Part shown: positions 1 to 54,137 of the stretch, piece by piece
Layout: every line of letters starts with the position of its first letter
How positions within the stretch are numbered: position 1 is the first letter of the stretch
Origin: Dehalococcoidia bacterium
GTDB lineage: Bacteria > Chloroflexota > Dehalococcoidia > Dehalococcoidales > UBA1222
Assembly: GCA_003597995.1 (NCBI GenBank)
Contig: QZJY01000059.1
Span: forward strand, 1 to 54,137
Direction of reading: 5' to 3'
DNA length: 54,137 bases
Program-made: the position numbers and the translations under genes
Notes under the pieces: model-generated
The model's database searches: none
Told to the model about the DNA's origin: nothing
The model's input: the letters and a program-made list of their open reading frames with translations, nothing else

Positions 1-48
1 CAGTTCCATGCCTCATATTATATCCCTAAGAAAAAGATGCAGGGAGAA

Positions 49-79
49 CTTCATCCCTCGACCTTACGGTCGGGGAATT
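49..79 (-). repeat. Dispersed palindromic repeat, family R1
   Basis: On the minus strand this reads AATTCCCCGACC, a short loop, then GGTCGAGGGATGAAG. The CCCCGACC and GGTCGAGGG arms can form a hairpin. Two further copies lie at 7566-7596 and 7636-7666. It sits just past the 3' end of surE, so its hairpin may help end surE transcription, but there is no T-run. REP- or MITE-like in appearance; function unknown. Confidence 0.6.
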
Positions 80-120
80 AAGTATGGAAAGTTAAATTAG
101 GTTCGTCCGCTCAATGCAGG

Positions 121-900
121 CTAAAGGGTATTGCTCTTCAATTCGCACAACAGCTCTTTACAGAATCCAGCACCCATATCCGGTGCCGGCCTGCGGAAGA
201 AGGTGGTGTGCAGCGGCGTGATAGAGATATAGCCGTGCTCGACAGCCCAGATATCACTGCTGTCTGGCGATTGATGCTCCAGTTTGCGTCTCACCAGCCA
301 GAAATAGTCGCGCCTTCCGTCATTGCCTTCTTCCACGCTGTCGATATGGGTTTTATGCGTCGGCTGAGTCATAACGATGCCCTTGATTTTGGGAAGCGGC
401 ACGTCCGGCAGATTTACATTGAGGAAAATGTCGCGCGGGAGAGTTCCACTTTTAATGTACCCGACCAGCAGCCGTACCAAATTTGCGGCTGTTTCCAGGT
501 TTTCCGTATCAGAGTGTCCCACTGAAACAGCAATGGCCGGCAGGTTGCGCAGGTATCCCTGCAAGGCGGCTCCTACTGTGCCGGAGATAAGCACATCGTC
601 ACCCAGATTCTGACCGCTGTTGATGCCAGAAACCACAACTTCAGCCGTGGTAGCCAGTTTCTCAAGCGCCAGTATCACGCTGTCGCTGGGCGTACCTTCT
701 ACGCCATATGTGTTGACGTCCGGTACAATTGCAGCGACCTTACGCACTCTGAGCGGTTGGCGCAGCGTAACGCTGGTGCCGGTGGCGCTCTGCTCGCGGT
801 CTGGGGCAACAACCACGATACTATCGATTTTCTTAAGTTCGGTGGCAAGAGTCCACAGGCCAGGGGCAAAAATTCCGTCGTCATTGCTGATAAGAATCAT
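121..900 (-). CDS. surE: 5'/3'-nucleotidase SurE
   Basis: Survival protein SurE, a metal-dependent nucleoside monophosphate phosphatase of the cytoplasm. The protein begins with the family N-terminus MILISNDDGIFAPG, whose Asp-Asp pair binds the metal. An ATGTS segment follows, then the family motif SGINSGQNLGDDVLISGTVG. The reading frame is open for 49 codons further upstream, but family alignment and a promoter directly before the ATG at 900 favour 259 aa, the usual length. It diverges from the MetF-like gene. A possible promoter (-35 TTGAGC at 933-938, 17 bp, -10 TATCCT at 910-915, minus strand) would start transcription two or three bases before the ATG, so the mRNA may be nearly leaderless. 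Function is secure. The start is well supported by homology. Confidence 0.95.
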   Translation of the reverse strand: MILISNDDGIFAPGLWTLATELKKIDSIVVVAPDREQSATGTSVTLRQPLRVRKVAAIVPDVNTYGVEGTPSDSVILALEKLATTAEVVVSGINSGQNLGDDVLISGTVGAALQGYLRNLPAIAVSVGHSDTENLETAANLVRLLVGYIKSGTLPRDIFLNVNLPDVPLPKIKGIVMTQPTHKTHIDSVEEGNDGRRDYFWLVRRKLEHQSPDSSDIWAVEHGYISITPLHTTFFRRPAPDMGAGFCKELLCELKSNTL

Positions 901-959
901 AGCATGTGAAGGATACCATATCGACAGATCAGGCTCAAAACAAGGAGAACCGTATTTGT

Positions 960-989
960 TTGAAACTCGAAAACCCATTGTGCTATTAT
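960..989 (+). promoter_or_regulatory. Promoter of the MetF-like gene
   Basis: A -35 box TTGAAA (960-965) is followed after 18 bp by a -10 box TATTAT (984-989) with an upstream TG extension. Predicted transcription start is near 996, giving about a 16-nt leader to the ATG at 1012. No Shine-Dalgarno sequence is seen. Confidence 0.55.
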
Positions 990-1011
990 ATGGCACTTGG
1001 TTGCCATAAAG

Positions 1012-2625
1012 ATGGATATAAAAGCCAGTAATACCGCATCTGATCATAACAAATTCAAGAGTGCCCTTTTAAACAAGGACACGTTTTGTATTACATGGGA
1101 GCAGGTACCCGGGCGGGGCGCTTCCGAGAAAGAACGCGAAACCATACTGCAAAATTCCGAGCTGGCGGCACGCGGAGGGCGCATTCATGCCATCAGCGTA
1201 ACTGACAGCCCTGGAGGCAGTCCGACCTTTTCAAGCGGCACGCTTGGAATTGAGATACGCAAGCTGGGTATCGAATCCCTGGTCCACCTGGCCATGCGCG
1301 ATAAAAACCGCAACGAAATTGAAAGCCTTTTGTACGGCCTGGCCGCCGTAAATGTGCGTAATCTGCTGGTGATATCCGGGGATTACCCCGCCAGAGACGG
1401 GTTCGAAGGGCGCGCTCACCCGGTATTCGACCTCGACCCCACCCATGTCATGCAACTGATTGACAGGATGAATCACGGGCTCAAGTATGAGAGCATGGGC
1501 AAGACGATTACGCTGGCGCCGACGGACTTTTTCGGCGGCATAGCTGTTTCTCCCTTTAAACAACTGGAATCTGAATTGATGTGCCAGTACTATAAGCTGG
1601 ACAAAAAAATCCGAGGTGGCGCCGGTTTCGTCATAAGCCAAGTAGGTTATGATGCCCGCAAGGCTCAGGAACTTATTCTGTGGCTTAAGGAAAAAGGGTA
1701 TGAGATTCCGGCGCTGGCAAACATATATGCGCTCAGCTATCCCGCGGCCAAACTCATGAATGAGAATAAAATACCCGGCTGCGTGGTAACTGATAAGCTG
1801 CTGGCCCAACTGGAAGAGGAGAGAAAAGCGCCCGACAAAGGCAAATCCGCCCGTCTGCTGCGCGCCGCCAAAATGTACGCTATCGCCAGAGGCCTGGGAT
1901 ACAAAGGCGCCCATTTCGGCGGACACGGCATGACCTACGACATGATGGAATACATCCTGCAAAAAGGCGAGGAGCTTTATCCGAAGTGGCCTGAACTTGT
2001 AGCGGAGTTCGATTATCCCCAGCCCGATGGCTTCTACCTGTATGAGAAAGATACAAAGACCGGATTGAACACAGACAAGGCATCGAAAAGGCCGTTCAAG
2101 GGTAGGAAAACATTGCTTACAGGGTTCTCCCGCGCCCTGCATGAGATTTTCTTTAACCCGCAGCACCCGCTTTTTAAACCTTCGCAGAAGGTATTTCAAA
2201 CTATAGATAGCTCAAACTGGATGCGCAAGACCTTCGAATTTCTGGAACATCAGGGCAAGGGAGTCTTTTTCGAGTGCCTGCGCTGCGGCGATTGTTCTTT
2301 GTTCGACACAGGGTATCTTTGCACCACGTCCCAGTGCCCGAAAGGCGAACGCCTGGGGCCTTGCGGCGGCAGCTTCCAGGGCTGGTGCGAGGTTTACCCG
2401 GGCAAACGCCAATGTGTGTGGGTAAGGTCTTATACCCGGCTGAAAGCCTACCGCGATGAGGATAAACTGTGCACCTTCGTTATCCCGCCGCGTGACTGGG
2501 AGCTATGGCAAACTTCCTCATGGATAAATTTCTATATGGGGCGCGACCACACCGCCAAGAGACTGGGCGTCAATCCTCCCATAAAAAAAGCCAAAAAAGC
2601 GCGCCCTGACACCAATTCCGCCTGA
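1012..2625 (+). CDS. Methylenetetrahydrofolate reductase family protein with Cys-rich C-terminal domain
   Basis: A 537-aa two-part protein. Roughly residues 20-330 are a MetF-type TIM barrel, with motifs such as the ISGDYPARDG segment and the stretch where folate and flavin bind in the family. The last ~170 residues match the MTHFR C-terminal (MTHFR_C) domain, with a dense Cys cluster (CLRCGDCSLF, then CTTSQCP, LGPCGG, GWC and QCVW) likely to bind zinc or Fe-S. It is much longer than the ~290-aa E. coli MetF. Members with this tail occur in anaerobes with one-carbon (Wood-Ljungdahl-type) metabolism. The expected role is reduction of methylene- to methyl-tetrahydrofolate, possibly with a partner subunit. 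A TTG at 997 is an alternative start, but the ATG at 1012 is preferred. It stands alone, divergent from surE. Confidence 0.82.
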   Translation: MDIKASNTASDHNKFKSALLNKDTFCITWEQVPGRGASEKERETILQNSELAARGGRIHAISVTDSPGGSPTFSSGTLGIEIRKLGIESLVHLAMRDKNRNEIESLLYGLAAVNVRNLLVISGDYPARDGFEGRAHPVFDLDPTHVMQLIDRMNHGLKYESMGKTITLAPTDFFGGIAVSPFKQLESELMCQYYKLDKKIRGGAGFVISQVGYDARKAQELILWLKEKGYEIPALANIYALSYPAAKLMNENKIPGCVVTDKLLAQLEEERKAPDKGKSARLLRAAKMYAIARGLGYKGAHFGGHGMTYDMMEYILQKGEELYPKWPELVAEFDYPQPDGFYLYEKDTKTGLNTDKASKRPFKGRKTLLTGFSRALHEIFFNPQHPLFKPSQKVFQTIDSSNWMRKTFEFLEHQGKGVFFECLRCGDCSLFDTGYLCTTSQCPKGERLGPCGGSFQGWCEVYPGKRQCVWVRSYTRLKAYRDEDKLCTFVIPPRDWELWQTSSWINFYMGRDHTAKRLGVNPPIKKAKKARPDTNSA

Positions 2626-2725
2626 CTCAAGCCAGTATCCCGCTTCCGTTGATTCTCTAATCTTTTGTAGAATCCCCCTTCGATTGCTGACCTGACCTTC
2701 TGCATGATACTCTACACCTATCGCC

Positions 2726-3757
2726 ATGAAAACGAGTGACTTCGATTATCATTTACCACTTGAGCTTATCGCTCAGACTCCGGTTGAACCACGGGACAGC
2801 TCACGTCTGTTAGTGCTTAACAGGTCTGATGGCTCAATGTTGCATCGCAAGTTTCAACAAATAACCGACTTCTTAAAAAGCGGCGACGTCCTTGTCATGA
2901 ACAACAGCCGTGTCATTCCGGCCCGCCTGCTCGGCAGGAAAGCTGACACAGGGGCAGCCGTGGAGATACTCCTCCTCAGGCGTTCGGCTCTTTCCTTCGC
3001 CTGGGAGGCGCTGGTCAAACCGGGCAAGCGGCTGCCAGTGGGCACTGTCATCAATCTCGGAGAGGGTAGAGAGCCATCAGTCAAAGCGGAAATCCAGGCT
3101 GTGTTGCCCGACGGCCTCAGGGAGGTCAGCTTCTCCGATGAGCGCTTGCTTCCCGAACTCGGGCATATTCCCTTGCCGCCTTATATCCATACCCCCCTTA
3201 GCGATTCTGAGCGCTACCAAACGGTTTACGCCAGAGAGTCCGGCAGTGCGGCGGCGCCGACAGCAGGTCTGCACTTCACCCCGCAACTCCTCGCGGAGTT
3301 AAAGCAGAAGGGCATCGAGTGCCTGGAAACGACGCTTCACATTGGCCTGGACACCTTCCGCCTGGTGCAGACGGAAGACCCCACCCAGCATCATATCCAC
3401 CGCGAGTACGGCATCGTCTCCGCTGAGGTGGCCGCCCGTGTTTCAAAAGCCAAAGCTGAGGGCAGGCGTGTCATATGCGTGGGGACGACATCGGTGCGCA
3501 TTCTTGAGTATGTCGCCCGGAAGAGTACAAAAAATACCCTGGACTCATTTGAGGGGTGGGTGGACCTGCTCATCCTGCCCGGCTATCGCTTCCGCATCAC
3601 CGACGCCATGCTTACCAACTTCCACCTGCCGCGCTCGACACTGCTCATGCTGGTGAGCGCCTTCGCCGGCGCGGAACAAATCAAGAAAGCCTATGACGAA
3701 GCCATCGAGGGAAAATACCGTTTTTATAGCTTCGGCGATGCTATGCTTATCCTTTAA
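2726..3757 (+). CDS. queA: S-adenosylmethionine:tRNA ribosyltransferase-isomerase
   Basis: QueA transfers and isomerises the ribosyl part of SAM onto preQ1 in tRNA, making epoxyqueuosine. The 343-aa length is normal. Family signatures are present from the N-terminus (DFDYHLPLELIAQTPVEPRDSSRLL) to the C-terminus (MLTNFHLPRSTLLMLVSAFAG), including the central SGSAAAPTAGLHFTPQLL stretch. It starts with an ATG at 2726 and has no obvious Shine-Dalgarno site. No other queuosine gene lies nearby. It is convergent with the zinc-ribbon gene that follows, only 22 bp away, and no clear terminator sits between them. Function secure. Confidence 0.96.
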   Translation: MKTSDFDYHLPLELIAQTPVEPRDSSRLLVLNRSDGSMLHRKFQQITDFLKSGDVLVMNNSRVIPARLLGRKADTGAAVEILLLRRSALSFAWEALVKPGKRLPVGTVINLGEGREPSVKAEIQAVLPDGLREVSFSDERLLPELGHIPLPPYIHTPLSDSERYQTVYARESGSAAAPTAGLHFTPQLLAELKQKGIECLETTLHIGLDTFRLVQTEDPTQHHIHREYGIVSAEVAARVSKAKAEGRRVICVGTTSVRILEYVARKSTKNTLDSFEGWVDLLILPGYRFRITDAMLTNFHLPRSTLLMLVSAFAGAEQIKKAYDEAIEGKYRFYSFGDAMLIL

Positions 3758-3779
3758 TCTATTCCCACTAGGCCGTGTT

Positions 3780-5033
3780 TTATTTGCACTGGCTCATGGT
3801 TATACCGATGAAAACGAAAAAGGCTACGAAAACGAGCCCCGCCACTATCAGGAGCACCAGGCGCGTTGATTGCATGGGCTGGGCGCCAGACTCTTTCGCG
3901 ATTTGACTGAGGGCTTCGGCGGAAGGGATTTCCTCGGGCGCGAGGATGCCGTCCTTGGTCCACTTGCGGTAGAGACGCCTTAGCCTCCACTGCCCGCTGA
4001 CGAAATCCTTGAGCGGCTGGAGGGTCATGGACATCCAGACCGTGATTTTGGGCCACAACGGCTCTCCGGAGGCCTCGGGCGTTGTGGAGGGGACGACGTG
4101 CATGGTCGGCAGCAGAGGATGTGCCGGCTTGGGCTCAGGTTTGGATTCTAAATATGGTGACGATTTGACAGACGGTTCCGCTACCTCTTCGTTTACCAGT
4201 TTGCTGATGTCCTCGCGGCTGGGCATTGGAGGAGGGGTGGCCGTTTCGGTTACCTTAGGGGTTGCCAGCTCGGTGATGTCTTCACGGCTGGGGGCGGCAC
4301 GGCGCACGGGTATCTCACACTCTGGAGGAGGCGGAGCAGCCTGGGGCTGTTCTGCTTCGGTGCCACCTTCTAGTAGAGTAATTCTTTGGCCGCAGCGCAG
4401 GCAGAACTGAGAACCGGGCGGGAGCTTCTGACCGCAGGCGGCGCAGAAGGATACCTCCACAACGGGCGGTTCCTCGCTTACAGGTTGCGGGACGTCTTTG
4501 AGGGCAGTGGCAGGCGGAACCGTTGACGTTTCATGGCGCGGAGGAACTGTTTCTTCACTGGCAGGCGGCGGCTCTTCATGCCGGACAGGCTTTTCTATCA
4601 CAGTCTGCGGGATTTCCTCCGGTGTTTCAGACGGCGGTTTACTGGCCGTTTCTATCACTGGTGGCGTGATTTCCCGCTGGAGCCGTTCGCGATTCTCCCT
4701 CTCCCATCTCATGTACGGCGTTTCTTCGATGTCCGTCTTGGAGACTTCCGAGCGAGCGCTGGCGAGAGTAGGTTGCTCCGGTTCGCAGCTGACGGGTGGT
4801 GCTTCCTCGACCACATGGAGCGGGGTTTCCTCGCGCACAGGCGCGGCAGGAGGCTCCTCCGGTTTTGGCGCGACACCGGATTCTGCATTTGGGGCTGGCG
4901 CGATATCTTCATCCTTTTGAAGGGGTAATTCTGCTTGGGGTTCAACCATGCGTTGCTCGCAGTAAGGGCAGATAATGAGTTCTTCAGGGGTTAATTTGAT
5001 GTATATCTTATGCCCGCATTTAGGACATTCCAT
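3780..5033 (-). CDS. Zinc-ribbon membrane protein with long Pro/Glu-rich linker
   Basis: Unrecognised 417-aa protein. The N-terminus is a zinc ribbon (CPKCGHKI, then CPYCEQRM). About 150 residues rich in Pro, Glu and Thr follow. A second ribbon lies near residue 205 (CAACGQKLPPGSQFCLRCGQ), then another Pro/Glu-rich stretch containing SREDI repeats. Near the end is a basic region, and the last ~25 residues form one hydrophobic helix ending in SQCK. The likely layout is a C-terminal membrane anchor with the ribbons in the cytoplasm. The linker suggests a flexible scaffold. There is a good GGAGG site before the ATG. A second zinc-ribbon/Pro-rich membrane protein at 23.6 kb has a similar theme. 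Function unknown. Confidence 0.75.
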   Translation of the reverse strand: MECPKCGHKIYIKLTPEELIICPYCEQRMVEPQAELPLQKDEDIAPAPNAESGVAPKPEEPPAAPVREETPLHVVEEAPPVSCEPEQPTLASARSEVSKTDIEETPYMRWERENRERLQREITPPVIETASKPPSETPEEIPQTVIEKPVRHEEPPPASEETVPPRHETSTVPPATALKDVPQPVSEEPPVVEVSFCAACGQKLPPGSQFCLRCGQRITLLEGGTEAEQPQAAPPPPECEIPVRRAAPSREDITELATPKVTETATPPPMPSREDISKLVNEEVAEPSVKSSPYLESKPEPKPAHPLLPTMHVVPSTTPEASGEPLWPKITVWMSMTLQPLKDFVSGQWRLRRLYRKWTKDGILAPEEIPSAEALSQIAKESGAQPMQSTRLVLLIVAGLVFVAFFVFIGITMSQCK

Positions 5034-5068
5034 AACAGACCTCCAAGCGAGTAACTACATTCGTTGCG

Positions 5069-5074
5069 ATTATA
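5069..5074 (-). promoter_or_regulatory. -10 box of the zinc-ribbon gene
   Basis: A perfect TATAAT on the minus strand, about 36 bp upstream of the ATG at 5033, with a GGAGG ribosome binding site in between. The -35 region (around 5092-5098) is poor. Confidence 0.45.
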
Positions 5075-5190
5075 ACACAGGCCATTTTGTAATGAAAACC
5101 ATCCGCAAGATTAGTCTCTTAGTGCCCGGAAGCACAGGGTTTGGCTGGAGAAATATACGCACCATGGAGGCCACTACAGGAATAATAAAT

Positions 5191-5245
5191 ATTCTTCTCC
5201 CCTTTTGCGGGGGAGTTAAGAGTGAGGGGTAAAGTCATTGAATCT
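5191..5245 (+). repeat. Dispersed repeat, family R2
   Basis: Begins ATTCTTCTCC, has a C-rich/G-rich hairpin (CTCCCC...GGGGGAG), then TAAGAGTGAGGG and ends GTCATTGAATCT. A close copy is at 47731-47783. It lies just upstream of the hpt promoter. Confidence 0.6.
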
Positions 5246-5260
5246 CAACTGAGGCAGGTA

Positions 5261-5289
5261 TGGACTGCCTGTGGTTTTCAGGCTATAAT
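5261..5289 (+). promoter_or_regulatory. hpt promoter, probably leaderless
   Basis: A -35-like TGGACT (5261-5266), a 17-bp spacer and a perfect -10 TATAAT (5284-5289). Only five bases separate the -10 box from the ATG at 5295, so transcription should start at or next to the A of the start codon. There is no room for a Shine-Dalgarno sequence. Confidence 0.65.
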
Positions 5290-5294
5290 CACGC

Positions 5295-5822
5295 ATGATG
5301 ACAGAATTGCAGGTTCTACTAACGCAACCTGAGATTGCTTCCGCCGTCAGGCGTCTGGCCGGTGAAATCAGCAGCGACTACCGCGATAAAAATCCTCTTG
5401 TTCTCGGTGTTCTCAAAGGCTCCTTCATTTTTTTGGCCGACCTGGTGCGCCTGCTCGATTTCCCACTCGAGGTGGATTTCGTCACACTTTCAAGCTATAA
5501 AGAGCAAACCGAGAGCTGTGGCGATGTTAGCATGGACAGGTGCTTTGCTGCCGATATCAAAGACCGGCACGTGCTGGTGGTGGAAGACATCGTGGATACC
5601 GGCCTTACTCTGCATTTTTTGCTGGACCACGTGCACGCGGAGTCGCCTGCCTCGCTCCGCCTGTGCGCCCTGCTGAATAAACCTTTGCGGCGTAAGATTC
5701 CCGTCAGCATAGACTATCTGGGATTTACCATTCCCGATAAGTTCGTCGTCGGCTACGGCACGGACTGCGCCGAAAAATACCGCAATCTTCCCGATATCCG
5801 CTGTATTGAAAATGGAGATTGA
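5295..5822 (+). CDS. hpt: Hypoxanthine phosphoribosyltransferase
   Basis: A 175-aa cytoplasmic type I phosphoribosyltransferase that turns hypoxanthine (and often guanine) plus PRPP into IMP (GMP). The PRPP loop VVEDIVDTGLTL with its acidic pair is intact, as are the GVLKGSFIFLADL segment and the C-terminal DKFVVGYGTD motif of the Hpt family. Two ATGs stand in tandem at 5295 and 5298. The promoter position favours one of them as the first base of the mRNA. It overlaps the start of adenine deaminase by 11 bases. The pair forms a salvage route in which adenine is deaminated to hypoxanthine and then recovered as IMP. Function secure. Confidence 0.95.
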   Translation: MMTELQVLLTQPEIASAVRRLAGEISSDYRDKNPLVLGVLKGSFIFLADLVRLLDFPLEVDFVTLSSYKEQTESCGDVSMDRCFAADIKDRHVLVVEDIVDTGLTLHFLLDHVHAESPASLRLCALLNKPLRRKIPVSIDYLGFTIPDKFVVGYGTDCAEKYRNLPDIRCIENGD

Positions 5823-7536
5823 TACGTTGAAGCGAACATTGGAACTTATCGAGGTGGCGCGAGGACTCAAACCCGCTGACCTTATACTTTCCAACGCCCG
5901 CATCGTCAACGTTTTCAACGGCGAAATTGAAAAGGGAAACGTAGCCATCTATGGCAGTCAAATCGCCGGCATCGGAGATTATCATCTTGCGCGGGAAATT
6001 ATCGATATAAAGGGACAATATCTTGTTCCCGGCCTCATCAACGGACATACGCACGTCGAAAGCTCGATGCTGGATATCGGGCAGTACGCCAGCGCAGTCA
6101 TCCCGCATGGCACTCTGGGCGTCGTCACCGACCTGCACGAGATAGCCAATGTAAGCGGAATCAAAGGCATCGATTACATTTTGAGCGCTTCTCGCCATCT
6201 CCCTTTCGAGTTTTTCGTGATGGCACCTTCGTGCGTGCCAGCAACCCACCTTGAGACTTCGGGAGCTGGCATCGATGGCAAGGCATTGAGACATCTGCTG
6301 AGGCGCAAAGAGGTCATCGGCCTCGGCGAGATGATGAACTACTCGGGCGTCCTCTCCGGCGATACAAACGTTCTGGATAAGATTGAGGCTTCACGAGGCA
6401 AGCCTGCCGACGGTCATGCCCCCGGTCTAAGTGGTCGCGACCTCAACGCCTATATCGCCTCCGGAATCTCATCCGACCATGAATGCGTAACGCTTGAAGA
6501 GGCATGTGAAAAGCTGGCTCGCGGTATGTACGTCATGATACGCGAGGGTTCGTCCGAAAAGAACCTGGAAGCCCTTCTGCCGATGGTTACCGACTTGACG
6601 TATAAACGCTGCCTGTTCGTAGTGGACGACCGTAGTTGCACAGATCTTTTACGCGACGGCGATATAGACGCGGTAGTGCGTAAGGCCATCCGGCTTGGTC
6701 TAGAGCCTGTAAGGGCTATTCAACTGGCAACCATTAACACAGCCGAGCGCTTCGGGCTGAAACGTATTGGCGCCGTAGCGCCGGGTTACCTTTCTAATCT
6801 AATTGTCACGACGGATTTGAATCGTTTGGATGCTCGTCTAGTCTTTCATCGAGGGAGACTGGTCGCTCACGACGGTCAGTTTTTATATAAGCCGAAGGCA
6901 AACAGCAAACGAAATCTCGAAAATACGGTCATGGTCAAGCCTTTCGGCCCAGAAGCACTACGTTTTACTTCTCCAGGTGAGGCCTTCCCCGTTATCGAAG
7001 TCATTCCTGGCCAGATAATCACGCGCAAGCTAAAACTAAAGGTAAGGCGCGACCAAAACGGATTCATTATCTCCGACGTGGAACGGGATGCCCTCAAGCT
7101 GGTGGTCGTGGAACGGCATAAGGCCAGCGGCAACATTGGCAGGGGATTAGTCAAAGGTTTCGGCCTTAAGCGCGGCGCGCTGGCGTCCTCTGTGGCTCAC
7201 GACTCGCACAATATCGTGGCTGTAGGGACAAATGATATAGACATACTGACCGCCATTCGGGAAGTCATCGCCATGCAGGGGGGCCTGGCAGTAACTGGGG
7301 ACGGACGCATCCTGGCGAGCTTGCCTCTGTCCGTGTCTGGTTTGATGTCGGATAGACCTCTAGCGGAAGTAGTTAAGAATTTCGCCTGCCTGGAGGAAGC
7401 CGCTAAAGAGCTTGGTTGCGGATTAGCCGCTCCCTTCGACGCGCTCTCGTTTCTGGCCTTGCCGGTGATACCGCAGCTGCGGCTGACCGACATGGGGCTG
7501 GTGGATGTAAATGCTTTTAAAATAATCCAGACGTAA
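5812..7536 (+). CDS. ade: Adenine deaminase
   Basis: Converts adenine to hypoxanthine and ammonia. The 574-aa length fits the bacterial Ade family of the amidohydrolase superfamily. Visible motifs are the metal site GHTHVESSMLD, GLGEMMNYSGVL, DGHAPGLSGRDLNAY with its His, the SSDHECVT segment and the C-terminal GTNDIDILTAIREV domain typical of Ade. The first ATG at 5812 lies within the end of hpt. A TTG at 5806 is possible. The overlap with hpt indicates translational coupling and a shared job in purine salvage. No frameshift or missing residue is seen. Repeats of family R1 lie just downstream and may stop transcription. Confidence 0.95.
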   Translation: MEIDTLKRTLELIEVARGLKPADLILSNARIVNVFNGEIEKGNVAIYGSQIAGIGDYHLAREIIDIKGQYLVPGLINGHTHVESSMLDIGQYASAVIPHGTLGVVTDLHEIANVSGIKGIDYILSASRHLPFEFFVMAPSCVPATHLETSGAGIDGKALRHLLRRKEVIGLGEMMNYSGVLSGDTNVLDKIEASRGKPADGHAPGLSGRDLNAYIASGISSDHECVTLEEACEKLARGMYVMIREGSSEKNLEALLPMVTDLTYKRCLFVVDDRSCTDLLRDGDIDAVVRKAIRLGLEPVRAIQLATINTAERFGLKRIGAVAPGYLSNLIVTTDLNRLDARLVFHRGRLVAHDGQFLYKPKANSKRNLENTVMVKPFGPEALRFTSPGEAFPVIEVIPGQIITRKLKLKVRRDQNGFIISDVERDALKLVVVERHKASGNIGRGLVKGFGLKRGALASSVAHDSHNIVAVGTNDIDILTAIREVIAMQGGLAVTGDGRILASLPLSVSGLMSDRPLAEVVKNFACLEEAAKELGCGLAAPFDALSFLALPVIPQLRLTDMGLVDVNAFKIIQT

Positions 7537-7565
7537 AGAGAAAACTTACCCCTCACCTTTTCCCG

Positions 7566-7596
7566 AATACCCCGACCATTGTGGTCGAGGGATGTA
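7566..7596 (+). repeat. Dispersed palindromic repeat, family R1
   Basis: AATACCCCGACC, short loop, GGTCGAGGGATGT. A near copy follows at 7636-7666 and an inverted copy lies at 49-79. It sits between the convergent ade gene and the exosortase operon. Confidence 0.6.
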
Positions 7597-7635
7597 GTTC
7601 GCCGCGAAGCGGACCGAACGAAGTTCGTATCTGTT

Positions 7636-7666
7636 AATACCCCGATCGTAAGGTCGTGGGAAGTTT
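7636..7666 (+). repeat. Dispersed palindromic repeat, family R1
   Basis: AATACCCCGATC, loop, GGTCGTGGGAAGT: the second direct copy, 70 bp after the first. Between the copies is another GC-rich inverted repeat (GTTCGCCGCGAAGCGGAC then GAACGAAGTTC). These hairpins may act as a two-sided transcription stop, though no clean T-run is present. Confidence 0.55.
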
Positions 7667-7735
7667 ATTCCCGAGAACACTTCTCTCAGATATCAGGGTT
7701 GCCGCAGGACCCTTGTTACTCGCCAAACAGCTACA

Positions 7736-8443
7736 TTACTGAGTCGCAACGATGATAATCATCACAACCTTGGTGTAGACTATGCCCATGAAGATAAATA
7801 GCAGAATCCAATTGGCAGTAGAAAGCTTGATTCTTAGCTTTCCCAGAAAAGCATAGGTTTTACCACCGACCACAGGTTGCATTAACTCAAAGAAGATAAG
7901 TATGGCGATAAGAACTATGGCGACAAGGATACCAACATTGAGTCCCATATCCGCGCCAAAGGTAGTCTGGTAATAGGTCATGCTGATCATCGAACTCATT
8001 ATCGATGTAGAAAATGAGGCAAAACTAATAAAGCTCGACCAGATCTGCGGAGGATACGGCGGTGTGGAGATCTCCATTCGGTCATTCCCGAGTTCCGACT
8101 GGGTCTTAACCAAGAAGTTCAGTTGCTGGCCTGTATCGAGAGGATTCCTGTAGGCGTACTGGTAGGTCTTGCTGGCCCCGGGGGATAAAATGGTCTCCTG
8201 GTCTTGCAGAATCGAGCCGTTAATAAAAAACTGGTAGCTGACCGGCAAAGCGCGTGAGGATGGGTTGTTCAATTTAAAAGTGACTACTACCGGTTCTCCC
8301 TGTCTGGGTACTTGCGGCATGACTGCCATAGATATCGGGGAAGACGTATCTCTTACTGACAACCAGAAGCTGCCAAGAAAAACTATGGTCAACCATACCA
8401 TAATTAGCTTAAATGTTGCGCCTTTGGCAACGCTTTGTTCCAT
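7736..8443 (-). CDS. Membrane protein with extracellular Ig-like domain, last gene of exosortase operon
   Basis: Unrecognised 235-aa protein. A hydrophobic helix at residues ~13-30 is followed by an external domain of about 100 residues that looks like a CARDB/Ig-type beta fold (PRQGEPVVVTFKLNNPSSRALPV..., with a later LSPGASKTYQY). A Pro-rich turn and a hydrophobic Ser/Met-rich stretch follow. Two strong membrane helices come near 168-192 and at the end. The gene starts four bases after the exosortase stop, so the two are cotranscribed. The small protein at 10225-10602 has a similar membrane-plus-beta layout. A role in holding or presenting the sorted substrate is inference only. Confidence 0.7.
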   Translation of the reverse strand: MEQSVAKGATFKLIMVWLTIVFLGSFWLSVRDTSSPISMAVMPQVPRQGEPVVVTFKLNNPSSRALPVSYQFFINGSILQDQETILSPGASKTYQYAYRNPLDTGQQLNFLVKTQSELGNDRMEISTPPYPPQIWSSFISFASFSTSIMSSMISMTYYQTTFGADMGLNVGILVAIVLIAILIFFELMQPVVGGKTYAFLGKLRIKLSTANWILLFIFMGIVYTKVVMIIIVATQ

Positions 8444-8446
8444 AGC

Positions 8447-9388
8447 TCATTCCCCTACTGCCGGCAGACCTGAAAGTTGTCGGTTGTCCCACGGCCTTTG
8501 CGGTCGCTTCACCTGCCGCAGGTAAACATAAGCAAATATGATAAACCATATCGGGAAAAAGATATATATTGTCCAGGAATGGGCTGTCTGCAGGGCATTC
8601 CATCCAAAATAATAGCCAACCAACAGCAGAAACACCATCCTGAAGAAACTCTGAAACCAGGTGCCGACCAAACCAGAAAGAAAAATCCAGACGGCCTTCC
8701 GCGGTGGCAGGGGCATGTCCAGCATCATCAGAGTGAACAAGGCCAGGAAAACTCCCATGGTAGCCGGCCCGGCACAGGCAGCGGTAATGGCTACCGATAT
8801 AGTTCCGCCGCCGCTAGTAACAAAGTTTACCCATTGCCCTTGGTTTTGAAACGAGTACCCCAGCGCGGTCAGCAGACCTATCACGGGTGTAATAGCCGCG
8901 CGGGAATAGGCTTCTTCAAAAAACCGCTCGATAACCAACGGGGCGGAAACAGCTAGTCCGTAGATGACAAGGCAGATGGCAGGGAATCGGCTTCCCTTAC
9001 CGAAAATGATGGTGAAAAGGCCCAGCGATGCCAGCAGAACCTGGAACACCAGGAAATCGCGTGAAAATGGTACCAGAATTGCCGTTGCCAGCATAACCAG
9101 ACCCAGCAAGGCATATGCCGGGTTTGTTCCGAGGTTCATCTGTGCCCAGACCACTTTCCTTTTCAGCCACAGGAATAGCAGGCATAAGGCCAGTATTCCC
9201 CATGGTGAGGCATGGAACTGTCCGAATATCCAGTCGGGAGAGAGCATCACAGGCAGGCTGCGCCAGAATTCGCGGAAGAAGATGGCAGAGAGCAATAGAG
9301 CCAGAGCCAAAAACCCTAGCAGTTTGGTGGTTGCACGATTGCTGAGCCATGCTCGTGAATTTTTTATAATGGTTGCCATCATTTTCAT
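8447..9388 (-). CDS. Exosortase/archaeosortase family transpeptidase
   Basis: A 313-aa multi-pass inner-membrane protein. It carries the three conserved exosortase residues in the right order: Cys205 in AACAGPATMG, Arg250 in SFFRMVF and His270 in QTAHSWTIYI. Members cut a C-terminal sorting signal and are thought to pass the protein to a membrane or cell-wall anchor. Several hydrophobic helices precede the catalytic core, as in the family. Its start overlaps the end of the CPBP protease by four bases. The 920-aa protein at the head of the operon, with its PEF-type tail, is the obvious substrate. The subtype cannot be named by eye. Archaeosortase C-like specificity is a guess based on the PEF tail. 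Confidence 0.88.
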   Translation of the reverse strand: MKMMATIIKNSRAWLSNRATTKLLGFLALALLLSAIFFREFWRSLPVMLSPDWIFGQFHASPWGILALCLLFLWLKRKVVWAQMNLGTNPAYALLGLVMLATAILVPFSRDFLVFQVLLASLGLFTIIFGKGSRFPAICLVIYGLAVSAPLVIERFFEEAYSRAAITPVIGLLTALGYSFQNQGQWVNFVTSGGGTISVAITAACAGPATMGVFLALFTLMMLDMPLPPRKAVWIFLSGLVGTWFQSFFRMVFLLLVGYYFGWNALQTAHSWTIYIFFPIWFIIFAYVYLRQVKRPQRPWDNRQLSGLPAVGE

Positions 9389-10221
9389 TTCCCAAATAGA
9401 TATGGCATAACTGCGACCAGCAGCACATTGCCGACGGCATGGGCCATAATCGGTGCTAGCAGACTTTTTGTTTTCAAATACAGGCCACCCAGAAAGAGCG
9501 CGGCAATGAATACAAAACCCAGTTCAGCAATTGAGCGCCATGTCAGATGCATCACGGTAAAAAGGAATGAGGCGCCGAACAGCCCCCAGCGCCATCCAAA
9601 GGCCTTGACAAGGTCTTGCTGAATCAGGCCGCGGAATAAAAGCTCCTCGCCCAAACCTACAAACAGGAGCATATACGCAAAATCCCGCAGGAAATACTGT
9701 AACTCAAATGTGGGGAAGGCTGCAGCCGGTCGGAGCACGAAATATTCGGCTACCCCCAGCGGAATACCAATAAATGTGCCTATCAGTATGTATTTCAGCA
9801 CTTTTTGCTTGCTGATATTGAAAATTTGCTTCAGGTTCAGCTTGTGGCTGTAAACGTACCACAGGCAAAGCACCAGGATGCAGGAATAAACCGCCGGGAG
9901 GAGATACTGTTGATTGATGAAGAACCACGGCAGGGAAGATGTGAACAGGATATACAGCGGGATGAGGGCCAGCGACTCAGCGCAGCTGGCTATATTCTCG
10001 TCAAAACGTAGAGCGGAGAGCACGAAATAGATGACCATCGCCAGAACAAGCGCAATAACGATGCCATAGGCTACGTTCTGATAGGTGAATACGTATTCGC
10101 AGACAGCTATGGTAACTGCAATAGCCACAATGAACCAGGCCTGCCAGCGTCTGCTCCTCGCCGAGCCATCGGGGTGCGCCCGGATGGTCCCCTGTGTAAC
10201 TTCTGATGCGATTCTGTCCAT
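9385..10221 (-). CDS. CPBP family intramembrane metalloprotease
   Basis: A 278-aa protein with about eight hydrophobic helices. It carries the CPBP (CAAX protease and bacteriocin-processing) motifs: Glu192-Glu193 in GLGEELLFRG with Arg197, His225 in FTVMHLTW and His261/Asn265 in MAHAVGNVLL. The active site faces the membrane. Some exosortases are fused to or neighbour a CPBP protease, so a shared role in maturing the sorted protein is plausible. It is the third gene of the operon, four bases after the small membrane protein and overlapping the exosortase start. Residues 1-25 are polar and cytoplasmic. Family assignment is firm, but the substrate is unknown. Confidence 0.88.
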   Translation of the reverse strand: MDRIASEVTQGTIRAHPDGSARSRRWQAWFIVAIAVTIAVCEYVFTYQNVAYGIVIALVLAMVIYFVLSALRFDENIASCAESLALIPLYILFTSSLPWFFINQQYLLPAVYSCILVLCLWYVYSHKLNLKQIFNISKQKVLKYILIGTFIGIPLGVAEYFVLRPAAAFPTFELQYFLRDFAYMLLFVGLGEELLFRGLIQQDLVKAFGWRWGLFGASFLFTVMHLTWRSIAELGFVFIAALFLGGLYLKTKSLLAPIMAHAVGNVLLVAVMPYLFGK

Positions 10222-10224
10222 GAT

Positions 10225-10602
10225 TTACCTTAGATAATAGGTGCCCTGTTCGAATGGCGCGCCCTCGCCATCCTTGCTAATCTTGACCTGCATCTCTCCA
10301 TTCGTCAGGTCGCTTGCAGGGATCTGGTGAATATAGGTAAAAAGCCCCCCGGAAACTATCTGGCAGCTCTCTTGATAAGGCTTGCCATCCACGTTGATAT
10401 AGATATTGTATCTGGCATCCTCGCTGGCGTGGTTGGTGATATCAAATTGCAGAATCCACCCATTTGCCGTTTCAATCAGGCTCTCACGGGATATCTCGGA
10501 GTATTTCGGCGCACTTCCCATCAGTGGCCAGATGAAAACGCGTGCCAGGAGCACTCCCAGTACCACCAGTGAAATAGCGAGGAAAATTCTAAACTTCAAC
10601 AA
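10225..10602 (-). CDS. Small membrane-anchored protein of exosortase operon
   Basis: Unrecognised 125-aa protein. One N-terminal hydrophobic helix (about residues 4-27, IFLAISLVVLGVLLA) is followed by a short link and about 80 residues outside. These look like one beta-sandwich domain (GWILQFDITNHASEDARYNIYINVDG...), similar in style to the domain in the gene at 7736-8443. It overlaps the 3' end of the 920-aa protein gene by 14 bases and ends four bases before the protease start. The tight packing points to a dedicated accessory factor for the sorting system. Chaperone or anchor receptor are possibilities only. Confidence 0.68.
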   Translation of the reverse strand: MLKFRIFLAISLVVLGVLLARVFIWPLMGSAPKYSEISRESLIETANGWILQFDITNHASEDARYNIYINVDGKPYQESCQIVSGGLFTYIHQIPASDLTNGEMQVKISKDGEGAPFEQGTYYLR

Positions 10603-13351
10603 GAGCCAGCCTCTTCTTTTTCATCCAGTAGTAAATGGCAGAGCAAAGCCCGGCCACAGCGATAGCAGCAAATATAGTGGAGAATTCGGGTATGGCGTCC
10701 GCCTGGACGGTGAAACTGTGGTCGGCCAGGGCATTTGCCCAATTCGCATCGTAGGTATCCGGAGCTATGTTGCCTATATAGCTCACCACCGCATGCCATG
10801 TGCCCGCATCGGACGTGCCCATGTAAGTAGTAAAGAGAATTTGGGCGTCGAGATTGGAGCCATCAACCCCATCCACTACTAGTTTTTTATGGGCATCGTC
10901 AAAGCCACCACCGCCCCCATCGGCATCGTAGAACGTAACATGATATAGCGCACCCGAGGTAAGGTTGACCGAACGCATATAACCTGTGGTTTCCGGGCTG
11001 CCGAAAATATCATCCGGCACAGTCCGTTCAGCGTCGTTATAGGACAACCAGTTTAGCTGCCCTACCGCAAAATCGCTGAATGCCGTCAGTCCTGTCGTCT
11101 GAATTGTCGTAGATGTCCGCGTGCCCACGGTCGGATATGTCCAGCCGCCGGTATATTTTCCCACGATAAAGAGGCCGGTGCTGGCTCCGCCGTCTACTTC
11201 ACCGGAAACAAAGGTAAACGTCGCAGTGTAGTTATCAAATGCAAGGCTGCCGTCTTGCGTCATAGTCCAATATGCATTAACGCTCGCGCTCGAATCAATG
11301 GCGGAGGTAGCGATATTGCCATGTTCTCCGTTGGCCGAGTTGACGGTCAGGTTTCCCGCGACGCTGACGTTGCCGAAGGCTACGGTCACTGGGTTATAGT
11401 AACTGGCTGTGCCCACCTCAAAGGTTCTGGACGTAGCACCCGTCGCCACGTTCTTCTGCAGGTTGCCGTTGACATAGCTGCTGCTGCCGCCGGAAACGCT
11501 GCCGGTTGAAGCGATTGAAAGGGTATTGGCCCCGGTGGTGACTATGCCGCTGGTCAGGGTCAGTGTGTAGTTTATGGTTTTGGAGCCGCCCAGGGTGATG
11601 CCGGAAGCGTTGTTGATGATGACGCCGCCTGTGCCGGTGAACGTTGACGGGAACTCTGAGTTGGTAGTTTGAGCGGCACTTCCCTTGTATTGCAATGTAG
11701 CTGCTGCGCCGTAGGAGAGCGTGCCGGTTACGGTAGTTGTGGCCGTACTTTCTATTGAAAGAATGCCGTTGACGGTAGTTGTGCCGGCTGGAAATGTTTT
11801 TGCGTTAGAGCCGGAGAGAGTAAGGTTGCTATAAGTTGTTGCTATCACTGTCTGAGTGCCGGCGCCACTGTAATTGACTGTATTACCGGCCACGGTTGCG
11901 GTCAGAGTTGTGATTGTAGGTACGGTGGGAGTAGTGCTGATGTTAAGCGTGCTCGTGGAGGTGGCATTATTAAAACTGGTAATTGTACTCGAACCGGAGT
12001 GGTTAACTATACCACCGGCATTGTTGGTGATGCCGGTAATTGCTCCCGAATCAGTGATGTTGATTGTGCCTGTGTTGGTAAAATTGGCAAGAGCGGTGGT
12101 AGTTGTGCCCGCGGCAGAGCGGTTAATGATGCCCGCATTAGTAAGGGTGGTAATTGCACAAGAACCAGCGCCAGCGCCGCTGAGGTTAAGTATACCAGTT
12201 CCACTGTTTGTTAATGTACCTGCTCCGGTCAGAGCTGTGCTAACTGACAGGGTGCCGTTGTTGGTATAAGTGCCTGTTACTGCGACATTAGCAATTGAAG
12301 TAGTAGTAGACCCGCTTATTACCTTGGTCGCGCCGGAAAATGTATGGGTACCTGCGTTGGCAGTGAAGGTAGTGGCGTTATTCGTAAGGTTGCCGGCCAG
12401 GTCTATGCTTGCTATTCCGGTTTCGTTCCAGACCCCTCCGGAATTGAGTGTAACGTCTCCGGTAAAAGTTTTGGTCCCTTTATTGGCAAGCGTCAGTGTA
12501 CCGGTAACTGATGTGGTTCCTGTAACGCTGAGGGTATAACCCTTACCCGCACCGGTGGCGAAAGTAGTTCCACTTCCAACATCAAGATTGCCGCTGACAG
12601 TCAATGCCGCTTTAGTCGTCGCGGTTGCCGTCCCGCTCAGTGTAAAGTTGCCACCTATGGATGTGATAGCGTTTCCCATAGTCTTGGCACCGCTGCCGAA
12701 GAGAGTAAGGCTGTTGGGATAAGCCGCATTTAAAAGAGTTTGTGCGGTGCCACTATAGTTAATGTCACCGGCTGTAAGAGTGACTGAGCCGCCCTTAATG
12801 GCAAGGCTGCCAGAGATAAAGAGTGTTCCTGCACTTTTATTTACTGTGACACTACGGAATGTGTTGGCACCGGCGACCGTCTGGTCGCCGGTGCCGTTGA
12901 AAGTGATAATCCCTCTGTTGGTGGTAGTCCACGTGCCGCTAAAGCTCCAGTTGCCGCCGACGTTGATGGCGGAGCCCTTGCCTGAGGGGGTGATTGTTCC
13001 GGCACCGCTGACATCGCCACTAACGGTCAGTGCGATGTTGTTGGTTATTGTAAGGGTACCGGTTACAGTTATACTGGCGCAAGCTGAGGCCACGTTGACT
13101 GTGATAGGGGAGCCCACTGCAATTGTGACTATATCACCGGCAACGGGGATTTGCGCAGGACTCCAGCTTGTGGTTGCATTCCAGTTGCCTCCTGCTCCGG
13201 TGCTGGTTATGGTCGCTCCGCGGACCGGCGCCGGCATAAGCACCAGCCCTGCCAGGCCAATGCTCAGCGCCAATAAAAACGAGAGCGCCAGCCTTGCCGC
13301 CAGTGAAACCGGCAAGACAAAACAATTTATCTTTAGCCGCATACGCGCCAT
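10589..13351 (-). CDS. Large secreted beta-rich surface protein with PEF-type C-terminal sorting signal
   Basis: A 920-aa protein with an N-terminal signal peptide (hydrophobic core at residues ~20-38, ending APVRGA). A GGNWNATTSWSPAQIP segment, common at the start of bacterial adhesin-like repeats, follows. The next ~550 residues are rich in Thr, Ser, Gly, Asn and Val, with loosely repeated strands (VTVNKSAGTLFISGSL, GTLTLANKGTKTF and similar). This is typical of a beta-solenoid or filamentous surface protein. From ~residue 690 there are less repetitive domains. The tail is IPEFSTIFAAIAVAGL, more hydrophobic residues, then WMKKKR. This PEF motif, membrane helix and basic cluster is the layout of exosortase/archaeosortase sorting signals. 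It is the first gene of the operon and the probable substrate of the exosortase. A second ATG at 13342 is an alternative start. Confidence 0.85.
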   Translation of the reverse strand: MARMRLKINCFVLPVSLAARLALSFLLALSIGLAGLVLMPAPVRGATITSTGAGGNWNATTSWSPAQIPVAGDIVTIAVGSPITVNVASACASITVTGTLTITNNIALTVSGDVSGAGTITPSGKGSAINVGGNWSFSGTWTTTNRGIITFNGTGDQTVAGANTFRSVTVNKSAGTLFISGSLAIKGGSVTLTAGDINYSGTAQTLLNAAYPNSLTLFGSGAKTMGNAITSIGGNFTLSGTATATTKAALTVSGNLDVGSGTTFATGAGKGYTLSVTGTTSVTGTLTLANKGTKTFTGDVTLNSGGVWNETGIASIDLAGNLTNNATTFTANAGTHTFSGATKVISGSTTTSIANVAVTGTYTNNGTLSVSTALTGAGTLTNSGTGILNLSGAGAGSCAITTLTNAGIINRSAAGTTTTALANFTNTGTINITDSGAITGITNNAGGIVNHSGSSTITSFNNATSTSTLNISTTPTVPTITTLTATVAGNTVNYSGAGTQTVIATTYSNLTLSGSNAKTFPAGTTTVNGILSIESTATTTVTGTLSYGAAATLQYKGSAAQTTNSEFPSTFTGTGGVIINNASGITLGGSKTINYTLTLTSGIVTTGANTLSIASTGSVSGGSSSYVNGNLQKNVATGATSRTFEVGTASYYNPVTVAFGNVSVAGNLTVNSANGEHGNIATSAIDSSASVNAYWTMTQDGSLAFDNYTATFTFVSGEVDGGASTGLFIVGKYTGGWTYPTVGTRTSTTIQTTGLTAFSDFAVGQLNWLSYNDAERTVPDDIFGSPETTGYMRSVNLTSGALYHVTFYDADGGGGGFDDAHKKLVVDGVDGSNLDAQILFTTYMGTSDAGTWHAVVSYIGNIAPDTYDANWANALADHSFTVQADAIPEFSTIFAAIAVAGLCSAIYYWMKKKRLALVEV
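10688..10690 (-). other. Start of PEF sorting motif (Pro888 codon)
   Basis: Marks the Pro of the Pro-Glu-Phe motif, 33 residues from the protein's end. A ~17-residue hydrophobic run and a Lys/Arg cluster follow it. The cleavage point is not known and may lie next to this motif. Confidence 0.6.
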
Positions 13352-13398
13352 ACTTTATTTTTCATCCCCCACCTCATTCTACAATCAAGAGGTGTTCA

Positions 13399-13414
13399 GT
13401 GTGATTGCTCACAC
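13399..13414. promoter_or_regulatory. Possible operator palindrome upstream of the sorting operon
   Basis: GTGTGA-TTGC-TCACAC, a perfect 6+6 inverted repeat about 50 bp before the ATG of the surface protein gene. A -10-like TAGAAT lies between it and the gene on the minus strand. The pattern fits a dimeric repressor or activator site. No regulator is encoded nearby. Confidence 0.4.
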
Positions 13415-13762
13415 AAGAAATAATTCTAAAATTTTATAAACGCTTCAGTATAGCACCTACTGAACCAGCCTGGTTTCCAAAACACTACCTTTGCCGCCAG
13501 CGTGGCAGATAAAATTGTTAGTATTGCTTTGGAGATTTACAATCATTTCAATTCGAAGCATTTTAGTGGTTTGCCAGGGCGTTGTAAGTGACCACCATCA
13601 CTATTTATCAGGTTTCTCGTCATGCAGCTCGTGCAAATGCGCAAAACATCCCTCCCGGGTGTAATACTTACCTATTCTATTGTTTTCTATATTATCGTGA
13701 AATCATTTACCATATATAACTATAAAGGGACACAGAAATGCATAAGGTGTCTAAATATACCG

Positions 13763-13795
13763 AATGAGCCAAAGCGGCTATGGCTTTGGCTCATT
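13763..13795. repeat. Perfect 13-bp inverted repeat
   Basis: AATGAGCCAAAGC, 7-nt loop, GCTTTGGCTCATT. There is no T-run on either side, so a classic terminator is unlikely. It could be a transcript-end hairpin, a protein site or the tip of a small mobile element. Confidence 0.6.
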
Positions 13796-13810
13796 GTTGC
13801 ATTGACTCCA

Positions 13811-13850
13811 ATATTTTTAGTACACATTAGATATTTTTAGTATATATTAA
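13811..13850 (+). repeat. 20-bp tandem direct repeat
   Basis: Two adjoining 20-bp units, both starting ATATTTTTAGTA and differing at three positions. They lie 15 bp after the perfect hairpin. Very AT-rich, so they may be a bent-DNA or protein-binding stretch. Confidence 0.5.
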
Positions 13851-13978
13851 GTACATAACGTTAGTCAAATAAATAAGAACAGATGACCTACTTCAAGCAC
13901 GGCATGTCTCCAGATTACAATAACCCTCAGAAACAAACGGAGATCGCGCTTCACTAATCGAATAAACAAAACACCACC

Positions 13979-14007
13979 TTGACAAACAGCGGCTGGGCAA
14001 ATAGAAT
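13979..14007 (+). promoter_or_regulatory. Promoter of the pantothenate operon
   Basis: A perfect -35 TTGACA (13979-13984), 17-bp spacer and -10 TAGAAT (14002-14007). This is one of the best promoters in the window. Predicted start is near 14014, giving about 130 nt of leader before the first gene. Confidence 0.75.
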
Positions 14008-14013
14008 TAATCT

Positions 14014-14145
14014 GCAGGCGACCGTGGAGACACGGCGTCGAGCTTTTTAGGTAATCGGACAATTTAGTCGCTTGGATCGCAAGACCGAGACGGCAGGTAA
14101 TGGAGCTATTCGACCTCCGCCGCTTTCTCGGTGGAGGTTTTTGTT
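14014..14145 (+). ncRNA. Structured leader of the pan operon, candidate pan-type regulatory RNA
   Basis: From the predicted transcription start the leader holds a hairpin CCGTG-GAGA-CACGG (14022-14035). It also has two copies of AGGTAAT (14049-14055 and 14095-14101) and a possible long-range pair between TCGAGCT (14038-14044) and AGCTATTCGA (14104-14113). It ends in a terminator-like hairpin. The long-range pair touches the 5' arm of that hairpin, so the two could exclude each other as in a riboswitch. A 'pan' RNA motif is known upstream of pantothenate genes in Chloroflexi, Firmicutes and Deltaproteobacteria. Whether this leader matches its consensus was not checked. Confidence 0.55.
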
Positions 14146-14148
14146 TTG
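14113..14148 (+). terminator. Terminator-like hairpin that includes the ribosome binding site
   Basis: Arms ACCTCCGCCG (14113-14122) and CGGTGGAGGT (14129-14138), one G-T pair, 6-nt loop, followed by TTTTTGTTTT. The 3' arm contains GGAGG (14133-14137), the Shine-Dalgarno site for the TTG start at 14146. Formation of the hairpin would stop transcription, hide the ribosome site, or both. Confidence 0.7.
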
Positions 14149-15039
14149 AACAGGGATTTGCCCCGTCTGGGTTTTATCGGCGCCGGAACGGTAGCCACTG
14201 CCTTGGCGTGTGCTCTGCACGGCAAGGGCTATCCTGTGATGGCAGTTGCCAGCCGCAGCTTTTCATCGGCGCAAAGGGTAGCGAAACTTATCCCTGATTG
14301 CCGGCCATGCCCGTATAAACAGCAGGTCATCGATTGCTCGGACATAATTTTTATCACCACTCCGGACGACGTTATCGCGCGGGTGGCTGGAGAGCTCAGG
14401 TGGCAGGCGGGCAAGAGCGCCGTGCATTGCAGCGGGGCGGATTCAAGCGGAATTCTAAGCAAAGCCAAATCCGATGGCGCACAGACCGGCGTTTTCCATC
14501 CTTTGCAAACGTTCGCGGGAGCGCAGCGCACAGCAGAAGCTCTGTATGGTATCACCTTTTCCCTTGAGGCCGAAGAGCCGTTGCTGACACAACTTAAGCA
14601 GATGGCGGAAGCACTCGGAGGGCGATGGTTCGTCCTTATACCTGATGCCAGGGTACTCTATCATGCTTCTGCTGTTATGGTAAGTAACTATCTGGTCACG
14701 CTGGTGAAACTGGCTACGGAGCTGTGGCCCGATTTTGGCGTAACGCGCGAAGAGGCAACCAGGGCGCTGCTTCCGCTTATTAAAGGCACAGTCAATAATA
14801 TAGAAACTCTCGGCTTGCCGGGCTGCCTCACTGGGCCTATTTCAAGGGGCGATACGGGGACGCTCAAAAAGCATTTACAAGCACTGAGCAAGAGACACAA
14901 CGTCATCACATCCGCCTATTGTGAGCTTGGATTACAGACCGTACCTGTAGCCCTGAAAAAGGGCAGGATAGACGCATCGAAGGCTCAGGAGATCGTCTCT
15001 ATTCTGTCTAACTCGGCAAGCGAAAGGAGCAAAACATGA
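14146..15039 (+). CDS. Rossmann-fold oxidoreductase with DUF2520 domain, possible ketopantoate reductase
   Basis: A 297-aa protein. The N-terminus is an NAD(P)-binding Rossmann fold ([17 protein letters not shown]), and the C-terminal half is the DUF2520 alpha-helical domain. Related genes often sit with panB, panC and panD. The window has no standard panE, and the pathway needs an enzyme to reduce ketopantoate to pantoate, so this is a candidate for that step. IlvC, also encoded here, can do this reaction in some bacteria. The frame is open to a GTG at 14131 inside the terminator stem. The TTG at 14146 is preferred because GGAGG stands eight bases before it. A TTG at 14158 is also possible. 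The gene overlaps panD by four bases (ATGA). Confidence 0.78.
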
Positions 15040-15413
15040 GAACCATGCTGAAGAGTAAGATTCACCGGGCGCGCGTGACGGGCGTGCATCTGGATTATGA
15101 GGGCAGTATAGCCATCGACCGCGAGTTGCTGGCCGAGGCCGACATACTGCCTCACGAGCAGGTGCATATCCTCAACCTCAATAACGGGCAGCGCTTTACC
15201 ACCTATGCCATCGAAGGGGAAAAAGGGCAGGTGGACCTCAGAGGAGCGGCGGCAAGACTGGCGCAGAAGGGCGATATCGTCATCATATTGACTTATTGCC
15301 AGATGCAGGATGAAGAAGCCCGCAGCTACGAGCCAAGAGTGGTCTATGCCGATGAGCAGAATCGTATCAAGGATAAAGTCCGGCAACTGTTTTCAATGGA
15401 GGTTGACGAGTAG
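15036..15413 (+). CDS. panD: Aspartate 1-decarboxylase
   Basis: Makes beta-alanine from L-aspartate for pantothenate synthesis. The 125-aa precursor is of normal size. Self-cleavage is expected between Gly23 and Ser24 in YEGSIAID, giving the pyruvoyl group on the new alpha chain. The [12 protein letters not shown] segment and the GDIVIILTY strand are as in the family. The start ATG overlaps the stop of the DUF2520 gene. An 115-bp gap holding two repeat elements separates it from panB, so panB may depend on read-through or its own signals. Confidence 0.95.
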
Positions 15414-15415
15414 GT

Positions 15416-15440
15416 GTAGGGGCACGGCATGCCGTGCCCG
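15416..15440. repeat. Palindromic repeat, family R5
   Basis: GTAGGGGC-ACGGCATGCCGT-GCCC, a near-perfect palindrome right after panD. Similar units stand at 27392, 27812 and 27847. The same GTAGGGGC...GCCC pattern is common between genes in several phyla. Confidence 0.6.
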
Positions 15441-15450
15441 TTCGAAGTCC

Positions 15451-15495
15451 GTCTCCTCTCCCCTCAAGGGAGAGGAGACAAGGTGAGGGTGAGAG
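15451..15495 (-). repeat. Dispersed hairpin repeat, family R3
   Basis: A strong hairpin, GTCTCCTCTCCC facing GGGAGAGGAGAC, followed by AAGGTGAGGGTGAG. On the minus strand it matches 47785-47832. It could pause transcription between panD and panB. Confidence 0.6.
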
Positions 15496-15528
15496 TTGGG
15501 ATGTTGTAATTCGGATGGAGGAAATCCC

Positions 15529-16371
15529 ATGCGCGTGAATATTAACCAGATAAAAGAAATGAAGCAGAATGGTGAGAAAATCGCCATGCTCACCGCATAC
15601 GACTATGCCACTGCAAAGATAGTAGATGAGGCCGGCGTGCCGCTCATCCTGGTGGGCGATAGCCTGGGGATGGTGGTGCTAGGCTATGATTCTACCATCC
15701 CGGTGACTATGGACGTCATGATTCATCACACTAAAGCGGTATCTCGCGCTGTGAAAAACGCTATCGTCATCGGCGACATGCCCTTCATGAGCTATCAGGT
15801 GAGCATTGAAAAGACTCTGGAAAACGCAGCCCGATTCATGCAAGAGGGTGGTGCGCAGGCAGTCAAGCTTGAGGGCGGTGTGAGCGTGGCCGCGACAGTA
15901 AAACGTATCGTGGACTGCGGCATTCCGGTCATGGGACACATCGGCCTCACTCCCCAGTCCATCCATCAGCTTGGCGGTTTCAAAGCGCAGGGAAAGACTC
16001 TGGAAACCGCCGACCGTTTAATTAAAGATGCGCTGGCGCTGGAGGAGGCGGGAGCTTTTGCCGTTGTCCTGGAAACAATGCCGGCGGAGTTGTCGCGACT
16101 CATCAGCCGCAAGCTGAGCATACCGACTATAGGCATCGGTGCCGGAGCGGGCTGCGACGGGCAGGTGCAGGTTATCAGCGATATGCTGGGTCTGTTCACC
16201 GATTTTGTGCCCAAACACGCCAAACAGTACGCTCATATTGCCGACATTATGTCGAGCGCTGTGTCGCAATACGCCCAGGAAGTGAAAACAGGCGTTTTCC
16301 CAACCGACAAGGAAAGCATCTCGATGGACGAGACCGTTCTGGCGAAACTCGAAAGACGGAATAGCGAATGA
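15529..16371 (+). CDS. panB: 3-methyl-2-oxobutanoate hydroxymethyltransferase
   Basis: PanB adds a hydroxymethyl group from methylene-tetrahydrofolate to 2-ketoisovalerate, giving ketopantoate. The 280-aa protein has the family motifs MLTAYDYATAKIVDEAG, the metal site GDSLGMVVLGYDSTIPVT, VKLEGG and GHIGLTPQSIHQLGGF. The start chosen is the ATG at 15529, seven bases after GGAGG (15517-15521). The frame is open upstream, but that part is not PanB-like. It overlaps panC by four bases (ATGA). Its substrate comes from IlvD, encoded at 42.6-44.3 kb. Confidence 0.96.
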   Translation: MRVNINQIKEMKQNGEKIAMLTAYDYATAKIVDEAGVPLILVGDSLGMVVLGYDSTIPVTMDVMIHHTKAVSRAVKNAIVIGDMPFMSYQVSIEKTLENAARFMQEGGAQAVKLEGGVSVAATVKRIVDCGIPVMGHIGLTPQSIHQLGGFKAQGKTLETADRLIKDALALEEAGAFAVVLETMPAELSRLISRKLSIPTIGIGAGAGCDGQVQVISDMLGLFTDFVPKHAKQYAHIADIMSSAVSQYAQEVKTGVFPTDKESISMDETVLAKLERRNSE

Positions 16372-17201
16372 AAGTAATACGAAATGTCGCCGGGATGAAG
16401 GCGATTCGTAAAACGTTGGCCGAGCCTGTTGGCTTCGTGCCGACTATGGGCTTTCTGCATGCAGGACACATCTCTCTGGCGAGCCAGTCAAAGAAAGATA
16501 ACGCTTCCACTATTGTCAGCATCTTCGTCAATCCCACCCAGTTCGGGCCCAAAGAGGATTTCGATAAATATCCCAGGGACGAACAGCGCGACCTCGCCAT
16601 GCTGGAAAAAGCGGGGGTGGATATTACTTTCCTGCCCTCAGCACACGAGATGTATCCGAGTGGTTTCAATGCATGGGTGGAGGTTGAAGGCATCACGACG
16701 AGGCTGGAAGGAGCTGTACGCCCGGGGCATTTCAAGGGAGTGGCAACAGTATGCAACAAACTCTTCAACATCGTCCAGCCCTCGAAGGCTTATTTCGGGC
16801 AGAAAGATGCCCAACAGGTGCTGGTCATCAAAAAGATGGTGTCCGACCTGAATATGAATCTAGAGATTGTGGTCATGCCGACTCTGCGCGAGGCCGACGG
16901 CCTGGCCATGAGCAGCCGCAACTCCTACCTCAAACCAGACGAGCGAAAAGCGGCGACGGTGCTCTACCGCGCCCTGCTCAAGGCTAAAGAAATGAGGCGG
17001 GCGGGCGAGCACAATGCGGAGAGTCTCCGCGAAGCGATGACTGAGCTCATACAGGCTGAACCTCTGGCTAAAATCGACTACGTCTCAATCGCCGACGCCG
17101 CCACCTTGCAGGAGCTTGAACATCTACACTCGCAGACGCTGGTTTCGCTGGCGGTCAGAGTCGGCGAGGTTCGTCTGATAGATAACGTTTTGCTACCTTG
17201 A
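16368..17201 (+). CDS. panC: Pantothenate synthetase (pantoate-beta-alanine ligase)
   Basis: Joins pantoate and beta-alanine using ATP. The 277-aa length is standard. The nucleotide-binding motif PTMGFLHAGH is present, along with the FVNPTQFGPKEDFDKYPR segment, the GHFKGVATVCNKLFN stretch, GQKDAQQ and the loop MSSRNSYL. It is the last gene of the operon, overlapping panB. The tRNA cluster starts 65 bp later behind its own promoter. Function secure. Confidence 0.96.
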   Translation: MKVIRNVAGMKAIRKTLAEPVGFVPTMGFLHAGHISLASQSKKDNASTIVSIFVNPTQFGPKEDFDKYPRDEQRDLAMLEKAGVDITFLPSAHEMYPSGFNAWVEVEGITTRLEGAVRPGHFKGVATVCNKLFNIVQPSKAYFGQKDAQQVLVIKKMVSDLNMNLEIVVMPTLREADGLAMSSRNSYLKPDERKAATVLYRALLKAKEMRRAGEHNAESLREAMTELIQAEPLAKIDYVSIADAATLQELEHLHSQTLVSLAVRVGEVRLIDNVLLP

Positions 17202-17226
17202 GCCATCCCGTGGCATGTCCTCGATG

Positions 17227-17256
17227 TTGACACTCAAGACTACTAAAAGATACAAT
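17227..17256 (+). promoter_or_regulatory. Promoter of the tRNA cluster
   Basis: Perfect TTGACA (17227-17232), 18-bp spacer and TACAAT (17251-17256). Predicted start is a few bases before tRNA-Phe. Confidence 0.7.
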
Positions 17257-17266
17257 ATCAAGTCGT

Positions 17267-17343
<77 letters not shown>

Positions 17344-17377
17344 CTAGTCGCACATTGAAAACTTGACAGGCTTTCGA

Positions 17378-17466
17378 GCCGGAGTGGCGGAATAGGCAGA
17401 CGCGACAGTCTCAAAAACTGTTGAGGGGCAACTCTCATGTCGGTTCGACCCCGACCTTCGGCACCA
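17378..17466 (+). tRNA. tRNA-Leu (CAA)
   Basis: Class II tRNA with a long variable arm. Acceptor GCCGGAG pairs with CTTCGGC. Stem ACAGT/ACTGT carries loop CTCAAAA, giving anticodon CAA, which reads UUG. The variable arm is around 17421-17438. CCA is encoded. Confidence 0.93.
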
Positions 17467-17482
17467 TGAAACGCCGGTACGG

Positions 17483-17556
17483 TGCCGAGTTGTGTAGTGG
17501 TAGCACGAAGGACTTTGAATCCTTTTGCCCAGGTTCGAATCCTGGCTCGGCAGCCA
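17483..17556 (+). tRNA. tRNA-Gln (TTG)
   Basis: Acceptor TGCCGAG pairs with CTCGGCA. Stem AAGGA/TCCTT carries loop CTTTGAA, giving anticodon TTG. CCA is encoded at 17554-17556. Confidence 0.94.
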
Positions 17557-17566
17557 GATTTTATAC

Positions 17567-17641
17567 TCCCCGATAGCTCAACGGTAGAGCGGGCGGCTGT
17601 TAACCGCTAGGTTCTAGGTTCGAATCCTAGTCGGGGAGCCA
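17567..17641 (+). tRNA. tRNA-Asn (GTT)
   Basis: Acceptor TCCCCGA pairs with TCGGGGA. Stem GGCGG/CCGCT carries loop CTGTTAA, giving anticodon GTT. CCA is encoded. Bases 17583-17641 reappear, interrupted, at 17920-17988 beyond a nuclease gene. Confidence 0.95.
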
Positions 17642-17657
17642 ATTTTTAAAGGCTCAA

Positions 17658-17924
17658 ATGATGGAGACACAGCAATACTTTGTCTATGTCTTGCGAAACC
17701 CTCAAGGCAGACTATACATCGGTTTTACTACCGACCTCCAAAGACGCTTGCAACAACATCAAAATGGCGAAACAGGCTGGACGAAAAGATACCGTCCTTG
17801 GGAATTAGTGTACCATGAAGTATATTCCAACCGCTCAGAAGCCATAAAACGAGAAAGAAGCCTGAAGCAAGGAAAGCGGAACCAAGAGTTACGACAATTC
17901 TTAAAACCAACCTTGGAATGGTAG
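17658..17924 (+). CDS. GIY-YIG nuclease domain protein inserted next to tRNA-Asn
   Basis: An 88-aa single-domain GIY-YIG endonuclease. It has the YVL motif at residues 10-12, YIG at 20-22, Arg29/Arg30 on the following helix and a Glu in the SEAIKRERSLK helix. Small proteins of this type (UvrC N-terminal-like) are widespread and often mobile. The gene lies between intact tRNA-Asn and a damaged second copy, and its TAG stop (17922-17924) is part of the duplicated tRNA sequence. This points to insertion at tRNA-Asn with target duplication, or to a small homing unit. An ATG at 17661 is an alternative start. Whether it cuts tRNA-Asn DNA is inference. Confidence 0.85.
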   Translation: MMETQQYFVYVLRNPQGRLYIGFTTDLQRRLQQHQNGETGWTKRYRPWELVYHEVYSNRSEAIKRERSLKQGKRNQELRQFLKPTLEW

Positions 17925-17988
17925 AGCGGGTCCTTCGGCTGAAGGATTAACCGCTAGGTTCTAGGTTCGAATCCTAGTCGGGGAGCCA
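17920..17988 (+). pseudogene. Truncated, interrupted tRNA-Asn copy
   Basis: Matches tRNA-Asn from GGTAGAGCGGG (17920-17930) and again from TTAACCGC to the 3' CCA (17947-17988, 42 bases identical to 17600-17641). The acceptor 5' strand and most of the D-arm are absent. In the anticodon stem the parent CGGCTG is flanked by TCCTT and AAGGA, a palindromic insertion totalling ten bases. It cannot fold as a normal tRNA. Confidence 0.85.
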
Positions 17989-18007
17989 GTTTTTCTAGAG
18001 GTGAATC

Positions 18008-19045
18008 TTGAAAGTTCTCGGTATTGACCCAGGCACCACTTCATTTGACCTCTGTCTATTAGAGGACAGGGAAGTCAAATACGAGGAAAGCCTGCCCTCA
18101 GTTGCTGTGGCGCAGTGGCCTGAGGAAATAGCCCAAAAATGCCTCGACCTCAAGCCGGATGTCCTGGTAGCCCCCTCCGGCTACGGCCTCCCCAACCGGC
18201 GATTGGGCCAGCTCAGCCGGCAGGAATTGTTTGAAACCACCCTCGTCCGCGAAGGAGAAAGCATTCCTGTTCTGGAGGGCATGAAAAAGCTTTTTGCTAT
18301 CCTCAAGGAGGCCGGCACCGATGCCATTTTCCTCCCTGGAGTTATTCAGTTGCCTACTGTCCCCAGGTGGCGCAAATTCAACAAGATAGATATGGGCACC
18401 GCCGATAAAATGTGTATCGGAGCCCTTTCGGTGGAGATGACTGCCTCCGCGAAGGGCGGGTATTCCCATGTCAACCACATCGTGGTCGAGCTTGGCGGGG
18501 GTTACAATTGCGTTATGACTATCAAAGAGGGAAAGATTGTCAACGGCATAGGCGGTACTCTCTTCCCCGGGCCAGGTTACAGAAATGCCGGGGCGATGGA
18601 TGGTGAAGTCGCCTACTTGTTAGGAGCCTTTGAAAAAGGGCTGCTTTTCGAAGGCGGCGCTGGCTATCTGGCCGGCATTGAGAATCTGGATATCGCCGCC
18701 TTTAACAGCGAGAAATATCCCGACGCCTTCAACAGTTTCATCGAAGGCATCCTCCTGGCCGTGTGTAGCCAGCGCTCCCTGCTGCCAAGTCTGGAGGTAT
18801 ACATATCCGGGCAATTGAGCAAGTATCCAAATATATATAACCCCATCATGAAACGCCTTGAAGAGTTGGGTTATGTGGTAAAACCATTGCCGTTGCTTTC
18901 CCAGGGTAGCAAGGCAGCGGCACAGGGATACGCCGTCGTAGGCAACGGGCTGTCCGGGGGCGTATATAAACCACTGGTCAGACATATGATGATAGATAAG
19001 GCATCAGGCTCTGTGCTGGATTACATTTATTGGAAATTGCCATGA
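18008..19045 (+). CDS. DUF1464 family protein (ASKHA-type, kinase-like)
   Basis: A 345-aa protein. It begins MKVLGIDPGTTSFDLCLLED, the phosphate-1 motif of the acetate/sugar kinase-Hsp70-actin fold, and has a central ELGGGYNCVMTIKEGKIVNGIGGT segment resembling the phosphate-2 motif. The whole looks like DUF1464, a mainly archaeal family annotated as butyrate-kinase-like. No experimental role is known to me. It overlaps the next radical SAM gene by ATGA, so the two are probably coupled. The SD is weak (TAGAGGTG) before the start at 18008. Archaeal-type ancestry by transfer is possible. Confidence 0.75.
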   Translation: MKVLGIDPGTTSFDLCLLEDREVKYEESLPSVAVAQWPEEIAQKCLDLKPDVLVAPSGYGLPNRRLGQLSRQELFETTLVREGESIPVLEGMKKLFAILKEAGTDAIFLPGVIQLPTVPRWRKFNKIDMGTADKMCIGALSVEMTASAKGGYSHVNHIVVELGGGYNCVMTIKEGKIVNGIGGTLFPGPGYRNAGAMDGEVAYLLGAFEKGLLFEGGAGYLAGIENLDIAAFNSEKYPDAFNSFIEGILLAVCSQRSLLPSLEVYISGQLSKYPNIYNPIMKRLEELGYVVKPLPLLSQGSKAAAQGYAVVGNGLSGGVYKPLVRHMMIDKASGSVLDYIYWKLP

Positions 19046-20076
19046 ACAATCCGGTATACATAGACTGGGCAATCGCCCGCAAATGTAACCTTAGTTGCCA
19101 GTACTGCGTCGGCATGGAAGAATCCGAGCTATCGCGCGAGCAAGCGGTCAAGGTAGCCCGGGATATTATCGAGTTGAAGCCCCGCTGGGTTATCCTCGAA
19201 GGCGGCGAGCCGTTGCTGCGCGGCGATATCTACGATATAGGTGCCATGTTCAAAAAGAATAGTATCGAAGTTTATGTCATAACCAACGGCAATGCTTTCA
19301 CATCGGAAAAGCTGAGCAAGCTGGCATCTTTTGCGCCAAAAGTCCTTTTCAGTATTGACGGTGCGACTGCCGGCACTCACGAGGCCATTAAAAGGGGCTC
19401 TAAATTCGATACCGCTCTGAAATGGGCCAGGGAGTGTGCCTCGCTGGGCATCTTTCAGGGAATCACTGCCGTGCTCTCCAGGCAAAACCGCGCGGAAGTC
19501 AAGGGCTTCATCGACCTCACTGAAAAACTGGGGGGGAGCGAAATTATATTCTTGCCGCTCAAGCCTTTTGGCGATGACGCATCGAGCTTGGAGTATTATC
19601 GACAGCATGCTTTATCGCCGCAGGAACAAGAGGAAACCATCAACGAGATATATAGCTATCCAACCGGTATCAATATTTTCTATGACGAGCCTTTTTTGTG
19701 GAATATTTCGTATAAACATGACCTCCGTCTAAGCCAGACCGACGGCGGAGTCACCATCCCCGATGTCGCCGGCTGTGCCTCTGCCTGCTCTCTCTATATC
19801 CAGACCATGGGCGATGTCAGGCCATGCATGTTCTCGCCGCGCGAGTTTTCTTTTGGCAATGCCGCCAGAGAGCCTCTAAAACAAATATGGCAGAGGATGC
19901 AGGCGAGCCAGCTACTTACCGCCTGGTCTGACCAGAAAACGAGAAGCGGTGCTTGCGGGCGGTGTCAGAAGTTTGAAAGTTGCCACGGATGCCTGGCGCG
20001 CACGGTCAGCATCACCGGAGATAGACACGGCAGCGACCCTGCCTGTCCCCTGGCCTGTTCTCCAGCCTGCCGTTGA
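19042..20076 (+). CDS. Radical SAM/SPASM domain protein
   Basis: A 344-aa enzyme. Residues 15-22 hold the radical SAM Fe-S motif CNLSCQYC. The EGGEPLLRGD, VITNGN and FSIDGA segments mark the barrel. The C-terminus has a SPASM-like cluster (CASACSLY, RPCMF, then CGRCQKFESCHGCLAR and CPLACSPAC) that would hold extra Fe-S clusters. SPASM enzymes usually modify peptides or cofactors. No small peptide gene is obvious next to it. The ATG at 19042 overlaps the stop of the DUF1464 gene, which suggests a joint function. A TTG at 19030 is less likely. The target is unknown. Confidence 0.85.
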   Translation: MNNPVYIDWAIARKCNLSCQYCVGMEESELSREQAVKVARDIIELKPRWVILEGGEPLLRGDIYDIGAMFKKNSIEVYVITNGNAFTSEKLSKLASFAPKVLFSIDGATAGTHEAIKRGSKFDTALKWARECASLGIFQGITAVLSRQNRAEVKGFIDLTEKLGGSEIIFLPLKPFGDDASSLEYYRQHALSPQEQEETINEIYSYPTGINIFYDEPFLWNISYKHDLRLSQTDGGVTIPDVAGCASACSLYIQTMGDVRPCMFSPREFSFGNAAREPLKQIWQRMQASQLLTAWSDQKTRSGACGRCQKFESCHGCLARTVSITGDRHGSDPACPLACSPACR

Positions 20077-20167
20077 TTAATCCGGTTCCCGCATGAAGTC
20101 CGGCACAAGCTGACTGATTATAGAAAGCAGGTTAATAAAATAGTCCGTTTTCTATATTTTATGCCCC

Positions 20168-20196
20168 TTGACTGGCTGCCTTTGATAATCTATTCT
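20168..20196 (+). promoter_or_regulatory. Promoter of the ABC exporter genes
   Basis: TTGACT (20168-20173), 17 bp, TATTCT (20191-20196). The ATG at 20205 is eight bases further on, so the mRNA may start at or within two bases of it. Confidence 0.5.
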
Positions 20197-20204
20197 TTGG
20201 TTTA

Positions 20205-20954
20205 ATGGATACGACTCTCGCCCCTGCCATTGATATCAATAGCGTTTCTTTCAACTACGGCAAGCTCAAAGCCCTGGACAACCTGTCCTTGCACATATCA
20301 AAGGGCATCAGTTTCGGCCTGCTCGGCCCCAATGGAGCCGGAAAAACCACCCTCATCCGCCTGCTGGCCGGGCTTTTGACGCCTCAATCCGGCAGCGTCA
20401 GGATAATGGACAAAACACCTTCGCGCCGGACGGCGCTTTTGACTGGCTACATGCCGCAGCTTCACTCGCTTTATAACGAGCTTTCCATACAGCAGAATGT
20501 AGGTTTCTTTGCCTCTATCTACGGCCTGAAAGGGAAACAAAAGCAGGGCCGTATTGAGGAGGTTATCCGGCTGGTGGAACTGTGGGACAGGCGCAGAGAC
20601 TCCGTGCAGAACCTGAGCGGCGGCATGAGGCAGCGCGTCAGCCTGGCCTGCGCCATTGTGCACAATCCTCCCTTGCTGTTGTTGGATGAACCGACTGTCG
20701 GCCTCGACCCGGAGCTGCGAGTAACCTTCTGGGACTACTTCGCCAGGCTTACGCAGCAGGGCACTACCCTGATAATATCCAGCCACACTATGGACGATGC
20801 CGCTCATTGTGACCGTCTGGCTTTTATCAGGCAGGGGCGTGTCATCGCCAGCGGCACGCCGGATGAGCTGCGCAAAGACACAGGGGCTCCTGACGCCACT
20901 CTGGAAGATGCGTTCCTCTATTACATCCGCCACGGAGAATTCCCCCATGCCTAG
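20205..20954 (+). CDS. ABC transporter ATP-binding protein
   Basis: A 249-aa ATPase of the ABC-2 exporter type. The Walker A GPNGAGKTTL, Q-loop YMPQLH, signature LSGGMRQRVSLA, Walker B LLLLDEPTVGLD and switch His (SSHTMDD) are all present. It works with the permease that overlaps its end. Substrate unknown. This type exports drugs, lipids or peptides. The preceding gap of 128 bp holds a possible promoter close to the start. Confidence 0.95.
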   Translation: MDTTLAPAIDINSVSFNYGKLKALDNLSLHISKGISFGLLGPNGAGKTTLIRLLAGLLTPQSGSVRIMDKTPSRRTALLTGYMPQLHSLYNELSIQQNVGFFASIYGLKGKQKQGRIEEVIRLVELWDRRRDSVQNLSGGMRQRVSLACAIVHNPPLLLLDEPTVGLDPELRVTFWDYFARLTQQGTTLIISSHTMDDAAHCDRLAFIRQGRVIASGTPDELRKDTGAPDATLEDAFLYYIRHGEFPHA

Positions 20955-21678
20955 ATTTGCCTTTCCTATTGCCGGGCGCATCATTCTGCAACTCGGACGC
21001 GACCACCGTACAATGGCGCTGATAGTTTTAGCCCCCATTCTGGTCATGACGCTTATCGGCCTCAGTTTTCCGGACAAAAGCCAGTTCAATTACATAGCAC
21101 CCGCTCTGCTGGCGACCATCGCGCTGTTTTTCAGTTTCCTCATTACCGGAGTGACTTTCCTGCGCGAGCGCTCGCAGGGCACTCTCGAGCGTTTGATGGC
21201 CTCGCCGGTGTCGCGGCTGGATGTGGTGCTGGGCTACCTGTTCGGATTGTTCGTTTTCGCTTTGCTGCAAACGCTGATAATATTCTTCTTTACCATCTAT
21301 GTTTTAAACGTCACCTATCGCGGCGACCTATGGCAGATATTGGTTTTCCAGCTTGTTGTCATCATGGGTTCGGTCAACCTGGGGATATTCACCTCCACTT
21401 TCGCGCGTAACGAGTTTCAGGTCATCCAGTTCATACCCATAATCATTCTGCCGCAGGTATTCCTGGGGGGCATCCTGTGGCCGGTGGAACAGATGCCGAA
21501 ATACCTGCAATATCTTTCAGACATCCTTCCGCTCACCTATGCGGTAAAAGGGCTGCGCGACATCATGCTCAGCGGTAAGGGTTTGTTGGATGTGGGAGTT
21601 GATCTGGGAGTGCTTGTCGGTTTCACTATTTTAACCTCCATTCTAGCTGCTACTACACTCAGGAGAGGAGCAAACTAG
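20947..21678 (+). CDS. ABC-2 type transporter permease
   Basis: A 243-aa inner-membrane protein with about six hydrophobic helices. The FLRERSQGTLERLMASPVSRLDVVLGYL segment is typical of ABC2_membrane permeases, and GGILWPVEQMPKYLQYLSDILPLTYAVKGLRDIML is the family's C-terminal signature. The start is the ATG at 20947, inside the end of the ATPase gene (eight bases of overlap). The frame is open further upstream, but only as a shadow of the ATPase. Substrate unknown. Confidence 0.93.
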   Translation: MPRFAFPIAGRIILQLGRDHRTMALIVLAPILVMTLIGLSFPDKSQFNYIAPALLATIALFFSFLITGVTFLRERSQGTLERLMASPVSRLDVVLGYLFGLFVFALLQTLIIFFFTIYVLNVTYRGDLWQILVFQLVVIMGSVNLGIFTSTFARNEFQVIQFIPIIILPQVFLGGILWPVEQMPKYLQYLSDILPLTYAVKGLRDIMLSGKGLLDVGVDLGVLVGFTILTSILAATTLRRGAN

Positions 21679-21745
21679 CTCCCTTTTCGCAAAGTGAAAA
21701 ACAAAGACTAAAGAGATGTCCTGATTCCTCGACTGGAGGCCGTTT

Positions 21746-22948
21746 TTGCGCAGATGGTGGCTTAACTGGAAGCTGTGGACTGGCTTCCTCGCTTTGGCGG
21801 GAGCTATCGCTGTATTCTTTTCACTTAATTCAGACACGCCGCGTCTGGCACTTTTCTGGGTTTTTGGCCTGGCCTTCGGATTTATCGTTCAGCGCAGCCG
21901 TTTTTGTTTCGTTTCCGCCATCAGCAACTTCTTCCTGTTCAAAGACGTCAGGCTTCTAAAGGGCATACTGGGCGGGCTTTTCGTTGCCACTATCGGCTTT
22001 AGCATTATCATGTACCGCCAGGTATCCGACCCGTCCTCGGGCATTCCGGCCACCGCCTATGTCGCCCCCTTCGGCTGGCATCTGGTTCTGGCGGGGCTGC
22101 TTTTCGGTCTGGGTATGATGCTGGCCGGTGGCTGTATCATGGGTACGCTTTATCGCATCGGCGAAGGCGCGGTGACCTCGCTAGTAGCTCTGCTGGGCAT
22201 CATTATCGGCATGGGTGTGCTGCAACACAACTGGTCATGGTGGTGGAACAGCTACATCTCGCACCTTCCTAATGTCTGGCTGCCGGCTCATATCGGCTGG
22301 ATACCTGCCGTGCTTCTGACACTGGCGGCCATCGGCCTGCTTTACTGGCTGGTATCCTCCAGAAAGAATCCTGATGCTGATGCTGTTGCTGATGATTCCA
22401 AAACGAGTGCGGAGTCGGTGCCTCTCAAATCCCGTCTCTCAGGAGTGGGCAAAGGCATTTTTGTCCATCGCTGGCCGATGGCTCTCAGTGGAGTCATACT
22501 CGGCGTTGTAAATATCCTGCTTTATCAGACGGCAGAGCGCCCCTGGGGGCTTACCGGCGAGGTGATGCGCTGGACGCAGAACGCGCTGGACGTGGTGCGC
22601 CTGCCCGCGCCTCCCCTTGCCACCGTGCCGGGTACCTGAGTGGTCTCCGCCGCGCCGGGTCAGTTGACCTGGGGATTGATGCTCAACGGAGGGCTTATTC
22701 TCGGCGCGCTCGTGGCCGCCATGTTGTCCGGTGATTTCAACCTGCGCTGGCCGCGCCAGAAGGCCGTCTATCCGCGCGTCTTAATAGGCGGACTGCTCAT
22801 GGGTTACGGCGCCGGGCTGGCCTCCGGCTGCACCGTGGGAGGCTTTTTCTCCGCCGTGCCGTCACTGGGCCTAAATGGAGTCGTATTCGGAGCCTCCATA
22901 CTTTTCGGCGCTATCATCGGTTTGCAGGCGATTAAGAGGATAGGTTAA
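21746..22948 (+). CDS. YeeE/YedE-type sulfur (or selenium) transporter with in-frame TGA
   Basis: Read through, the frame codes 400 residues, the usual size for this multi-pass family. The N-terminal half has FGFIVQRSRFCFVSA and MMLAGGCIMGTLYRIGEGA. The C-terminal half has GYGAGLASGCTVGGFF. These Gly-Cys motifs are the substrate path in the thiosulfate transporter TsuA. At codon 298 (22637-22639) there is a TGA, and the frame continues directly with GTG at 22640. Possible readings are a selenocysteine, a nonsense mutation or sequence error (TGG or TGC), or two coupled half-proteins. A hairpin at 22655-22672 follows. The start is a TTG at 21746, six bases after GGAGG (21735-21739). The next gene is a rhodanese, supporting sulfur transport. 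Confidence 0.75.
22655..22672 (+). promoter_or_regulatory. Hairpin after in-frame TGA, SECIS-like geometry
   Basis: CCGGGTC, loop AGTT, GACCTGG: seven pairs with one G-T. The loop begins 22 nt after the TGA and has G as its second base, which fits the loose bacterial SECIS pattern. GC-rich coding DNA makes such hairpins common, so it is weak evidence alone. Confidence 0.3.
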
Positions 22949-22978
22949 ATCCTGTAAGGGTATGCGGCTCGCTCCCAT

Positions 22979-23008
22979 TTCTCAAACATTACGTAGTTTG
23001 TGTATAAT
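22979..23008 (+). promoter_or_regulatory. Promoter of the rhodanese lipoprotein gene
   Basis: Weak -35 TTCTCA (22979-22984), 18 bp, perfect -10 TATAAT (23003-23008). AAGGAG (23023-23028) stands six bases before the ATG at 23035. The gene can thus be expressed apart from the transporter. Confidence 0.55.
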
Positions 23009-23034
23009 ATATTATCACTAGCAAGGAGAAACAT

Positions 23035-23508
23035 ATGAAACGTTTACTGTTGGTTTCGGCGGTTATTATCATGGCTTTCGCCGCAGCGTGCGGAGGCGGC
23101 TCTTCAGGCACCACTGCGCCTTCGACCACTGCCTCATCGACAGCAATGCTGGGAACTCCGGTGGCAGTCGAAGGCGGCGGCACATACTGGAGTATCACAC
23201 CGGCGCAGCTTCATTCCATGAGTCCGAACGATTTATTCATAGTGGATGCCGATACCGCCTACATGGGCGAGATAGCCAACACCTCCCTCTTTATCAACTC
23301 TGACACCGTAAGCCAGAATCTGGATAAATTTCCATCCGACAAGGCGACCAAAATCGTCGTTTATTGCGCCGCGGGAGTAAAGAGCAAGGTTGTGGCTGCA
23401 ACGCTGGTAACAGCAGGCTACACGCGCGTCATGCAGCTTGAGGGCGGCATTATAGCCTGGCAGTTGCAGGGGTATCCCGCCACCAACAAGACCAGGACGA
23501 TGACCTAG
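23035..23508 (+). CDS. Rhodanese-domain lipoprotein
   Basis: A 157-aa exported protein. The signal peptide ends in a lipobox with Cys19 (FAAAC), then a Gly/Ser/Thr-rich linker (20-40) and a rhodanese domain. The active-site loop is CAAGVKSK with Cys111 as the expected persulfide carrier, and the domain ends LEGGIIAWQLQGYP. It would be anchored on the outside of the membrane. Placed after the YeeE/YedE-type transporter, it may hand sulfur (thiosulfate or persulfide) to it. A strong terminator follows. Family secure, substrate inferred. Confidence 0.88.
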   Translation: MKRLLLVSAVIIMAFAAACGGGSSGTTAPSTTASSTAMLGTPVAVEGGGTYWSITPAQLHSMSPNDLFIVDADTAYMGEIANTSLFINSDTVSQNLDKFPSDKATKIVVYCAAGVKSKVVAATLVTAGYTRVMQLEGGIIAWQLQGYPATNKTRTMT

Positions 23509-23535
23509 GCCGCCGCCCCGACTAACTTAAATAAT

Positions 23536-23572
23536 AGAGGCCGTGAGTTTTGGCTCGCGGCCTCTTTGTTTA
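23536..23572. terminator. Two-sided intrinsic terminator
   Basis: Stem AGAGGCCGTGAG (23536-23547) with CTCGCGGCCTCT (23554-23565), one G-T pair, then TTGTTT. It lies between the convergent rhodanese and zinc-ribbon genes, with an A-rich stretch on the other side, so it can serve both. Confidence 0.8.
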
Positions 23573-23588
23573 TTTACGTTATGTCAGT

Positions 23589-24056
23589 CTAATACTGCGC
23601 GTACCACTGGGAACCGCGCATGATGCTGTTGATGAACGGCCATAGCCAGAAGACAGGCCAGACAAAGTAGGAGATGTAATACATCCCGGAGGTGACATAC
23701 AGGGCGGAAACCAGGATCGACAGCAACAGGCAGATGAAGAACTTGGCGCGGTCTCTCTTGAAGGTATACAGCCAGCTCCAGTAGCCGAAAAAGAATGCCA
23801 GGATGATTGCCGTGGATTTGCTCTTGCTGCCGTATCGCTGTTGGGCCTGCATCATATTGTTATATGGCATGGGCTGAGGCGGAGGCGCGTAATTTGGATA
23901 AGGAGCCTGCGGAGGCGGAGCGTAACCGCCGTAGGGCGCTTGCTGGGGCGGAGGAGCATATACCGGGGGCGCCATCGGTTGAGCGGCTGCGCCGCAGCGC
24001 GGGCAGAAGCGTGTCCCGTCCTGGTACTGTGTGCCGCAATTGCTGCAAAAAGCCAT
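23589..24056 (-). CDS. Zinc-ribbon membrane protein with Pro-rich linker
   Basis: A 155-aa protein. Residues 4-22 form a zinc ribbon (CSNCG...CPRCG). Then come ~45 residues of Pro/Tyr/Ala/Gln-rich repeats (YAPPPQ units), a basic patch, and two or three membrane helices from ~residue 82 (AIILAFFFGYWSWLYTFKRDRAKFFICLLLS...). The tail resembles TM2-type small membrane proteins. The start ATG is preceded by AAAGGAGG. Function unknown. The theme recurs in the gene at 3780-5033. Confidence 0.8.
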   Translation of the reverse strand: MAFCSNCGTQYQDGTRFCPRCGAAAQPMAPPVYAPPPQQAPYGGYAPPPQAPYPNYAPPPQPMPYNNMMQAQQRYGSKSKSTAIILAFFFGYWSWLYTFKRDRAKFFICLLLSILVSALYVTSGMYYISYFVWPVFWLWPFINSIMRGSQWYAQY

Positions 24057-24141
24057 ATTCCCTCCTTTTAGCTATTGGGGAGGATTATACATTATGGCAG
24101 GCACTAAATGAAAGAGGGCATTTACGGATAGGAGGAGATAC

Positions 24142-24288
24142 GGTATTTGCTTACTTAAAAAAGCTGGTGTTAACGTTATGACCATTAAAGACTTGGGCAG
24201 ATGGAAAAGCTTGGAGATGGTGCAGAGGTATACTAGGTCGGTAAAGTTTCGGGATAGCCTGAAGTTTTATAAAGCTACTTTGTCATGA
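24142..24288 (+). pseudogene. 3' remnant of a tyrosine recombinase (integrase)
   Basis: Too short to look like a gene by length, but the last ~48 codons read YGICLLKKAGVNVMTIKDLG, then RWKSLEMVQRYTR and an ending SLKFYKATLS. This is the C-terminal box II end of a phage-type integrase, where LGRWKSLEMVQRYT holds the catalytic Tyr. A stop lies in frame at 24109 and nothing upstream belongs to it. It marks the left edge of an AT-rich accessory stretch. Confidence 0.72.
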
Positions 24289-24428
24289 CATTGAAGTTAA
24301 AATATAATCAATTGTTAGCACAAATAATGCAGAAAACAAGCGGACAGCGTGTTATAATAAGCCGGGTTTTGAAATAGGAGTTAGCTGTGCCCTTATGGTG
24401 ATTTACTCAGCCGAAAAGGGGGCAAAAG

Positions 24429-25940
24429 ATGAGTTGGTATCTTAAAATATTGAAGAAGTGCGCAGTCTTCAATGGACGAACAGGACGCAAAGAGTATTGG
24501 GTATTCGTCCTTTTCAATGTAGGTATTATATTTGTCTTAAATGCGGCCTCTTTAATAATCCTCTCCTTGCTTCCTAGGTCTTCTCCTATCGATTTTCTAG
24601 GGGTTTTCCTGCTTAGTCTCGTTTTATATGGTTTGGCTACCCTTAGTGTGACGGTTCGCCGGCTCCACGACACGAACCACAACGGATGGGTGTTGCTTGT
24701 CCCCTTTTTGAGTTTTATCGGATATTATTTTTCGCACTATCCGCTTCTTGCTTCGTTATGTAGTTTGGGGAGTATTTATGTAATTGTGTTGTCGGTCAGG
24801 GGTAGTCAACAGGGTGAGAATAAATACGGTTTAAATCCAAAGGGTAACCCTGCTCTAGCACAACACAAGACAGCACCGCACAACAAAACACAAGAAAAGG
24901 AAGCTAAAGAAAGAATATCAAATGTTGTTTCGACGGTGGCCACTCCAAGGAGCGCAAAGGAAGCTAATCAATATAAGGTTAACAATAACAGGAAAATTGT
25001 TGGATACTTGAAGATTGCTTGTCTAGTATTTATCGTTTTATTAGCGTCCTCCAGCATTTTATTGTTTTATCAAAACTCGAAAATTAAAGAACTTCAAGAT
25101 AATATCAACTCTCAAAGAAACACTACAGCCATTTCCTCACCTCTACCATCGACAACATTAAATCAAACCACAATCTCCACACCAACAATAATGATTGGGT
25201 TTTCGGGGGTAACCACCAATCGCATCGGTGTTGCATCTCCCAAGACCCCTGAACAATATTATACTTTCCTTATAGTTACTTATACCATAATAAATAATGG
25301 TTACAGTCAGTTTTCAGTCAGTCCATTTTACTTCAACGTCATGATTAATGCGATTAAATATAATTACGATTCATCATCCAATTACGTGGATAAATATTTT
25401 CCTACCGTTACAGTAATGGAAGGTGGAACTCTCACTGGCCAATTGGCATACCAAATTCCAAGCTACCCCGCAAACGTTTCTTTCAACCCAGTCTATGAAG
25501 GAGTCGCCAACTACAATATTCAATGGACTCCCCAATCAGGCGTAGCAACCCCTACGACTTTCATATCTAACAACTCAATTGAGGTTAAGTATTCCCAGGG
25601 TATAAATAATGTTCCGCCTTTATATATGCTGAGTGGTCTGAAGCCAAGTGCAGGATACGATTTCTTTTCTGTCACCTATACGATACGCAATAATAGTCCC
25701 GATGGGTTCTTAGTTATCCCGAGTGATTTTCACATCATTATTGATTCAATAAAATACAACTATGATACGGCTGCTTCTGGTGATAAGACGAAGGCTTATT
25801 TGGGAGTTAGTTCCACAATGGTAGTAGTGTTAACGTATCAAATCCCTATTCCCTATCAGGGTTTTAGTAACCTTAGTTTTAGCCCAACTTGGGACGATTC
25901 GGTTTCGGGCGGCTTTTTTGTATATTTTGTTAAACAATAA
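24429..25940 (+). CDS. DUF805 membrane protein with extracellular DUF4352-like region
   Basis: A 503-aa protein. Residues 1-140 are a DUF805 domain (NGRTGRKEYWVFVLFN, then RRLHDTNHNGWVLL) with about four membrane helices. A charged linker follows, then a further helix near 195-218 and a short coiled coil (KIKELQDNINSQRN). The outer part has two similar ~130-residue beta domains, each with a TYTI.NN motif and a KYNYD segment, like DUF4352. GGGGG stands seven bases before the ATG. The gene is much richer in A/T than its neighbours. Function unknown. Transfer is likely. Confidence 0.78.
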   Translation: MSWYLKILKKCAVFNGRTGRKEYWVFVLFNVGIIFVLNAASLIILSLLPRSSPIDFLGVFLLSLVLYGLATLSVTVRRLHDTNHNGWVLLVPFLSFIGYYFSHYPLLASLCSLGSIYVIVLSVRGSQQGENKYGLNPKGNPALAQHKTAPHNKTQEKEAKERISNVVSTVATPRSAKEANQYKVNNNRKIVGYLKIACLVFIVLLASSSILLFYQNSKIKELQDNINSQRNTTAISSPLPSTTLNQTTISTPTIMIGFSGVTTNRIGVASPKTPEQYYTFLIVTYTIINNGYSQFSVSPFYFNVMINAIKYNYDSSSNYVDKYFPTVTVMEGGTLTGQLAYQIPSYPANVSFNPVYEGVANYNIQWTPQSGVATPTTFISNNSIEVKYSQGINNVPPLYMLSGLKPSAGYDFFSVTYTIRNNSPDGFLVIPSDFHIIIDSIKYNYDTAASGDKTKAYLGVSSTMVVVLTYQIPIPYQGFSNLSFSPTWDDSVSGGFFVYFVKQ

Positions 25941-25982
25941 CGCTAGTCGAGTTTTTAATTGTTGTTTGTCAATGTTAACGAT

Positions 25983-26504
25983 ATGAGTAACCAACAATTC
26001 GCTGATATTCCGGACAAACTTAAACTTGTACTTTTCAGTTTAGCTGAAGAAGTTCAAGGCGAAATTCAGCCCAACAAGTGCGTGTTTGAACTATCTGAAG
26101 ACCAAGGAAAATACCAATTGAGAGTAATAGGGGGCAACCCTGGCATCATAGCATGGGCAACCAACGACCCAGATTGGCTCAAATTAGAAACTGAGGATTC
26201 AAGACGCACACAGAATCTAATAATCAACGTCCGAGGGGATTTGGTTCCCGAAAAGTGGAGAAATCCCTCAGCCCCAATGCCCGCTTTTGATAGAGTACTT
26301 TCATCAATGGATTTTTCGCTTAGGCCAGCTTTCAACTATGCCCCATGGGTTGAAGATTATGGCGAACTGTCATTCGAACTAATCCCTTTTGGCTTAGGCA
26401 CAGGTGCTGGATGCGTCATAACAGGTAGAGACGGGCCTATGAGCGGATATAACACAGCTTTGAAAGTGCTAGTGGTCGCTGCCCAGAAATGTTTACGCAA
26501 ATGA
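25983..26504 (+). CDS. Hypothetical protein of AT-rich region
   Basis: A 173-aa cytoplasmic protein, unrecognised. No signal peptide or membrane helix. Mixed alpha/beta composition with motifs such as GGNPGIIAWATNDPDW and a glycine-rich GLGTGAGCVITGRDG near the end. The start is uncertain: ATG at 25983 (preferred) or TTG at 25959, neither with a good ribosome site. It follows the DUF805 gene by 42 bp and shares its low GC, so it may be cotranscribed. Confidence 0.55.
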   Translation: MSNQQFADIPDKLKLVLFSLAEEVQGEIQPNKCVFELSEDQGKYQLRVIGGNPGIIAWATNDPDWLKLETEDSRRTQNLIINVRGDLVPEKWRNPSAPMPAFDRVLSSMDFSLRPAFNYAPWVEDYGELSFELIPFGLGTGAGCVITGRDGPMSGYNTALKVLVVAAQKCLRK

Positions 26505-26666
26505 ATTGACAAGCTTACTAACGAGTACTAGTAGCTGAATTCGCATGGTTATCTTGACGGATAGAACCCCATGATTCGGCAATGAGATAGTGAATCGCCA
26601 ACGTTTTAAGACAAAAGGGTACTTCTCAACAACCTAGTTATACATTTTAATCGTTAGATTTTGCCA

Positions 26667-26945
26667 CTAATGTTTTTTAATAGTGTCGTTAAAAAGTTCC
26701 TTATCTATTGCCTTGCGCACAAAAAAAGAACAAATGATATATAGGACGATGCCGCCTACTAAAAAATACCACCAAAAGGAATAATCCATGAGTAACAATA
26801 TCCCAGAACTTATGGATGTGCCGATCAACAAAAAAACAATTACTGTGCTCCATGGACGGCCAACCTGCACTACCCGCCCCCGCAGAACAAGTGACAACCA
26901 CCAAACACCCATTATGATGCCGATGATACCAAAGGCTACATTCAT
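26667..26945 (-). CDS. Small multi-pass membrane protein
   Basis: A 92-aa protein with three hydrophobic helices (FGIIGIIMGVWWLSLVL, VIVFLLIGTSISSGILLLM and WWYFLVGGIVLYIICSFFV) and a charged tail. GGAGG overlaps an upstream ATG at 26957, and the next ATG at 26945 is five bases after it, so 26945 is preferred. No family recognised. It runs opposite to its neighbours in the AT-rich stretch. Confidence 0.6.
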   Translation of the reverse strand: MNVAFGIIGIIMGVWWLSLVLRGRVVQVGRPWSTVIVFLLIGTSISSGILLLMDYSFWWYFLVGGIVLYIICSFFVRKAIDKELFNDTIKKH

Positions 26946-27170
26946 CTTAGCCTCCATTGATAAAACTTCATCTACAAGAAGATTTTGGCGTGATTAATAA
27001 CGATTATAAAGCATGTTTGATGGAAGTCAAGAAGCGCCATCTGATATTTAGTCCCGCAGGGTAGAATAAAAACTGATAACATTTTAATTAAGAGGGAAAG
27101 AAAACCAAGAGAAGAGCAAAGAATGAGAAAAAGTTAAGCGGTTAGTTAAGCAAAGCAAGAGGTTTTAAAA

Positions 27171-27243
<73 letters not shown>

Positions 27244-27297
27244 AGACAAAGGTAAAGTGTATCAAAGAATGGCTATCTTGGCAACTTTGGTAGGCAG

Positions 27298-27362
27298 CTT
27301 TCTCCCTTTGGCAAAAGAGCCTGCCCTGAGCCTGCCGAAGGGGAGATTGAGAGGGATTTTCC
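27298..27362 (-). repeat. Dispersed repeat, family R4
   Basis: On the minus strand GGAAAATCCCTCTCAATCTC, then a GC-rich insert, then CCAAAGGGAGAAAG. The first 20 bases match the left end of the element at 47631-47722. Confidence 0.6.
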
Positions 27363-27391
27363 CCGTATCGTTCTGAGAATCTGCCCAACGT

Positions 27392-27415
27392 GTAGTGGCG
27401 AGGCATGCCTCGCCC
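27392..27415. repeat. Palindromic repeat, family R5
   Basis: GTAGTGGCGAGGCATGCCTCGCCC: same layout as the copy at 15416, with different paired bases in the stem, which suggests the fold is kept. Confidence 0.55.
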
Positions 27416-27811
27416 TCCCGTTTGAGAATAGCATTCGTGCTTGGAATGAAACGTTAATATGACAAAAACCTCTTGCTATCCTCCTGAAAAGCCATGCTAT
27501 TATTTTACCTGGGAATCCGGTATCCGCTTTTTGCCGGAAATTTGCGCCGATTGGAATCTCATTCGTTTTTTGCCGTGCCTGAAAAACAGGAACGAATACC
27601 CCGGACGCCGCATTTGATCGAGAATTGAGTGCGTGGGCGCAGGAACGAAACATCAATCACGACGAATTCCTGCGTGACGTTTGAAAAACCATTCAAGGCT
27701 AAATGGGAAACCAATCGTCGTTTCAGCGACACGGCGCCCATGCTTCCCTAAAGCTAAGTTTTGGGGCGTCGTTTCCCGAAAAGAGCTGCCCTCGGAAAAC
27801 GAAAACGGATC

Positions 27812-27870
27812 GTAGGGGCGCGGCGTGTCGCGCCATCCGACCGGGAGTAGGGGCGTCCGGCTGGACGCCG
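27812..27870. repeat. Two tandem R5-type palindromes
   Basis: GTAGGGGCGCGGCGTGTCGC (27812 on) and GTAGGGGCGTCCGGCTGGAC (27847 on), each folding on itself with GCGCC or GCC at its far arm. They end next to the stop of the lipoprotein gene. Confidence 0.5.
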
Positions 27871-27876
27871 TTTGGG

Positions 27877-29127
27877 TTATCCGGCGGCGCGGGCTAACTC
27901 GTCGGGGTTGGTGAAGCCCGATGCCTGCTCCACGAAAGCCGCGAGAGTGGCGCTCTTTGCCCGCAGTGCCTTCAGGTTATCGGCGATGGGATTTTCGAAT
28001 CCCGGCTGGTCGGCATAGCTGCCGTAGAAGGCGAAAAAGGCCTGGTTCAGCTTGCGGATGAGGTAGCCGTGCGAAGCCAGGATGAGCCGCTGCTGCTCCA
28101 TGTAGGCCTCGGCCTGCGTTATCTGTCCCTGCGCCAGCATGCTGTCCACCGTCAGTCGCGTGTTGCGCATAAAGCTGTTGAAATTAAAGGTGGGCGGCGC
28201 GCTATCCCCGCCCGACGATGAGACAGGAGGATAAAAGCTGGCATAGTACGTGTCATAGATAATGTCTGCGACTTCATGGCTCACCATGCCGGCCAGCGTC
28301 TCGTTCATGGTGGCGATATAATCAGGCCCGTGGAAACCCAGCGACTCCAGCCCGTAGCGGAAGCCCAGCGGCCGGAAGAAGAAGTACTGGTGCAGCCACT
28401 CCTCCACGGCTGTGCTGAGGGCGAAGCGCAGCCCGTAGCGGTTGGCCACGAAAGACGGATAAGTGGCGATGCCTCCCAGGTCAACTACCAGCGCCGAAAC
28501 GTCCAGCCCAGAGACTGAATCTTCCAGTTTTGAGATGTTGTCCAGGCTCAGATTGTTATTGAGGGTGACGGTCGTTAGTCTTGATATATTGCCGCGTGGC
28601 GAGACCACCAGCAGTTTGGGCGGCTCCTGCAAGCGCAGCTTGACGGGCGGGAAGGTGGATGTCAGGTTCAGGGTGCTGTCCAGAGGGTTGTAGATGCCGA
28701 GTGAGTTGAGCGTGACGCGTAACTGGCTCTCTAAAACCCTCTCGGCCTGTGTAGTCAAAGCGTCTCGCTGTTGTTCCAGAGCGTCAAGAGCGTCCTGATG
28801 CGCTGAAAGGTCTCCGCTTTTTATTCCGCTGGTGATGGCCTCGATGGCCTGCTGTTCGGCGTTTATGCGCGACATGATATCAAAGTAGTCTACAACTACC
28901 CGTGCCTGGTCGGGTGTGGCCTTGTCTTTATCCGAGAAGACTTCATCTATTTCCTGGGATAGAGCCTTGACCTCCCATTTGAAGATGCTGAAGCGGTAGG
29001 GCGAGACGATATTGCCCAAGCGGCTGTCGAAAGTGGCGTTTGAGCGGCAGCCACCCGCCACCATCACAGGCAATAGGAGCAAGGACAGGGTGAGCGTAAG
29101 CTTATAACTCAATGAACGGCGCGGCAT
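27877..29127 (-). CDS. Lipoprotein with coiled coil and possible metallopeptidase-like motif
   Basis: A 416-aa protein. The signal peptide ends at lipobox VAGGC (Cys27). Residues ~80-140 look like a coiled coil. A region around 242-285 has EEWLHQY, then NETLAG and SHE. The E-x-x-H plus later Asn-Glu pattern faintly recalls gluzincin-type peptidases such as the putative aminopeptidase family PF10023, but a classic HExxH is missing. The C-terminal 100 residues are helical (AEAYMEQQRLILASHGYLIRKLNQ). It is divergent from the J-domain gene. Function unknown. Confidence 0.65.
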   Translation of the reverse strand: MPRRSLSYKLTLTLSLLLLPVMVAGGCRSNATFDSRLGNIVSPYRFSIFKWEVKALSQEIDEVFSDKDKATPDQARVVVDYFDIMSRINAEQQAIEAITSGIKSGDLSAHQDALDALEQQRDALTTQAERVLESQLRVTLNSLGIYNPLDSTLNLTSTFPPVKLRLQEPPKLLVVSPRGNISRLTTVTLNNNLSLDNISKLEDSVSGLDVSALVVDLGGIATYPSFVANRYGLRFALSTAVEEWLHQYFFFRPLGFRYGLESLGFHGPDYIATMNETLAGMVSHEVADIIYDTYYASFYPPVSSSGGDSAPPTFNFNSFMRNTRLTVDSMLAQGQITQAEAYMEQQRLILASHGYLIRKLNQAFFAFYGSYADQPGFENPIADNLKALRAKSATLAAFVEQASGFTNPDELARAAG

Positions 29128-29156
29128 TTGGCAATATCTCCGATGTGACCTATAAT
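29128..29156 (+). promoter_or_regulatory. Promoter of the J-domain gene
   Basis: TTGGCA (29128-29133), 17 bp, perfect TATAAT (29151-29156). Predicted start is near 29163, with a 26-nt leader containing AGGTG before the ATG at 29189. Confidence 0.75.
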
Positions 29157-29188
29157 CTTAATTTAGTATATAGCATCAGGCAGGTGAC

Positions 29189-29938
29189 ATGAAAGATTAT
29201 TACAAGATACTGGGCGTGCCGGACAACGCTCCCCAGGATGACATCAAGAATGCCTTCCGCAAGCTGGCTTTCCAGTACCATCCCGACAAGAACCCCGGTA
29301 ACGAGAAGGAAGCCGGAATCAAGTTCAAAGAGATAAGCGAGGCCTACGCCGTGCTGGGCGACTCCGTCAAACGCAAGCAGTACGACCTGTCGGGCAAAGG
29401 CATGTACGCCGGGGCGGATTTCGGCAACTTCTCGCAACAGGATATCTTCCGCGACAGCTTCGCCAATCAGGCGGTATACACCGACATGGCCTCCATGTTC
29501 CGCCAGGCGGGGTTGCGCTTCGACGATGACTTCCTCAACAGCACTTTCTTCAACGGCCAGAACGTGGTCTTCCACACCTTTAACTATGGAGGCGGCGGCA
29601 GCCCGCAAAATGCCAATCCCGCCAGCGCCATACCCGCGACAGCCTTCGGCACAGGTATAGGCGGTAAAGCCACGCGTTTCGTCATTAAGAAACTCTTCGG
29701 CGTAGATTTGAGCCCGGCCAAGAACCTCGACGCGGTGACCGAAATCCGTCTAAAAGCCAAAGAGGCTGCTAGAGGCCTGGAGAAAGAGGTCAATGTCAAG
29801 CGCGATGGTGTGAAAAAGAAGTTGATAGTAAAGATACCCGCCGGCATCCAGAGCGGCACGCGCATAAGGCTGAAAGGCATGGGCAAGCAGGAGGATGGTC
29901 GTAGCGGCGACCTGTACGTGCGAGTCAGGGTATTTTAA
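29189..29938 (+). CDS. J-domain (DnaJ/CbpA-like) co-chaperone
   Basis: A 249-aa protein. Residues 3-67 are a J domain with the HPD motif at 31-33, which activates DnaK ATPase. A middle part rich in Phe, Asn and Gly follows (roughly 80-165). The C-terminal part (from ~185) is one peptide-binding beta domain of the DnaJ C type, with [16 protein letters not shown]. The Cys-rich zinc region of full DnaJ is absent, and it is shorter than DnaJ (~370 aa), so CbpA-like but with one C-terminal domain. No dnaK or grpE lies nearby. Confidence 0.9.
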
Positions 29939-29962
29939 GCATCGACCAACGGGCGTTTGGAA

Positions 29963-30610
29963 TTAATCCATCCCCGAGGCCGTGCGCGCCAGTTCCCAGG
30001 CGTACTCGTAAAGGTGCATGCCCTTGCTGATGGCCAGCATCTCGCCATCTTCGACGCCTATCTCCTGCGCCATGTACTCTTTAAGGAGCTGCATGGCCGC
30101 CAGGTTGGAGGGGAAGCCGGCCCACAGGTCCCACGAGCGGAAGTAAGCCACGAAATGCAGCTTTCCGTACCTGATGCGCGTGTCTATGCCGCGCAGGCAG
30201 GGAGGGTCAGTAAGATATATGGATTTGGCGTCGCCCACCGCCATGTATCCCTGGTTCGTGTTAAAGCCGTCCTCTTTGTACATCTTGATGACTTCAGCAA
30301 TTTGTGGCTCCAGATACTGGCCGTAGGTGTACTGCTCGCCCTCCGCCCGGTTGGCCGTCATCAGGTAGGGCAAATAGCTCTCGATATACTCCATGGTGGT
30401 GGGAGCCGGCACACCTGCCGGCACGTCCGGGGTTAAAGGGCGTGTCCCCGGATTCTTAATCTGCAACACTGCCAGATCAAGCTCTTTACGCCGCTGCCCG
30501 GCATAACTGCCTCGTTCTATTTTGTATTCAAACCCTTTTTCGAGCGTTTTTCTCAGGCAAAGAAACCAGGCTTCCGACAGGTCACGGGCTTCGATAACGG
30601 AAATATTCAA
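29963..30610 (-). CDS. thyA: Thymidylate synthase, archaeal-like ThyA family
   Basis: A 215-aa enzyme, shorter than E. coli ThyA (264 aa) and closer to the archaeal branch. It methylates dUMP to dTMP with methylene-tetrahydrofolate. Catalytic Cys138 is in DPPCLRGIDTR. The FRSWDLWAGFPSNLAAM segment (Arg158, Ser159, Asp161, Asn169) and SKGMHLYEYAWE (His199, Tyr201) match the nucleotide-binding motifs. dCMP hydroxymethylase is a related alternative but less likely here. It follows two unknown genes on the same strand, 27 bp after the nearer one. Confidence 0.85.
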   Translation of the reverse strand: MNISVIEARDLSEAWFLCLRKTLEKGFEYKIERGSYAGQRRKELDLAVLQIKNPGTRPLTPDVPAGVPAPTTMEYIESYLPYLMTANRAEGEQYTYGQYLEPQIAEVIKMYKEDGFNTNQGYMAVGDAKSIYLTDPPCLRGIDTRIRYGKLHFVAYFRSWDLWAGFPSNLAAMQLLKEYMAQEIGVEDGEMLAISKGMHLYEYAWELARTASGMD

Positions 30611-30637
30611 GAGACGCTCCTATCATGATAGATTTGA

Positions 30638-31324
30638 TTACCGCCTGAAAGCGGAGAGAAAACGGTCTTGATATGCCTCGAAAAGCCCCCAGCGCTCCAG
30701 CTCCTGTTGCAGCTCATGCGGTTTGATGCTGCCTTCCTTGAGGCGGCGGAACATATCCTCTATGTTGAGTCTGGCGTCGACCGGCACGCCCTCCTTGATG
30801 CCCAGCAGGCCGCGCGAGTGGAAATCCGCTAGGTTGCCGCCCAGCGAGGCGCTGGTCAGGTCGAAGATAAATTTCATCAATGATACATCCCAGAGGGTAT
30901 CCTCGCCCTGGATGATGGCCGCCAGCGGGTCGTTGCGCGCGTCTATTTCAGCATTGAGTTTGGACAGAACGTCTTCCAGTCCGTTGGATATGATGTCCGT
31001 GCTCTGTGGCTCGTTGCGATAGGTATAGTAGATACCCGGAGCGTCCGCCCCCTGCGTCTCTATGAGTTTCTGGAAATAACGCTTGGCATCCGCGCTGAAT
31101 CCGTCCAGCCGCGACAAATAGTATGGCGTGACGATACGCGGGCGGTTGGCTATAACGCGCCCCATGCGCACTACTGTTTCGGGCTCATTTTCCTGGGCAT
31201 AGACCGGACGCGTCAAGAGATAATAGCTGATGTTGGTCACGCCGAAAGTGGCAAGAGTTTGCTTGGGGTGACGCAGCACCTGTGTCCGGCTTACCGCTTG
31301 AGCCAGCCTTTCTTCTTCGTTCAT
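30638..31324 (-). CDS. Conserved hypothetical protein upstream of thyA
   Basis: Unrecognised 228-aa soluble protein. Mostly helical, rich in Glu, Arg and Leu. It has a Tyr-rich early part (FGVTNISYYLLTRPVYAQ), a GEDTLWDVSLMKFIFDLTSASL helix and a Gly-rich DFHSRGLLG turn. No signal peptide or membrane helix. It sits 13 bp after the preceding gene and 27 bp before thyA, so the three form an operon. The neighbour gives no firm hint of function. Confidence 0.7.
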   Translation of the reverse strand: MNEEERLAQAVSRTQVLRHPKQTLATFGVTNISYYLLTRPVYAQENEPETVVRMGRVIANRPRIVTPYYLSRLDGFSADAKRYFQKLIETQGADAPGIYYTYRNEPQSTDIISNGLEDVLSKLNAEIDARNDPLAAIIQGEDTLWDVSLMKFIFDLTSASLGGNLADFHSRGLLGIKEGVPVDARLNIEDMFRRLKEGSIKPHELQQELERWGLFEAYQDRFLSAFRR

Positions 31325-31337
31325 AGTCTTCAGAATG

Positions 31338-31937
31338 CTATTTTACCTTGCTCATCTCGTGTTTGAACTCTTCGAGGAGTTTGATATATTGCTCGTCCAT
31401 CTGCGCTGCGGCGCGCCGCCATTCCTCCTGAAACTGCGGCAAAGTTTCTACGCTGATGCCTAAATCTGTATCGGCATGGGAGCCGAGCTGCTTGCTTACC
31501 GCCTTTTTGAGCTTGGCTTCGAATTGCTGCTTGAGAGCCTCGTACGTCTGCTTGCGCTGTTCGGCTCCCTGGGCAGTGTAATGTCCCAGTATTTGTTTCA
31601 TCTGGTTTAAGAGCTTGGTGGCAGCATTCTTGTCTTTCTTTATGGATAACACGCCGTCTATAGCCTTTTTGTTGCGGTTCTGGATTGTCTCATTTACAGG
31701 AAGCTGGATGTTGGAAAGCAAAATATCCTCGACGCCGCTTCTGACGTACGGCTGGGCTTCTTGGGTATAATTAGATAGAGCGGACGCGATATCCTGCCCG
31801 TCCTTGAGGTATTTGAGAGCAAGTTGCTCGCCCTCTGGCACGAACTTCCATTTAAGCCTGTCGCCTTCGGTTACCGCATCCAGAGCGGCAATCTTTTCCA
31901 TGGCTATCTCGCGGGCGCTTTTTATTTCATCATTCAT
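31338..31937 (-). CDS. Hypothetical helical protein
   Basis: Unrecognised 199-aa cytoplasmic protein, nearly all alpha-helical, rich in Lys, Glu, Gln and Ala, with coiled-coil-like parts near residues 100-145 and at the end. GGAG stands eight bases before the ATG at 31937. An ATG six bases earlier is also possible. First gene of a three-gene operon ending in thyA. A perfect minus-strand TATAAT lies at 31975-31980, and a small GGGAGGCTCCC palindrome with TTTT between it and the gene could be a weak attenuator. Confidence 0.65.
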   Translation of the reverse strand: MNDEIKSAREIAMEKIAALDAVTEGDRLKWKFVPEGEQLALKYLKDGQDIASALSNYTQEAQPYVRSGVEDILLSNIQLPVNETIQNRNKKAIDGVLSIKKDKNAATKLLNQMKQILGHYTAQGAEQRKQTYEALKQQFEAKLKKAVSKQLGSHADTDLGISVETLPQFQEEWRRAAAQMDEQYIKLLEEFKHEMSKVK

Positions 31938-32163
31938 GCGCATTACTCCATCAAAAGGGAGCCTCCCATTTATTATTATACAAGATGGGCGCTAAATGAA
32001 TAAATACCTTCTTGGCTATATTTTGTTTCGTACATGGTTTAATATGCCAAATAATGTAGACCGAAAAAATGTCGCTAAATTCAGGCGCATCTCGCCGGTG
32101 GAACTTTTGAAAGCAGCGAAGCTGAAAGTCATTTTAGTCGTTGAAGACCAAGAGGCTTGTCGC

Positions 32164-33753
32164 TTAGGGCGTGGGATGGGTTATCAGCCAGTATTCCAGG
32201 CTGTCCGCCAGCGCCAGCCAGCTGGCTTCTATGATGTTGGTGGAGCTGCCCACCGTGCGCCACTGTTCAACGCCATCGGTGGACTCAATTAATACCCGCA
32301 CCTGGGACTCGGTGCCTGTGCTTTCCTCCAGGATGCGCACTTTGTAGTCCACCAGTTTGATGGCCGCAAGCCCTGAATAGAACTCCAGCAATCCCTTGCG
32401 CAAGGCATTGTCCAGCGCGTTTACAGGGCCGTCACCTTCGGCGGCTGTGTGCATCAGCTTGTCGCCTACTTTGACCTTCACCATAGCTTCGGATAGCATG
32501 TCGCCGTCGTGCATTTCAGCACCCTGCCTGCGTTCCTTTTCCACCACCACTAGGTAGTCCACCAGTTCAAAGGGAGACTTGTATCCCGGTTTGGCACGGT
32601 GCACCAGTAAATCGAAGGAAGCCTCGGCGTTTTCATACTGGAAGCCACGGCTTTCGAGATATTTTACTTTCTCCAGCAGTTCGGCAGCCTCCGGCCCTTT
32701 GGCGGGAAGCTCAACGCCTATCTCCCTGGCCCGTTGAACGATGTTAGCTCTTCCCGACAGCTCTGATACCAGTATTCGGGGTCGGTTGCCCACCAGAGCG
32801 GGATCGATATGTTGATAAGCCCCTTTCCATTTTGAAAGCCCTGAAACATGCAGACCGCCTTTGTGACTGAAGGCGCTGGCCCCTACATAAGGTAAAAAAG
32901 CTTCCTGTCGCAGATTAGCCGTCTCGCTGACGAAGCGCGAGACTTCTGTGAGACGCCCGAGCTGTTCATCCGAGACGCAGTTAATACCCATCTTGAGCTT
33001 GAGAGCGGGGATGATGGAACACAGGTTGGCATTGCCGCAGCGCTCGCCGAACCCATTGATGGTGCCTTGTACCTGCGCCACACCCTCGCGCACCGCCGCC
33101 AGCGTATTGGCCACTGCCAACTCCGCGTCGTTGTGAGCGTGGATACCGAGAGGGGTCTTAACCGATTTTTGCGCGTCATTGATGGCAGAGATGATGTCCG
33201 TCGGGAGAGTTCCCCCGTTAGTGTCGCACAGAACCAGGCACTCCGCTCCTGCTTTTTCAGCCGCCTTAAGCACCTCAATAGAGTAATCGCGGTTGTCTTT
33301 GTAGCCGTCGAAGAAATGTTCGGCGTCCAGGAAAACAGTGAGCCCCTTGCTCCTGAGATAGCGGATGGAGGAAGCCACCATTTCGAGGTTCTCGTGCAGC
33401 GTCGTCTCCAGCACTTGTGTTACCTGCTGGGCGGAACACTTGCCCACGATGGTGACCGCGCCCGTACCGGCTTCTATGAGAGCTTTAAGGCCGGGGTCAT
33501 CCTCGGGTTTAATGCCGTGGCGCCGCGTGCTGCCGAAGGCGACTAAAGTGGCATTGCGCAGGTGCAGTTCGCGCGCCAGGTTGAAAAACTCGCTGTCCTT
33601 GGGATTGGCGCCAGGCCAGCCGCCCTCGATGTACTGCATGCCCAGTTCGTCCAGTTTGCGCGCTATGGCCAGCTTGTCCGCCGCCGTGAAGGAGATGCCT
33701 TCCCTCTGCGCGCCGTCCCTGAGCGTGGTATCGTAAAGCTGGACTACAGGCAC
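32164..33753 (-). CDS. cimA: (R)-citramalate synthase
   Basis: Condenses pyruvate and acetyl-CoA to citramalate, the first step of threonine-independent isoleucine synthesis. The 529-aa protein starts MPVVQLYDTTLRDGAQREGISF, the HMGL-like barrel motif with Arg and Asp at the metal site. It has HAHNDAELAVANTLAAV (HxH metal ligands) and NGFGERCGNANL. The C-terminal ~150 residues form the LeuA-type regulatory dimer domain, which usually binds isoleucine. The GTG start overlaps the leuB stop by one base. LeuC, LeuD and LeuB, all in this operon, can carry citramalate on to 2-ketobutyrate. Last gene of the operon. Confidence 0.93.
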   Translation of the reverse strand: MPVVQLYDTTLRDGAQREGISFTAADKLAIARKLDELGMQYIEGGWPGANPKDSEFFNLARELHLRNATLVAFGSTRRHGIKPEDDPGLKALIEAGTGAVTIVGKCSAQQVTQVLETTLHENLEMVASSIRYLRSKGLTVFLDAEHFFDGYKDNRDYSIEVLKAAEKAGAECLVLCDTNGGTLPTDIISAINDAQKSVKTPLGIHAHNDAELAVANTLAAVREGVAQVQGTINGFGERCGNANLCSIIPALKLKMGINCVSDEQLGRLTEVSRFVSETANLRQEAFLPYVGASAFSHKGGLHVSGLSKWKGAYQHIDPALVGNRPRILVSELSGRANIVQRAREIGVELPAKGPEAAELLEKVKYLESRGFQYENAEASFDLLVHRAKPGYKSPFELVDYLVVVEKERRQGAEMHDGDMLSEAMVKVKVGDKLMHTAAEGDGPVNALDNALRKGLLEFYSGLAAIKLVDYKVRILEESTGTESQVRVLIESTDGVEQWRTVGSSTNIIEASWLALADSLEYWLITHPTP

Positions 33754-34853
33754 TATTTTTGCCCCTTTAACTCTTTCACAATCAGGCGGCCCATTTCCGA
33801 CGTGCCGACCTGTTTCTTGCTTGTGCCTATTATATCACAGGTGCGATAGCCTGCCTTGAGCACAGCAGAAACTGCTTTCTCCACAGCCTTAGCCTCATTT
33901 TCCAGGTTAAGTGAGTAGCGCAGCAGCATGGCCAGGCTGAGCACGGTGGCGATAGGATTAGCTATATCTTTCCCCGCGATGGTGGGGGCGCTGCCGTGTA
34001 TTGGCTCGTAGAGTCCGAAGATACGTTTGCCTTTGGCCGGTATGCCAGCAAGGCTGGCTGAGGGAAGCATACCCATCGAGCCTGCCAGCATCGAGGCTTC
34101 GTCAGTAAGAATGTCGCCGAAAGTGTTTTCCGTCACCAGCACGTCGAAATCGCGCGGGGTCAAAATGATGCGCATGGCGCAAGTATCCACCAGCATGTGC
34201 TCAAGTAAAACTTCGGGGTAGTCCTTGGAGACCTCGAGGGTCACTTGCCGCCACAGGCGCGATGATTCGAGCACGTTGGCCTTATCAACCGAGGTGAGTT
34301 TCTTGCGCCGCCCGCGCGCCAGCTCGAAGCCAGCTCTCACGATGCGCTCGATTTCCTGCTCGGTATAATACATGGAGTCCACGCCCTTGCGTCCGGTTGA
34401 GGTCTCCCAGCGCTTCTTGGGCTTGCCGAAATAGAGGCCGCCGGTCAACTCGCGCACGAAGATGAAATCGGCGCCCTTGATGACCTCAGGCTTGAAGACT
34501 GTGCCGTCCGCCAGCTCGTCATACACCTTGACCGGGCGCAGATTGGCAAACAACTTGAGTCCTTTGCGGACGGCCAGTAATCCGTTTTCAGGTCGCTCTT
34601 TTATTTTTGGGTCGTCGAATTTGGGGTCGCCTACTGCACCGAACAGCACGGCGTCGGAGGATTTGGCCAGCTTGAGCGTTTCCTCCGGCATGGCCGAGCC
34701 GGTCTTGTCGATGGCGATGCCGCCAATGAGGCCGCTTTTCACCTCAAACTCGTGGCCGAAGATGCTGCCCACGGCTTCCAGCACCTTAACGGCCTGTGCC
34801 ACAACCTCGGGGCCGATGCCGTCGCCGGAAAGCTGCGCTATCCTGAACTTCAT
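33753..34853 (-). CDS. leuB: 3-isopropylmalate dehydrogenase
   Basis: NAD-dependent oxidative decarboxylation of 3-isopropylmalate in leucine synthesis. It probably also acts on the 3-methylmalate analogue after citramalate. The 366-aa length is normal. It begins with [18 protein letters not shown] and has [12 protein letters not shown], the GSMYYT-type active-site loop (MYYTEQEI), [36 protein letters not shown] and [15 protein letters not shown]. The ATG overlaps leuD's stop (ATGA) and its end overlaps cimA's GTG. Tightly coupled operon gene. Confidence 0.96.
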
Positions 34854-35350
34854 TTCACACTCCCGGCTATCTTCTTTTTGGTGTACTCCACCAGCCCGCC
34901 CGAGGCAATTATCTGGGACATGAACTCGGGATAGGGTTTGGCCTTAAAGGTCTTGCCTTTGGTGACATTATTGATAGTACCTGTCTCCAACTCGATTTGC
35001 AGTATGTCGCCTGCTTCTGTGCCAGCCACCGCCTCCGGGGACTCCAGCAGGGGCAGGCCTATGTTGATGGCGTTGCGGAAAAAGATGCGCGCGAAGCTCG
35101 ACGCCACTACAGCCGAGACGCCCGCCGCCTTGATGGCAATGGGGGCGTGCTCACGCGATGAGCCGCAGCCGAAGTTGGTGGTGGCCACGATGATGTCGCC
35201 TTTGTGAGCTTTCTTCACGAAATCCAGGTCTATATCTTCCATGCAGTGTTTGGCCAACTCCGAAGGTTCCGACACGTTGAGATAGCGTGCCGGGATGATA
35301 ACGTCGGTATCCACGTTGGCCCCGTATTTAAAGACTTTTCCTGTCATCAT
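34850..35350 (-). CDS. leuD: 3-isopropylmalate dehydratase small subunit
   Basis: Small (swivel) subunit of isopropylmalate isomerase, 166 aa, the short archaeal-type form. The signatures [29 protein letters not shown] and [18 protein letters not shown] are intact. It works with LeuC (36.4-37.6 kb), from which it is separated here by two unrelated genes. Start and end both overlap neighbours by ATGA, so translation is coupled on both sides. Confidence 0.95.
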
Positions 35351-35919
35351 AATGGTTTAACCTCCTTAACGAGCTTGGCGGTCATAACAACGACACTATC
35401 TTCCCAACCCTTCTTAGCCAATTCCCTGATCCCCTTCCTTATATCTTCAGGGAGAATGAGCCGCCACTCTTTCAGTTTAAAATACTCTTTTAGTTTTTCC
35501 TCATCCCAAGTAGTCGCAATATTGCCTGCAACTAACGCATAACTGATACTTGTTTCTGCATTTATAAGACCCGCGCCTAGATATTCTTCACGGAGTCTTT
35601 CAGTAATGATTTTGCGAAAGCCATCATCGTTAAATAGCCTATACTTCCGTGCATCAGCTTTGTCTGAATTCGAATTACCAGAACCCGAGACAGCATAATA
35701 ATGTACGCCATAAGAGTCCAAAAGCGACTTCACCTCAACGAGGACAAGTGTGTTTGAACTTACTTCATAAGCCACAATATCAATTTCTGGGGTCGGTAGT
35801 GATGGTCTCTCCAGAATGACCTTGTCTTCTTTTGTGATGTTATGAACCTTGACATGTTGTCTTACCCAATAACCGTTTTCTTCCAAATATAGGGCCACGA
35901 TGTCTTCAAATGCGTTCAT
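35347..35919 (-). CDS. PD-(D/E)XK nuclease-fold protein inside the leu operon
   Basis: A 190-aa protein not related to leucine synthesis. It has a PD-(D/E)XK-like core: Glu6 in the first helix, Asp47 in PEIDIVAY, and Glu62-Val-Lys64 in [10 protein letters not shown]. This matches the metal-binding triad of restriction-like nucleases. The C-terminal half is helical with [20 protein letters not shown]. The chosen ATG at 35919 is six bases after GGAGG. Its end overlaps the leuD start by four bases, so it is read with the operon. A structural role rather than cutting is possible. No partner methylase or toxin is next to it. Confidence 0.72.
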
Positions 35920-35958
35920 GCAAGCCTCCACACAGGCATTTGCCTGACTTAAGCGCCA

Positions 35959-36359
35959 CTATTCTTTGGCGTCTTTCCTTATGACAAACTGGAGGGCGGA
36001 TTCTCCCTCGCCTATGGAGACAACCTTGCCCTTGAGCAGGTTGGTATATTCCGAGACCTCTTCCTGGATACGCTCCAGACCGAGTTTGGAGGCTTTATTC
36101 TGAACCACCAACCAGAGATACGCCCGCTGGGCTTTATCTGGCGCTCCAGGTGCGACATGATGTCCCGCAGGTCGTCCTGCGGCCTGAGCCAGTAGATGAT
36201 GTTGTCGCAATCATTCTCCGCCCAGTCGAGCATAAGGCGCAGGTCGCCCTTCATGAACTGGGGCAGCAGGTCCTTGCGGGCATGAAACAGGCAGACTTTG
36301 CTGTCGGGCTTAACGTTCAGTTTTATGCGAATGCTGTCTTCCATCTCTCCAACTTTCAA
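35959..36359 (-). pseudogene. Frameshifted conserved gene (DUF3052-like) between leuC and the nuclease gene
   Basis: Two overlapping frames form one protein. The first (from 36359 or 36344) runs DSIRIKLNVKPDSKVCLFHARKD... to HLERQIKPSGRI. The second resumes at WLVVQNKASKLGLERIQ and ends FVIRKDAKE. A doubled AG dinucleotide at 36114-36117 (plus strand) throws the frame. Removing two bases restores a smooth ~130-aa protein whose IKPSGRIWLVV joint resembles DUF3052-type proteins. Either a recent mutation, or a sequencing or assembly error. Function unknown. Confidence 0.7.
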
Positions 36360-36398
36360 TTCAACTCATATAAGAGTATTTCAGCGTTCTAAGCGAGT

Positions 36399-37649
36399 TT
36401 ACAACTCTTCGGGGCTAGCAATGCGCCCCAGAACGGCGGAGGCGGCGGCCACCGCCGGATTCGCCAGGTACACCTCAGATTTCGGGCTACCCATGCGCCC
36501 TACGAAATTGCGGTTGGTGGTAGAAATGGCGCGCTCTCCGGCGGCCAGTATGCCCATGTGACCACCGAGACACGGCCCGCAAGTGGGCGTGCTGAAGGCG
36601 CAGCCGGCGTTGATAAATATCTCCACCAGACCTTCGTGCATGGCGTCCAGATAGACTTGCTGGGAGCCGGGGATGACAATGCAGCGGACGTATGGCGCGA
36701 CCTTCCTGCCCTTGATGACAGAGGCCGCCAGCCTCAAGTCTTCCAAGCGTCCGTTGGTGCACGAGCCGATGACGGACTGGTGTATCTTGACGTCACTGAG
36801 AGCGCTCACTGGTTTGACATTGGAAGGCAGGTGCGGCGCCGCCACCTGCGGTTCCAACTTGCTGACATCGTATTCAATTACCTGCGAGCATTCGGAAGCC
36901 GGGCTAAGCTCGTAAACGGAGTAGGCACGTTTGGCTCGCGGCTTTATATATTTCATGGTCTTGCCATCGGCTTTGCACATACCAGCCTTGCCCCCGGCCT
37001 CAATGGCCATGTTGGACATGGTGAAACGACCGTCCATGGAGAGGTTATCGATAGCCTCGCCAGTGAATTCCATAGCTGCATAGAGCGCCCCGTCCACGCC
37101 TATCTTGCCGATGGTATAGAGGATAAGGTCCTTACCGCCCACCCACTTTGGCAGCTTGCCGCTGTAGATAAAGCGGATGGTGGGGGGTGCCTTCATCCAT
37201 ATTTCACCAGTGGCCATGGCTGTGGCGATATCGGTAGAGCCCATGCCGGTGGCAAAGGCACCCAGCGCACCGTAGGTGCAGGTATGCGAATCGGCTCCTA
37301 TGATGACGTCACCGGGAAGAACTAGCCCCTGCTCGTGCAGCAGCACGTGCTCAATGCCCATTTGGCCGCACTCGAAGTAGATGATGCCCTGCTCCTGGGC
37401 GAACTCGCGCAGCATTTTGGCCTGCTCGGCGGAGGCGATGTCTTTATTGGGCACGAAATGGTCTGGTACCATGACAATCTTCTTGGGATCGAAAACCTTC
37501 TTAACTCCCAGCTTGCGGAATTCCTTGATGGCTATGGGGGCCGTGATGTCGTTGGACAGTATCATGTCAGGGCGCACGTTTATAAAGTCGCCCGGGCTGA
37601 GACTCTTTTTGCCGCTGTGGGCTGCCAGTATGGTTTCAGCTAATGTCAT
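36399..37649 (-). CDS. leuC: 3-isopropylmalate dehydratase large subunit
   Basis: A 416-aa aconitase-family subunit of the archaeal/HacA size class. It isomerises 2- to 3-isopropylmalate and probably also citramalate. The 4Fe-4S ligands are visible in [15 protein letters not shown] and [40 protein letters not shown] is also typical. It follows leuA by 37 bp. Its partner leuD is 1 kb downstream, past two unrelated genes. Confidence 0.95.
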
Positions 37650-37686
37650 ATATATTTACTCCGTTCCCAGAGTCAATAATCTGGAT

Positions 37687-39228
37687 TTATGTTGCGCCAG
37701 ATTTATCTGGCGCCTGCGTTTTCCTGGATGAGAGCAGGCGGTTGAGTGCGTTCATATAGGCCTTGGCGCTGGCCACTACGATGTCAGGGTCGGCACCGCG
37801 ACCGGTGTAGCTCACGCCGTCGCTCTCGATGCGTATAAGTACCTCGCCAATAGCGTCGATGCCCTCAGTAACTGAATTGACAGTGAACTCAGTTAATACG
37901 TTAGGCACTTTCACCAGACGGTTGATGGCTTTATAAGTCGCATCTACCGGCCCTGTGCCCAGGGCCGCGTCGGCCAGTTCCTTGCCGTTCGGGCCGATGA
38001 GCTTGACCGCCGCTGTAGGTATTCCTCGGTCGCCGCAGGTCACCTGTATGCGCTCCAGGTGGTAGTATTCCGTCACCGTGCGCTTATCCTCAGCCATGAG
38101 GGACTCGACATCTCGGTCGGTGACCTCTTTTTTCTTGTCCGCCAGCTCCTTGAAAGAGGCGAAAGCGCGCTCGAATTCGGAATCAGACAGGCTATAACCC
38201 AGCTCCGCTAGGCGCTCCTTAAAGGCATGTCTGCCGCTCAGTTTCCCCATCACCAGACTGGATGCAGGGACACCTACTGTGCGCGGGTCGATTATTTCGT
38301 AGGTGCTGGAGAGTTTTATGACGCCGTCCTGGTGTATGCCGGACTGGTGGCGGAAGGCATTGGCTCCCACAATGGCCTTGTTGGGCTGCACGGCGAAACC
38401 CGTCAGTTCGCTCACCAAGCGGCTGGCGCGGTATATCTGCTGTGTCTTTATATTGGTGGTCAGGTTGAAGAGGTCGGAGCGTGTAGCGATGGCCATGACG
38501 ACCTCTTCCAGAGAGGCGTTGCCGGCGCGTTCGCCGATGCCATTGACGGTGCACTCCACCTGGCGCGCTCCGCACCTCACGGCCTGCAGACTGTTGGCTA
38601 CCGCCAGCCCCAGATCGTTGTGGCAGTGCACACTCACCACAGCCTTATGAATGTTTTTGACATTCTCGAAGATGTTTTTGATTAGCTGGCCAAATTCCTC
38701 GGGTATGGCATAGCCCACTGTATCTGGTATGTTGACCGTAGTCGCTCCCGCTTCGATAACATCCGTGAGCAGTTGGTAGATGAATTCAGGATTAGAACGG
38801 CTGGCGTCCATGGGCGAAAACTCGATGTCTGAGGTGTGGCGCTTGGCATGCGCCACCATGGCGACGGCCATCTCGTGCACCTGCTCGCGACTTTTCTTGA
38901 GCTGGTGCATGAGGTGGATATCCGAAGCGGAGATAAAAACGTGGATGCGGGGGCTCGCCGCCTCTTTGACGGCGTTCCACGCTGTATCTATGTCGGCCGG
39001 GACAGCACGCGCCAGGCCGCAGACAGAGCTTTGCTTTATTTCACAGGCGATGCGCCTGACGGCCTCGAAGTCACCGGGGCTACTGATGGGGAAGCCGGCT
39101 TCAATTACGTCGACCCCCATCCGCTCCAGATGACGGGCTATTTCCAGTTTTTCCTGCACGTTGAGCGAGCTGCCAGCGGCCTGCTCGCCGTCTCTTAACG
39201 TGGTATCGAATATGATGACTTTATCCAT
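37687..39228 (-). CDS. leuA: 2-isopropylmalate synthase
   Basis: Condenses 2-ketoisovalerate and acetyl-CoA, the committed step to leucine. The 513-aa enzyme has [22 protein letters not shown], the [13 protein letters not shown] loop, [17 protein letters not shown] (HxH metal site), [14 protein letters not shown] and the C-terminal regulatory domain that in the family binds leucine. The SD is strong (AAGGAGG, five bases from the ATG at 39228). The 169-bp gap before it holds a hairpin (CCCCTCTC...GAGAGGGG, near 39281-39300) and a -10-like TATAAT (39301-39306), so an extra promoter is possible. Confidence 0.96.
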
Positions 39229-39397
39229 AAGTCCCTCCTTGAGACTCTATCCTTATTTTGCGCGCGCTGAGGCGGATACCCCTCTCTTTACAGAGAGGGG
39301 ATTATAAGGATGAGCTTGTCTCGACCAGCCAGAGCGTGAACGCCCGGCCAGCGGCGGTTTATGGCATAAAAGTCAGGCCGTTTCAATTTCGTTCCGT

Positions 39398-40396
39398 CTA
39401 CTTGGCTTCCTTGAGCCAGGGCATCATCTCGCGCAATTCGGCCCCTACTTCTTCGATAAGGTGTTCGCTCTCGATGCGCTTGAGGGCGTTATACACCGGG
39501 CGTCCGGCCTGGTTCTCCAGAATCCATTCGCGGGCGAAGCGTCCATCTTGGATTTCGGACAGGATTTCGGACATCTCGTCCAGCACCGTCTCGTTGACGA
39601 TGCGTGGGCCGCGCGTGTAGTCGCCGTATTTGGCGGTGTCGGAAATGGAATTGCGCATGTAGGCAATGCCGCCCTTGTAGATGAGGTCCACAATAAGCTT
39701 GAGTTCGTGCAGACATTCGAAATAGGCGACTTCCGGCTGATAACCGGCCTCTACCAGAGTCTCAAACCCTGCCTTTATGAGAGACGTCGCGCCGCCGCAG
39801 AGGACAGCCTGCTCGCCGAAGAGATCGGTTTCTGTTTCTTCCGCGAAGGTGGTTTCCAGAATGCCGGCGCGCGAAGAGCCGATGCCCTTGGCGTAGGCCA
39901 AGGCGATTTCGAGAGCCTTGCCGGAAGCGTTCTGCTGCACAGCTACCAGTGCAGGAGCGCCGTTGCCCTCTACATAGACTTCGCGCAGCATCTGCCCGGG
40001 GCATTTGGGGGCAATCATGGTGACGTCCACGTCCGCCGGGGGTACTATCTGCCCATAGTGGATATTGAAGCCGTGGGCGAATTGCAGGACTTTACCAGCG
40101 GTCAGTCCGCCGACGATTTCATTGGTATAAATCTTGGCTTGATAGGTATCCGGGGCCAGCATGACGATTATGTCGGCTTTCTTGGCGAGCTCAGCAGCAG
40201 ACATGGGGGTAAAGCCGTCAGCTTCGGCCCTCTTCCATGCCGCCCCGCCCTTGACCTCGGCCACGATAACCTTGAGGCCGCTGTCGCGCAGGTTCATGGC
40301 CTGAGCGTGCCCCTGGCTGCCGTAACCCACAATGCCGATTACCTTGTTTTTAATGATAGACAGGTCGCAATCTTTGTCGTAATAAATAGTCGCCAT
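39398..40396 (-). CDS. ilvC: Ketol-acid reductoisomerase
   Basis: Turns acetolactate or acetohydroxybutyrate into the dihydroxy acid using NAD(P)H. The 332-aa class I enzyme has [17 protein letters not shown] as nucleotide loop, [18 protein letters not shown], the metal-binding [16 protein letters not shown] and the second Glu region [16 protein letters not shown]. It may also reduce ketopantoate for the pan pathway. Lies 33 bp after ilvN. Confidence 0.96.
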
Positions 40397-40429
40397 GTTA
40401 CACCTTCCTCTTTATAATTTATATTCTGT

Positions 40430-40948
40430 TTATTGAGATTCTTCTTCCGAGGTGGCCTGGACAATGCCCCCGCGCGTCATGCCGATGACGCCGGTCCGGC
40501 TGATCTCCTTGATGCCAAAGCCCTTTAAGAGATTATACAACGAAGTTACCTTGGCTTCATCCCCGGTGACCTCCACAGTCAAAGAATCAACAGCCACATC
40601 CACTATCTTGGCGCGGAAAATGTCTACTATCTGCATTATCTCGCTGCGCGTGTTGGTAGTGGTCTTCACTTTGATAAGCGCCAGTTCTCGCATGATAGTG
40701 CTCTCGCCGGTAATGTCCGAGACCTTGATGACATCGATGACCTTGTCCAGCTGCTTGCGCACCTGCTCCACCAGCGTGGTTGCTCCATCAACCACTATGG
40801 TCATACGTGAAACGTCGGGGACTTCGCTGGCTCCCACAGCGATGCTTTCAATGTTAAAACCCCGGCGGCGGAATAAACTGGCCACGCGGTTAAGGACGCC
40901 GGGTTTGTCGGATACCATTGCCATTATAATGTGCTGCGACGAGACCAT
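40430..40948 (-). CDS. ilvN: Acetolactate synthase small (regulatory) subunit
   Basis: A 172-aa protein (the IlvN/IlvH long type). The N-terminal ACT domain is clear (MAMVSDKPGVLNRVASLFRRRGFNIESIAVG), followed by the C-terminal ALS_ss_C domain. It binds valine in relatives and controls IlvB. It overlaps the end of ilvB by 25 bases and has GGAGG eight bases before the ATG. Confidence 0.95.
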   Translation of the reverse strand: MVSSQHIIMAMVSDKPGVLNRVASLFRRRGFNIESIAVGASEVPDVSRMTIVVDGATTLVEQVRKQLDKVIDVIKVSDITGESTIMRELALIKVKTTTNTRSEIMQIVDIFRAKIVDVAVDSLTVEVTGDEAKVTSLYNLLKGFGIKEISRTGVIGMTRGGIVQATSEEESQ

Positions 40949-42633
40949 GCCGGTACCTCCTTTTTGGGTTCCTCGATGAACTCGTGCAGGGACGCTCCGG
41001 GCGGAACGAAGGGATATACATTCTCTTCCGACTCGACCTCGAAGTTAATGATATAGGGGCCGGGGATGGCCATAGCCCTCTGTATAGCCGGTACGACCTC
41101 TTCTCTGGTTTTGACATTCTGTGCCGGTATGCCGTAGGCATCTGCTAGTTTTACAAAGTCGGGGCAATGCAGAGGCGTGGCCATGTATCGTTTCTCATAG
41201 AAGAACTGTTGCCATTGTCGCACCATACCCAGGTAGTTGTTGTTGAGGATTGCTATTTTTATAGCTATATTCTCACGTGAAACGGTAGCCAACTCCTGTA
41301 TGGTCATCTGGATGCTGCCGTCGCCGGCGATACACCATACTGTTTCGTCGGGTTTACCTACCTTGGCTCCCATAGAAGCTGGCAGCTCAAAGCCCATAGT
41401 GCCCAGCCCGCCGGACGAGATAAAGCTATTGGGCTTGTCATAGAAGAAGTGTTGACCGGCGAACATCTGGTGCTGGCCCACGCCGGTAACTACTATAGCA
41501 TCGCCCTTTGTGACTTCCCAGATCTTGCGGACAACGTACTGTGGCAAGAGTCCTTCGGACTCGCGTATGGAGAGCGAAGGATGCTCCTTACGCCAGGTGT
41601 CCAGCTGGTGCAGCCACTCGGTATGGTCTAAAGGTACGAGCAATTTGTTGAGCGGCTTGAGTACCGTTTTGGCATCGCCCACGATGGGTACGTCAACGCG
41701 CACGTTCTTGCCGATTTCTGCCGGGTCGATGTCGATGTGCACGATTTTGGCATGCGGGGCGAACCCGCTCACTTTGGCGGTGGCGCGGTCGTCGAAGCGC
41801 ATGCCGACAGCGACGATAAGGTCGCTATCCGTCACAGCCATGTTGGCATAGGCCATGCCGTGCATGCCCAGCCAGCCGTAGGAGAGGACATGAGACTCGG
41901 GGAAGGAGCTGATGCCCAGCAAGGTGGTGATAACAGGCATTTGAGCCGTTTCAGCGAGCGTTTTGAGTTCGGCGTAGGCCCCGGAGATAATTATGCCTCG
42001 CCCGGCGATGATTACCGGTTTCTTGGCTCCGGCAATCAGCTTGGCAGCCTTGGCTATCTGCGCGGGATGGCCTGTGAGCGTCGGTTTATACCCCGGCAGG
42101 TCTACCTTTGAAGGATAGTTGAACTCTGCCTGTTCCACCTGCATGTCTTTGGGTAAGTCAACCAGTACTGGACCCGGCCTGCCTGTCCTCGCCAGATAAA
42201 AGGCTTCTTTTATGGTTTTGGCCATATCTGCGACGTCGGTTACCATATAATTATGTTTCGTGATAGGCAACGTAATGCCCGTTATGTCTATCTCCTGGAA
42301 GGCGTCTTTGCCGATGAAAGGTCGTCCTACCTGGCCCGTGATAGCCACTATGGGTGTAGAATCAAGGTAAGCATCTGCAATGCCGGTAACCAGGTTGGTA
42401 GCCCCCGGCCCCGAAGTGGCAAAGCACACACCCACTTTGCCAGTAGCACGGGCATAACCCTCAGCGGCATGCGCTGCCCCCTGTTCGTGACCCACCAGGA
42501 TATGTCGCAGTTGCGGATACTGGGTAAGTGTGTCATACAAGGGCAAAATTTGTCCGCCAAGAATGCCGAATATAACGTCTACGCCTTCCTTGAGCAGGCT
42601 TTCACAAACTATCTGCGAGCCGGTCATCTTCAT
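40924..42633 (-). CDS. ilvB: Acetolactate synthase large subunit
   Basis: A 569-aa thiamine diphosphate enzyme joining two pyruvates, or pyruvate and 2-ketobutyrate. It has VDVIFGILGGQILPLYD, the active-site Glu in GHEQGAAHAAEGYARATG, the FAD-binding middle domain and the ThDP motif GDGSIQMTIQELATVSRENIAIKIAILNN. It works with IlvN, whose start lies inside its end. It begins 12 bp after ilvD. Confidence 0.96.
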   Translation of the reverse strand: MKMTGSQIVCESLLKEGVDVIFGILGGQILPLYDTLTQYPQLRHILVGHEQGAAHAAEGYARATGKVGVCFATSGPGATNLVTGIADAYLDSTPIVAITGQVGRPFIGKDAFQEIDITGITLPITKHNYMVTDVADMAKTIKEAFYLARTGRPGPVLVDLPKDMQVEQAEFNYPSKVDLPGYKPTLTGHPAQIAKAAKLIAGAKKPVIIAGRGIIISGAYAELKTLAETAQMPVITTLLGISSFPESHVLSYGWLGMHGMAYANMAVTDSDLIVAVGMRFDDRATAKVSGFAPHAKIVHIDIDPAEIGKNVRVDVPIVGDAKTVLKPLNKLLVPLDHTEWLHQLDTWRKEHPSLSIRESEGLLPQYVVRKIWEVTKGDAIVVTGVGQHQMFAGQHFFYDKPNSFISSGGLGTMGFELPASMGAKVGKPDETVWCIAGDGSIQMTIQELATVSRENIAIKIAILNNNYLGMVRQWQQFFYEKRYMATPLHCPDFVKLADAYGIPAQNVKTREEVVPAIQRAMAIPGPYIINFEVESEENVYPFVPPGASLHEFIEEPKKEVPAWSRRSTL

Positions 42634-42645
42634 ATTTCCACGCTC

Positions 42646-44310
42646 CTAAGCCAGCACCGCTCCATGGCTCGCCGAGGTTACCTTTTCCACATAGCGGGCC
42701 AGGTAGCCCCCGGTCACTCGGGGCTGAAAAGGCATAACTTGCGCCAGACGCTGCGCTATTTCCTTGTCGGACAGGTTAACGTTCAGCTTGCAATTTGGAA
42801 TATCTATCATTATCATGTCGCCTTCACGTACGGCGGCGATGGGCCCGCGCAAAGCTGCTTCAGGCGCTACGTGTCCGATGGAAGCTCCGCGGCTGGCACC
42901 CGAAAAGCGCCCGTCGGTGATGAGTGCCACTACTTTATCCATGCCCATGCCCGCCAATAGCGAGGTAGGTGTGAGCATCTCGCGCATGCCCGGACCGCCC
43001 CTGGGACCCTCGTAGCGGATGACCACTACGTCCCCCGCTTTGATGGCACCTGCCATGATAGCTTTTGTAGCCTCGTCCTCAGACTCGAAAACGCGGGCGG
43101 GGCCTTTGTGCGCCATCATCTCCGGCGCCACGGCGGAACGCTTGACCACCGCCCCCTCCGGAGCGATGTTGCCAAAGAGGATGGCCAGGCCGCCTTTGGC
43201 GGAATAGGCCGTTTTCTCCGAGTGGATGACATCTGCATCCTCGACGGTGGCGTGGGTAACGATATCCAGCACGGTGCGGCCAGAGACCGTCTTGAGGTCG
43301 AGGTTCAGATGGCTTTTGAGTTCTTTCATCACCGCCGGTATGCCGCCGGCGCGATCCAAATCTTCTATGTGATAACTGCCTGCCGGCCTCAAGCTGGTCA
43401 GGCAAGGTGTTTTCTCACTTATTCCATTAATGCGCTGCAGCGAAAACTCAACGCCAGCTTCATGAGCGATAGCCATGAGGTGCAGCACAGAGTTGGTGCT
43501 GCCGCCCAGCGCCATATCCACGGTAAAGGCGTTCTCCAGTGATTTTTCGTTTATGATGTCCTTGGGCTTGACGCCGGTGGCCAGCAGCTTCATGACCTGT
43601 TCGCCGGCCTGCCAGGCCAGCTTCCAGCGCCTTTCATCTACGGCGGGAATGGTACCGTTGCCGGGCAGTGCCATTCCCAGGGCTTCTGTGATGCAATTCA
43701 TAGTGTTGGCGGTAAACATGCCGGCGCATGAGCCGCAACCGGGACAGGCGGCGTTCACCAGGCATTCCAGTTCCGGCTCACTCATCTGGCCCTTTAGCAC
43801 CTTGCCCACAGCCTCAAAAACCGAGTTGAGGTCCACCTTCTTAACGCCTTCTTTGGTTTGTAAATGGCCCGCCATCATGGGGCCTCCTGAGACAAATATA
43901 GCAGGCACATTGAGCCGGGCGGCGGCCATTAGCATGCCGGGGATGACCTTGTCGCAGTTGGGGATAAACACCAGTCCATCGAAGGCATGCGCCTGCGCCA
44001 TTACCTCTACTGTGTCGGCTATCAGCTCGCGCGAAGGCAGGCTGAACTTCATGCCGGCGTGGTTCATGGCGATGCCGTCGCAGACAGCAATGGTGTTAAA
44101 CTCGAACGGCATGCCGCCGGCGTGTCTTACGCCTTCCTTGACGGCTTGGGCCAGCTCGCGCAGGTGCACGTGTCCGGGTACTATTTCCGTAAAGCTGTTG
44201 ACCACGCCGATGAAGGGGCGCGACATCTCTTCAGGCTTGACGCCCAAGGCGCGCAGTAAAGAACGGTGTGGCGCTCTCTCAATGCCTTTTTTAATGGCTT
44301 CGCTTTTCAT
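42646..44310 (-). CDS. ilvD: Dihydroxy-acid dehydratase
   Basis: A 554-aa Fe-S enzyme making 2-ketoisovalerate (valine, leucine and pantothenate) and 2-keto-3-methylvalerate (isoleucine). The cluster Cys residues are in [11 protein letters not shown] and [27 protein letters not shown] and [10 protein letters not shown] are also typical. First gene of the large ilv-leu-cim operon. GGAG stands six bases before the ATG at 44310, and the leader carries a terminator-like hairpin. Confidence 0.96.
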
Positions 44311-44322
44311 CGTCGTCTCCGA

Positions 44323-44354
44323 AAATTAAAAAATCCGCCCTTGTGGGACGGATT
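44323..44354 (-). terminator. Attenuator-like terminator in the ilv leader
   Basis: Minus strand: AATCCGTCCC, loop ACAA, GGGCGGATT, then TTTTTAATTTT. One T is bulged. It lies between the promoter and ilvD. Upstream GTGGG (near 44370) can pair with the CCCAC of the terminator's 5' arm, an alternative fold that would undo it. No leader peptide rich in Ile, Leu or Val was seen. Confidence 0.65.
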
Positions 44355-44384
44355 CGCTTCCAAAACCCACCGAAAGAGACCTCT

Positions 44385-44414
44385 AAAATATCACAGCCAC
44401 GATTGGAGTGTCAA
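44385..44414 (-). promoter_or_regulatory. Promoter of the ilv-leu-cim operon
   Basis: Minus strand: perfect TTGACA (44409-44414), 18-bp spacer, TATTTT (44385-44390). Predicted start is near 44378, giving a leader of about 68 nt. Confidence 0.7.
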
Positions 44415-44431
44415 GAAATTTACTTCTTTAA

Positions 44432-44881
44432 CTATGCAGGATGGGTTTGATCGCTCTCCATCTTTGCGATTTTATCCAGTCGATTCTGGTGGCGACCGCC
44501 TTCATATCTCGTGGTTAAAAAGGTGCGCACGATTTCGGTGGCTTTGGGAGTTCTCTCCGCGCCCAGGCATAAAATATTGGCGTCGTTATGCAAGCGAGCA
44601 CGTTCCGCCATAAAGGTGTCACAACACAGAGCGGCACGGATGCCTTTAACCTTGTTGGCGGCAATGCTCATTCCGATGCCAGTGCCACAGATGAGAATAC
44701 CGCGCTCAAACTTGCCTGCGGCGACCTTTTCTCCTACCGTCTGTGCGATGTCCGGGTAGTCCACACTCTGCGTATCATACGCGCCGAAGTCCTGCAGCTC
44801 GTGCCCCATTTCGGACAAAAGACTGGTAATCCCCGCTTTCATTTCAAGGCCACGGTGGTCGCTGCCTATGGCTACTTTCAT
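44432..44881 (-). CDS. rpiB: Ribose-5-phosphate isomerase B
   Basis: Interconverts ribose 5-phosphate and ribulose 5-phosphate. A 149-aa RpiB/LacAB family protein starting MKVAIGSDHRGLEMKAGI, with VDYPDIA, the anion-hole GTGIGMSIAANKVKGIRAALCCD (catalytic Cys) and HNDANILCLGAERT. The ATG at 44881 has GAGG six bases upstream. A TTG 12 bases earlier is less likely. Close to tsaC on the same strand (8 bp). Confidence 0.94.
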   Translation of the reverse strand: MKVAIGSDHRGLEMKAGITSLLSEMGHELQDFGAYDTQSVDYPDIAQTVGEKVAAGKFERGILICGTGIGMSIAANKVKGIRAALCCDTFMAERARLHNDANILCLGAERTPKATEIVRTFLTTRYEGGRHQNRLDKIAKMESDQTHPA

Positions 44882-44889
44882 ATCTGTCC

Positions 44890-45513
44890 TCAATATATGC
44901 GGCAGAACTTTTCGAGCGTGGCGCGGGCGACGGCTCCCTGCCGTAAAATCCTGGGTCTATCCGTGCTCATATCTAGTATAGTGGACTCGACGCCGCCCGG
45001 CGTCTTTCCGGCGTCAATAATCAGTTCGACTTTGTCGCCTATCTGTGAGGCGACGCCTTGTGCCGTGGTAGGGCTGGGTTTGCCGTGGATGTTGGCACTG
45101 GTGCCGATGAGGGGCACGCCTACGCCTTTTACAATCTCAATGGCCAGCGGATGAGCGGCAATTCTCACAGCCACCGTCGGGCCTCCAGCAGTGACTATGT
45201 CTGGGACAAAAAGCGTTTTTTTAAAGACGAGCGTAAGTGCCCCCGGCCAGAATTCGCGCATGAACGCCCTGGCTATGTCCGAGACCTCCAGCGCCACCAG
45301 GCCGATGTCATCGGAGTCCGCCAGCAAAATAGGCAGGGGCATGCTGAGCGGCCGTTGCTTAATCTCATAGACTTTCTTGATGCAGGCGACATCATTTATC
45401 GGAGCGCCGAGGGCATAAACGGTGTCGGTGGGGAAGGCTACGGAACGTCCTTCTTTGAGCAAACTTATGCCTTGTTGAACGGTTTTCGACGTGGCTTTTT
45501 GCAAAGAAGACAA
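44890..45513 (-). CDS. tsaC: L-threonylcarbamoyladenylate synthase
   Basis: Sua5/YrdC/TsaC family, 207 aa, the short single-domain form. Makes threonylcarbamoyl-AMP for the t6A37 modification of tRNA. Motifs: VAFPTDTVYALGAP, KQRPLSMPLPILL, WPGALTLVFKK, PTVAVRIAAHPLA and GVPLIGTSANIHGKPSPTT. The frame opens with a TTG at 45513. There is no ATG before the core, and the true start may be one of two nearby TTGs. Divergent from guaA. Confidence 0.92.
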   Translation of the reverse strand: MSSLQKATSKTVQQGISLLKEGRSVAFPTDTVYALGAPINDVACIKKVYEIKQRPLSMPLPILLADSDDIGLVALEVSDIARAFMREFWPGALTLVFKKTLFVPDIVTAGGPTVAVRIAAHPLAIEIVKGVGVPLIGTSANIHGKPSPTTAQGVASQIGDKVELIIDAGKTPGGVESTILDMSTDRPRILRQGAVARATLEKFCRIY

Positions 45514-45578
45514 CCGTAAAATATCTCCGGATTACTTGACCATCAGTATAGCATAATGCTAATCTACAGCGTAAAAAT

Positions 45579-47264
45579 ATGACTGAAGAAAATACCCCCA
45601 AACCAAAAGAGCCAATCCCCCGCATACGCACCAGCGGAGACCTGGAGGTCTCGGCTTACCTGGAGATAGCCAAGGAAAAAGGCGGCCAGCAGCCGGTAAC
45701 CGCAGGCAAAGCCGTCTCAGGCGCGGAGCGCGAGGCTATCATCGTCATCGATTTCGGCTCACAGTACAGCCTTCTCATCGCTCGCCGCGTGCGCGAACTG
45801 CACGTCTATTGCGAGTTAGTACCCCATGACACTCCATGGGAGAAAATCGCCGCTCTCAACCCCAAAGGCTTTATCCTCTCCGGCGGCCCGTCCAGCGTCT
45901 ATGAGCCGAACGCTCCCATGGCCCCCTCCTATATATATGAAAAGCACCTGCCAGTTTTGGGTATCTGTTACGGCATGCAGGTGCTCGCCAAGCAACTTGG
46001 AGGCAGGGTGGCCGCCGGACAGAAAAAGGAGTATGGCCATGCTGTGCTGCATATCGGCGACACGCATTCGCCGCTCTTCGCCGAACTGCCTGAATCCTCA
46101 CCCGTCTGGATGAGCCACGGCGACCGCATCGAGGAAATGCCGCCTGGCTTTAGACCGCTTGCTTATACCGAGAACTCGCCGGTGGCTGTCATGGGCAGCG
46201 AGGACAGGATATTCGGTTTACAATGCCATCCCGAGGTGGCGCATACCCTCTACGGGGCTACTATTCTGAAAAACTTCGTCTACAAGATATGCCATTGCCA
46301 GGGCAACTGGACCATGGGCAACTTCATCACCGAAAGCATGATACGCATCAACGAACAGGTGGGCAACCGCAAGGTCATCAGCGCCATCTCCGGCGGTGTG
46401 GACTCTTCCGTAGTGGCTACGCTCATTCACCATGCCATCGGCGACCATCTCACCTGCATCTTCGTTAATAACGGCCTCTTGCGCCGCCAGGAGGCTGACC
46501 GCACATTGGAGGTCTTCCGTAATAACCTCCACATGAACATCATCTATATCGAAGCTACCGACCGTTTTCTGGAGAGGCTCAAGGGAGTCACCGACCCGGA
46601 GACCAAGCGCAAGGCCATCGGGAGTGAGTTTATCAAGGTTTTTGAGGAAGAAGCCGCCAAGCTCGGCAAGATAGACTTTCTGGCGCAGGGCACGCTCTAT
46701 CCCGACGTCATCGAGAGCACCTCGTCAGTGAGCACGACTTCTGCCAAGATTAAAACACACCACAACGTGGGCGGGCTGCCTTCCAACATGACACTCAAGC
46801 TCATCGAGCCGTTGCGCTACCTCTTCAAAGATGAAGTGCGTCAGGTAGGTCTGGAGCTGGGCTTGCCTGAAGAAATGGTGTGGCGGCAGCCGTTCCCCGG
46901 TCCCGGTCTGGCCATCCGCATCATCGGCGAGGTGACGCGTGAAAAGCTGGACATCCTCAAGGCCGCCGACTGGATTGTCATGAACGAAATCAAGAAGGCC
47001 AACCTCTACCGCCAACTATGGCAGAGCTTCGCCATACTTACCGACAGTAAGAGTGTGGGCGTCATGGGCGACTTCCGTACTTACGGCTATATCATAGCCA
47101 TACGCGCCGTCACAAGTAACGACGCCATGACCGCCGACTGGGCCAGATTGCCCTACGACGTGCTGGCCACCATCTCCACCCGCATCGTCAACGAGGTGCC
47201 CGGCGTCAACCGCGTGGTGTACGACATCACCTCCAAACCCCCCGGCACTATTGAGTGGGAATAA
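45579..47264 (+). CDS. guaA: GMP synthase (glutamine-hydrolysing)
   Basis: Aminates XMP to GMP. The glutaminase domain starts near residue 54 ([12 protein letters not shown]), with nucleophile Cys in GICYGMQ and His/Glu in QCHPEVAHT. The ATP-pyrophosphatase domain has the P-loop SGGVDSS, and the C-terminal dimer domain ends PGTIEWE. At 561 aa it is ~40-50 longer than usual because of an N-terminal extension rich in Pro, Lys and Glu. The ATG at 45579 lacks a clear SD. A possible promoter (TTGACC at 45536-45541, TAATCT at 45560-45565) gives a leader of about 6 nt. The next small gene is coupled. Confidence 0.95.
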
Positions 47265-47277
47265 GGAGGCAAAGCCT

Positions 47278-47592
47278 ATGGTCATAATGGGTAAGGGCCG
47301 CACCTACGAGCCTGAGACCTGCAGTGGCGCTATACGCAACGCACTGGCCAAATCGGCGGGGAGGGCTTCGGCGGAAGAGCTTTTCAATGTGGTCAAGCGC
47401 CAGGGCCACTGGACGGACGACAATATCTGGCAGGAAATGCTCTCGCACACAGTGAACCTGCCGGCTTCCTACCACCACTATGCCGGCGTCACGCCTGCCC
47501 AGCGCTTTCTGTATCTTCGAGAGGATGGCAATTATGAGATGTACGACCCGGCATGGCACGGGCGTTTTCAGATAGGCAAGAGGACGGTATAA
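47278..47592 (+). CDS. Small conserved-looking protein after guaA
   Basis: A 104-aa soluble protein, unrecognised. The first half (YEPETCSGAIRNALAKSAGR...ELFNVVKRQGHWTDDNIWQEM) looks like a winged-helix-type helical bundle. The second half has aromatic-rich strands (RFLYLREDGNYEMYDPAWHGRF). GGAGG directly follows the guaA stop and stands eight bases before the ATG at 47278, so it is surely read with guaA. DNA binding is a possibility only. Confidence 0.68.
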   Translation: MVIMGKGRTYEPETCSGAIRNALAKSAGRASAEELFNVVKRQGHWTDDNIWQEMLSHTVNLPASYHHYAGVTPAQRFLYLREDGNYEMYDPAWHGRFQIGKRTV

Positions 47593-47630
47593 GCCATTTG
47601 CCTCCTTTGAGTAAGAACTACCTGAGATTA

Positions 47631-47722
47631 GGAAAATCCCTCTCAATCTCCCTTTTGTGAAAGGGAGAAGAGTAAATGGTTCTCCCCCTTTGGCGAAAGG
47701 GGGAATACAAAGGAGATTTTCC
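47631..47722 (+). repeat. Dispersed repeat, family R4, with two hairpins
   Basis: Ends GGAAAATC (47631-47638) and GATTTTCC (47715-47722) are inverted. Inside are two hairpins (CTCCCTTTT...AAAGGGAG and CCCCCTTT...AAAGGGGG). Terminal inverted repeats around ~90 bp with no gene fit a MITE-like element. A diverged copy is at 27298-27362. Confidence 0.6.
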
Positions 47723-47730
47723 AAGCGACA

Positions 47731-47783
47731 ATTCTTCTCTCCCACGCGGGAGAGATAAGAGTGAGGGAGTAGTCATTAAATCT
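47731..47783 (+). repeat. Dispersed repeat, family R2
   Basis: ATTCTTCTCTCCC, hairpin, GGGAGAGATAAGAGTGAGGG, ending GTCATTAAATCT. Matches 5191-5245 along its whole length with changes mainly in the hairpin. Confidence 0.6.
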
Positions 47784-47784
47784 A

Positions 47785-47832
47785 GAGTCTCACCCTCACC
47801 TGTATCCTCTCCCCCCGTCGAGGGAGAGGAGT
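47785..47832 (+). repeat. Dispersed repeat, family R3
   Basis: GTCTCACCCTCACCTG, then CCTCTCCC facing GGGAGAGG, followed by AGTAATTTTTT. The T-run makes this copy a likely terminator for the guaA unit. Related to 15451-15495. Confidence 0.6.
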
Positions 47833-47910
47833 AATTTTTTAGGCCTCTGGCGAGGGAATTAACAACAATTAATTTTTCTACTCGCCCCTTCCATTTTGGG
47901 GGTAACTTAA

Positions 47911-47919
47911 TGATAAAAT
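47911..47919 (+). promoter_or_regulatory. Extended -10 promoter before purD
   Basis: TGA-TAAAAT at 47911-47919, an extended -10 with five of six matches. No good -35 is seen. About 10 nt of leader would precede the ATG at 47936. Confidence 0.4.
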
Positions 47920-47935
47920 TAGGTAAGAGCAAATT

Positions 47936-49192
47936 ATGAAAATTTTGGTAATCGGCAGCGGCGCCAGGGAACATGCCATCGTCTGGAAGTTGTTACAGAG
48001 CCGCAATATAGAGAGAATTTTCGTTGCGCCGGGTAATGCCGGCACCGCGCAGATCGCCAGCAACCTCCAGATTAATGCTACGGACATCATCTCTCTCATC
48101 GCAGCAGCGCACCAGAACAAAGTGGATTTCACCTTCGTGGGGCCCGAGACGCCGCTGGCGGATGGCATCGTGGACGAGTTTCAGAAAGCTGGACTCCCCA
48201 TCTTCGGCCCCAGCAGTGCCTCCGCCAGAATAGAGGCCAGCAAGATCTTTTCCAAGGACTTGATGCACAGATACGGCGTACCCACATCGCAGAGCCGCAG
48301 TTTCTCATCCTTCGATGAAGCCTCAGTTTACATGAAACAGCAAACGCCGCCCATCGTCCTCAAGGCCGACGGGCTGGCCGCCGGCAAGGGAGTAGTTATC
48401 GCGCAAAGCGTGGAAGAAGCTCTCTCTTCACTCAAATCCATGATGCAGGATAAGGCTTTCGGGGTTGCGGGGGAAAAGGTAGTCGTCGAGGAGTATCTTA
48501 CGGGCCGCGAGATGAGCGTTTTTGTTTTCACCGATGGCAAAACCCTTTCTCCTCCTGTAACTGCCTGCGACTACAAGCGCGTGTTCGACGGCAACCAGGG
48601 GCCCAACACCGGCGGCATGGGCAGCTTCTCGCCGCCCGATTTCTATACCGAAGAGCTTGGGGAGCGGGCCATGCGCGAAATCATGCGTCCCACCATCAAG
48701 GCACTGGCCGCAGAGGGAGCTCCCTACTCAGGAGTGCTTTACGGCGGTCTGATGATTACCTCAAATGGCACGAAGACCATCGAGTTCAACTGCCGCCTGG
48801 GAGACCCGGAAACTCAGGTCATCCTGCCGCGTTTGGAAACAGACCTGACCGAAATCGCCCTGGCCGTTGTTGAGAAGAAACTGGACCGACAGAAAATCCA
48901 GTGGAGTAAAAAAACCTGCGTCGGCGTGGTGATGGCCTCGGGGGGTTATCCGGGGCATTACGAGACGGGCTTCCCCATTAACGGGCTGGAGAACGTGGAC
49001 CCGAATGTCATGGTTTTTCACGCCGGGACAAAGCTTGATTCATCAGGCCGTGTGGTAACCGCCGGAGGGCGCGTGCTGACGGTCGTCGCCACGGGCGAGA
49101 CGCTAGCTCAGGCCCGCCAAAAAGTTTATAATAATATTTCGCGCATTGATTTTAAGGGCGCGCATTACCGCAAGGACATCGCAGCTTTTTAA
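47936..49192 (+). CDS. purD: Phosphoribosylamine-glycine ligase
   Basis: Second step of de novo purine synthesis. A 418-aa ATP-grasp enzyme beginning MKILVIGSGAREHAIVWKL, with FVGPETPLADGI, the ATP-binding LKADGLAAGKGVVIA, GPNTGGMGSFSPPD and the metal site EFNCRLGDPETQ. First gene of purD-purE-purB-purC. 19 bp to purE. Confidence 0.96.
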   Translation: MKILVIGSGAREHAIVWKLLQSRNIERIFVAPGNAGTAQIASNLQINATDIISLIAAAHQNKVDFTFVGPETPLADGIVDEFQKAGLPIFGPSSASARIEASKIFSKDLMHRYGVPTSQSRSFSSFDEASVYMKQQTPPIVLKADGLAAGKGVVIAQSVEEALSSLKSMMQDKAFGVAGEKVVVEEYLTGREMSVFVFTDGKTLSPPVTACDYKRVFDGNQGPNTGGMGSFSPPDFYTEELGERAMREIMRPTIKALAAEGAPYSGVLYGGLMITSNGTKTIEFNCRLGDPETQVILPRLETDLTEIALAVVEKKLDRQKIQWSKKTCVGVVMASGGYPGHYETGFPINGLENVDPNVMVFHAGTKLDSSGRVVTAGGRVLTVVATGETLAQARQKVYNNISRIDFKGAHYRKDIAAF

Positions 49193-49211
49193 TTCTGACG
49201 CGAGGTGAATT

Positions 49212-49670
49212 ATGCCATTAGTAGCCGTGGTCATGGGTTCCAAATCAGACAGCGAGGCCGTACAGCCATGCCTGGACACACTTACAAAACTGGGCATCGA
49301 GTACGAGGTGAACGTCATATCGGCGCACCGCACGCCTGAAAAGGCACGCCAGTTCGGCCAGGAGGCCCGAGGGCGCGGCATAGAAGTCATCATCGCCGCC
49401 GCCGGAGGCGCGGCCCACCTGCCCGGCGTGCTGGCTAGCTGGACGACGCTGCCCGTTATAGGCGTGCCCATCGCATCGAGCGAGCTCAAGGGTGTGGACG
49501 CCCTCTACGCCATCGTGCAGATGCCAGCGGGAATTCCGGTGGCCGCCGTGGCTATCGGTGGTGCCGGAGCCAAAAACGCGGCCTTTCTGGCAGCGGAGAT
49601 ACTGGGGCTGAAACACGATAACATTCGCCTGACTTATGATAAGTACCGCCAGGAATTGTCCGCGGGATAA
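49212..49670 (+). CDS. purE: N5-carboxyaminoimidazole ribonucleotide mutase
   Basis: A 152-aa class I PurE. It has VVMGSKSDSEAVQPCLDTL, the catalytic SAHRTPEKA with its His, AAAGGAAHLPGVLASWTTLPVIGVP and the QMPAGIPVAAVAIGGAGAKNAA segment. Class I enzymes normally need PurK, which is not in this window. GAGGTG stands before the ATG. Confidence 0.95.
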   Translation: MPLVAVVMGSKSDSEAVQPCLDTLTKLGIEYEVNVISAHRTPEKARQFGQEARGRGIEVIIAAAGGAAHLPGVLASWTTLPVIGVPIASSELKGVDALYAIVQMPAGIPVAAVAIGGAGAKNAAFLAAEILGLKHDNIRLTYDKYRQELSAG

Positions 49671-49682
49671 AGAGAGGCCGAG

Positions 49683-51038
49683 ATGATAGAACGCTACAGC
49701 CGTCCCGAGATGAAACGGATTTGGTCCGACGAGAACAAATATAGCAAGTGGCTGGACGTAGAGATCGCCGTATGCGACGCCTGGACTGAGTTAGGCCGTA
49801 TACCTCGCGCTTCACTTCCCAAAATAAAGATGGCGCGTTGCAACCAGAAGCGCATGCTGGAGATACTGGCCGAGACGCACCACGACATGACCGCTTTCCT
49901 GGGGGCCGTATCCGAAAGCATCGGGCCGGAGGCACGCTTCATCCATCTCGGACTCACCTCCAACGACATTATGGACACGGCGCTCTCTTTACAACTGGTG
50001 GAAGCTTCAAAAATTCTCAGCCAGGATATGAAAGACCTGGTGGCGGCTCTGGCCGTTATGGCCATCAAGCACAAATACACACTTATGATAGGCCGCACCC
50101 ACGGCATACACGCCGAACCGACCACCTTTGGCCTCAAACTGGCCCTGTGGATGGAAGAGATGCAGCGCAACCGCCACCGCCTGGACGAAGCGGCCAAAGT
50201 CATCGCTTTCGGCAAGATATCCGGCGCTGTGGGAACGTACGCCACTGTGCCTCCGGAGGTCGAGGAAATCGCTTGCGCCAAGCTAGGGCTGACCCCCGCG
50301 CCCATCTCCAACCAGATACTCCAAAGAGACCGCCATGCACAGTTCGTCACCACACTGGCCATCACGGCGGCCTCGCTTGAGAAGTTCGCCACCGAAATCC
50401 GCCTGCTGCAGAAAACGGAGACGCGCGAGGTCGAGGAACCCTTCCAGGAAGGGCAAACCGGCTCCTCCTCCATGCCTCACAAGCGCAATCCGGAACTGTG
50501 CGAGAGAATCTGCGGCATGGCGCGCCTCATGCGTGGCTATGCCCTGACCTCAATGGAAGACGTGGCCTTATGGCACGAGCGCGACATAAGCCACTCGTCC
50601 GCCGAGCGCGTCATTTTGCCGGACGCCTGCCTGTTGCTGGACTACACGCTAACCATGTTCACTTCTATTATAAACGGCCTCAACGTCTATCCTAAAAATA
50701 TGAAAAAAGACCTCGAACTTACCAAAGGCCTGGTTTTTTCGCAGAGGGTCATGCTGGCGCTTATCGACAAAGGCATCTCGCGCCAGGAGGCGTATAAATT
50801 CGTGCAGAAGAGCGCCATGGAAAGCTGGAGCAGTGGCAAAAAGTTTTTGACTCTACTGGAAGCAGACAAAGAGCTGATGCAGCGCATCTCCAAAGAAGAG
50901 CTTGAGGCCATTTTCGATTATGACTTCTATCTAGCTCACGTGGACACCATTTTCAAACGTCTGGGACTCACTGAAAGTCAGTGGAAAAACAAGATGACGA
51001 ACGCTGCTAAAAGCAGGCTGGCACCGGGGGCGATATAA
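49683..51038 (+). CDS. purB: Adenylosuccinate lyase
   Basis: A 451-aa fumarase-superfamily lyase acting twice in purine synthesis (SAICAR to AICAR, adenylosuccinate to AMP). Signature GSSSMPHKRNPELCERI, catalytic His in GRTHGIHAEPTTFG, and LTSNDIMDTALSLQL are present. 12 bp after purE and one base before purC. Confidence 0.96.
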   Translation: MIERYSRPEMKRIWSDENKYSKWLDVEIAVCDAWTELGRIPRASLPKIKMARCNQKRMLEILAETHHDMTAFLGAVSESIGPEARFIHLGLTSNDIMDTALSLQLVEASKILSQDMKDLVAALAVMAIKHKYTLMIGRTHGIHAEPTTFGLKLALWMEEMQRNRHRLDEAAKVIAFGKISGAVGTYATVPPEVEEIACAKLGLTPAPISNQILQRDRHAQFVTTLAITAASLEKFATEIRLLQKTETREVEEPFQEGQTGSSSMPHKRNPELCERICGMARLMRGYALTSMEDVALWHERDISHSSAERVILPDACLLLDYTLTMFTSIINGLNVYPKNMKKDLELTKGLVFSQRVMLALIDKGISRQEAYKFVQKSAMESWSSGKKFLTLLEADKELMQRISKEELEAIFDYDFYLAHVDTIFKRLGLTESQWKNKMTNAAKSRLAPGAI

Positions 51039-51039
51039 C

Positions 51040-51957
51040 ATGGACCAGCAAAAAGGCGTTCTTCTCAAGAGTGAACTCGATTTACCGACCTTCATAAACG
51101 GCAAGGTGCGCGACACGTATGAACTGGGGGAGCATCTGCTCATCGTGGCCACCGACCGCATCTCGGCTTTCGATGTCGTGCTGCCTGCCGGGATTCCAAA
51201 TAAGGGTAAGGTGCTCAACCAGCTTTCGGCCTTCTGGTTCGAGAAAACGGCTCACATCATATCGAACCACGTCGTGGAGCCGGTTACTAAAAAATCCAAA
51301 CTAGAGCGCTACCTGCCGCAGGGGAGCAAGGTTAAATTCCCTGGTTATCTGGCTGGACGTTCCATGGTAGTCAAGAAGGCCCAACGACTAAGCATCGAGT
51401 GTGTCGCCAGGGGTTATCTGGCCGGTTCCGGCTGGTTGGAATACAAGAAGGAGGGCACCGTCTGCGGAATCAAGCTGCCCGCAGGGCTGGTGGAAAGTCA
51501 GGAACTGCCCGAACCTATTTTCACGCCCACCACCAAGGCCGATGCCGGTCACGATATGCCGATGACTATCTCCGAAGCACGTAAAATGTTCGGTAGCGAG
51601 CTTGCGGAGAAATTTATGGCCACCTGTCTTTCCATTTACAATTACGCAAGGGATTATGCCAGGACGCGTGGTTTTATTATCGCCGACACCAAGATGGAGT
51701 TCGGGCTCGATGGCAGTGATTTGATTCTTATCGATGAACTGCTAACGCCGGATTCGAGCCGTTTCTGGGACATCGAGCGCTACGAGGCGGGCCGTCCGCA
51801 GGACAGCTTCGACAAACAGCCGCTAAGAGATTGGCTGGAAAAATCGGGCTGGAACAAAGAGCCTCCCGCGCCCGCCTTGCCGGATGAGGTTATCGCCAGC
51901 ACAGCCAAAAGATATGAGACAGCCTTCAAGAGGTTGACAGGCAAGAAGCTGGCCTAG
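51040..51957 (+). CDS. purC: Phosphoribosylaminoimidazole-succinocarboxamide synthase
   Basis: SAICAR synthase of 305 aa, the longer type seen in yeast and some bacteria. GKVRDTYELGEHLLIVATDRISAFDVVLP, ECVARGYLAGSGWLEY and IIADTKMEFGL are typical. Start codon one base after the purB stop. Last gene of the pur cluster, convergent with hisB 30 bp away. Confidence 0.95.
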   Translation: MDQQKGVLLKSELDLPTFINGKVRDTYELGEHLLIVATDRISAFDVVLPAGIPNKGKVLNQLSAFWFEKTAHIISNHVVEPVTKKSKLERYLPQGSKVKFPGYLAGRSMVVKKAQRLSIECVARGYLAGSGWLEYKKEGTVCGIKLPAGLVESQELPEPIFTPTTKADAGHDMPMTISEARKMFGSELAEKFMATCLSIYNYARDYARTRGFIIADTKMEFGLDGSDLILIDELLTPDSSRFWDIERYEAGRPQDSFDKQPLRDWLEKSGWNKEPPAPALPDEVIASTAKRYETAFKRLTGKKLA

Positions 51958-51987
51958 CTCTAACTGGATTCCAATAGAATCTGGAGG

Positions 51988-52578
51988 CTATTTCTCCATC
52001 CACTCCTTGGTTGACGGCAACTCTCCCGCCTTGCGCTCGTCTATGCGGGTAGCCTTATCCAGCGCCTTGCCCAGCGCCTTGAAGAGGGCCTCGGCCTTGT
52101 GATGGTCGTTAGTGCCGTAAAGCGTGCGCGCGTGCAGGTTCATGCGCGCTTCGCTGGCCAACGTTTCCAGAAAATGACGTATCAGGTCGCTGGGGAACCC
52201 CATCATGTCGTTTTCGGCGAAAGACATGTCCAGCACGGCATAGCCCCTCCCGCTTATGTCCACCGCAACCATCGATAGGGCATCGTCCATAGGCACAGTT
52301 GAATCCGCCATGCGCACGATACCGCGTCGCTCGCCTAGCGCCTCTAAGAAGGCCTGACCCAGGCAGATAGCCACATCTTCAACTAGATGGTGCGCGTCAT
52401 CCCCGGTGGCCGAAACGCTGATATCGAAAGCCCCGTGTCTGGCGAGTTGCGACAGCAGATGATCGAACATGCGTATGCCAGTCACGGTTTCATAACGGCC
52501 AGTACCGTCCAAGTTGAGTTTGAGATTAACGCTGGTCTCTTTGGTTTCGCGCTTGATAGTGGCTGAGCGATTCGACAT
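51988..52578 (-). CDS. hisB: Imidazoleglycerol-phosphate dehydratase
   Basis: Sixth step of histidine synthesis. A 196-aa single-function enzyme with the metal-binding [13 protein letters not shown] and the family [19 protein letters not shown]. Later H and E ligands lie in [17 protein letters not shown]. Four bases after hisC. Equivalent of the C-terminal half of E. coli HisB. Confidence 0.95.
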
Positions 52579-52581
52579 GTT

Positions 52582-53679
52582 TTACCTCCCGATTTCTTTA
52601 AGAGCTTTAAGCAAGATATCGTCTTCTTCCGGTTTGCCTACGCTGAAACGCAGACAATTCTTAAGTCGCGGTTCGGCATAGTAACGTACGAGCACGCCCC
52701 TATTTTCCAGTGTCTGCTGTACGTCTTTGGCATTACCTTCGAGCAGGTCACACAGAATAAAATTGGATTTTGACGGATAGGGTTTGAGCCATTTGAGTTC
52801 TTCAAACCGCTTGTACAACCTCTCCCTCTCGGCGACAATCTTTTTGACATTCCCCATGAGGTAGTCCATGTCCTGGAACGACGCGCGCACCGCCGTCAGC
52901 GCCGCCACATTGACATTGTAGGGGTCGCGGATACCGTGCAAGTAATCCGCTATGCGTCGTGGGAAAACGCCGTAACCAATGCGCAGTCCGGCCAGTCCTG
53001 CCCATTTGCTGAAAGTGCGCAGCACCATCAAGTTCGGATACTCGGCCATCAGAGGAAGTGCGGTTTCACCGGTAAACTCGTAATAAGCCTCGTCAACCAC
53101 CAGCGGTAAGCCAGTCTCCAATAATGCCAGTACATCTTCACGGAGAGTCATCGTCCCGGTGGGGTTGTTGGGGTTGGCCAAGAAAATGAGCTTAGATTTT
53201 GGCGTGACGGCCTTTATGATAGCTTTAACATCGATGTGAAAATTAGCGTCGCGCGGTATTTCCACAACAGTGGCGCCGTAGAGGTCGGCGTAAAAGCGGT
53301 ACATGGCAAAGCTGGGCACCATATTGATAATTTCATCACCCGGTTGAGCGAACAGTTTTACCAGCAGGTCTATCAGTTGGTCGCTGCCTGCCCCCGCCAC
53401 TATCTGCTCGGCGGGCATGCTCGTATATTTGGAAAGCAGTTCGCGTAGCTCGGTCTGCGCCGCATCCGGGTAGACGTGATAACCGTTAAATTCTTTCAGG
53501 GCGCGCGCCACTTTGGGCGAAGGCCCGTAGTTGTTCTCGTTGGCGTCCACCTTGACCACGCGCCCAATTGGTATGCCCAGTTTCCGCGCTATTACGTCAG
53601 TCGATTTGCAGGCTGAATAACCCCGGAAACCCGTCAGTTCGGGTCGGACAAAACGCTCGATTCCCTTTTCTTTATCCAT
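52582..53679 (-). CDS. hisC: Histidinol-phosphate aminotransferase
   Basis: A 365-aa PLP-dependent class I/II aminotransferase. KVDANENNYGPSPKVARAL at the N-terminus, AGAGSDQLIDLLVKLF, ANPNNPTGTMT, VVDEAYYEFTGE and the PLP Lys in TFSKWAGLAGLRIGYG are all there. It lies between hisD and hisB. ATG start at 53679, 20 bp after the hisD stop. Confidence 0.95.
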   Translation of the reverse strand: MDKEKGIERFVRPELTGFRGYSACKSTDVIARKLGIPIGRVVKVDANENNYGPSPKVARALKEFNGYHVYPDAAQTELRELLSKYTSMPAEQIVAGAGSDQLIDLLVKLFAQPGDEIINMVPSFAMYRFYADLYGATVVEIPRDANFHIDVKAIIKAVTPKSKLIFLANPNNPTGTMTLREDVLALLETGLPLVVDEAYYEFTGETALPLMAEYPNLMVLRTFSKWAGLAGLRIGYGVFPRRIADYLHGIRDPYNVNVAALTAVRASFQDMDYLMGNVKKIVAERERLYKRFEELKWLKPYPSKSNFILCDLLEGNAKDVQQTLENRGVLVRYYAEPRLKNCLRFSVGKPEEDDILLKALKEIGR

Positions 53680-53699
53680 AATTTTCTCGCTTATGCCGC

Positions 53700-54137
53700 C
53701 TACACTTTGTCACTCCCAGACTCTGCCGCCCTGGCGTGGGCCGTCAGCCCTTCTGATGTCGCCAGAGTGGCGGCCACCGGGCCGTACTTTTTCATCATGG
53801 TTTTATCCACTGTTATCAGGTTCATCAGACGCACGAAATCGGTGGCATTGAGCGGGGAAGCGAAGCGTGCCGTGCCGCTGGTGGGCAGGGCGTGGCTGGG
53901 CCCGGCGACGTAGTCCCCCATGACGACAGTGGGATGGTCTCCCACGAAGACGCATCCAGCGTTGTGGATTTTATCGATAATATCCTTATAGCGTTTCACA
54001 TATAGACAAAGATGTTCGGGGGCATAGCGGTTGGCCAGTTCGACGGCCTGCTCCATGCTTTCAACTACGCACACTATACCGCGAGCGGCTAAAGACTCTT
54101 CAACGATGGCTTTGCGCGACAACGTTTTGGCTTGAGT
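53700..54137 (-). CDS. hisD: Histidinol dehydrogenase, C-terminal part (cut by the window edge)
   Basis: The last ~145 residues of HisD, the final enzyme of histidine synthesis. Visible are ANRYAPEHLCLYV (catalytic Glu-His), NAGCVFVGDHPTVVMGDYVAGPSHALPTSGTARF and the terminal LTAHARAAE with a His ligand. The gene enters from beyond 54137, so the N-terminal two thirds cannot be seen. First visible gene of hisD-hisC-hisB. Confidence 0.94.
   Translation of the reverse strand, partial: TQAKTLSRKAIVEESLAARGIVCVVESMEQAVELANRYAPEHLCLYVKRYKDIIDKIHNAGCVFVGDHPTVVMGDYVAGPSHALPTSGTARFASPLNATDFVRLMNLITVDKTMMKKYGPVAATLATSEGLTAHARAAESGSDKV

Follow-up and report, generated by a model that had tools for sequence, protein, structure and literature searches.

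The window analysed here is a stretch of 54,137 nucleotides, positions 1 to 54,137 of the forward strand of contig QZJY01000059.1 from the Dehalococcoidia bacterium assembly GCA_003597995.1. In the ORF list of the window, positions 7736-13351 hold five adjacent reading frames arranged as a tight operon, all on the minus strand, as a preliminary description of this DNA had proposed (Table 1). That description also gave 3-4 bases for every overlap or gap. This held for three junctions (a 3-base gap between the 125-aa and CPBP genes, a 4-base overlap between the CPBP and exosortase genes, and a 3-base gap between the exosortase and 235-aa genes) but not for the first, where the substrate and 125-aa genes share 14 bases when the latter is read from its TTG start, which is backed by homologues. 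The operon is flanked by an adenine deaminase gene on one side and by a DUF2520 protein gene and panD/panB/panC on the other; as these flanking genes run on the opposite strand, it stands alone. By pattern scans only, the upstream region (13763-13868) also contains a perfect 13-pair stem-loop and a 19-base direct repeat with a spacing of 20 bases.

Table 1. Features of the five-gene locus in the window, and regulator genes of related loci.
Feature	Position	Strand	Characteristics
Putative substrate, 920 aa	10589..13351	-	N-terminal signal peptide, beta-rich repeat body, ~130-aa C-terminal module, IPEF-TM-basic tail
Sorting tail IPEFSTIFAAIAVAGLCSAIYYWMKKKRLALVEV	10592..10693	-	invariant PE; best library match PEF-CTERM
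Accessory protein 1, 125 aa	10225..10602	-	TTG start; one TM helix and 7-strand Ig-like sandwich
CPBP (Rce1-like) intramembrane glutamic protease, 278 aa	9385..10221	-	PF02517 and invariant motifs
Exosortase/archaeosortase-family protein, 313 aa	8447..9388	-	TIGR04178; predicted catalytic C205/R250/H270
Accessory protein 2, 235 aa	7736..8443	-	TM, CARDB/Ig-like beta domain, motif SSFxSFAxFSTSxM, two TM
Possible promoter TTGACT-18-TATACT (sigma-70-like)	13763..13868	-	operon upstream region; pattern scans only
FUR-family regulator genes	L015:10851-11459, L017:2073-2480, L018:8562-8990, L019:4344-4760, L020:11225-11671		in or near related modules

The product of 8447-9388 was placed in the exosortase/archaeosortase family by TIGR04178, with 38.2 bits against a curated cut-off of 23 (41.7 bits in the genome search). 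It is a multi-TM protein with eight hydrophobic segments, and the Cys/Arg/His residues previously pointed out in it are C205, R250 and H270, which are invariant in 16 homologues. None of the named subfamily models reached its cut-off; archaeosortase C (TIGR03762) gave 19.5 bits where 100 are required. The same pattern was seen in all ten exosortases of the order, which match both TIGR04178 and, below its cut-off, the archaeosortase C model (best E 2e-10). Because the window protein lies below every named-subfamily cut-off, a changed activity, with cleavage and without transfer, is possible. No exosortase relative was found among solved structures.

The CPBP protein matched PF02517 with 65.7 bits (cut-off 22.4). 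The EE/H/H motifs claimed for it were recovered as E192-E193-xxx-R197, H225 and H261-xxx-N265 (EExxxR, H, HxxxN), again invariant in 16 homologues. Against the myxosortase model NF040914 it reached 40.4 bits, short of the cut-off of 100, and all Mrt models scored under their cut-offs on it. All ten CPBP members of the order weakly matched the myxosortase core and further Mrt families, and seven and nine of them showed a below-cut-off likeness to TIGR04162 and TIGR03008, respectively.

The remaining two products had been described as small beta-domain membrane proteins. "Small" fits the 125-aa protein but not the 235-aa protein, which has three hydrophobic segments as well as a beta domain. Searches of the HMM library and Pfam found no family model for either. 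AlphaFold2 models were built with two-row alignments as input. That of the 125-aa protein (mean pLDDT 85.7) gave the single helix and sandwich listed in Table 1; its best fold match covered 89 residues at 2.2 A with a VIA-align Z of about 11. The matches, RbmA and GH2 domains among them, were Ig-like sandwiches of a generic kind and point to no function. The most frequent weak Pfam match was DUF1616 (PF07760), in six of nine members. Since the model of the 235-aa protein was poor (pLDDT 57), its structure matches were left unused. This protein carries the near-invariant stretch SSFxSFAxFSTSxM at residues 136-149. A relationship to the substrate module was rejected (hhalign probability 0.2), and one to the 125-aa protein is weak at most (10.6). 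The idea of strong homologues outside the module was rejected, as the three weak hits in the class (G292, G321, G425) are CARDB-like domains in unrelated proteins.

The 920-aa protein ends in IPEF, a TM segment and KKKR. This tail, IPEFSTIFAAIAVAGLCSAIYYWMKKKRLALVEV, is the only C-terminal IPEF with a TM segment in its genome, which bears out the earlier suggestion that the first gene has a matching sorting tail. The best library match, PEF-CTERM (TIGR03024), scored 14.3 bits (E 0.035), below the cut-off of 23. When tails were compared across genomes, PE was invariant in 17/17. A Cys lies inside the predicted tail helix in 13 of these 17; at tail position 17, mid-helix, it is invariant in the 13 tails of the near clade (from G000, G060, G061, G065, G074, G119, G123, G124, G128, G150 and G164). 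Four distant module loci have no tail Cys, namely G240, G208, G226 and G304 (a partial locus with two tails), and the Cys was accordingly rejected as a universal feature; the count of 17 takes in G240, G208 and G304, and the G226 tail was read separately.

The window genome (1.80 Mb, 95.5% complete) encodes one exosortase and one copy of the substrate's C-terminal module, and the tail search found no second tail protein in it. It has 16 IPEF-coding sites, only one of which is C-terminal with a helix behind. The module, tail and IPEF-codon searches thus rejected the idea of many hidden substrates. As the protein next to the exosortase is the only tail-bearer in the window genome, the claim of a dedicated one-substrate system is supported there. 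Across the order, each exosortase genome has one or two copies of the substrate module; a second tail protein occurs in at least two relatives, G060 and G123 (in G123 it carries an endonuclease/phosphatase domain), and probably also in G304. Between genomes, the ~130 residues that precede the tail are conserved and the rest of the cargo differs, being a beta-repeat in the window, a subtilase in G065, papain and lectin-like domains in G119, a C39 peptidase in G150 and CBM96 in G226. With a conserved tail-proximal module and varying cargo, the system therefore looks like a carrier for whatever each lineage displays.

The distribution of the five families was followed in 156 genomes of the order, a 393-genome sample of the class and a 400-genome sample of the phylum. 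An exosortase was found in 10/156 genomes of the order, and all ten also carry the other four families. At strong scores the substrate module was present in exactly these ten (two hits near E 1e-3 were ignored), and the 235-aa protein in the same ten and also, next to a contig edge, in G070 (another two hits of about E 1e-3 were likewise ignored). All ten loci also yielded a 125-aa gene (with a short ORF in G074) and a CPBP gene, and the CPBP gene adjoins the exosortase gene in all but one of the order genomes. In the class sample, strong exosortase hits were obtained in ten genomes, nine of which had strong hits to the 235-aa protein; no such strong hit was found in this sample outside exosortase genomes. 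In the phylum sample, only weak exosortase hits were seen outside the class.

A search for this gene order in Dehalococcoidia found it, exactly, in eight genomes: within the order in G000, G124, G128 and G123 (the last gene being cut by a contig end in G124 and G123), and outside it, in further orders of the class, in G164, G240, G226 and G208 (the 235-aa gene lying in two frames in G240). The tail-bearing protein was present in the homologous operons; together with the family placement of 8447-9388, this means that neither outcome named as refuting in the preliminary description occurred. In G074, G060, G065, G119 and G150 the module genes lie in two or three blocks, and in G061 they run as 125-aa gene, CPBP gene, a 670-aa frame shared by exosortase and substrate, FUR gene and 235-aa gene; because the genes are rearranged or split in these six genomes, the operon is not essential. 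Co-occurrence in 10/10 genomes of the order and an order kept in eight genomes indicate that the association is more than chance; for the 235-aa protein, Fisher p was about 1e-15 to 1e-17 on the assumption of independent genomes, which these are not. For the four machinery families, r between their pairwise distances is 0.82-0.92 (0.90 for CPBP and exosortase). This fits inheritance as a unit, but shared species history gives the same pattern. The five genes are a recurring module and an obligate set.

The congener G110, 97% complete, is without the module. When its locus (L121) was compared with window positions 1-17201, the surE-metF-queA-hpt-ade segment was inverted with respect to the pan genes, and surE adjoined the DUF2520 gene, with the module absent at that junction; the module, patchy in its presence, is therefore located at a rearrangement breakpoint and is gained or lost. 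The shared frame of exosortase and substrate in G061 (L020:9209-11221) is either a natural fusion or an assembly indel. It was not taken as fact, because its TTGATG junction would be an ordinary stop/start overlap given one upstream indel. Five of the ten loci of the order have a FUR-family regulator gene within the module or close to it, and metal-linked regulation is possible; the window genes examined next to the operon included none. Three modules have histidine kinase and response-regulator/receiver genes immediately upstream (L017:2537-5346, L020:3798-7937, L097:176-6051), and tail-less subtilases neighbour three (L018:9197-11407, L019:5228-7903, L015:11356-12432); the tailed substrate of G065 is a subtilase as well.

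We interpret the module as a dedicated system for surface-protein sorting with one exosortase and one target, and put the probability of this reading at roughly 0.7. The 920-aa protein would be exported by Sec until its C-terminal helix halts it in the cytoplasmic membrane, leaving IPEF on the outside and KKKR on the inside. Through C205/R250/H270, the exosortase would then cut at or next to PE-F and pass the new C-terminus of the substrate to an acceptor with an amine group; as these bacteria are wall-poor monoderms, a membrane lipid is the most plausible one. In favour of a lipid, the substrates of archaeosortase A are anchored to lipid (PMC7157517), the nearest named relative is archaeal, and Dehalococcoidales, the group in which its relatives place the window, have reportedly lost peptidoglycan, a loss that preceded their radiation (PMC10284905). 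The acceptor is nevertheless a guess, since the conserved set has no lipid- or glycan-transfer gene; even for archaeosortase A, the exact cut site and the acceptor are both still unknown (PMC11980579). For the other partners it is from their obligate linkage that we infer roles: the CPBP protease would most likely clear or further trim the leftover membrane tail, or mature a component of the system, and the two beta-domain membrane proteins would most likely associate with the exosortase, in a complex presenting the substrate's conserved C-terminal module.

A sharper form of this dedicated-module reading, compatible with it, is a two-step relay in which the exosortase cuts at PE-F and transfers the protein, the CPBP protease works on that tail within the membrane, and both steps are needed. 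The near-constant adjacency of the CPBP and exosortase genes, their correlated distances, the known exosortase-CPBP fusions (PMC1569441) and the resemblance of the CPBP protein to TIGR04162 in seven of ten members argue for it; contact of the protease with the substrate tail is nonetheless conjectural, and we regard the relay as a tentative proposal. Similarly speculative is the view of a previously undescribed five-part membrane sorting system, with the exosortase, the CPBP protease and the two Ig-domain membrane subunits as one machine on a single target. In it the two different intramembrane proteases might process one tail successively, and binding of the conserved module beside that tail by the beta subunits might allow unrelated cargo to be swapped in.

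The CPBP protein could also be the real sorting protease, cutting near the intramembrane Cys after lipidation in the manner of a myxosortase, with the exosortase homologue in a supporting or later role. Its invariant catalytic motifs, the weak Mrt matches throughout the order and the Cys-17 of 13/17 tails point that way, as myxosortase requires an invariant Cys in its tails (PMC11980579). However, the distant loci G240, G208, G226 and G304 lack this Cys, it lies mid-helix here and before the helix in MYXO-CTERM, and every Mrt model stays below its cut-off, which makes this explanation improbable. Least probable is a signalling or proteolytic-release device whose cargo is shed after cleavage and not anchored: secreted hydrolases (subtilase, papain, C39) among the cargo of relatives and two-component genes beside three loci would suit it, but the conserved set includes no regulator, and in other exosortase-type systems with such tails the products stay on the cell surface (PMC11980579).

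Taken as a dedicated sorting module, the locus suggests an archaea-like route of surface anchoring in bacteria without peptidoglycan. One enzyme, one substrate and a small fixed set of partners in five linked genes make a good minimal system for reconstitution, and two obligate partner families without a name have now been identified.

The preliminary description held that this was not a described set. The literature, in a search mostly outside subscription papers, yielded no Chloroflexota exosortase system of such make-up, and the missing accessory family models agree with the claim; the pairing of exosortase and CPBP protease, in contrast, was already known (PMC1569441). The closest system is archaeosortase C/PEF-CTERM (TIGR03762/TIGR03024), in which ArtC is reported to recognise PEF-CTERM (PMC5244752). 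The ArtC matches in all ten exosortases of the order and a tail nearest to PEF-CTERM recall it, whereas here the scores are far below the curated cut-offs, the host is bacterial, and a CPBP protease and two beta-domain partners accompany what is usually one target. Exosortase E/protease VPEID-CTERM (TIGR04162; cf. XrtE) and TIGR03008 (PEP-CTERM CAAX protease-related) share the combination of an exosortase with a CPBP/CAAX protease, for which fusions were noted in 2006 (PMC1569441). The present system differs in its tail, its two extra partners and its below-cut-off scores, and, unlike the fused chain of TIGR04162, has exosortase and CPBP as separate genes in every locus read. One enzyme beside one tail-bearing target is likewise found in MrtJ/JDVT-CTERM (PMC11980579) and in the single-target rhombosortase, such dedicated enzyme-target pairs having been noted in 2011 (PMC3237569), but those are two-gene sets with another enzyme class and here there are five genes. 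The beta domain of the 125-aa protein weakly matches DUF1616 (PF07760) proteins (E 0.024 at best, not significant), and the 125-aa protein has one TM only. What is new here is the obligate five-gene set and its two unnamed accessory families, one of them with SSFxSFAxFSTSxM.

Follow-up and report, generated by a model that had tools for sequence, protein, structure and literature searches.

Organization of the tRNA-Asn locus

Why should a small nuclease gene lie between a functional tRNA-Asn gene and a second, incomplete copy of that tRNA? This question is raised by one locus of the window (the whole 54,137-nt stretch analysed here), which belongs to a Dehalococcoidia-type Chloroflexota genome of 1.8 Mb in 71 contigs, referred to below as G000. 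In the window, panC is followed by a tRNA-Phe-Leu-Gln-Asn cluster, the end member of which is the single tRNA-Asn(gtt) detected by ARAGORN (17567-17641). A nuclease ORF starts 17 bases past it, and its product belongs to the GIY-YIG type (Pfam PF01541, E = 3e-19). The elements of the locus are as follows.

17567-17641, + strand: functional tRNA-Asn(gtt) (ARAGORN)
17600-17946, + strand: putative mobile unit of 347 bp, holding in this order tRNA 3' half, spacer, nuclease ORF, D-arm block and hairpin (from unit periods in relatives; excision leaves an intact tRNA gene)
17658-17924, + strand: GIY-YIG nuclease gene, 88 aa (Pfam)
17920-17930, + strand: copied D-arm block GGTAGAGCGGG, holding the ORF stop codon TAG
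17931-17946, + strand: hairpin TCCTTC-GGCT-GAAGGA, replacing tRNA positions 28-33
17947-17988, + strand: copy of the tRNA-Asn 3' half (42/42 identity)

The first-pass annotation had described a nuclease gene framed by tRNA-Asn and a partial duplicate, with a 42-base repeat and an 11-base block, and re-analysis reproduced this description exactly. Indeed, 42 nt is the longest stretch over which the tRNA recurs exactly downstream (17600-17641 = 17947-17988), against a maximum of 12 nt in the shuffled-sequence control, and the 11-nt block GGTAGAGCGGG occurs at both 17583-17593 and 17920-17930. The stop codon of the nuclease gene, likewise placed by that annotation within repeated sequence, is the TAG at 17922-17924, inside this block. 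Absent from the earlier description was the perfect hairpin TCCTTCGGCTGAAGGA (17931-17946), a foreign sequence in the anticodon-loop position of the copy, where it substitutes for the CGGCTG of the tRNA. The repeat period is 337 bp when measured between the D-arm blocks and 347 bp between the 3' halves, and we infer the exact ends of the unit in the window to be 17600 and 17946. The GIY-YIG ORF is the only one within these 347 bp. Its G+C content is 43.8%, versus 52.8-54.4% in the two flanking genes, and this low value speaks for a mobile unit.

The 88-aa protein comprises little beyond the catalytic domain, and its domain matches are GIY-YIG and T5orf172 only. Residues Y10, Y20, G22, R30, H34 and E66 are invariant in A1, the profile of the tRNA-linked type. 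The solved structures closest to the profile are UPF0213 proteins (PDB 1zg2 and 1ywl, E about 1e-13), followed by the DNA-branch nuclease SLX1 and by I-TevI. UPF0213 proteins share a minimal GIY-YIG domain with the window protein, but belong to a different subfamily.

Two genes situated directly past the incomplete tRNA copy (18008-20076), which we take to encode a DUF1464-like protein and a radical-SAM-like protein, are missing in the same-genus genome G001, where an ABC transporter gene comes straight after.

Recurrence beside tRNA genes

When profile A1 was searched against the 343 genomes of the class, a distinct top group of 27 loci was obtained, 25 of which lie within about 130 nt of a tRNA gene on the same strand (Asn, Ala with three anticodons, Val, Ile, Arg, Ser and Trp). 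As for the two others, the tRNA-Asn of L060 is hidden by masked bases, and L061 is degenerate. Among 40 lower-scoring loci, seven of the eight belonging to the same subfamily were tRNA-adjacent, versus none of the 24 from another small GIY-YIG subfamily. The window genome itself has eight small GIY-YIG genes, only some of which lie beside a tRNA. A partial copy usually accompanies the tRNA-adjacent nucleases of the top group, and where present it matches the adjoining tRNA (Asn, Ala, Val, Ile, Arg, Met or Ser).

The same architecture was found beyond Chloroflexota, in Candidate Phyla bacteria (CPR) and Verrucomicrobiota, with carriers in Peribacteraceae, another Patescibacteria bacterium, Gracilibacteria, Doudnabacteria and Opitutaceae. 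The units of Peribacteraceae and of the other Patescibacteria bacterium are located at tRNA-Ile, with 61/61 identical 3' bases, while that of Opitutaceae sits at tRNA-Met. In the CPR tRNA-Ile units, the second tRNA-Ile is otherwise intact and the unit period is 335-336 bp.

This recurrence at many tRNAs, with matching copies, is in line with the proposal of the first-pass annotation that the locus is occupied by a homing or tRNA-targeting unit, some 350 bp long, which keeps one working tRNA. The two situations that it had named as contrary were not encountered: in no relative is the nuclease enclosed by two full-length tRNA-Asn genes, and members of this subfamily hardly ever stand apart from a tRNA.

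Pseudo-tRNAs and polarity of the units

In the best-preserved units, the second tRNA is nearly whole, a single arm being swapped for a hairpin. The latter replaces the anticodon arm in most units, the D arm in L135, and the T arm in L028 and L035. In L062, L060 and L132, hairpins occupy both the anticodon and T arms, and the same hairpin can fill both. In other units, one side of the acceptor stem is gone from the copy. The ORF stop codon lies within a tRNA D-arm in several units, at different tRNA types. A mirror form also exists, in which the pseudo-tRNA precedes the gene and the intact tRNA lies behind it (L059, L065, L069, L070 and L077); the pseudo-tRNA retains the 3' half when behind the gene, as in the window, and the 5' part when ahead of it.

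The position of the CCA end indicates which half is native. Genome G297 carries two tandem 319-bp units at tRNA-Ala, where the functional tRNA is devoid of CCA and only the final downstream copy has the native CCA; the empty tRNA-Ala ortholog of the same-genus genome G155 has CCA. The same polarity was observed in L035. The order of a supplied 3' end ahead of the ORF and the native end behind is read from the CCA in two relatives, L058 and L035, and from the native 3' flank that follows the last copy at tRNA-Arg in G214. The CCA polarity in G297/G155 and L035 points to the downstream half as the original one, and the 3' half of the functional tRNA would have arrived with the unit. In the window and in most relatives, both 3' halves are identical when compared for a foreign supplied end. 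Given the 42/42 identity and the polarity in relatives, 17947-17988 is probably the displaced original 3' half of tRNA-Asn in the window, and 17600-17641 was probably supplied by the inserted unit.

Several variants of this organization were noted. In L009 (1226-1407) and in L053 (1240-1421), which belong to different families and concern different tRNAs (Asn and Ala), the functional tRNA is preceded by a tandem pair of 5' pseudo-tRNA units, each about 91 nt long and ending in a stretch that folds back onto the 5' portion of the tRNA. In L053 (1867-2115, genome G012), a tandem second copy of the nuclease contains in-frame stop codons, a case of unit decay, while G214 has an additional, internally deleted unit without the ORF.

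Empty and filled sites

In four genomes of the window's family (G002, G003, G006 and G008), the Phe-Leu-Gln-Asn cluster carries neither the nuclease nor the copy. In a further genome, G004, locus L085 has only an upstream 5' pseudo-tRNA-Asn with hairpin TCCGCTTGGGGCGGA and no nuclease, and is either a relic or a non-autonomous unit. Since the downstream genes at the window locus differ between species, base-exact empty sites are found only in relatives. In genus g168, represented by two species, tRNA-Val(cac) is uninterrupted in G214 and contains a 281-bp insert in G245, both flanks being conserved (77% identity over 2.9 kb upstream, 90% downstream). The reverse was observed at tRNA-Arg(gcg), filled in G214 and empty in G245; here the original 3' flank CACTCT, conserved over a few bases only, follows the last copy in G214. 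An orthologous allele devoid of the gene is thus matched to the base for Val in g168 and nearly so for Arg; for Asn, the correspondence is at the level of the cluster. As far as can be read from sequence, these reciprocal empty and filled sites in one genus show that the unit is gained or lost whole, the tRNA being left intact. The tiny-unit proposal of the earlier annotation is strengthened by these sites and by the empty tRNA-Asn clusters of the same family.

From these comparisons, we consider it rather likely that the window harbours a homing-type, free-standing mobile unit, of a kind about 280-350 bp long, which enters tRNA genes and restores them. The aligned loci show a small GIY-YIG nuclease as the sole predicted gene of the unit, with one intact tRNA always remaining. 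Two points speak against this reading: the intact tRNA present after insertion would seem to remain a target, and with a protein that is barely larger than its catalytic domain, recognition of a given tRNA gene is hard to explain.

An ancient nuclease gene, vertically inherited between duplicated tRNA genes, one of which is decaying, would account for the locus without any mobility. In line with this, G000 and G001 share the nuclease locus, vertical descent of their nucleases as a pair is compatible with an approximately unbiased (AU) test (p = 0.54), and partial copies do decay over time, as in G001. However, this explanation, which we regard as improbable, is at odds with the patchy presence of the gene, the same-family empty sites, the reciprocal sites of genus g168 and the tandem units; it is also hard to hold for the whole family, where related nucleases reside at different tRNAs. 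Independent acquisition by G000 and G001 was considered as well. It was hinted at by the window nuclease being closer to nucleases from other orders (up to 70% identity) than to the same-genus one (51%), while panC, used as a control, ranked the relatives as expected (67% within the genus), but was unsupported by the AU test. A phage origin of the nuclease was rejected, phage relatives being less than 60% identical and the one phage locus examined not being tRNA-adjacent.

Nuclease lineage and associated hairpins

On a tree of 35 nucleases, in which changes were compared with shuffles, tRNA identity was clustered (12 changes versus 21 in shuffles, 0/200 as low). One supported clade (98/95) mixes Ala, Val and Trp units, and the compared loci show that units of related nucleases occupy different tRNA genes. 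The hairpin class, assigned by eye after the data had been seen, required 6 changes, whereas shuffling inside each tRNA type gave 12 on average (0/500 as low). The hairpin tracks the nuclease lineage, not the tRNA, even within one tRNA type; because of this difference of 6 versus 12 changes, the nuclease gene and the hairpin appear to travel together. The stem of the window hairpin is found in the Asn units L057, L062, L063, L067 and L132, and a near-identical one in L060. The host genome does not set the hairpin, since G297 has TCCTTC hairpins in its Asn unit and CCCGAT hairpins in its Ala units.

Such pairing recalls the RAYT-REP partnership, and the nuclease might recognise the hairpin, which would spread both to loops of tRNA copies and to dispersed palindromes, tRNA genes being one landing place among others. 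Besides the tracking of nuclease lineage by hairpin class, this explanation draws on the pattern TCCTTC-N3-5-GAAGGA, with 156 occurrences in G078 and 31 in G320, two nuclease carriers, and on another GIY-YIG subfamily of the window genome that is flanked by repeats on either side. The same pattern is nevertheless present 236 times in G080 and 96 times in G087, where no such nuclease was among the matches, and only twice in the window genome. We regard this explanation as improbable. Over the 343 genomes, a link between nuclease and dispersed hairpins proved weak, high counts being found also without the nuclease. Insertion of a small mobile palindrome into the copy was likewise discarded, TCCTTCGGCTGAAGGA having a single occurrence in the genome. 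A wider form of the mobile-unit reading is conceivable, albeit doubtful: an undescribed broad class of tRNA-gene parasites, each made of a catalytic-domain-only GIY-YIG nuclease and its own cognate hairpin, grafted into arms of tRNA copies and maybe spread as dispersed palindromes, a counterpart of RAYT-REP with tRNA genes as safe harbours.

A control pattern was counted 2, 0 and 1 times in G078, G080 and G087, and the hairpins of these three genomes form large REP-like families. In the window genome, L002, L003 and L005 (contigs C34, C30 and C26) belong to another GIY-YIG subfamily, with a C-terminus like NPEWxDLYDE and no tRNA nearby. Short repeats resembling dispersed palindromic repeats lie on either side of these genes, and this subfamily may form a nuclease-repeat pair of its own.

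Relation to known systems and proposed mechanism

The mobile ORFs (mORFs) of fungal mitochondria, described for instance in atp6, atp9, cox2 and nad3 of Glomus sp. and in atp6 of Allomyces, encode an endonuclease, in one case GIY-YIG, and bring a replacement 3' gene end, the native end being displaced downstream (PMC3630166). A free-standing endonuclease gene, a supplied 3' end and a displaced native end are also what is proposed for the window unit. By contrast, units of the window type are bacterial, target tRNA genes, measure about 0.3 kb and carry a foreign hairpin in the displaced copy; the tRNA units also have the mirror form, in which the 5' part is duplicated. SegB of phages T4 and T6, a GIY-YIG homing endonuclease of the free-standing kind, is encoded next to tRNA genes; it has been implicated in the cleavage of tRNA-containing DNA, as well as in segmental or tandem amplification via tRNA microhomology (PMC13096335; Brok-Volchanskaya 2008, as cited in PMC3984707). 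It is a phage enzyme, not located inside a tRNA gene with a restored half, whereas the window type is chromosomal and of 80-90 aa. By analogy, the unit may work like a free-standing homing endonuclease unit, as the tRNA-gene counterpart of mORFs and SegB.

The mechanism that we propose for the mobile unit combines these two systems. The nuclease would cut a unit-free tRNA gene somewhere between the D-loop and the anticodon, and the break would be repaired by recombination with a gene that bears the unit, which would thereby be copied in. The missing half of the tRNA would come with the unit, leaving the host with a working tRNA. The hairpin in an arm of the pseudo-tRNA would inactivate this spare copy; prevention of loss by recombination and a signal for the nuclease are the other candidate roles. 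Tandem units would fit a SegB-like amplification through tRNA microhomology.

A system acting at the RNA level, in which the nuclease would act on tRNA and the pseudo-tRNA with its hairpin would serve as a decoy, regulator or antitoxin, seems the least probable explanation: pseudo-tRNAs do retain hairpins in an arm, the same one in both anticodon and T arms of L062, L060 and L132, and some occur without the nuclease (L085), but most have lost half of the acceptor stem and the loops by which a tRNA nuclease would recognise its substrate, the fold of the window copy is not superior to that of shuffled sequences (z -1.2), and the closest proteins of solved structure are UPF0213 members and a nuclease of DNA branches.

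Integrase-driven islands also insert in tRNA genes, whose 3' half they restore, and are flanked by direct repeats. The restoration of the tRNA is alike, but the window unit is of about 0.3 kb and devoid of an integrase gene. An integrase island was therefore rejected, the GIY-YIG ORF being alone between the repeats. REP-RAYT elements similarly associate a nuclease gene with a matching hairpin; here, however, a GIY-YIG enzyme takes the place of the HUH tyrosine transposase, and the hairpin is within a pseudo-tRNA. Membership in REP-RAYT was rejected, as the protein matches GIY-YIG and T5orf172 only, with no HUH transposase. A group I intron was also dismissed, an Rfam search of L001 matching tRNAs only and no intron RNA core.

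A literature search confined to open-access journal papers turned up no account of GIY-YIG units accompanied by tRNA copies. Similar units lie in many different tRNA genes of unrelated bacteria and seem to represent a minimal genetic parasite of a kind not yet described. If so, with about 0.3 kb and one protein of 80-90 aa, they would rank with the smallest autonomous mobile units known, lodging in essential genes without harm. They would explain the small GIY-YIG proteins, often annotated merely as nuclease domain proteins, beside tRNA genes, as well as the source of some tRNA fragments and pseudo-tRNAs. They would also offer a compact model of site finding by a nuclease without a separate DNA-binding domain, and of nuclease-hairpin pairing.

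UPF0213-like genes at tRNA-Ser

Among the UPF0213 matches in the class, only one of nine lies within 150 nt of a tRNA. Several other UPF0213 matches come after tRNA-Ser genes, and in two cases a copy with a hairpin in the T loop is present. UPF0213-like GIY-YIG genes located straight after tRNA-Ser are L007 (contig C6 of the window genome, 17199-17432), L013, L028 and L035. In L028 and L035, a copy of the tRNA-Ser 3' part follows the gene and bears the T-loop hairpin TTCCTCGACTTC...GGAATAAA, which resembles widespread dispersed repeats.
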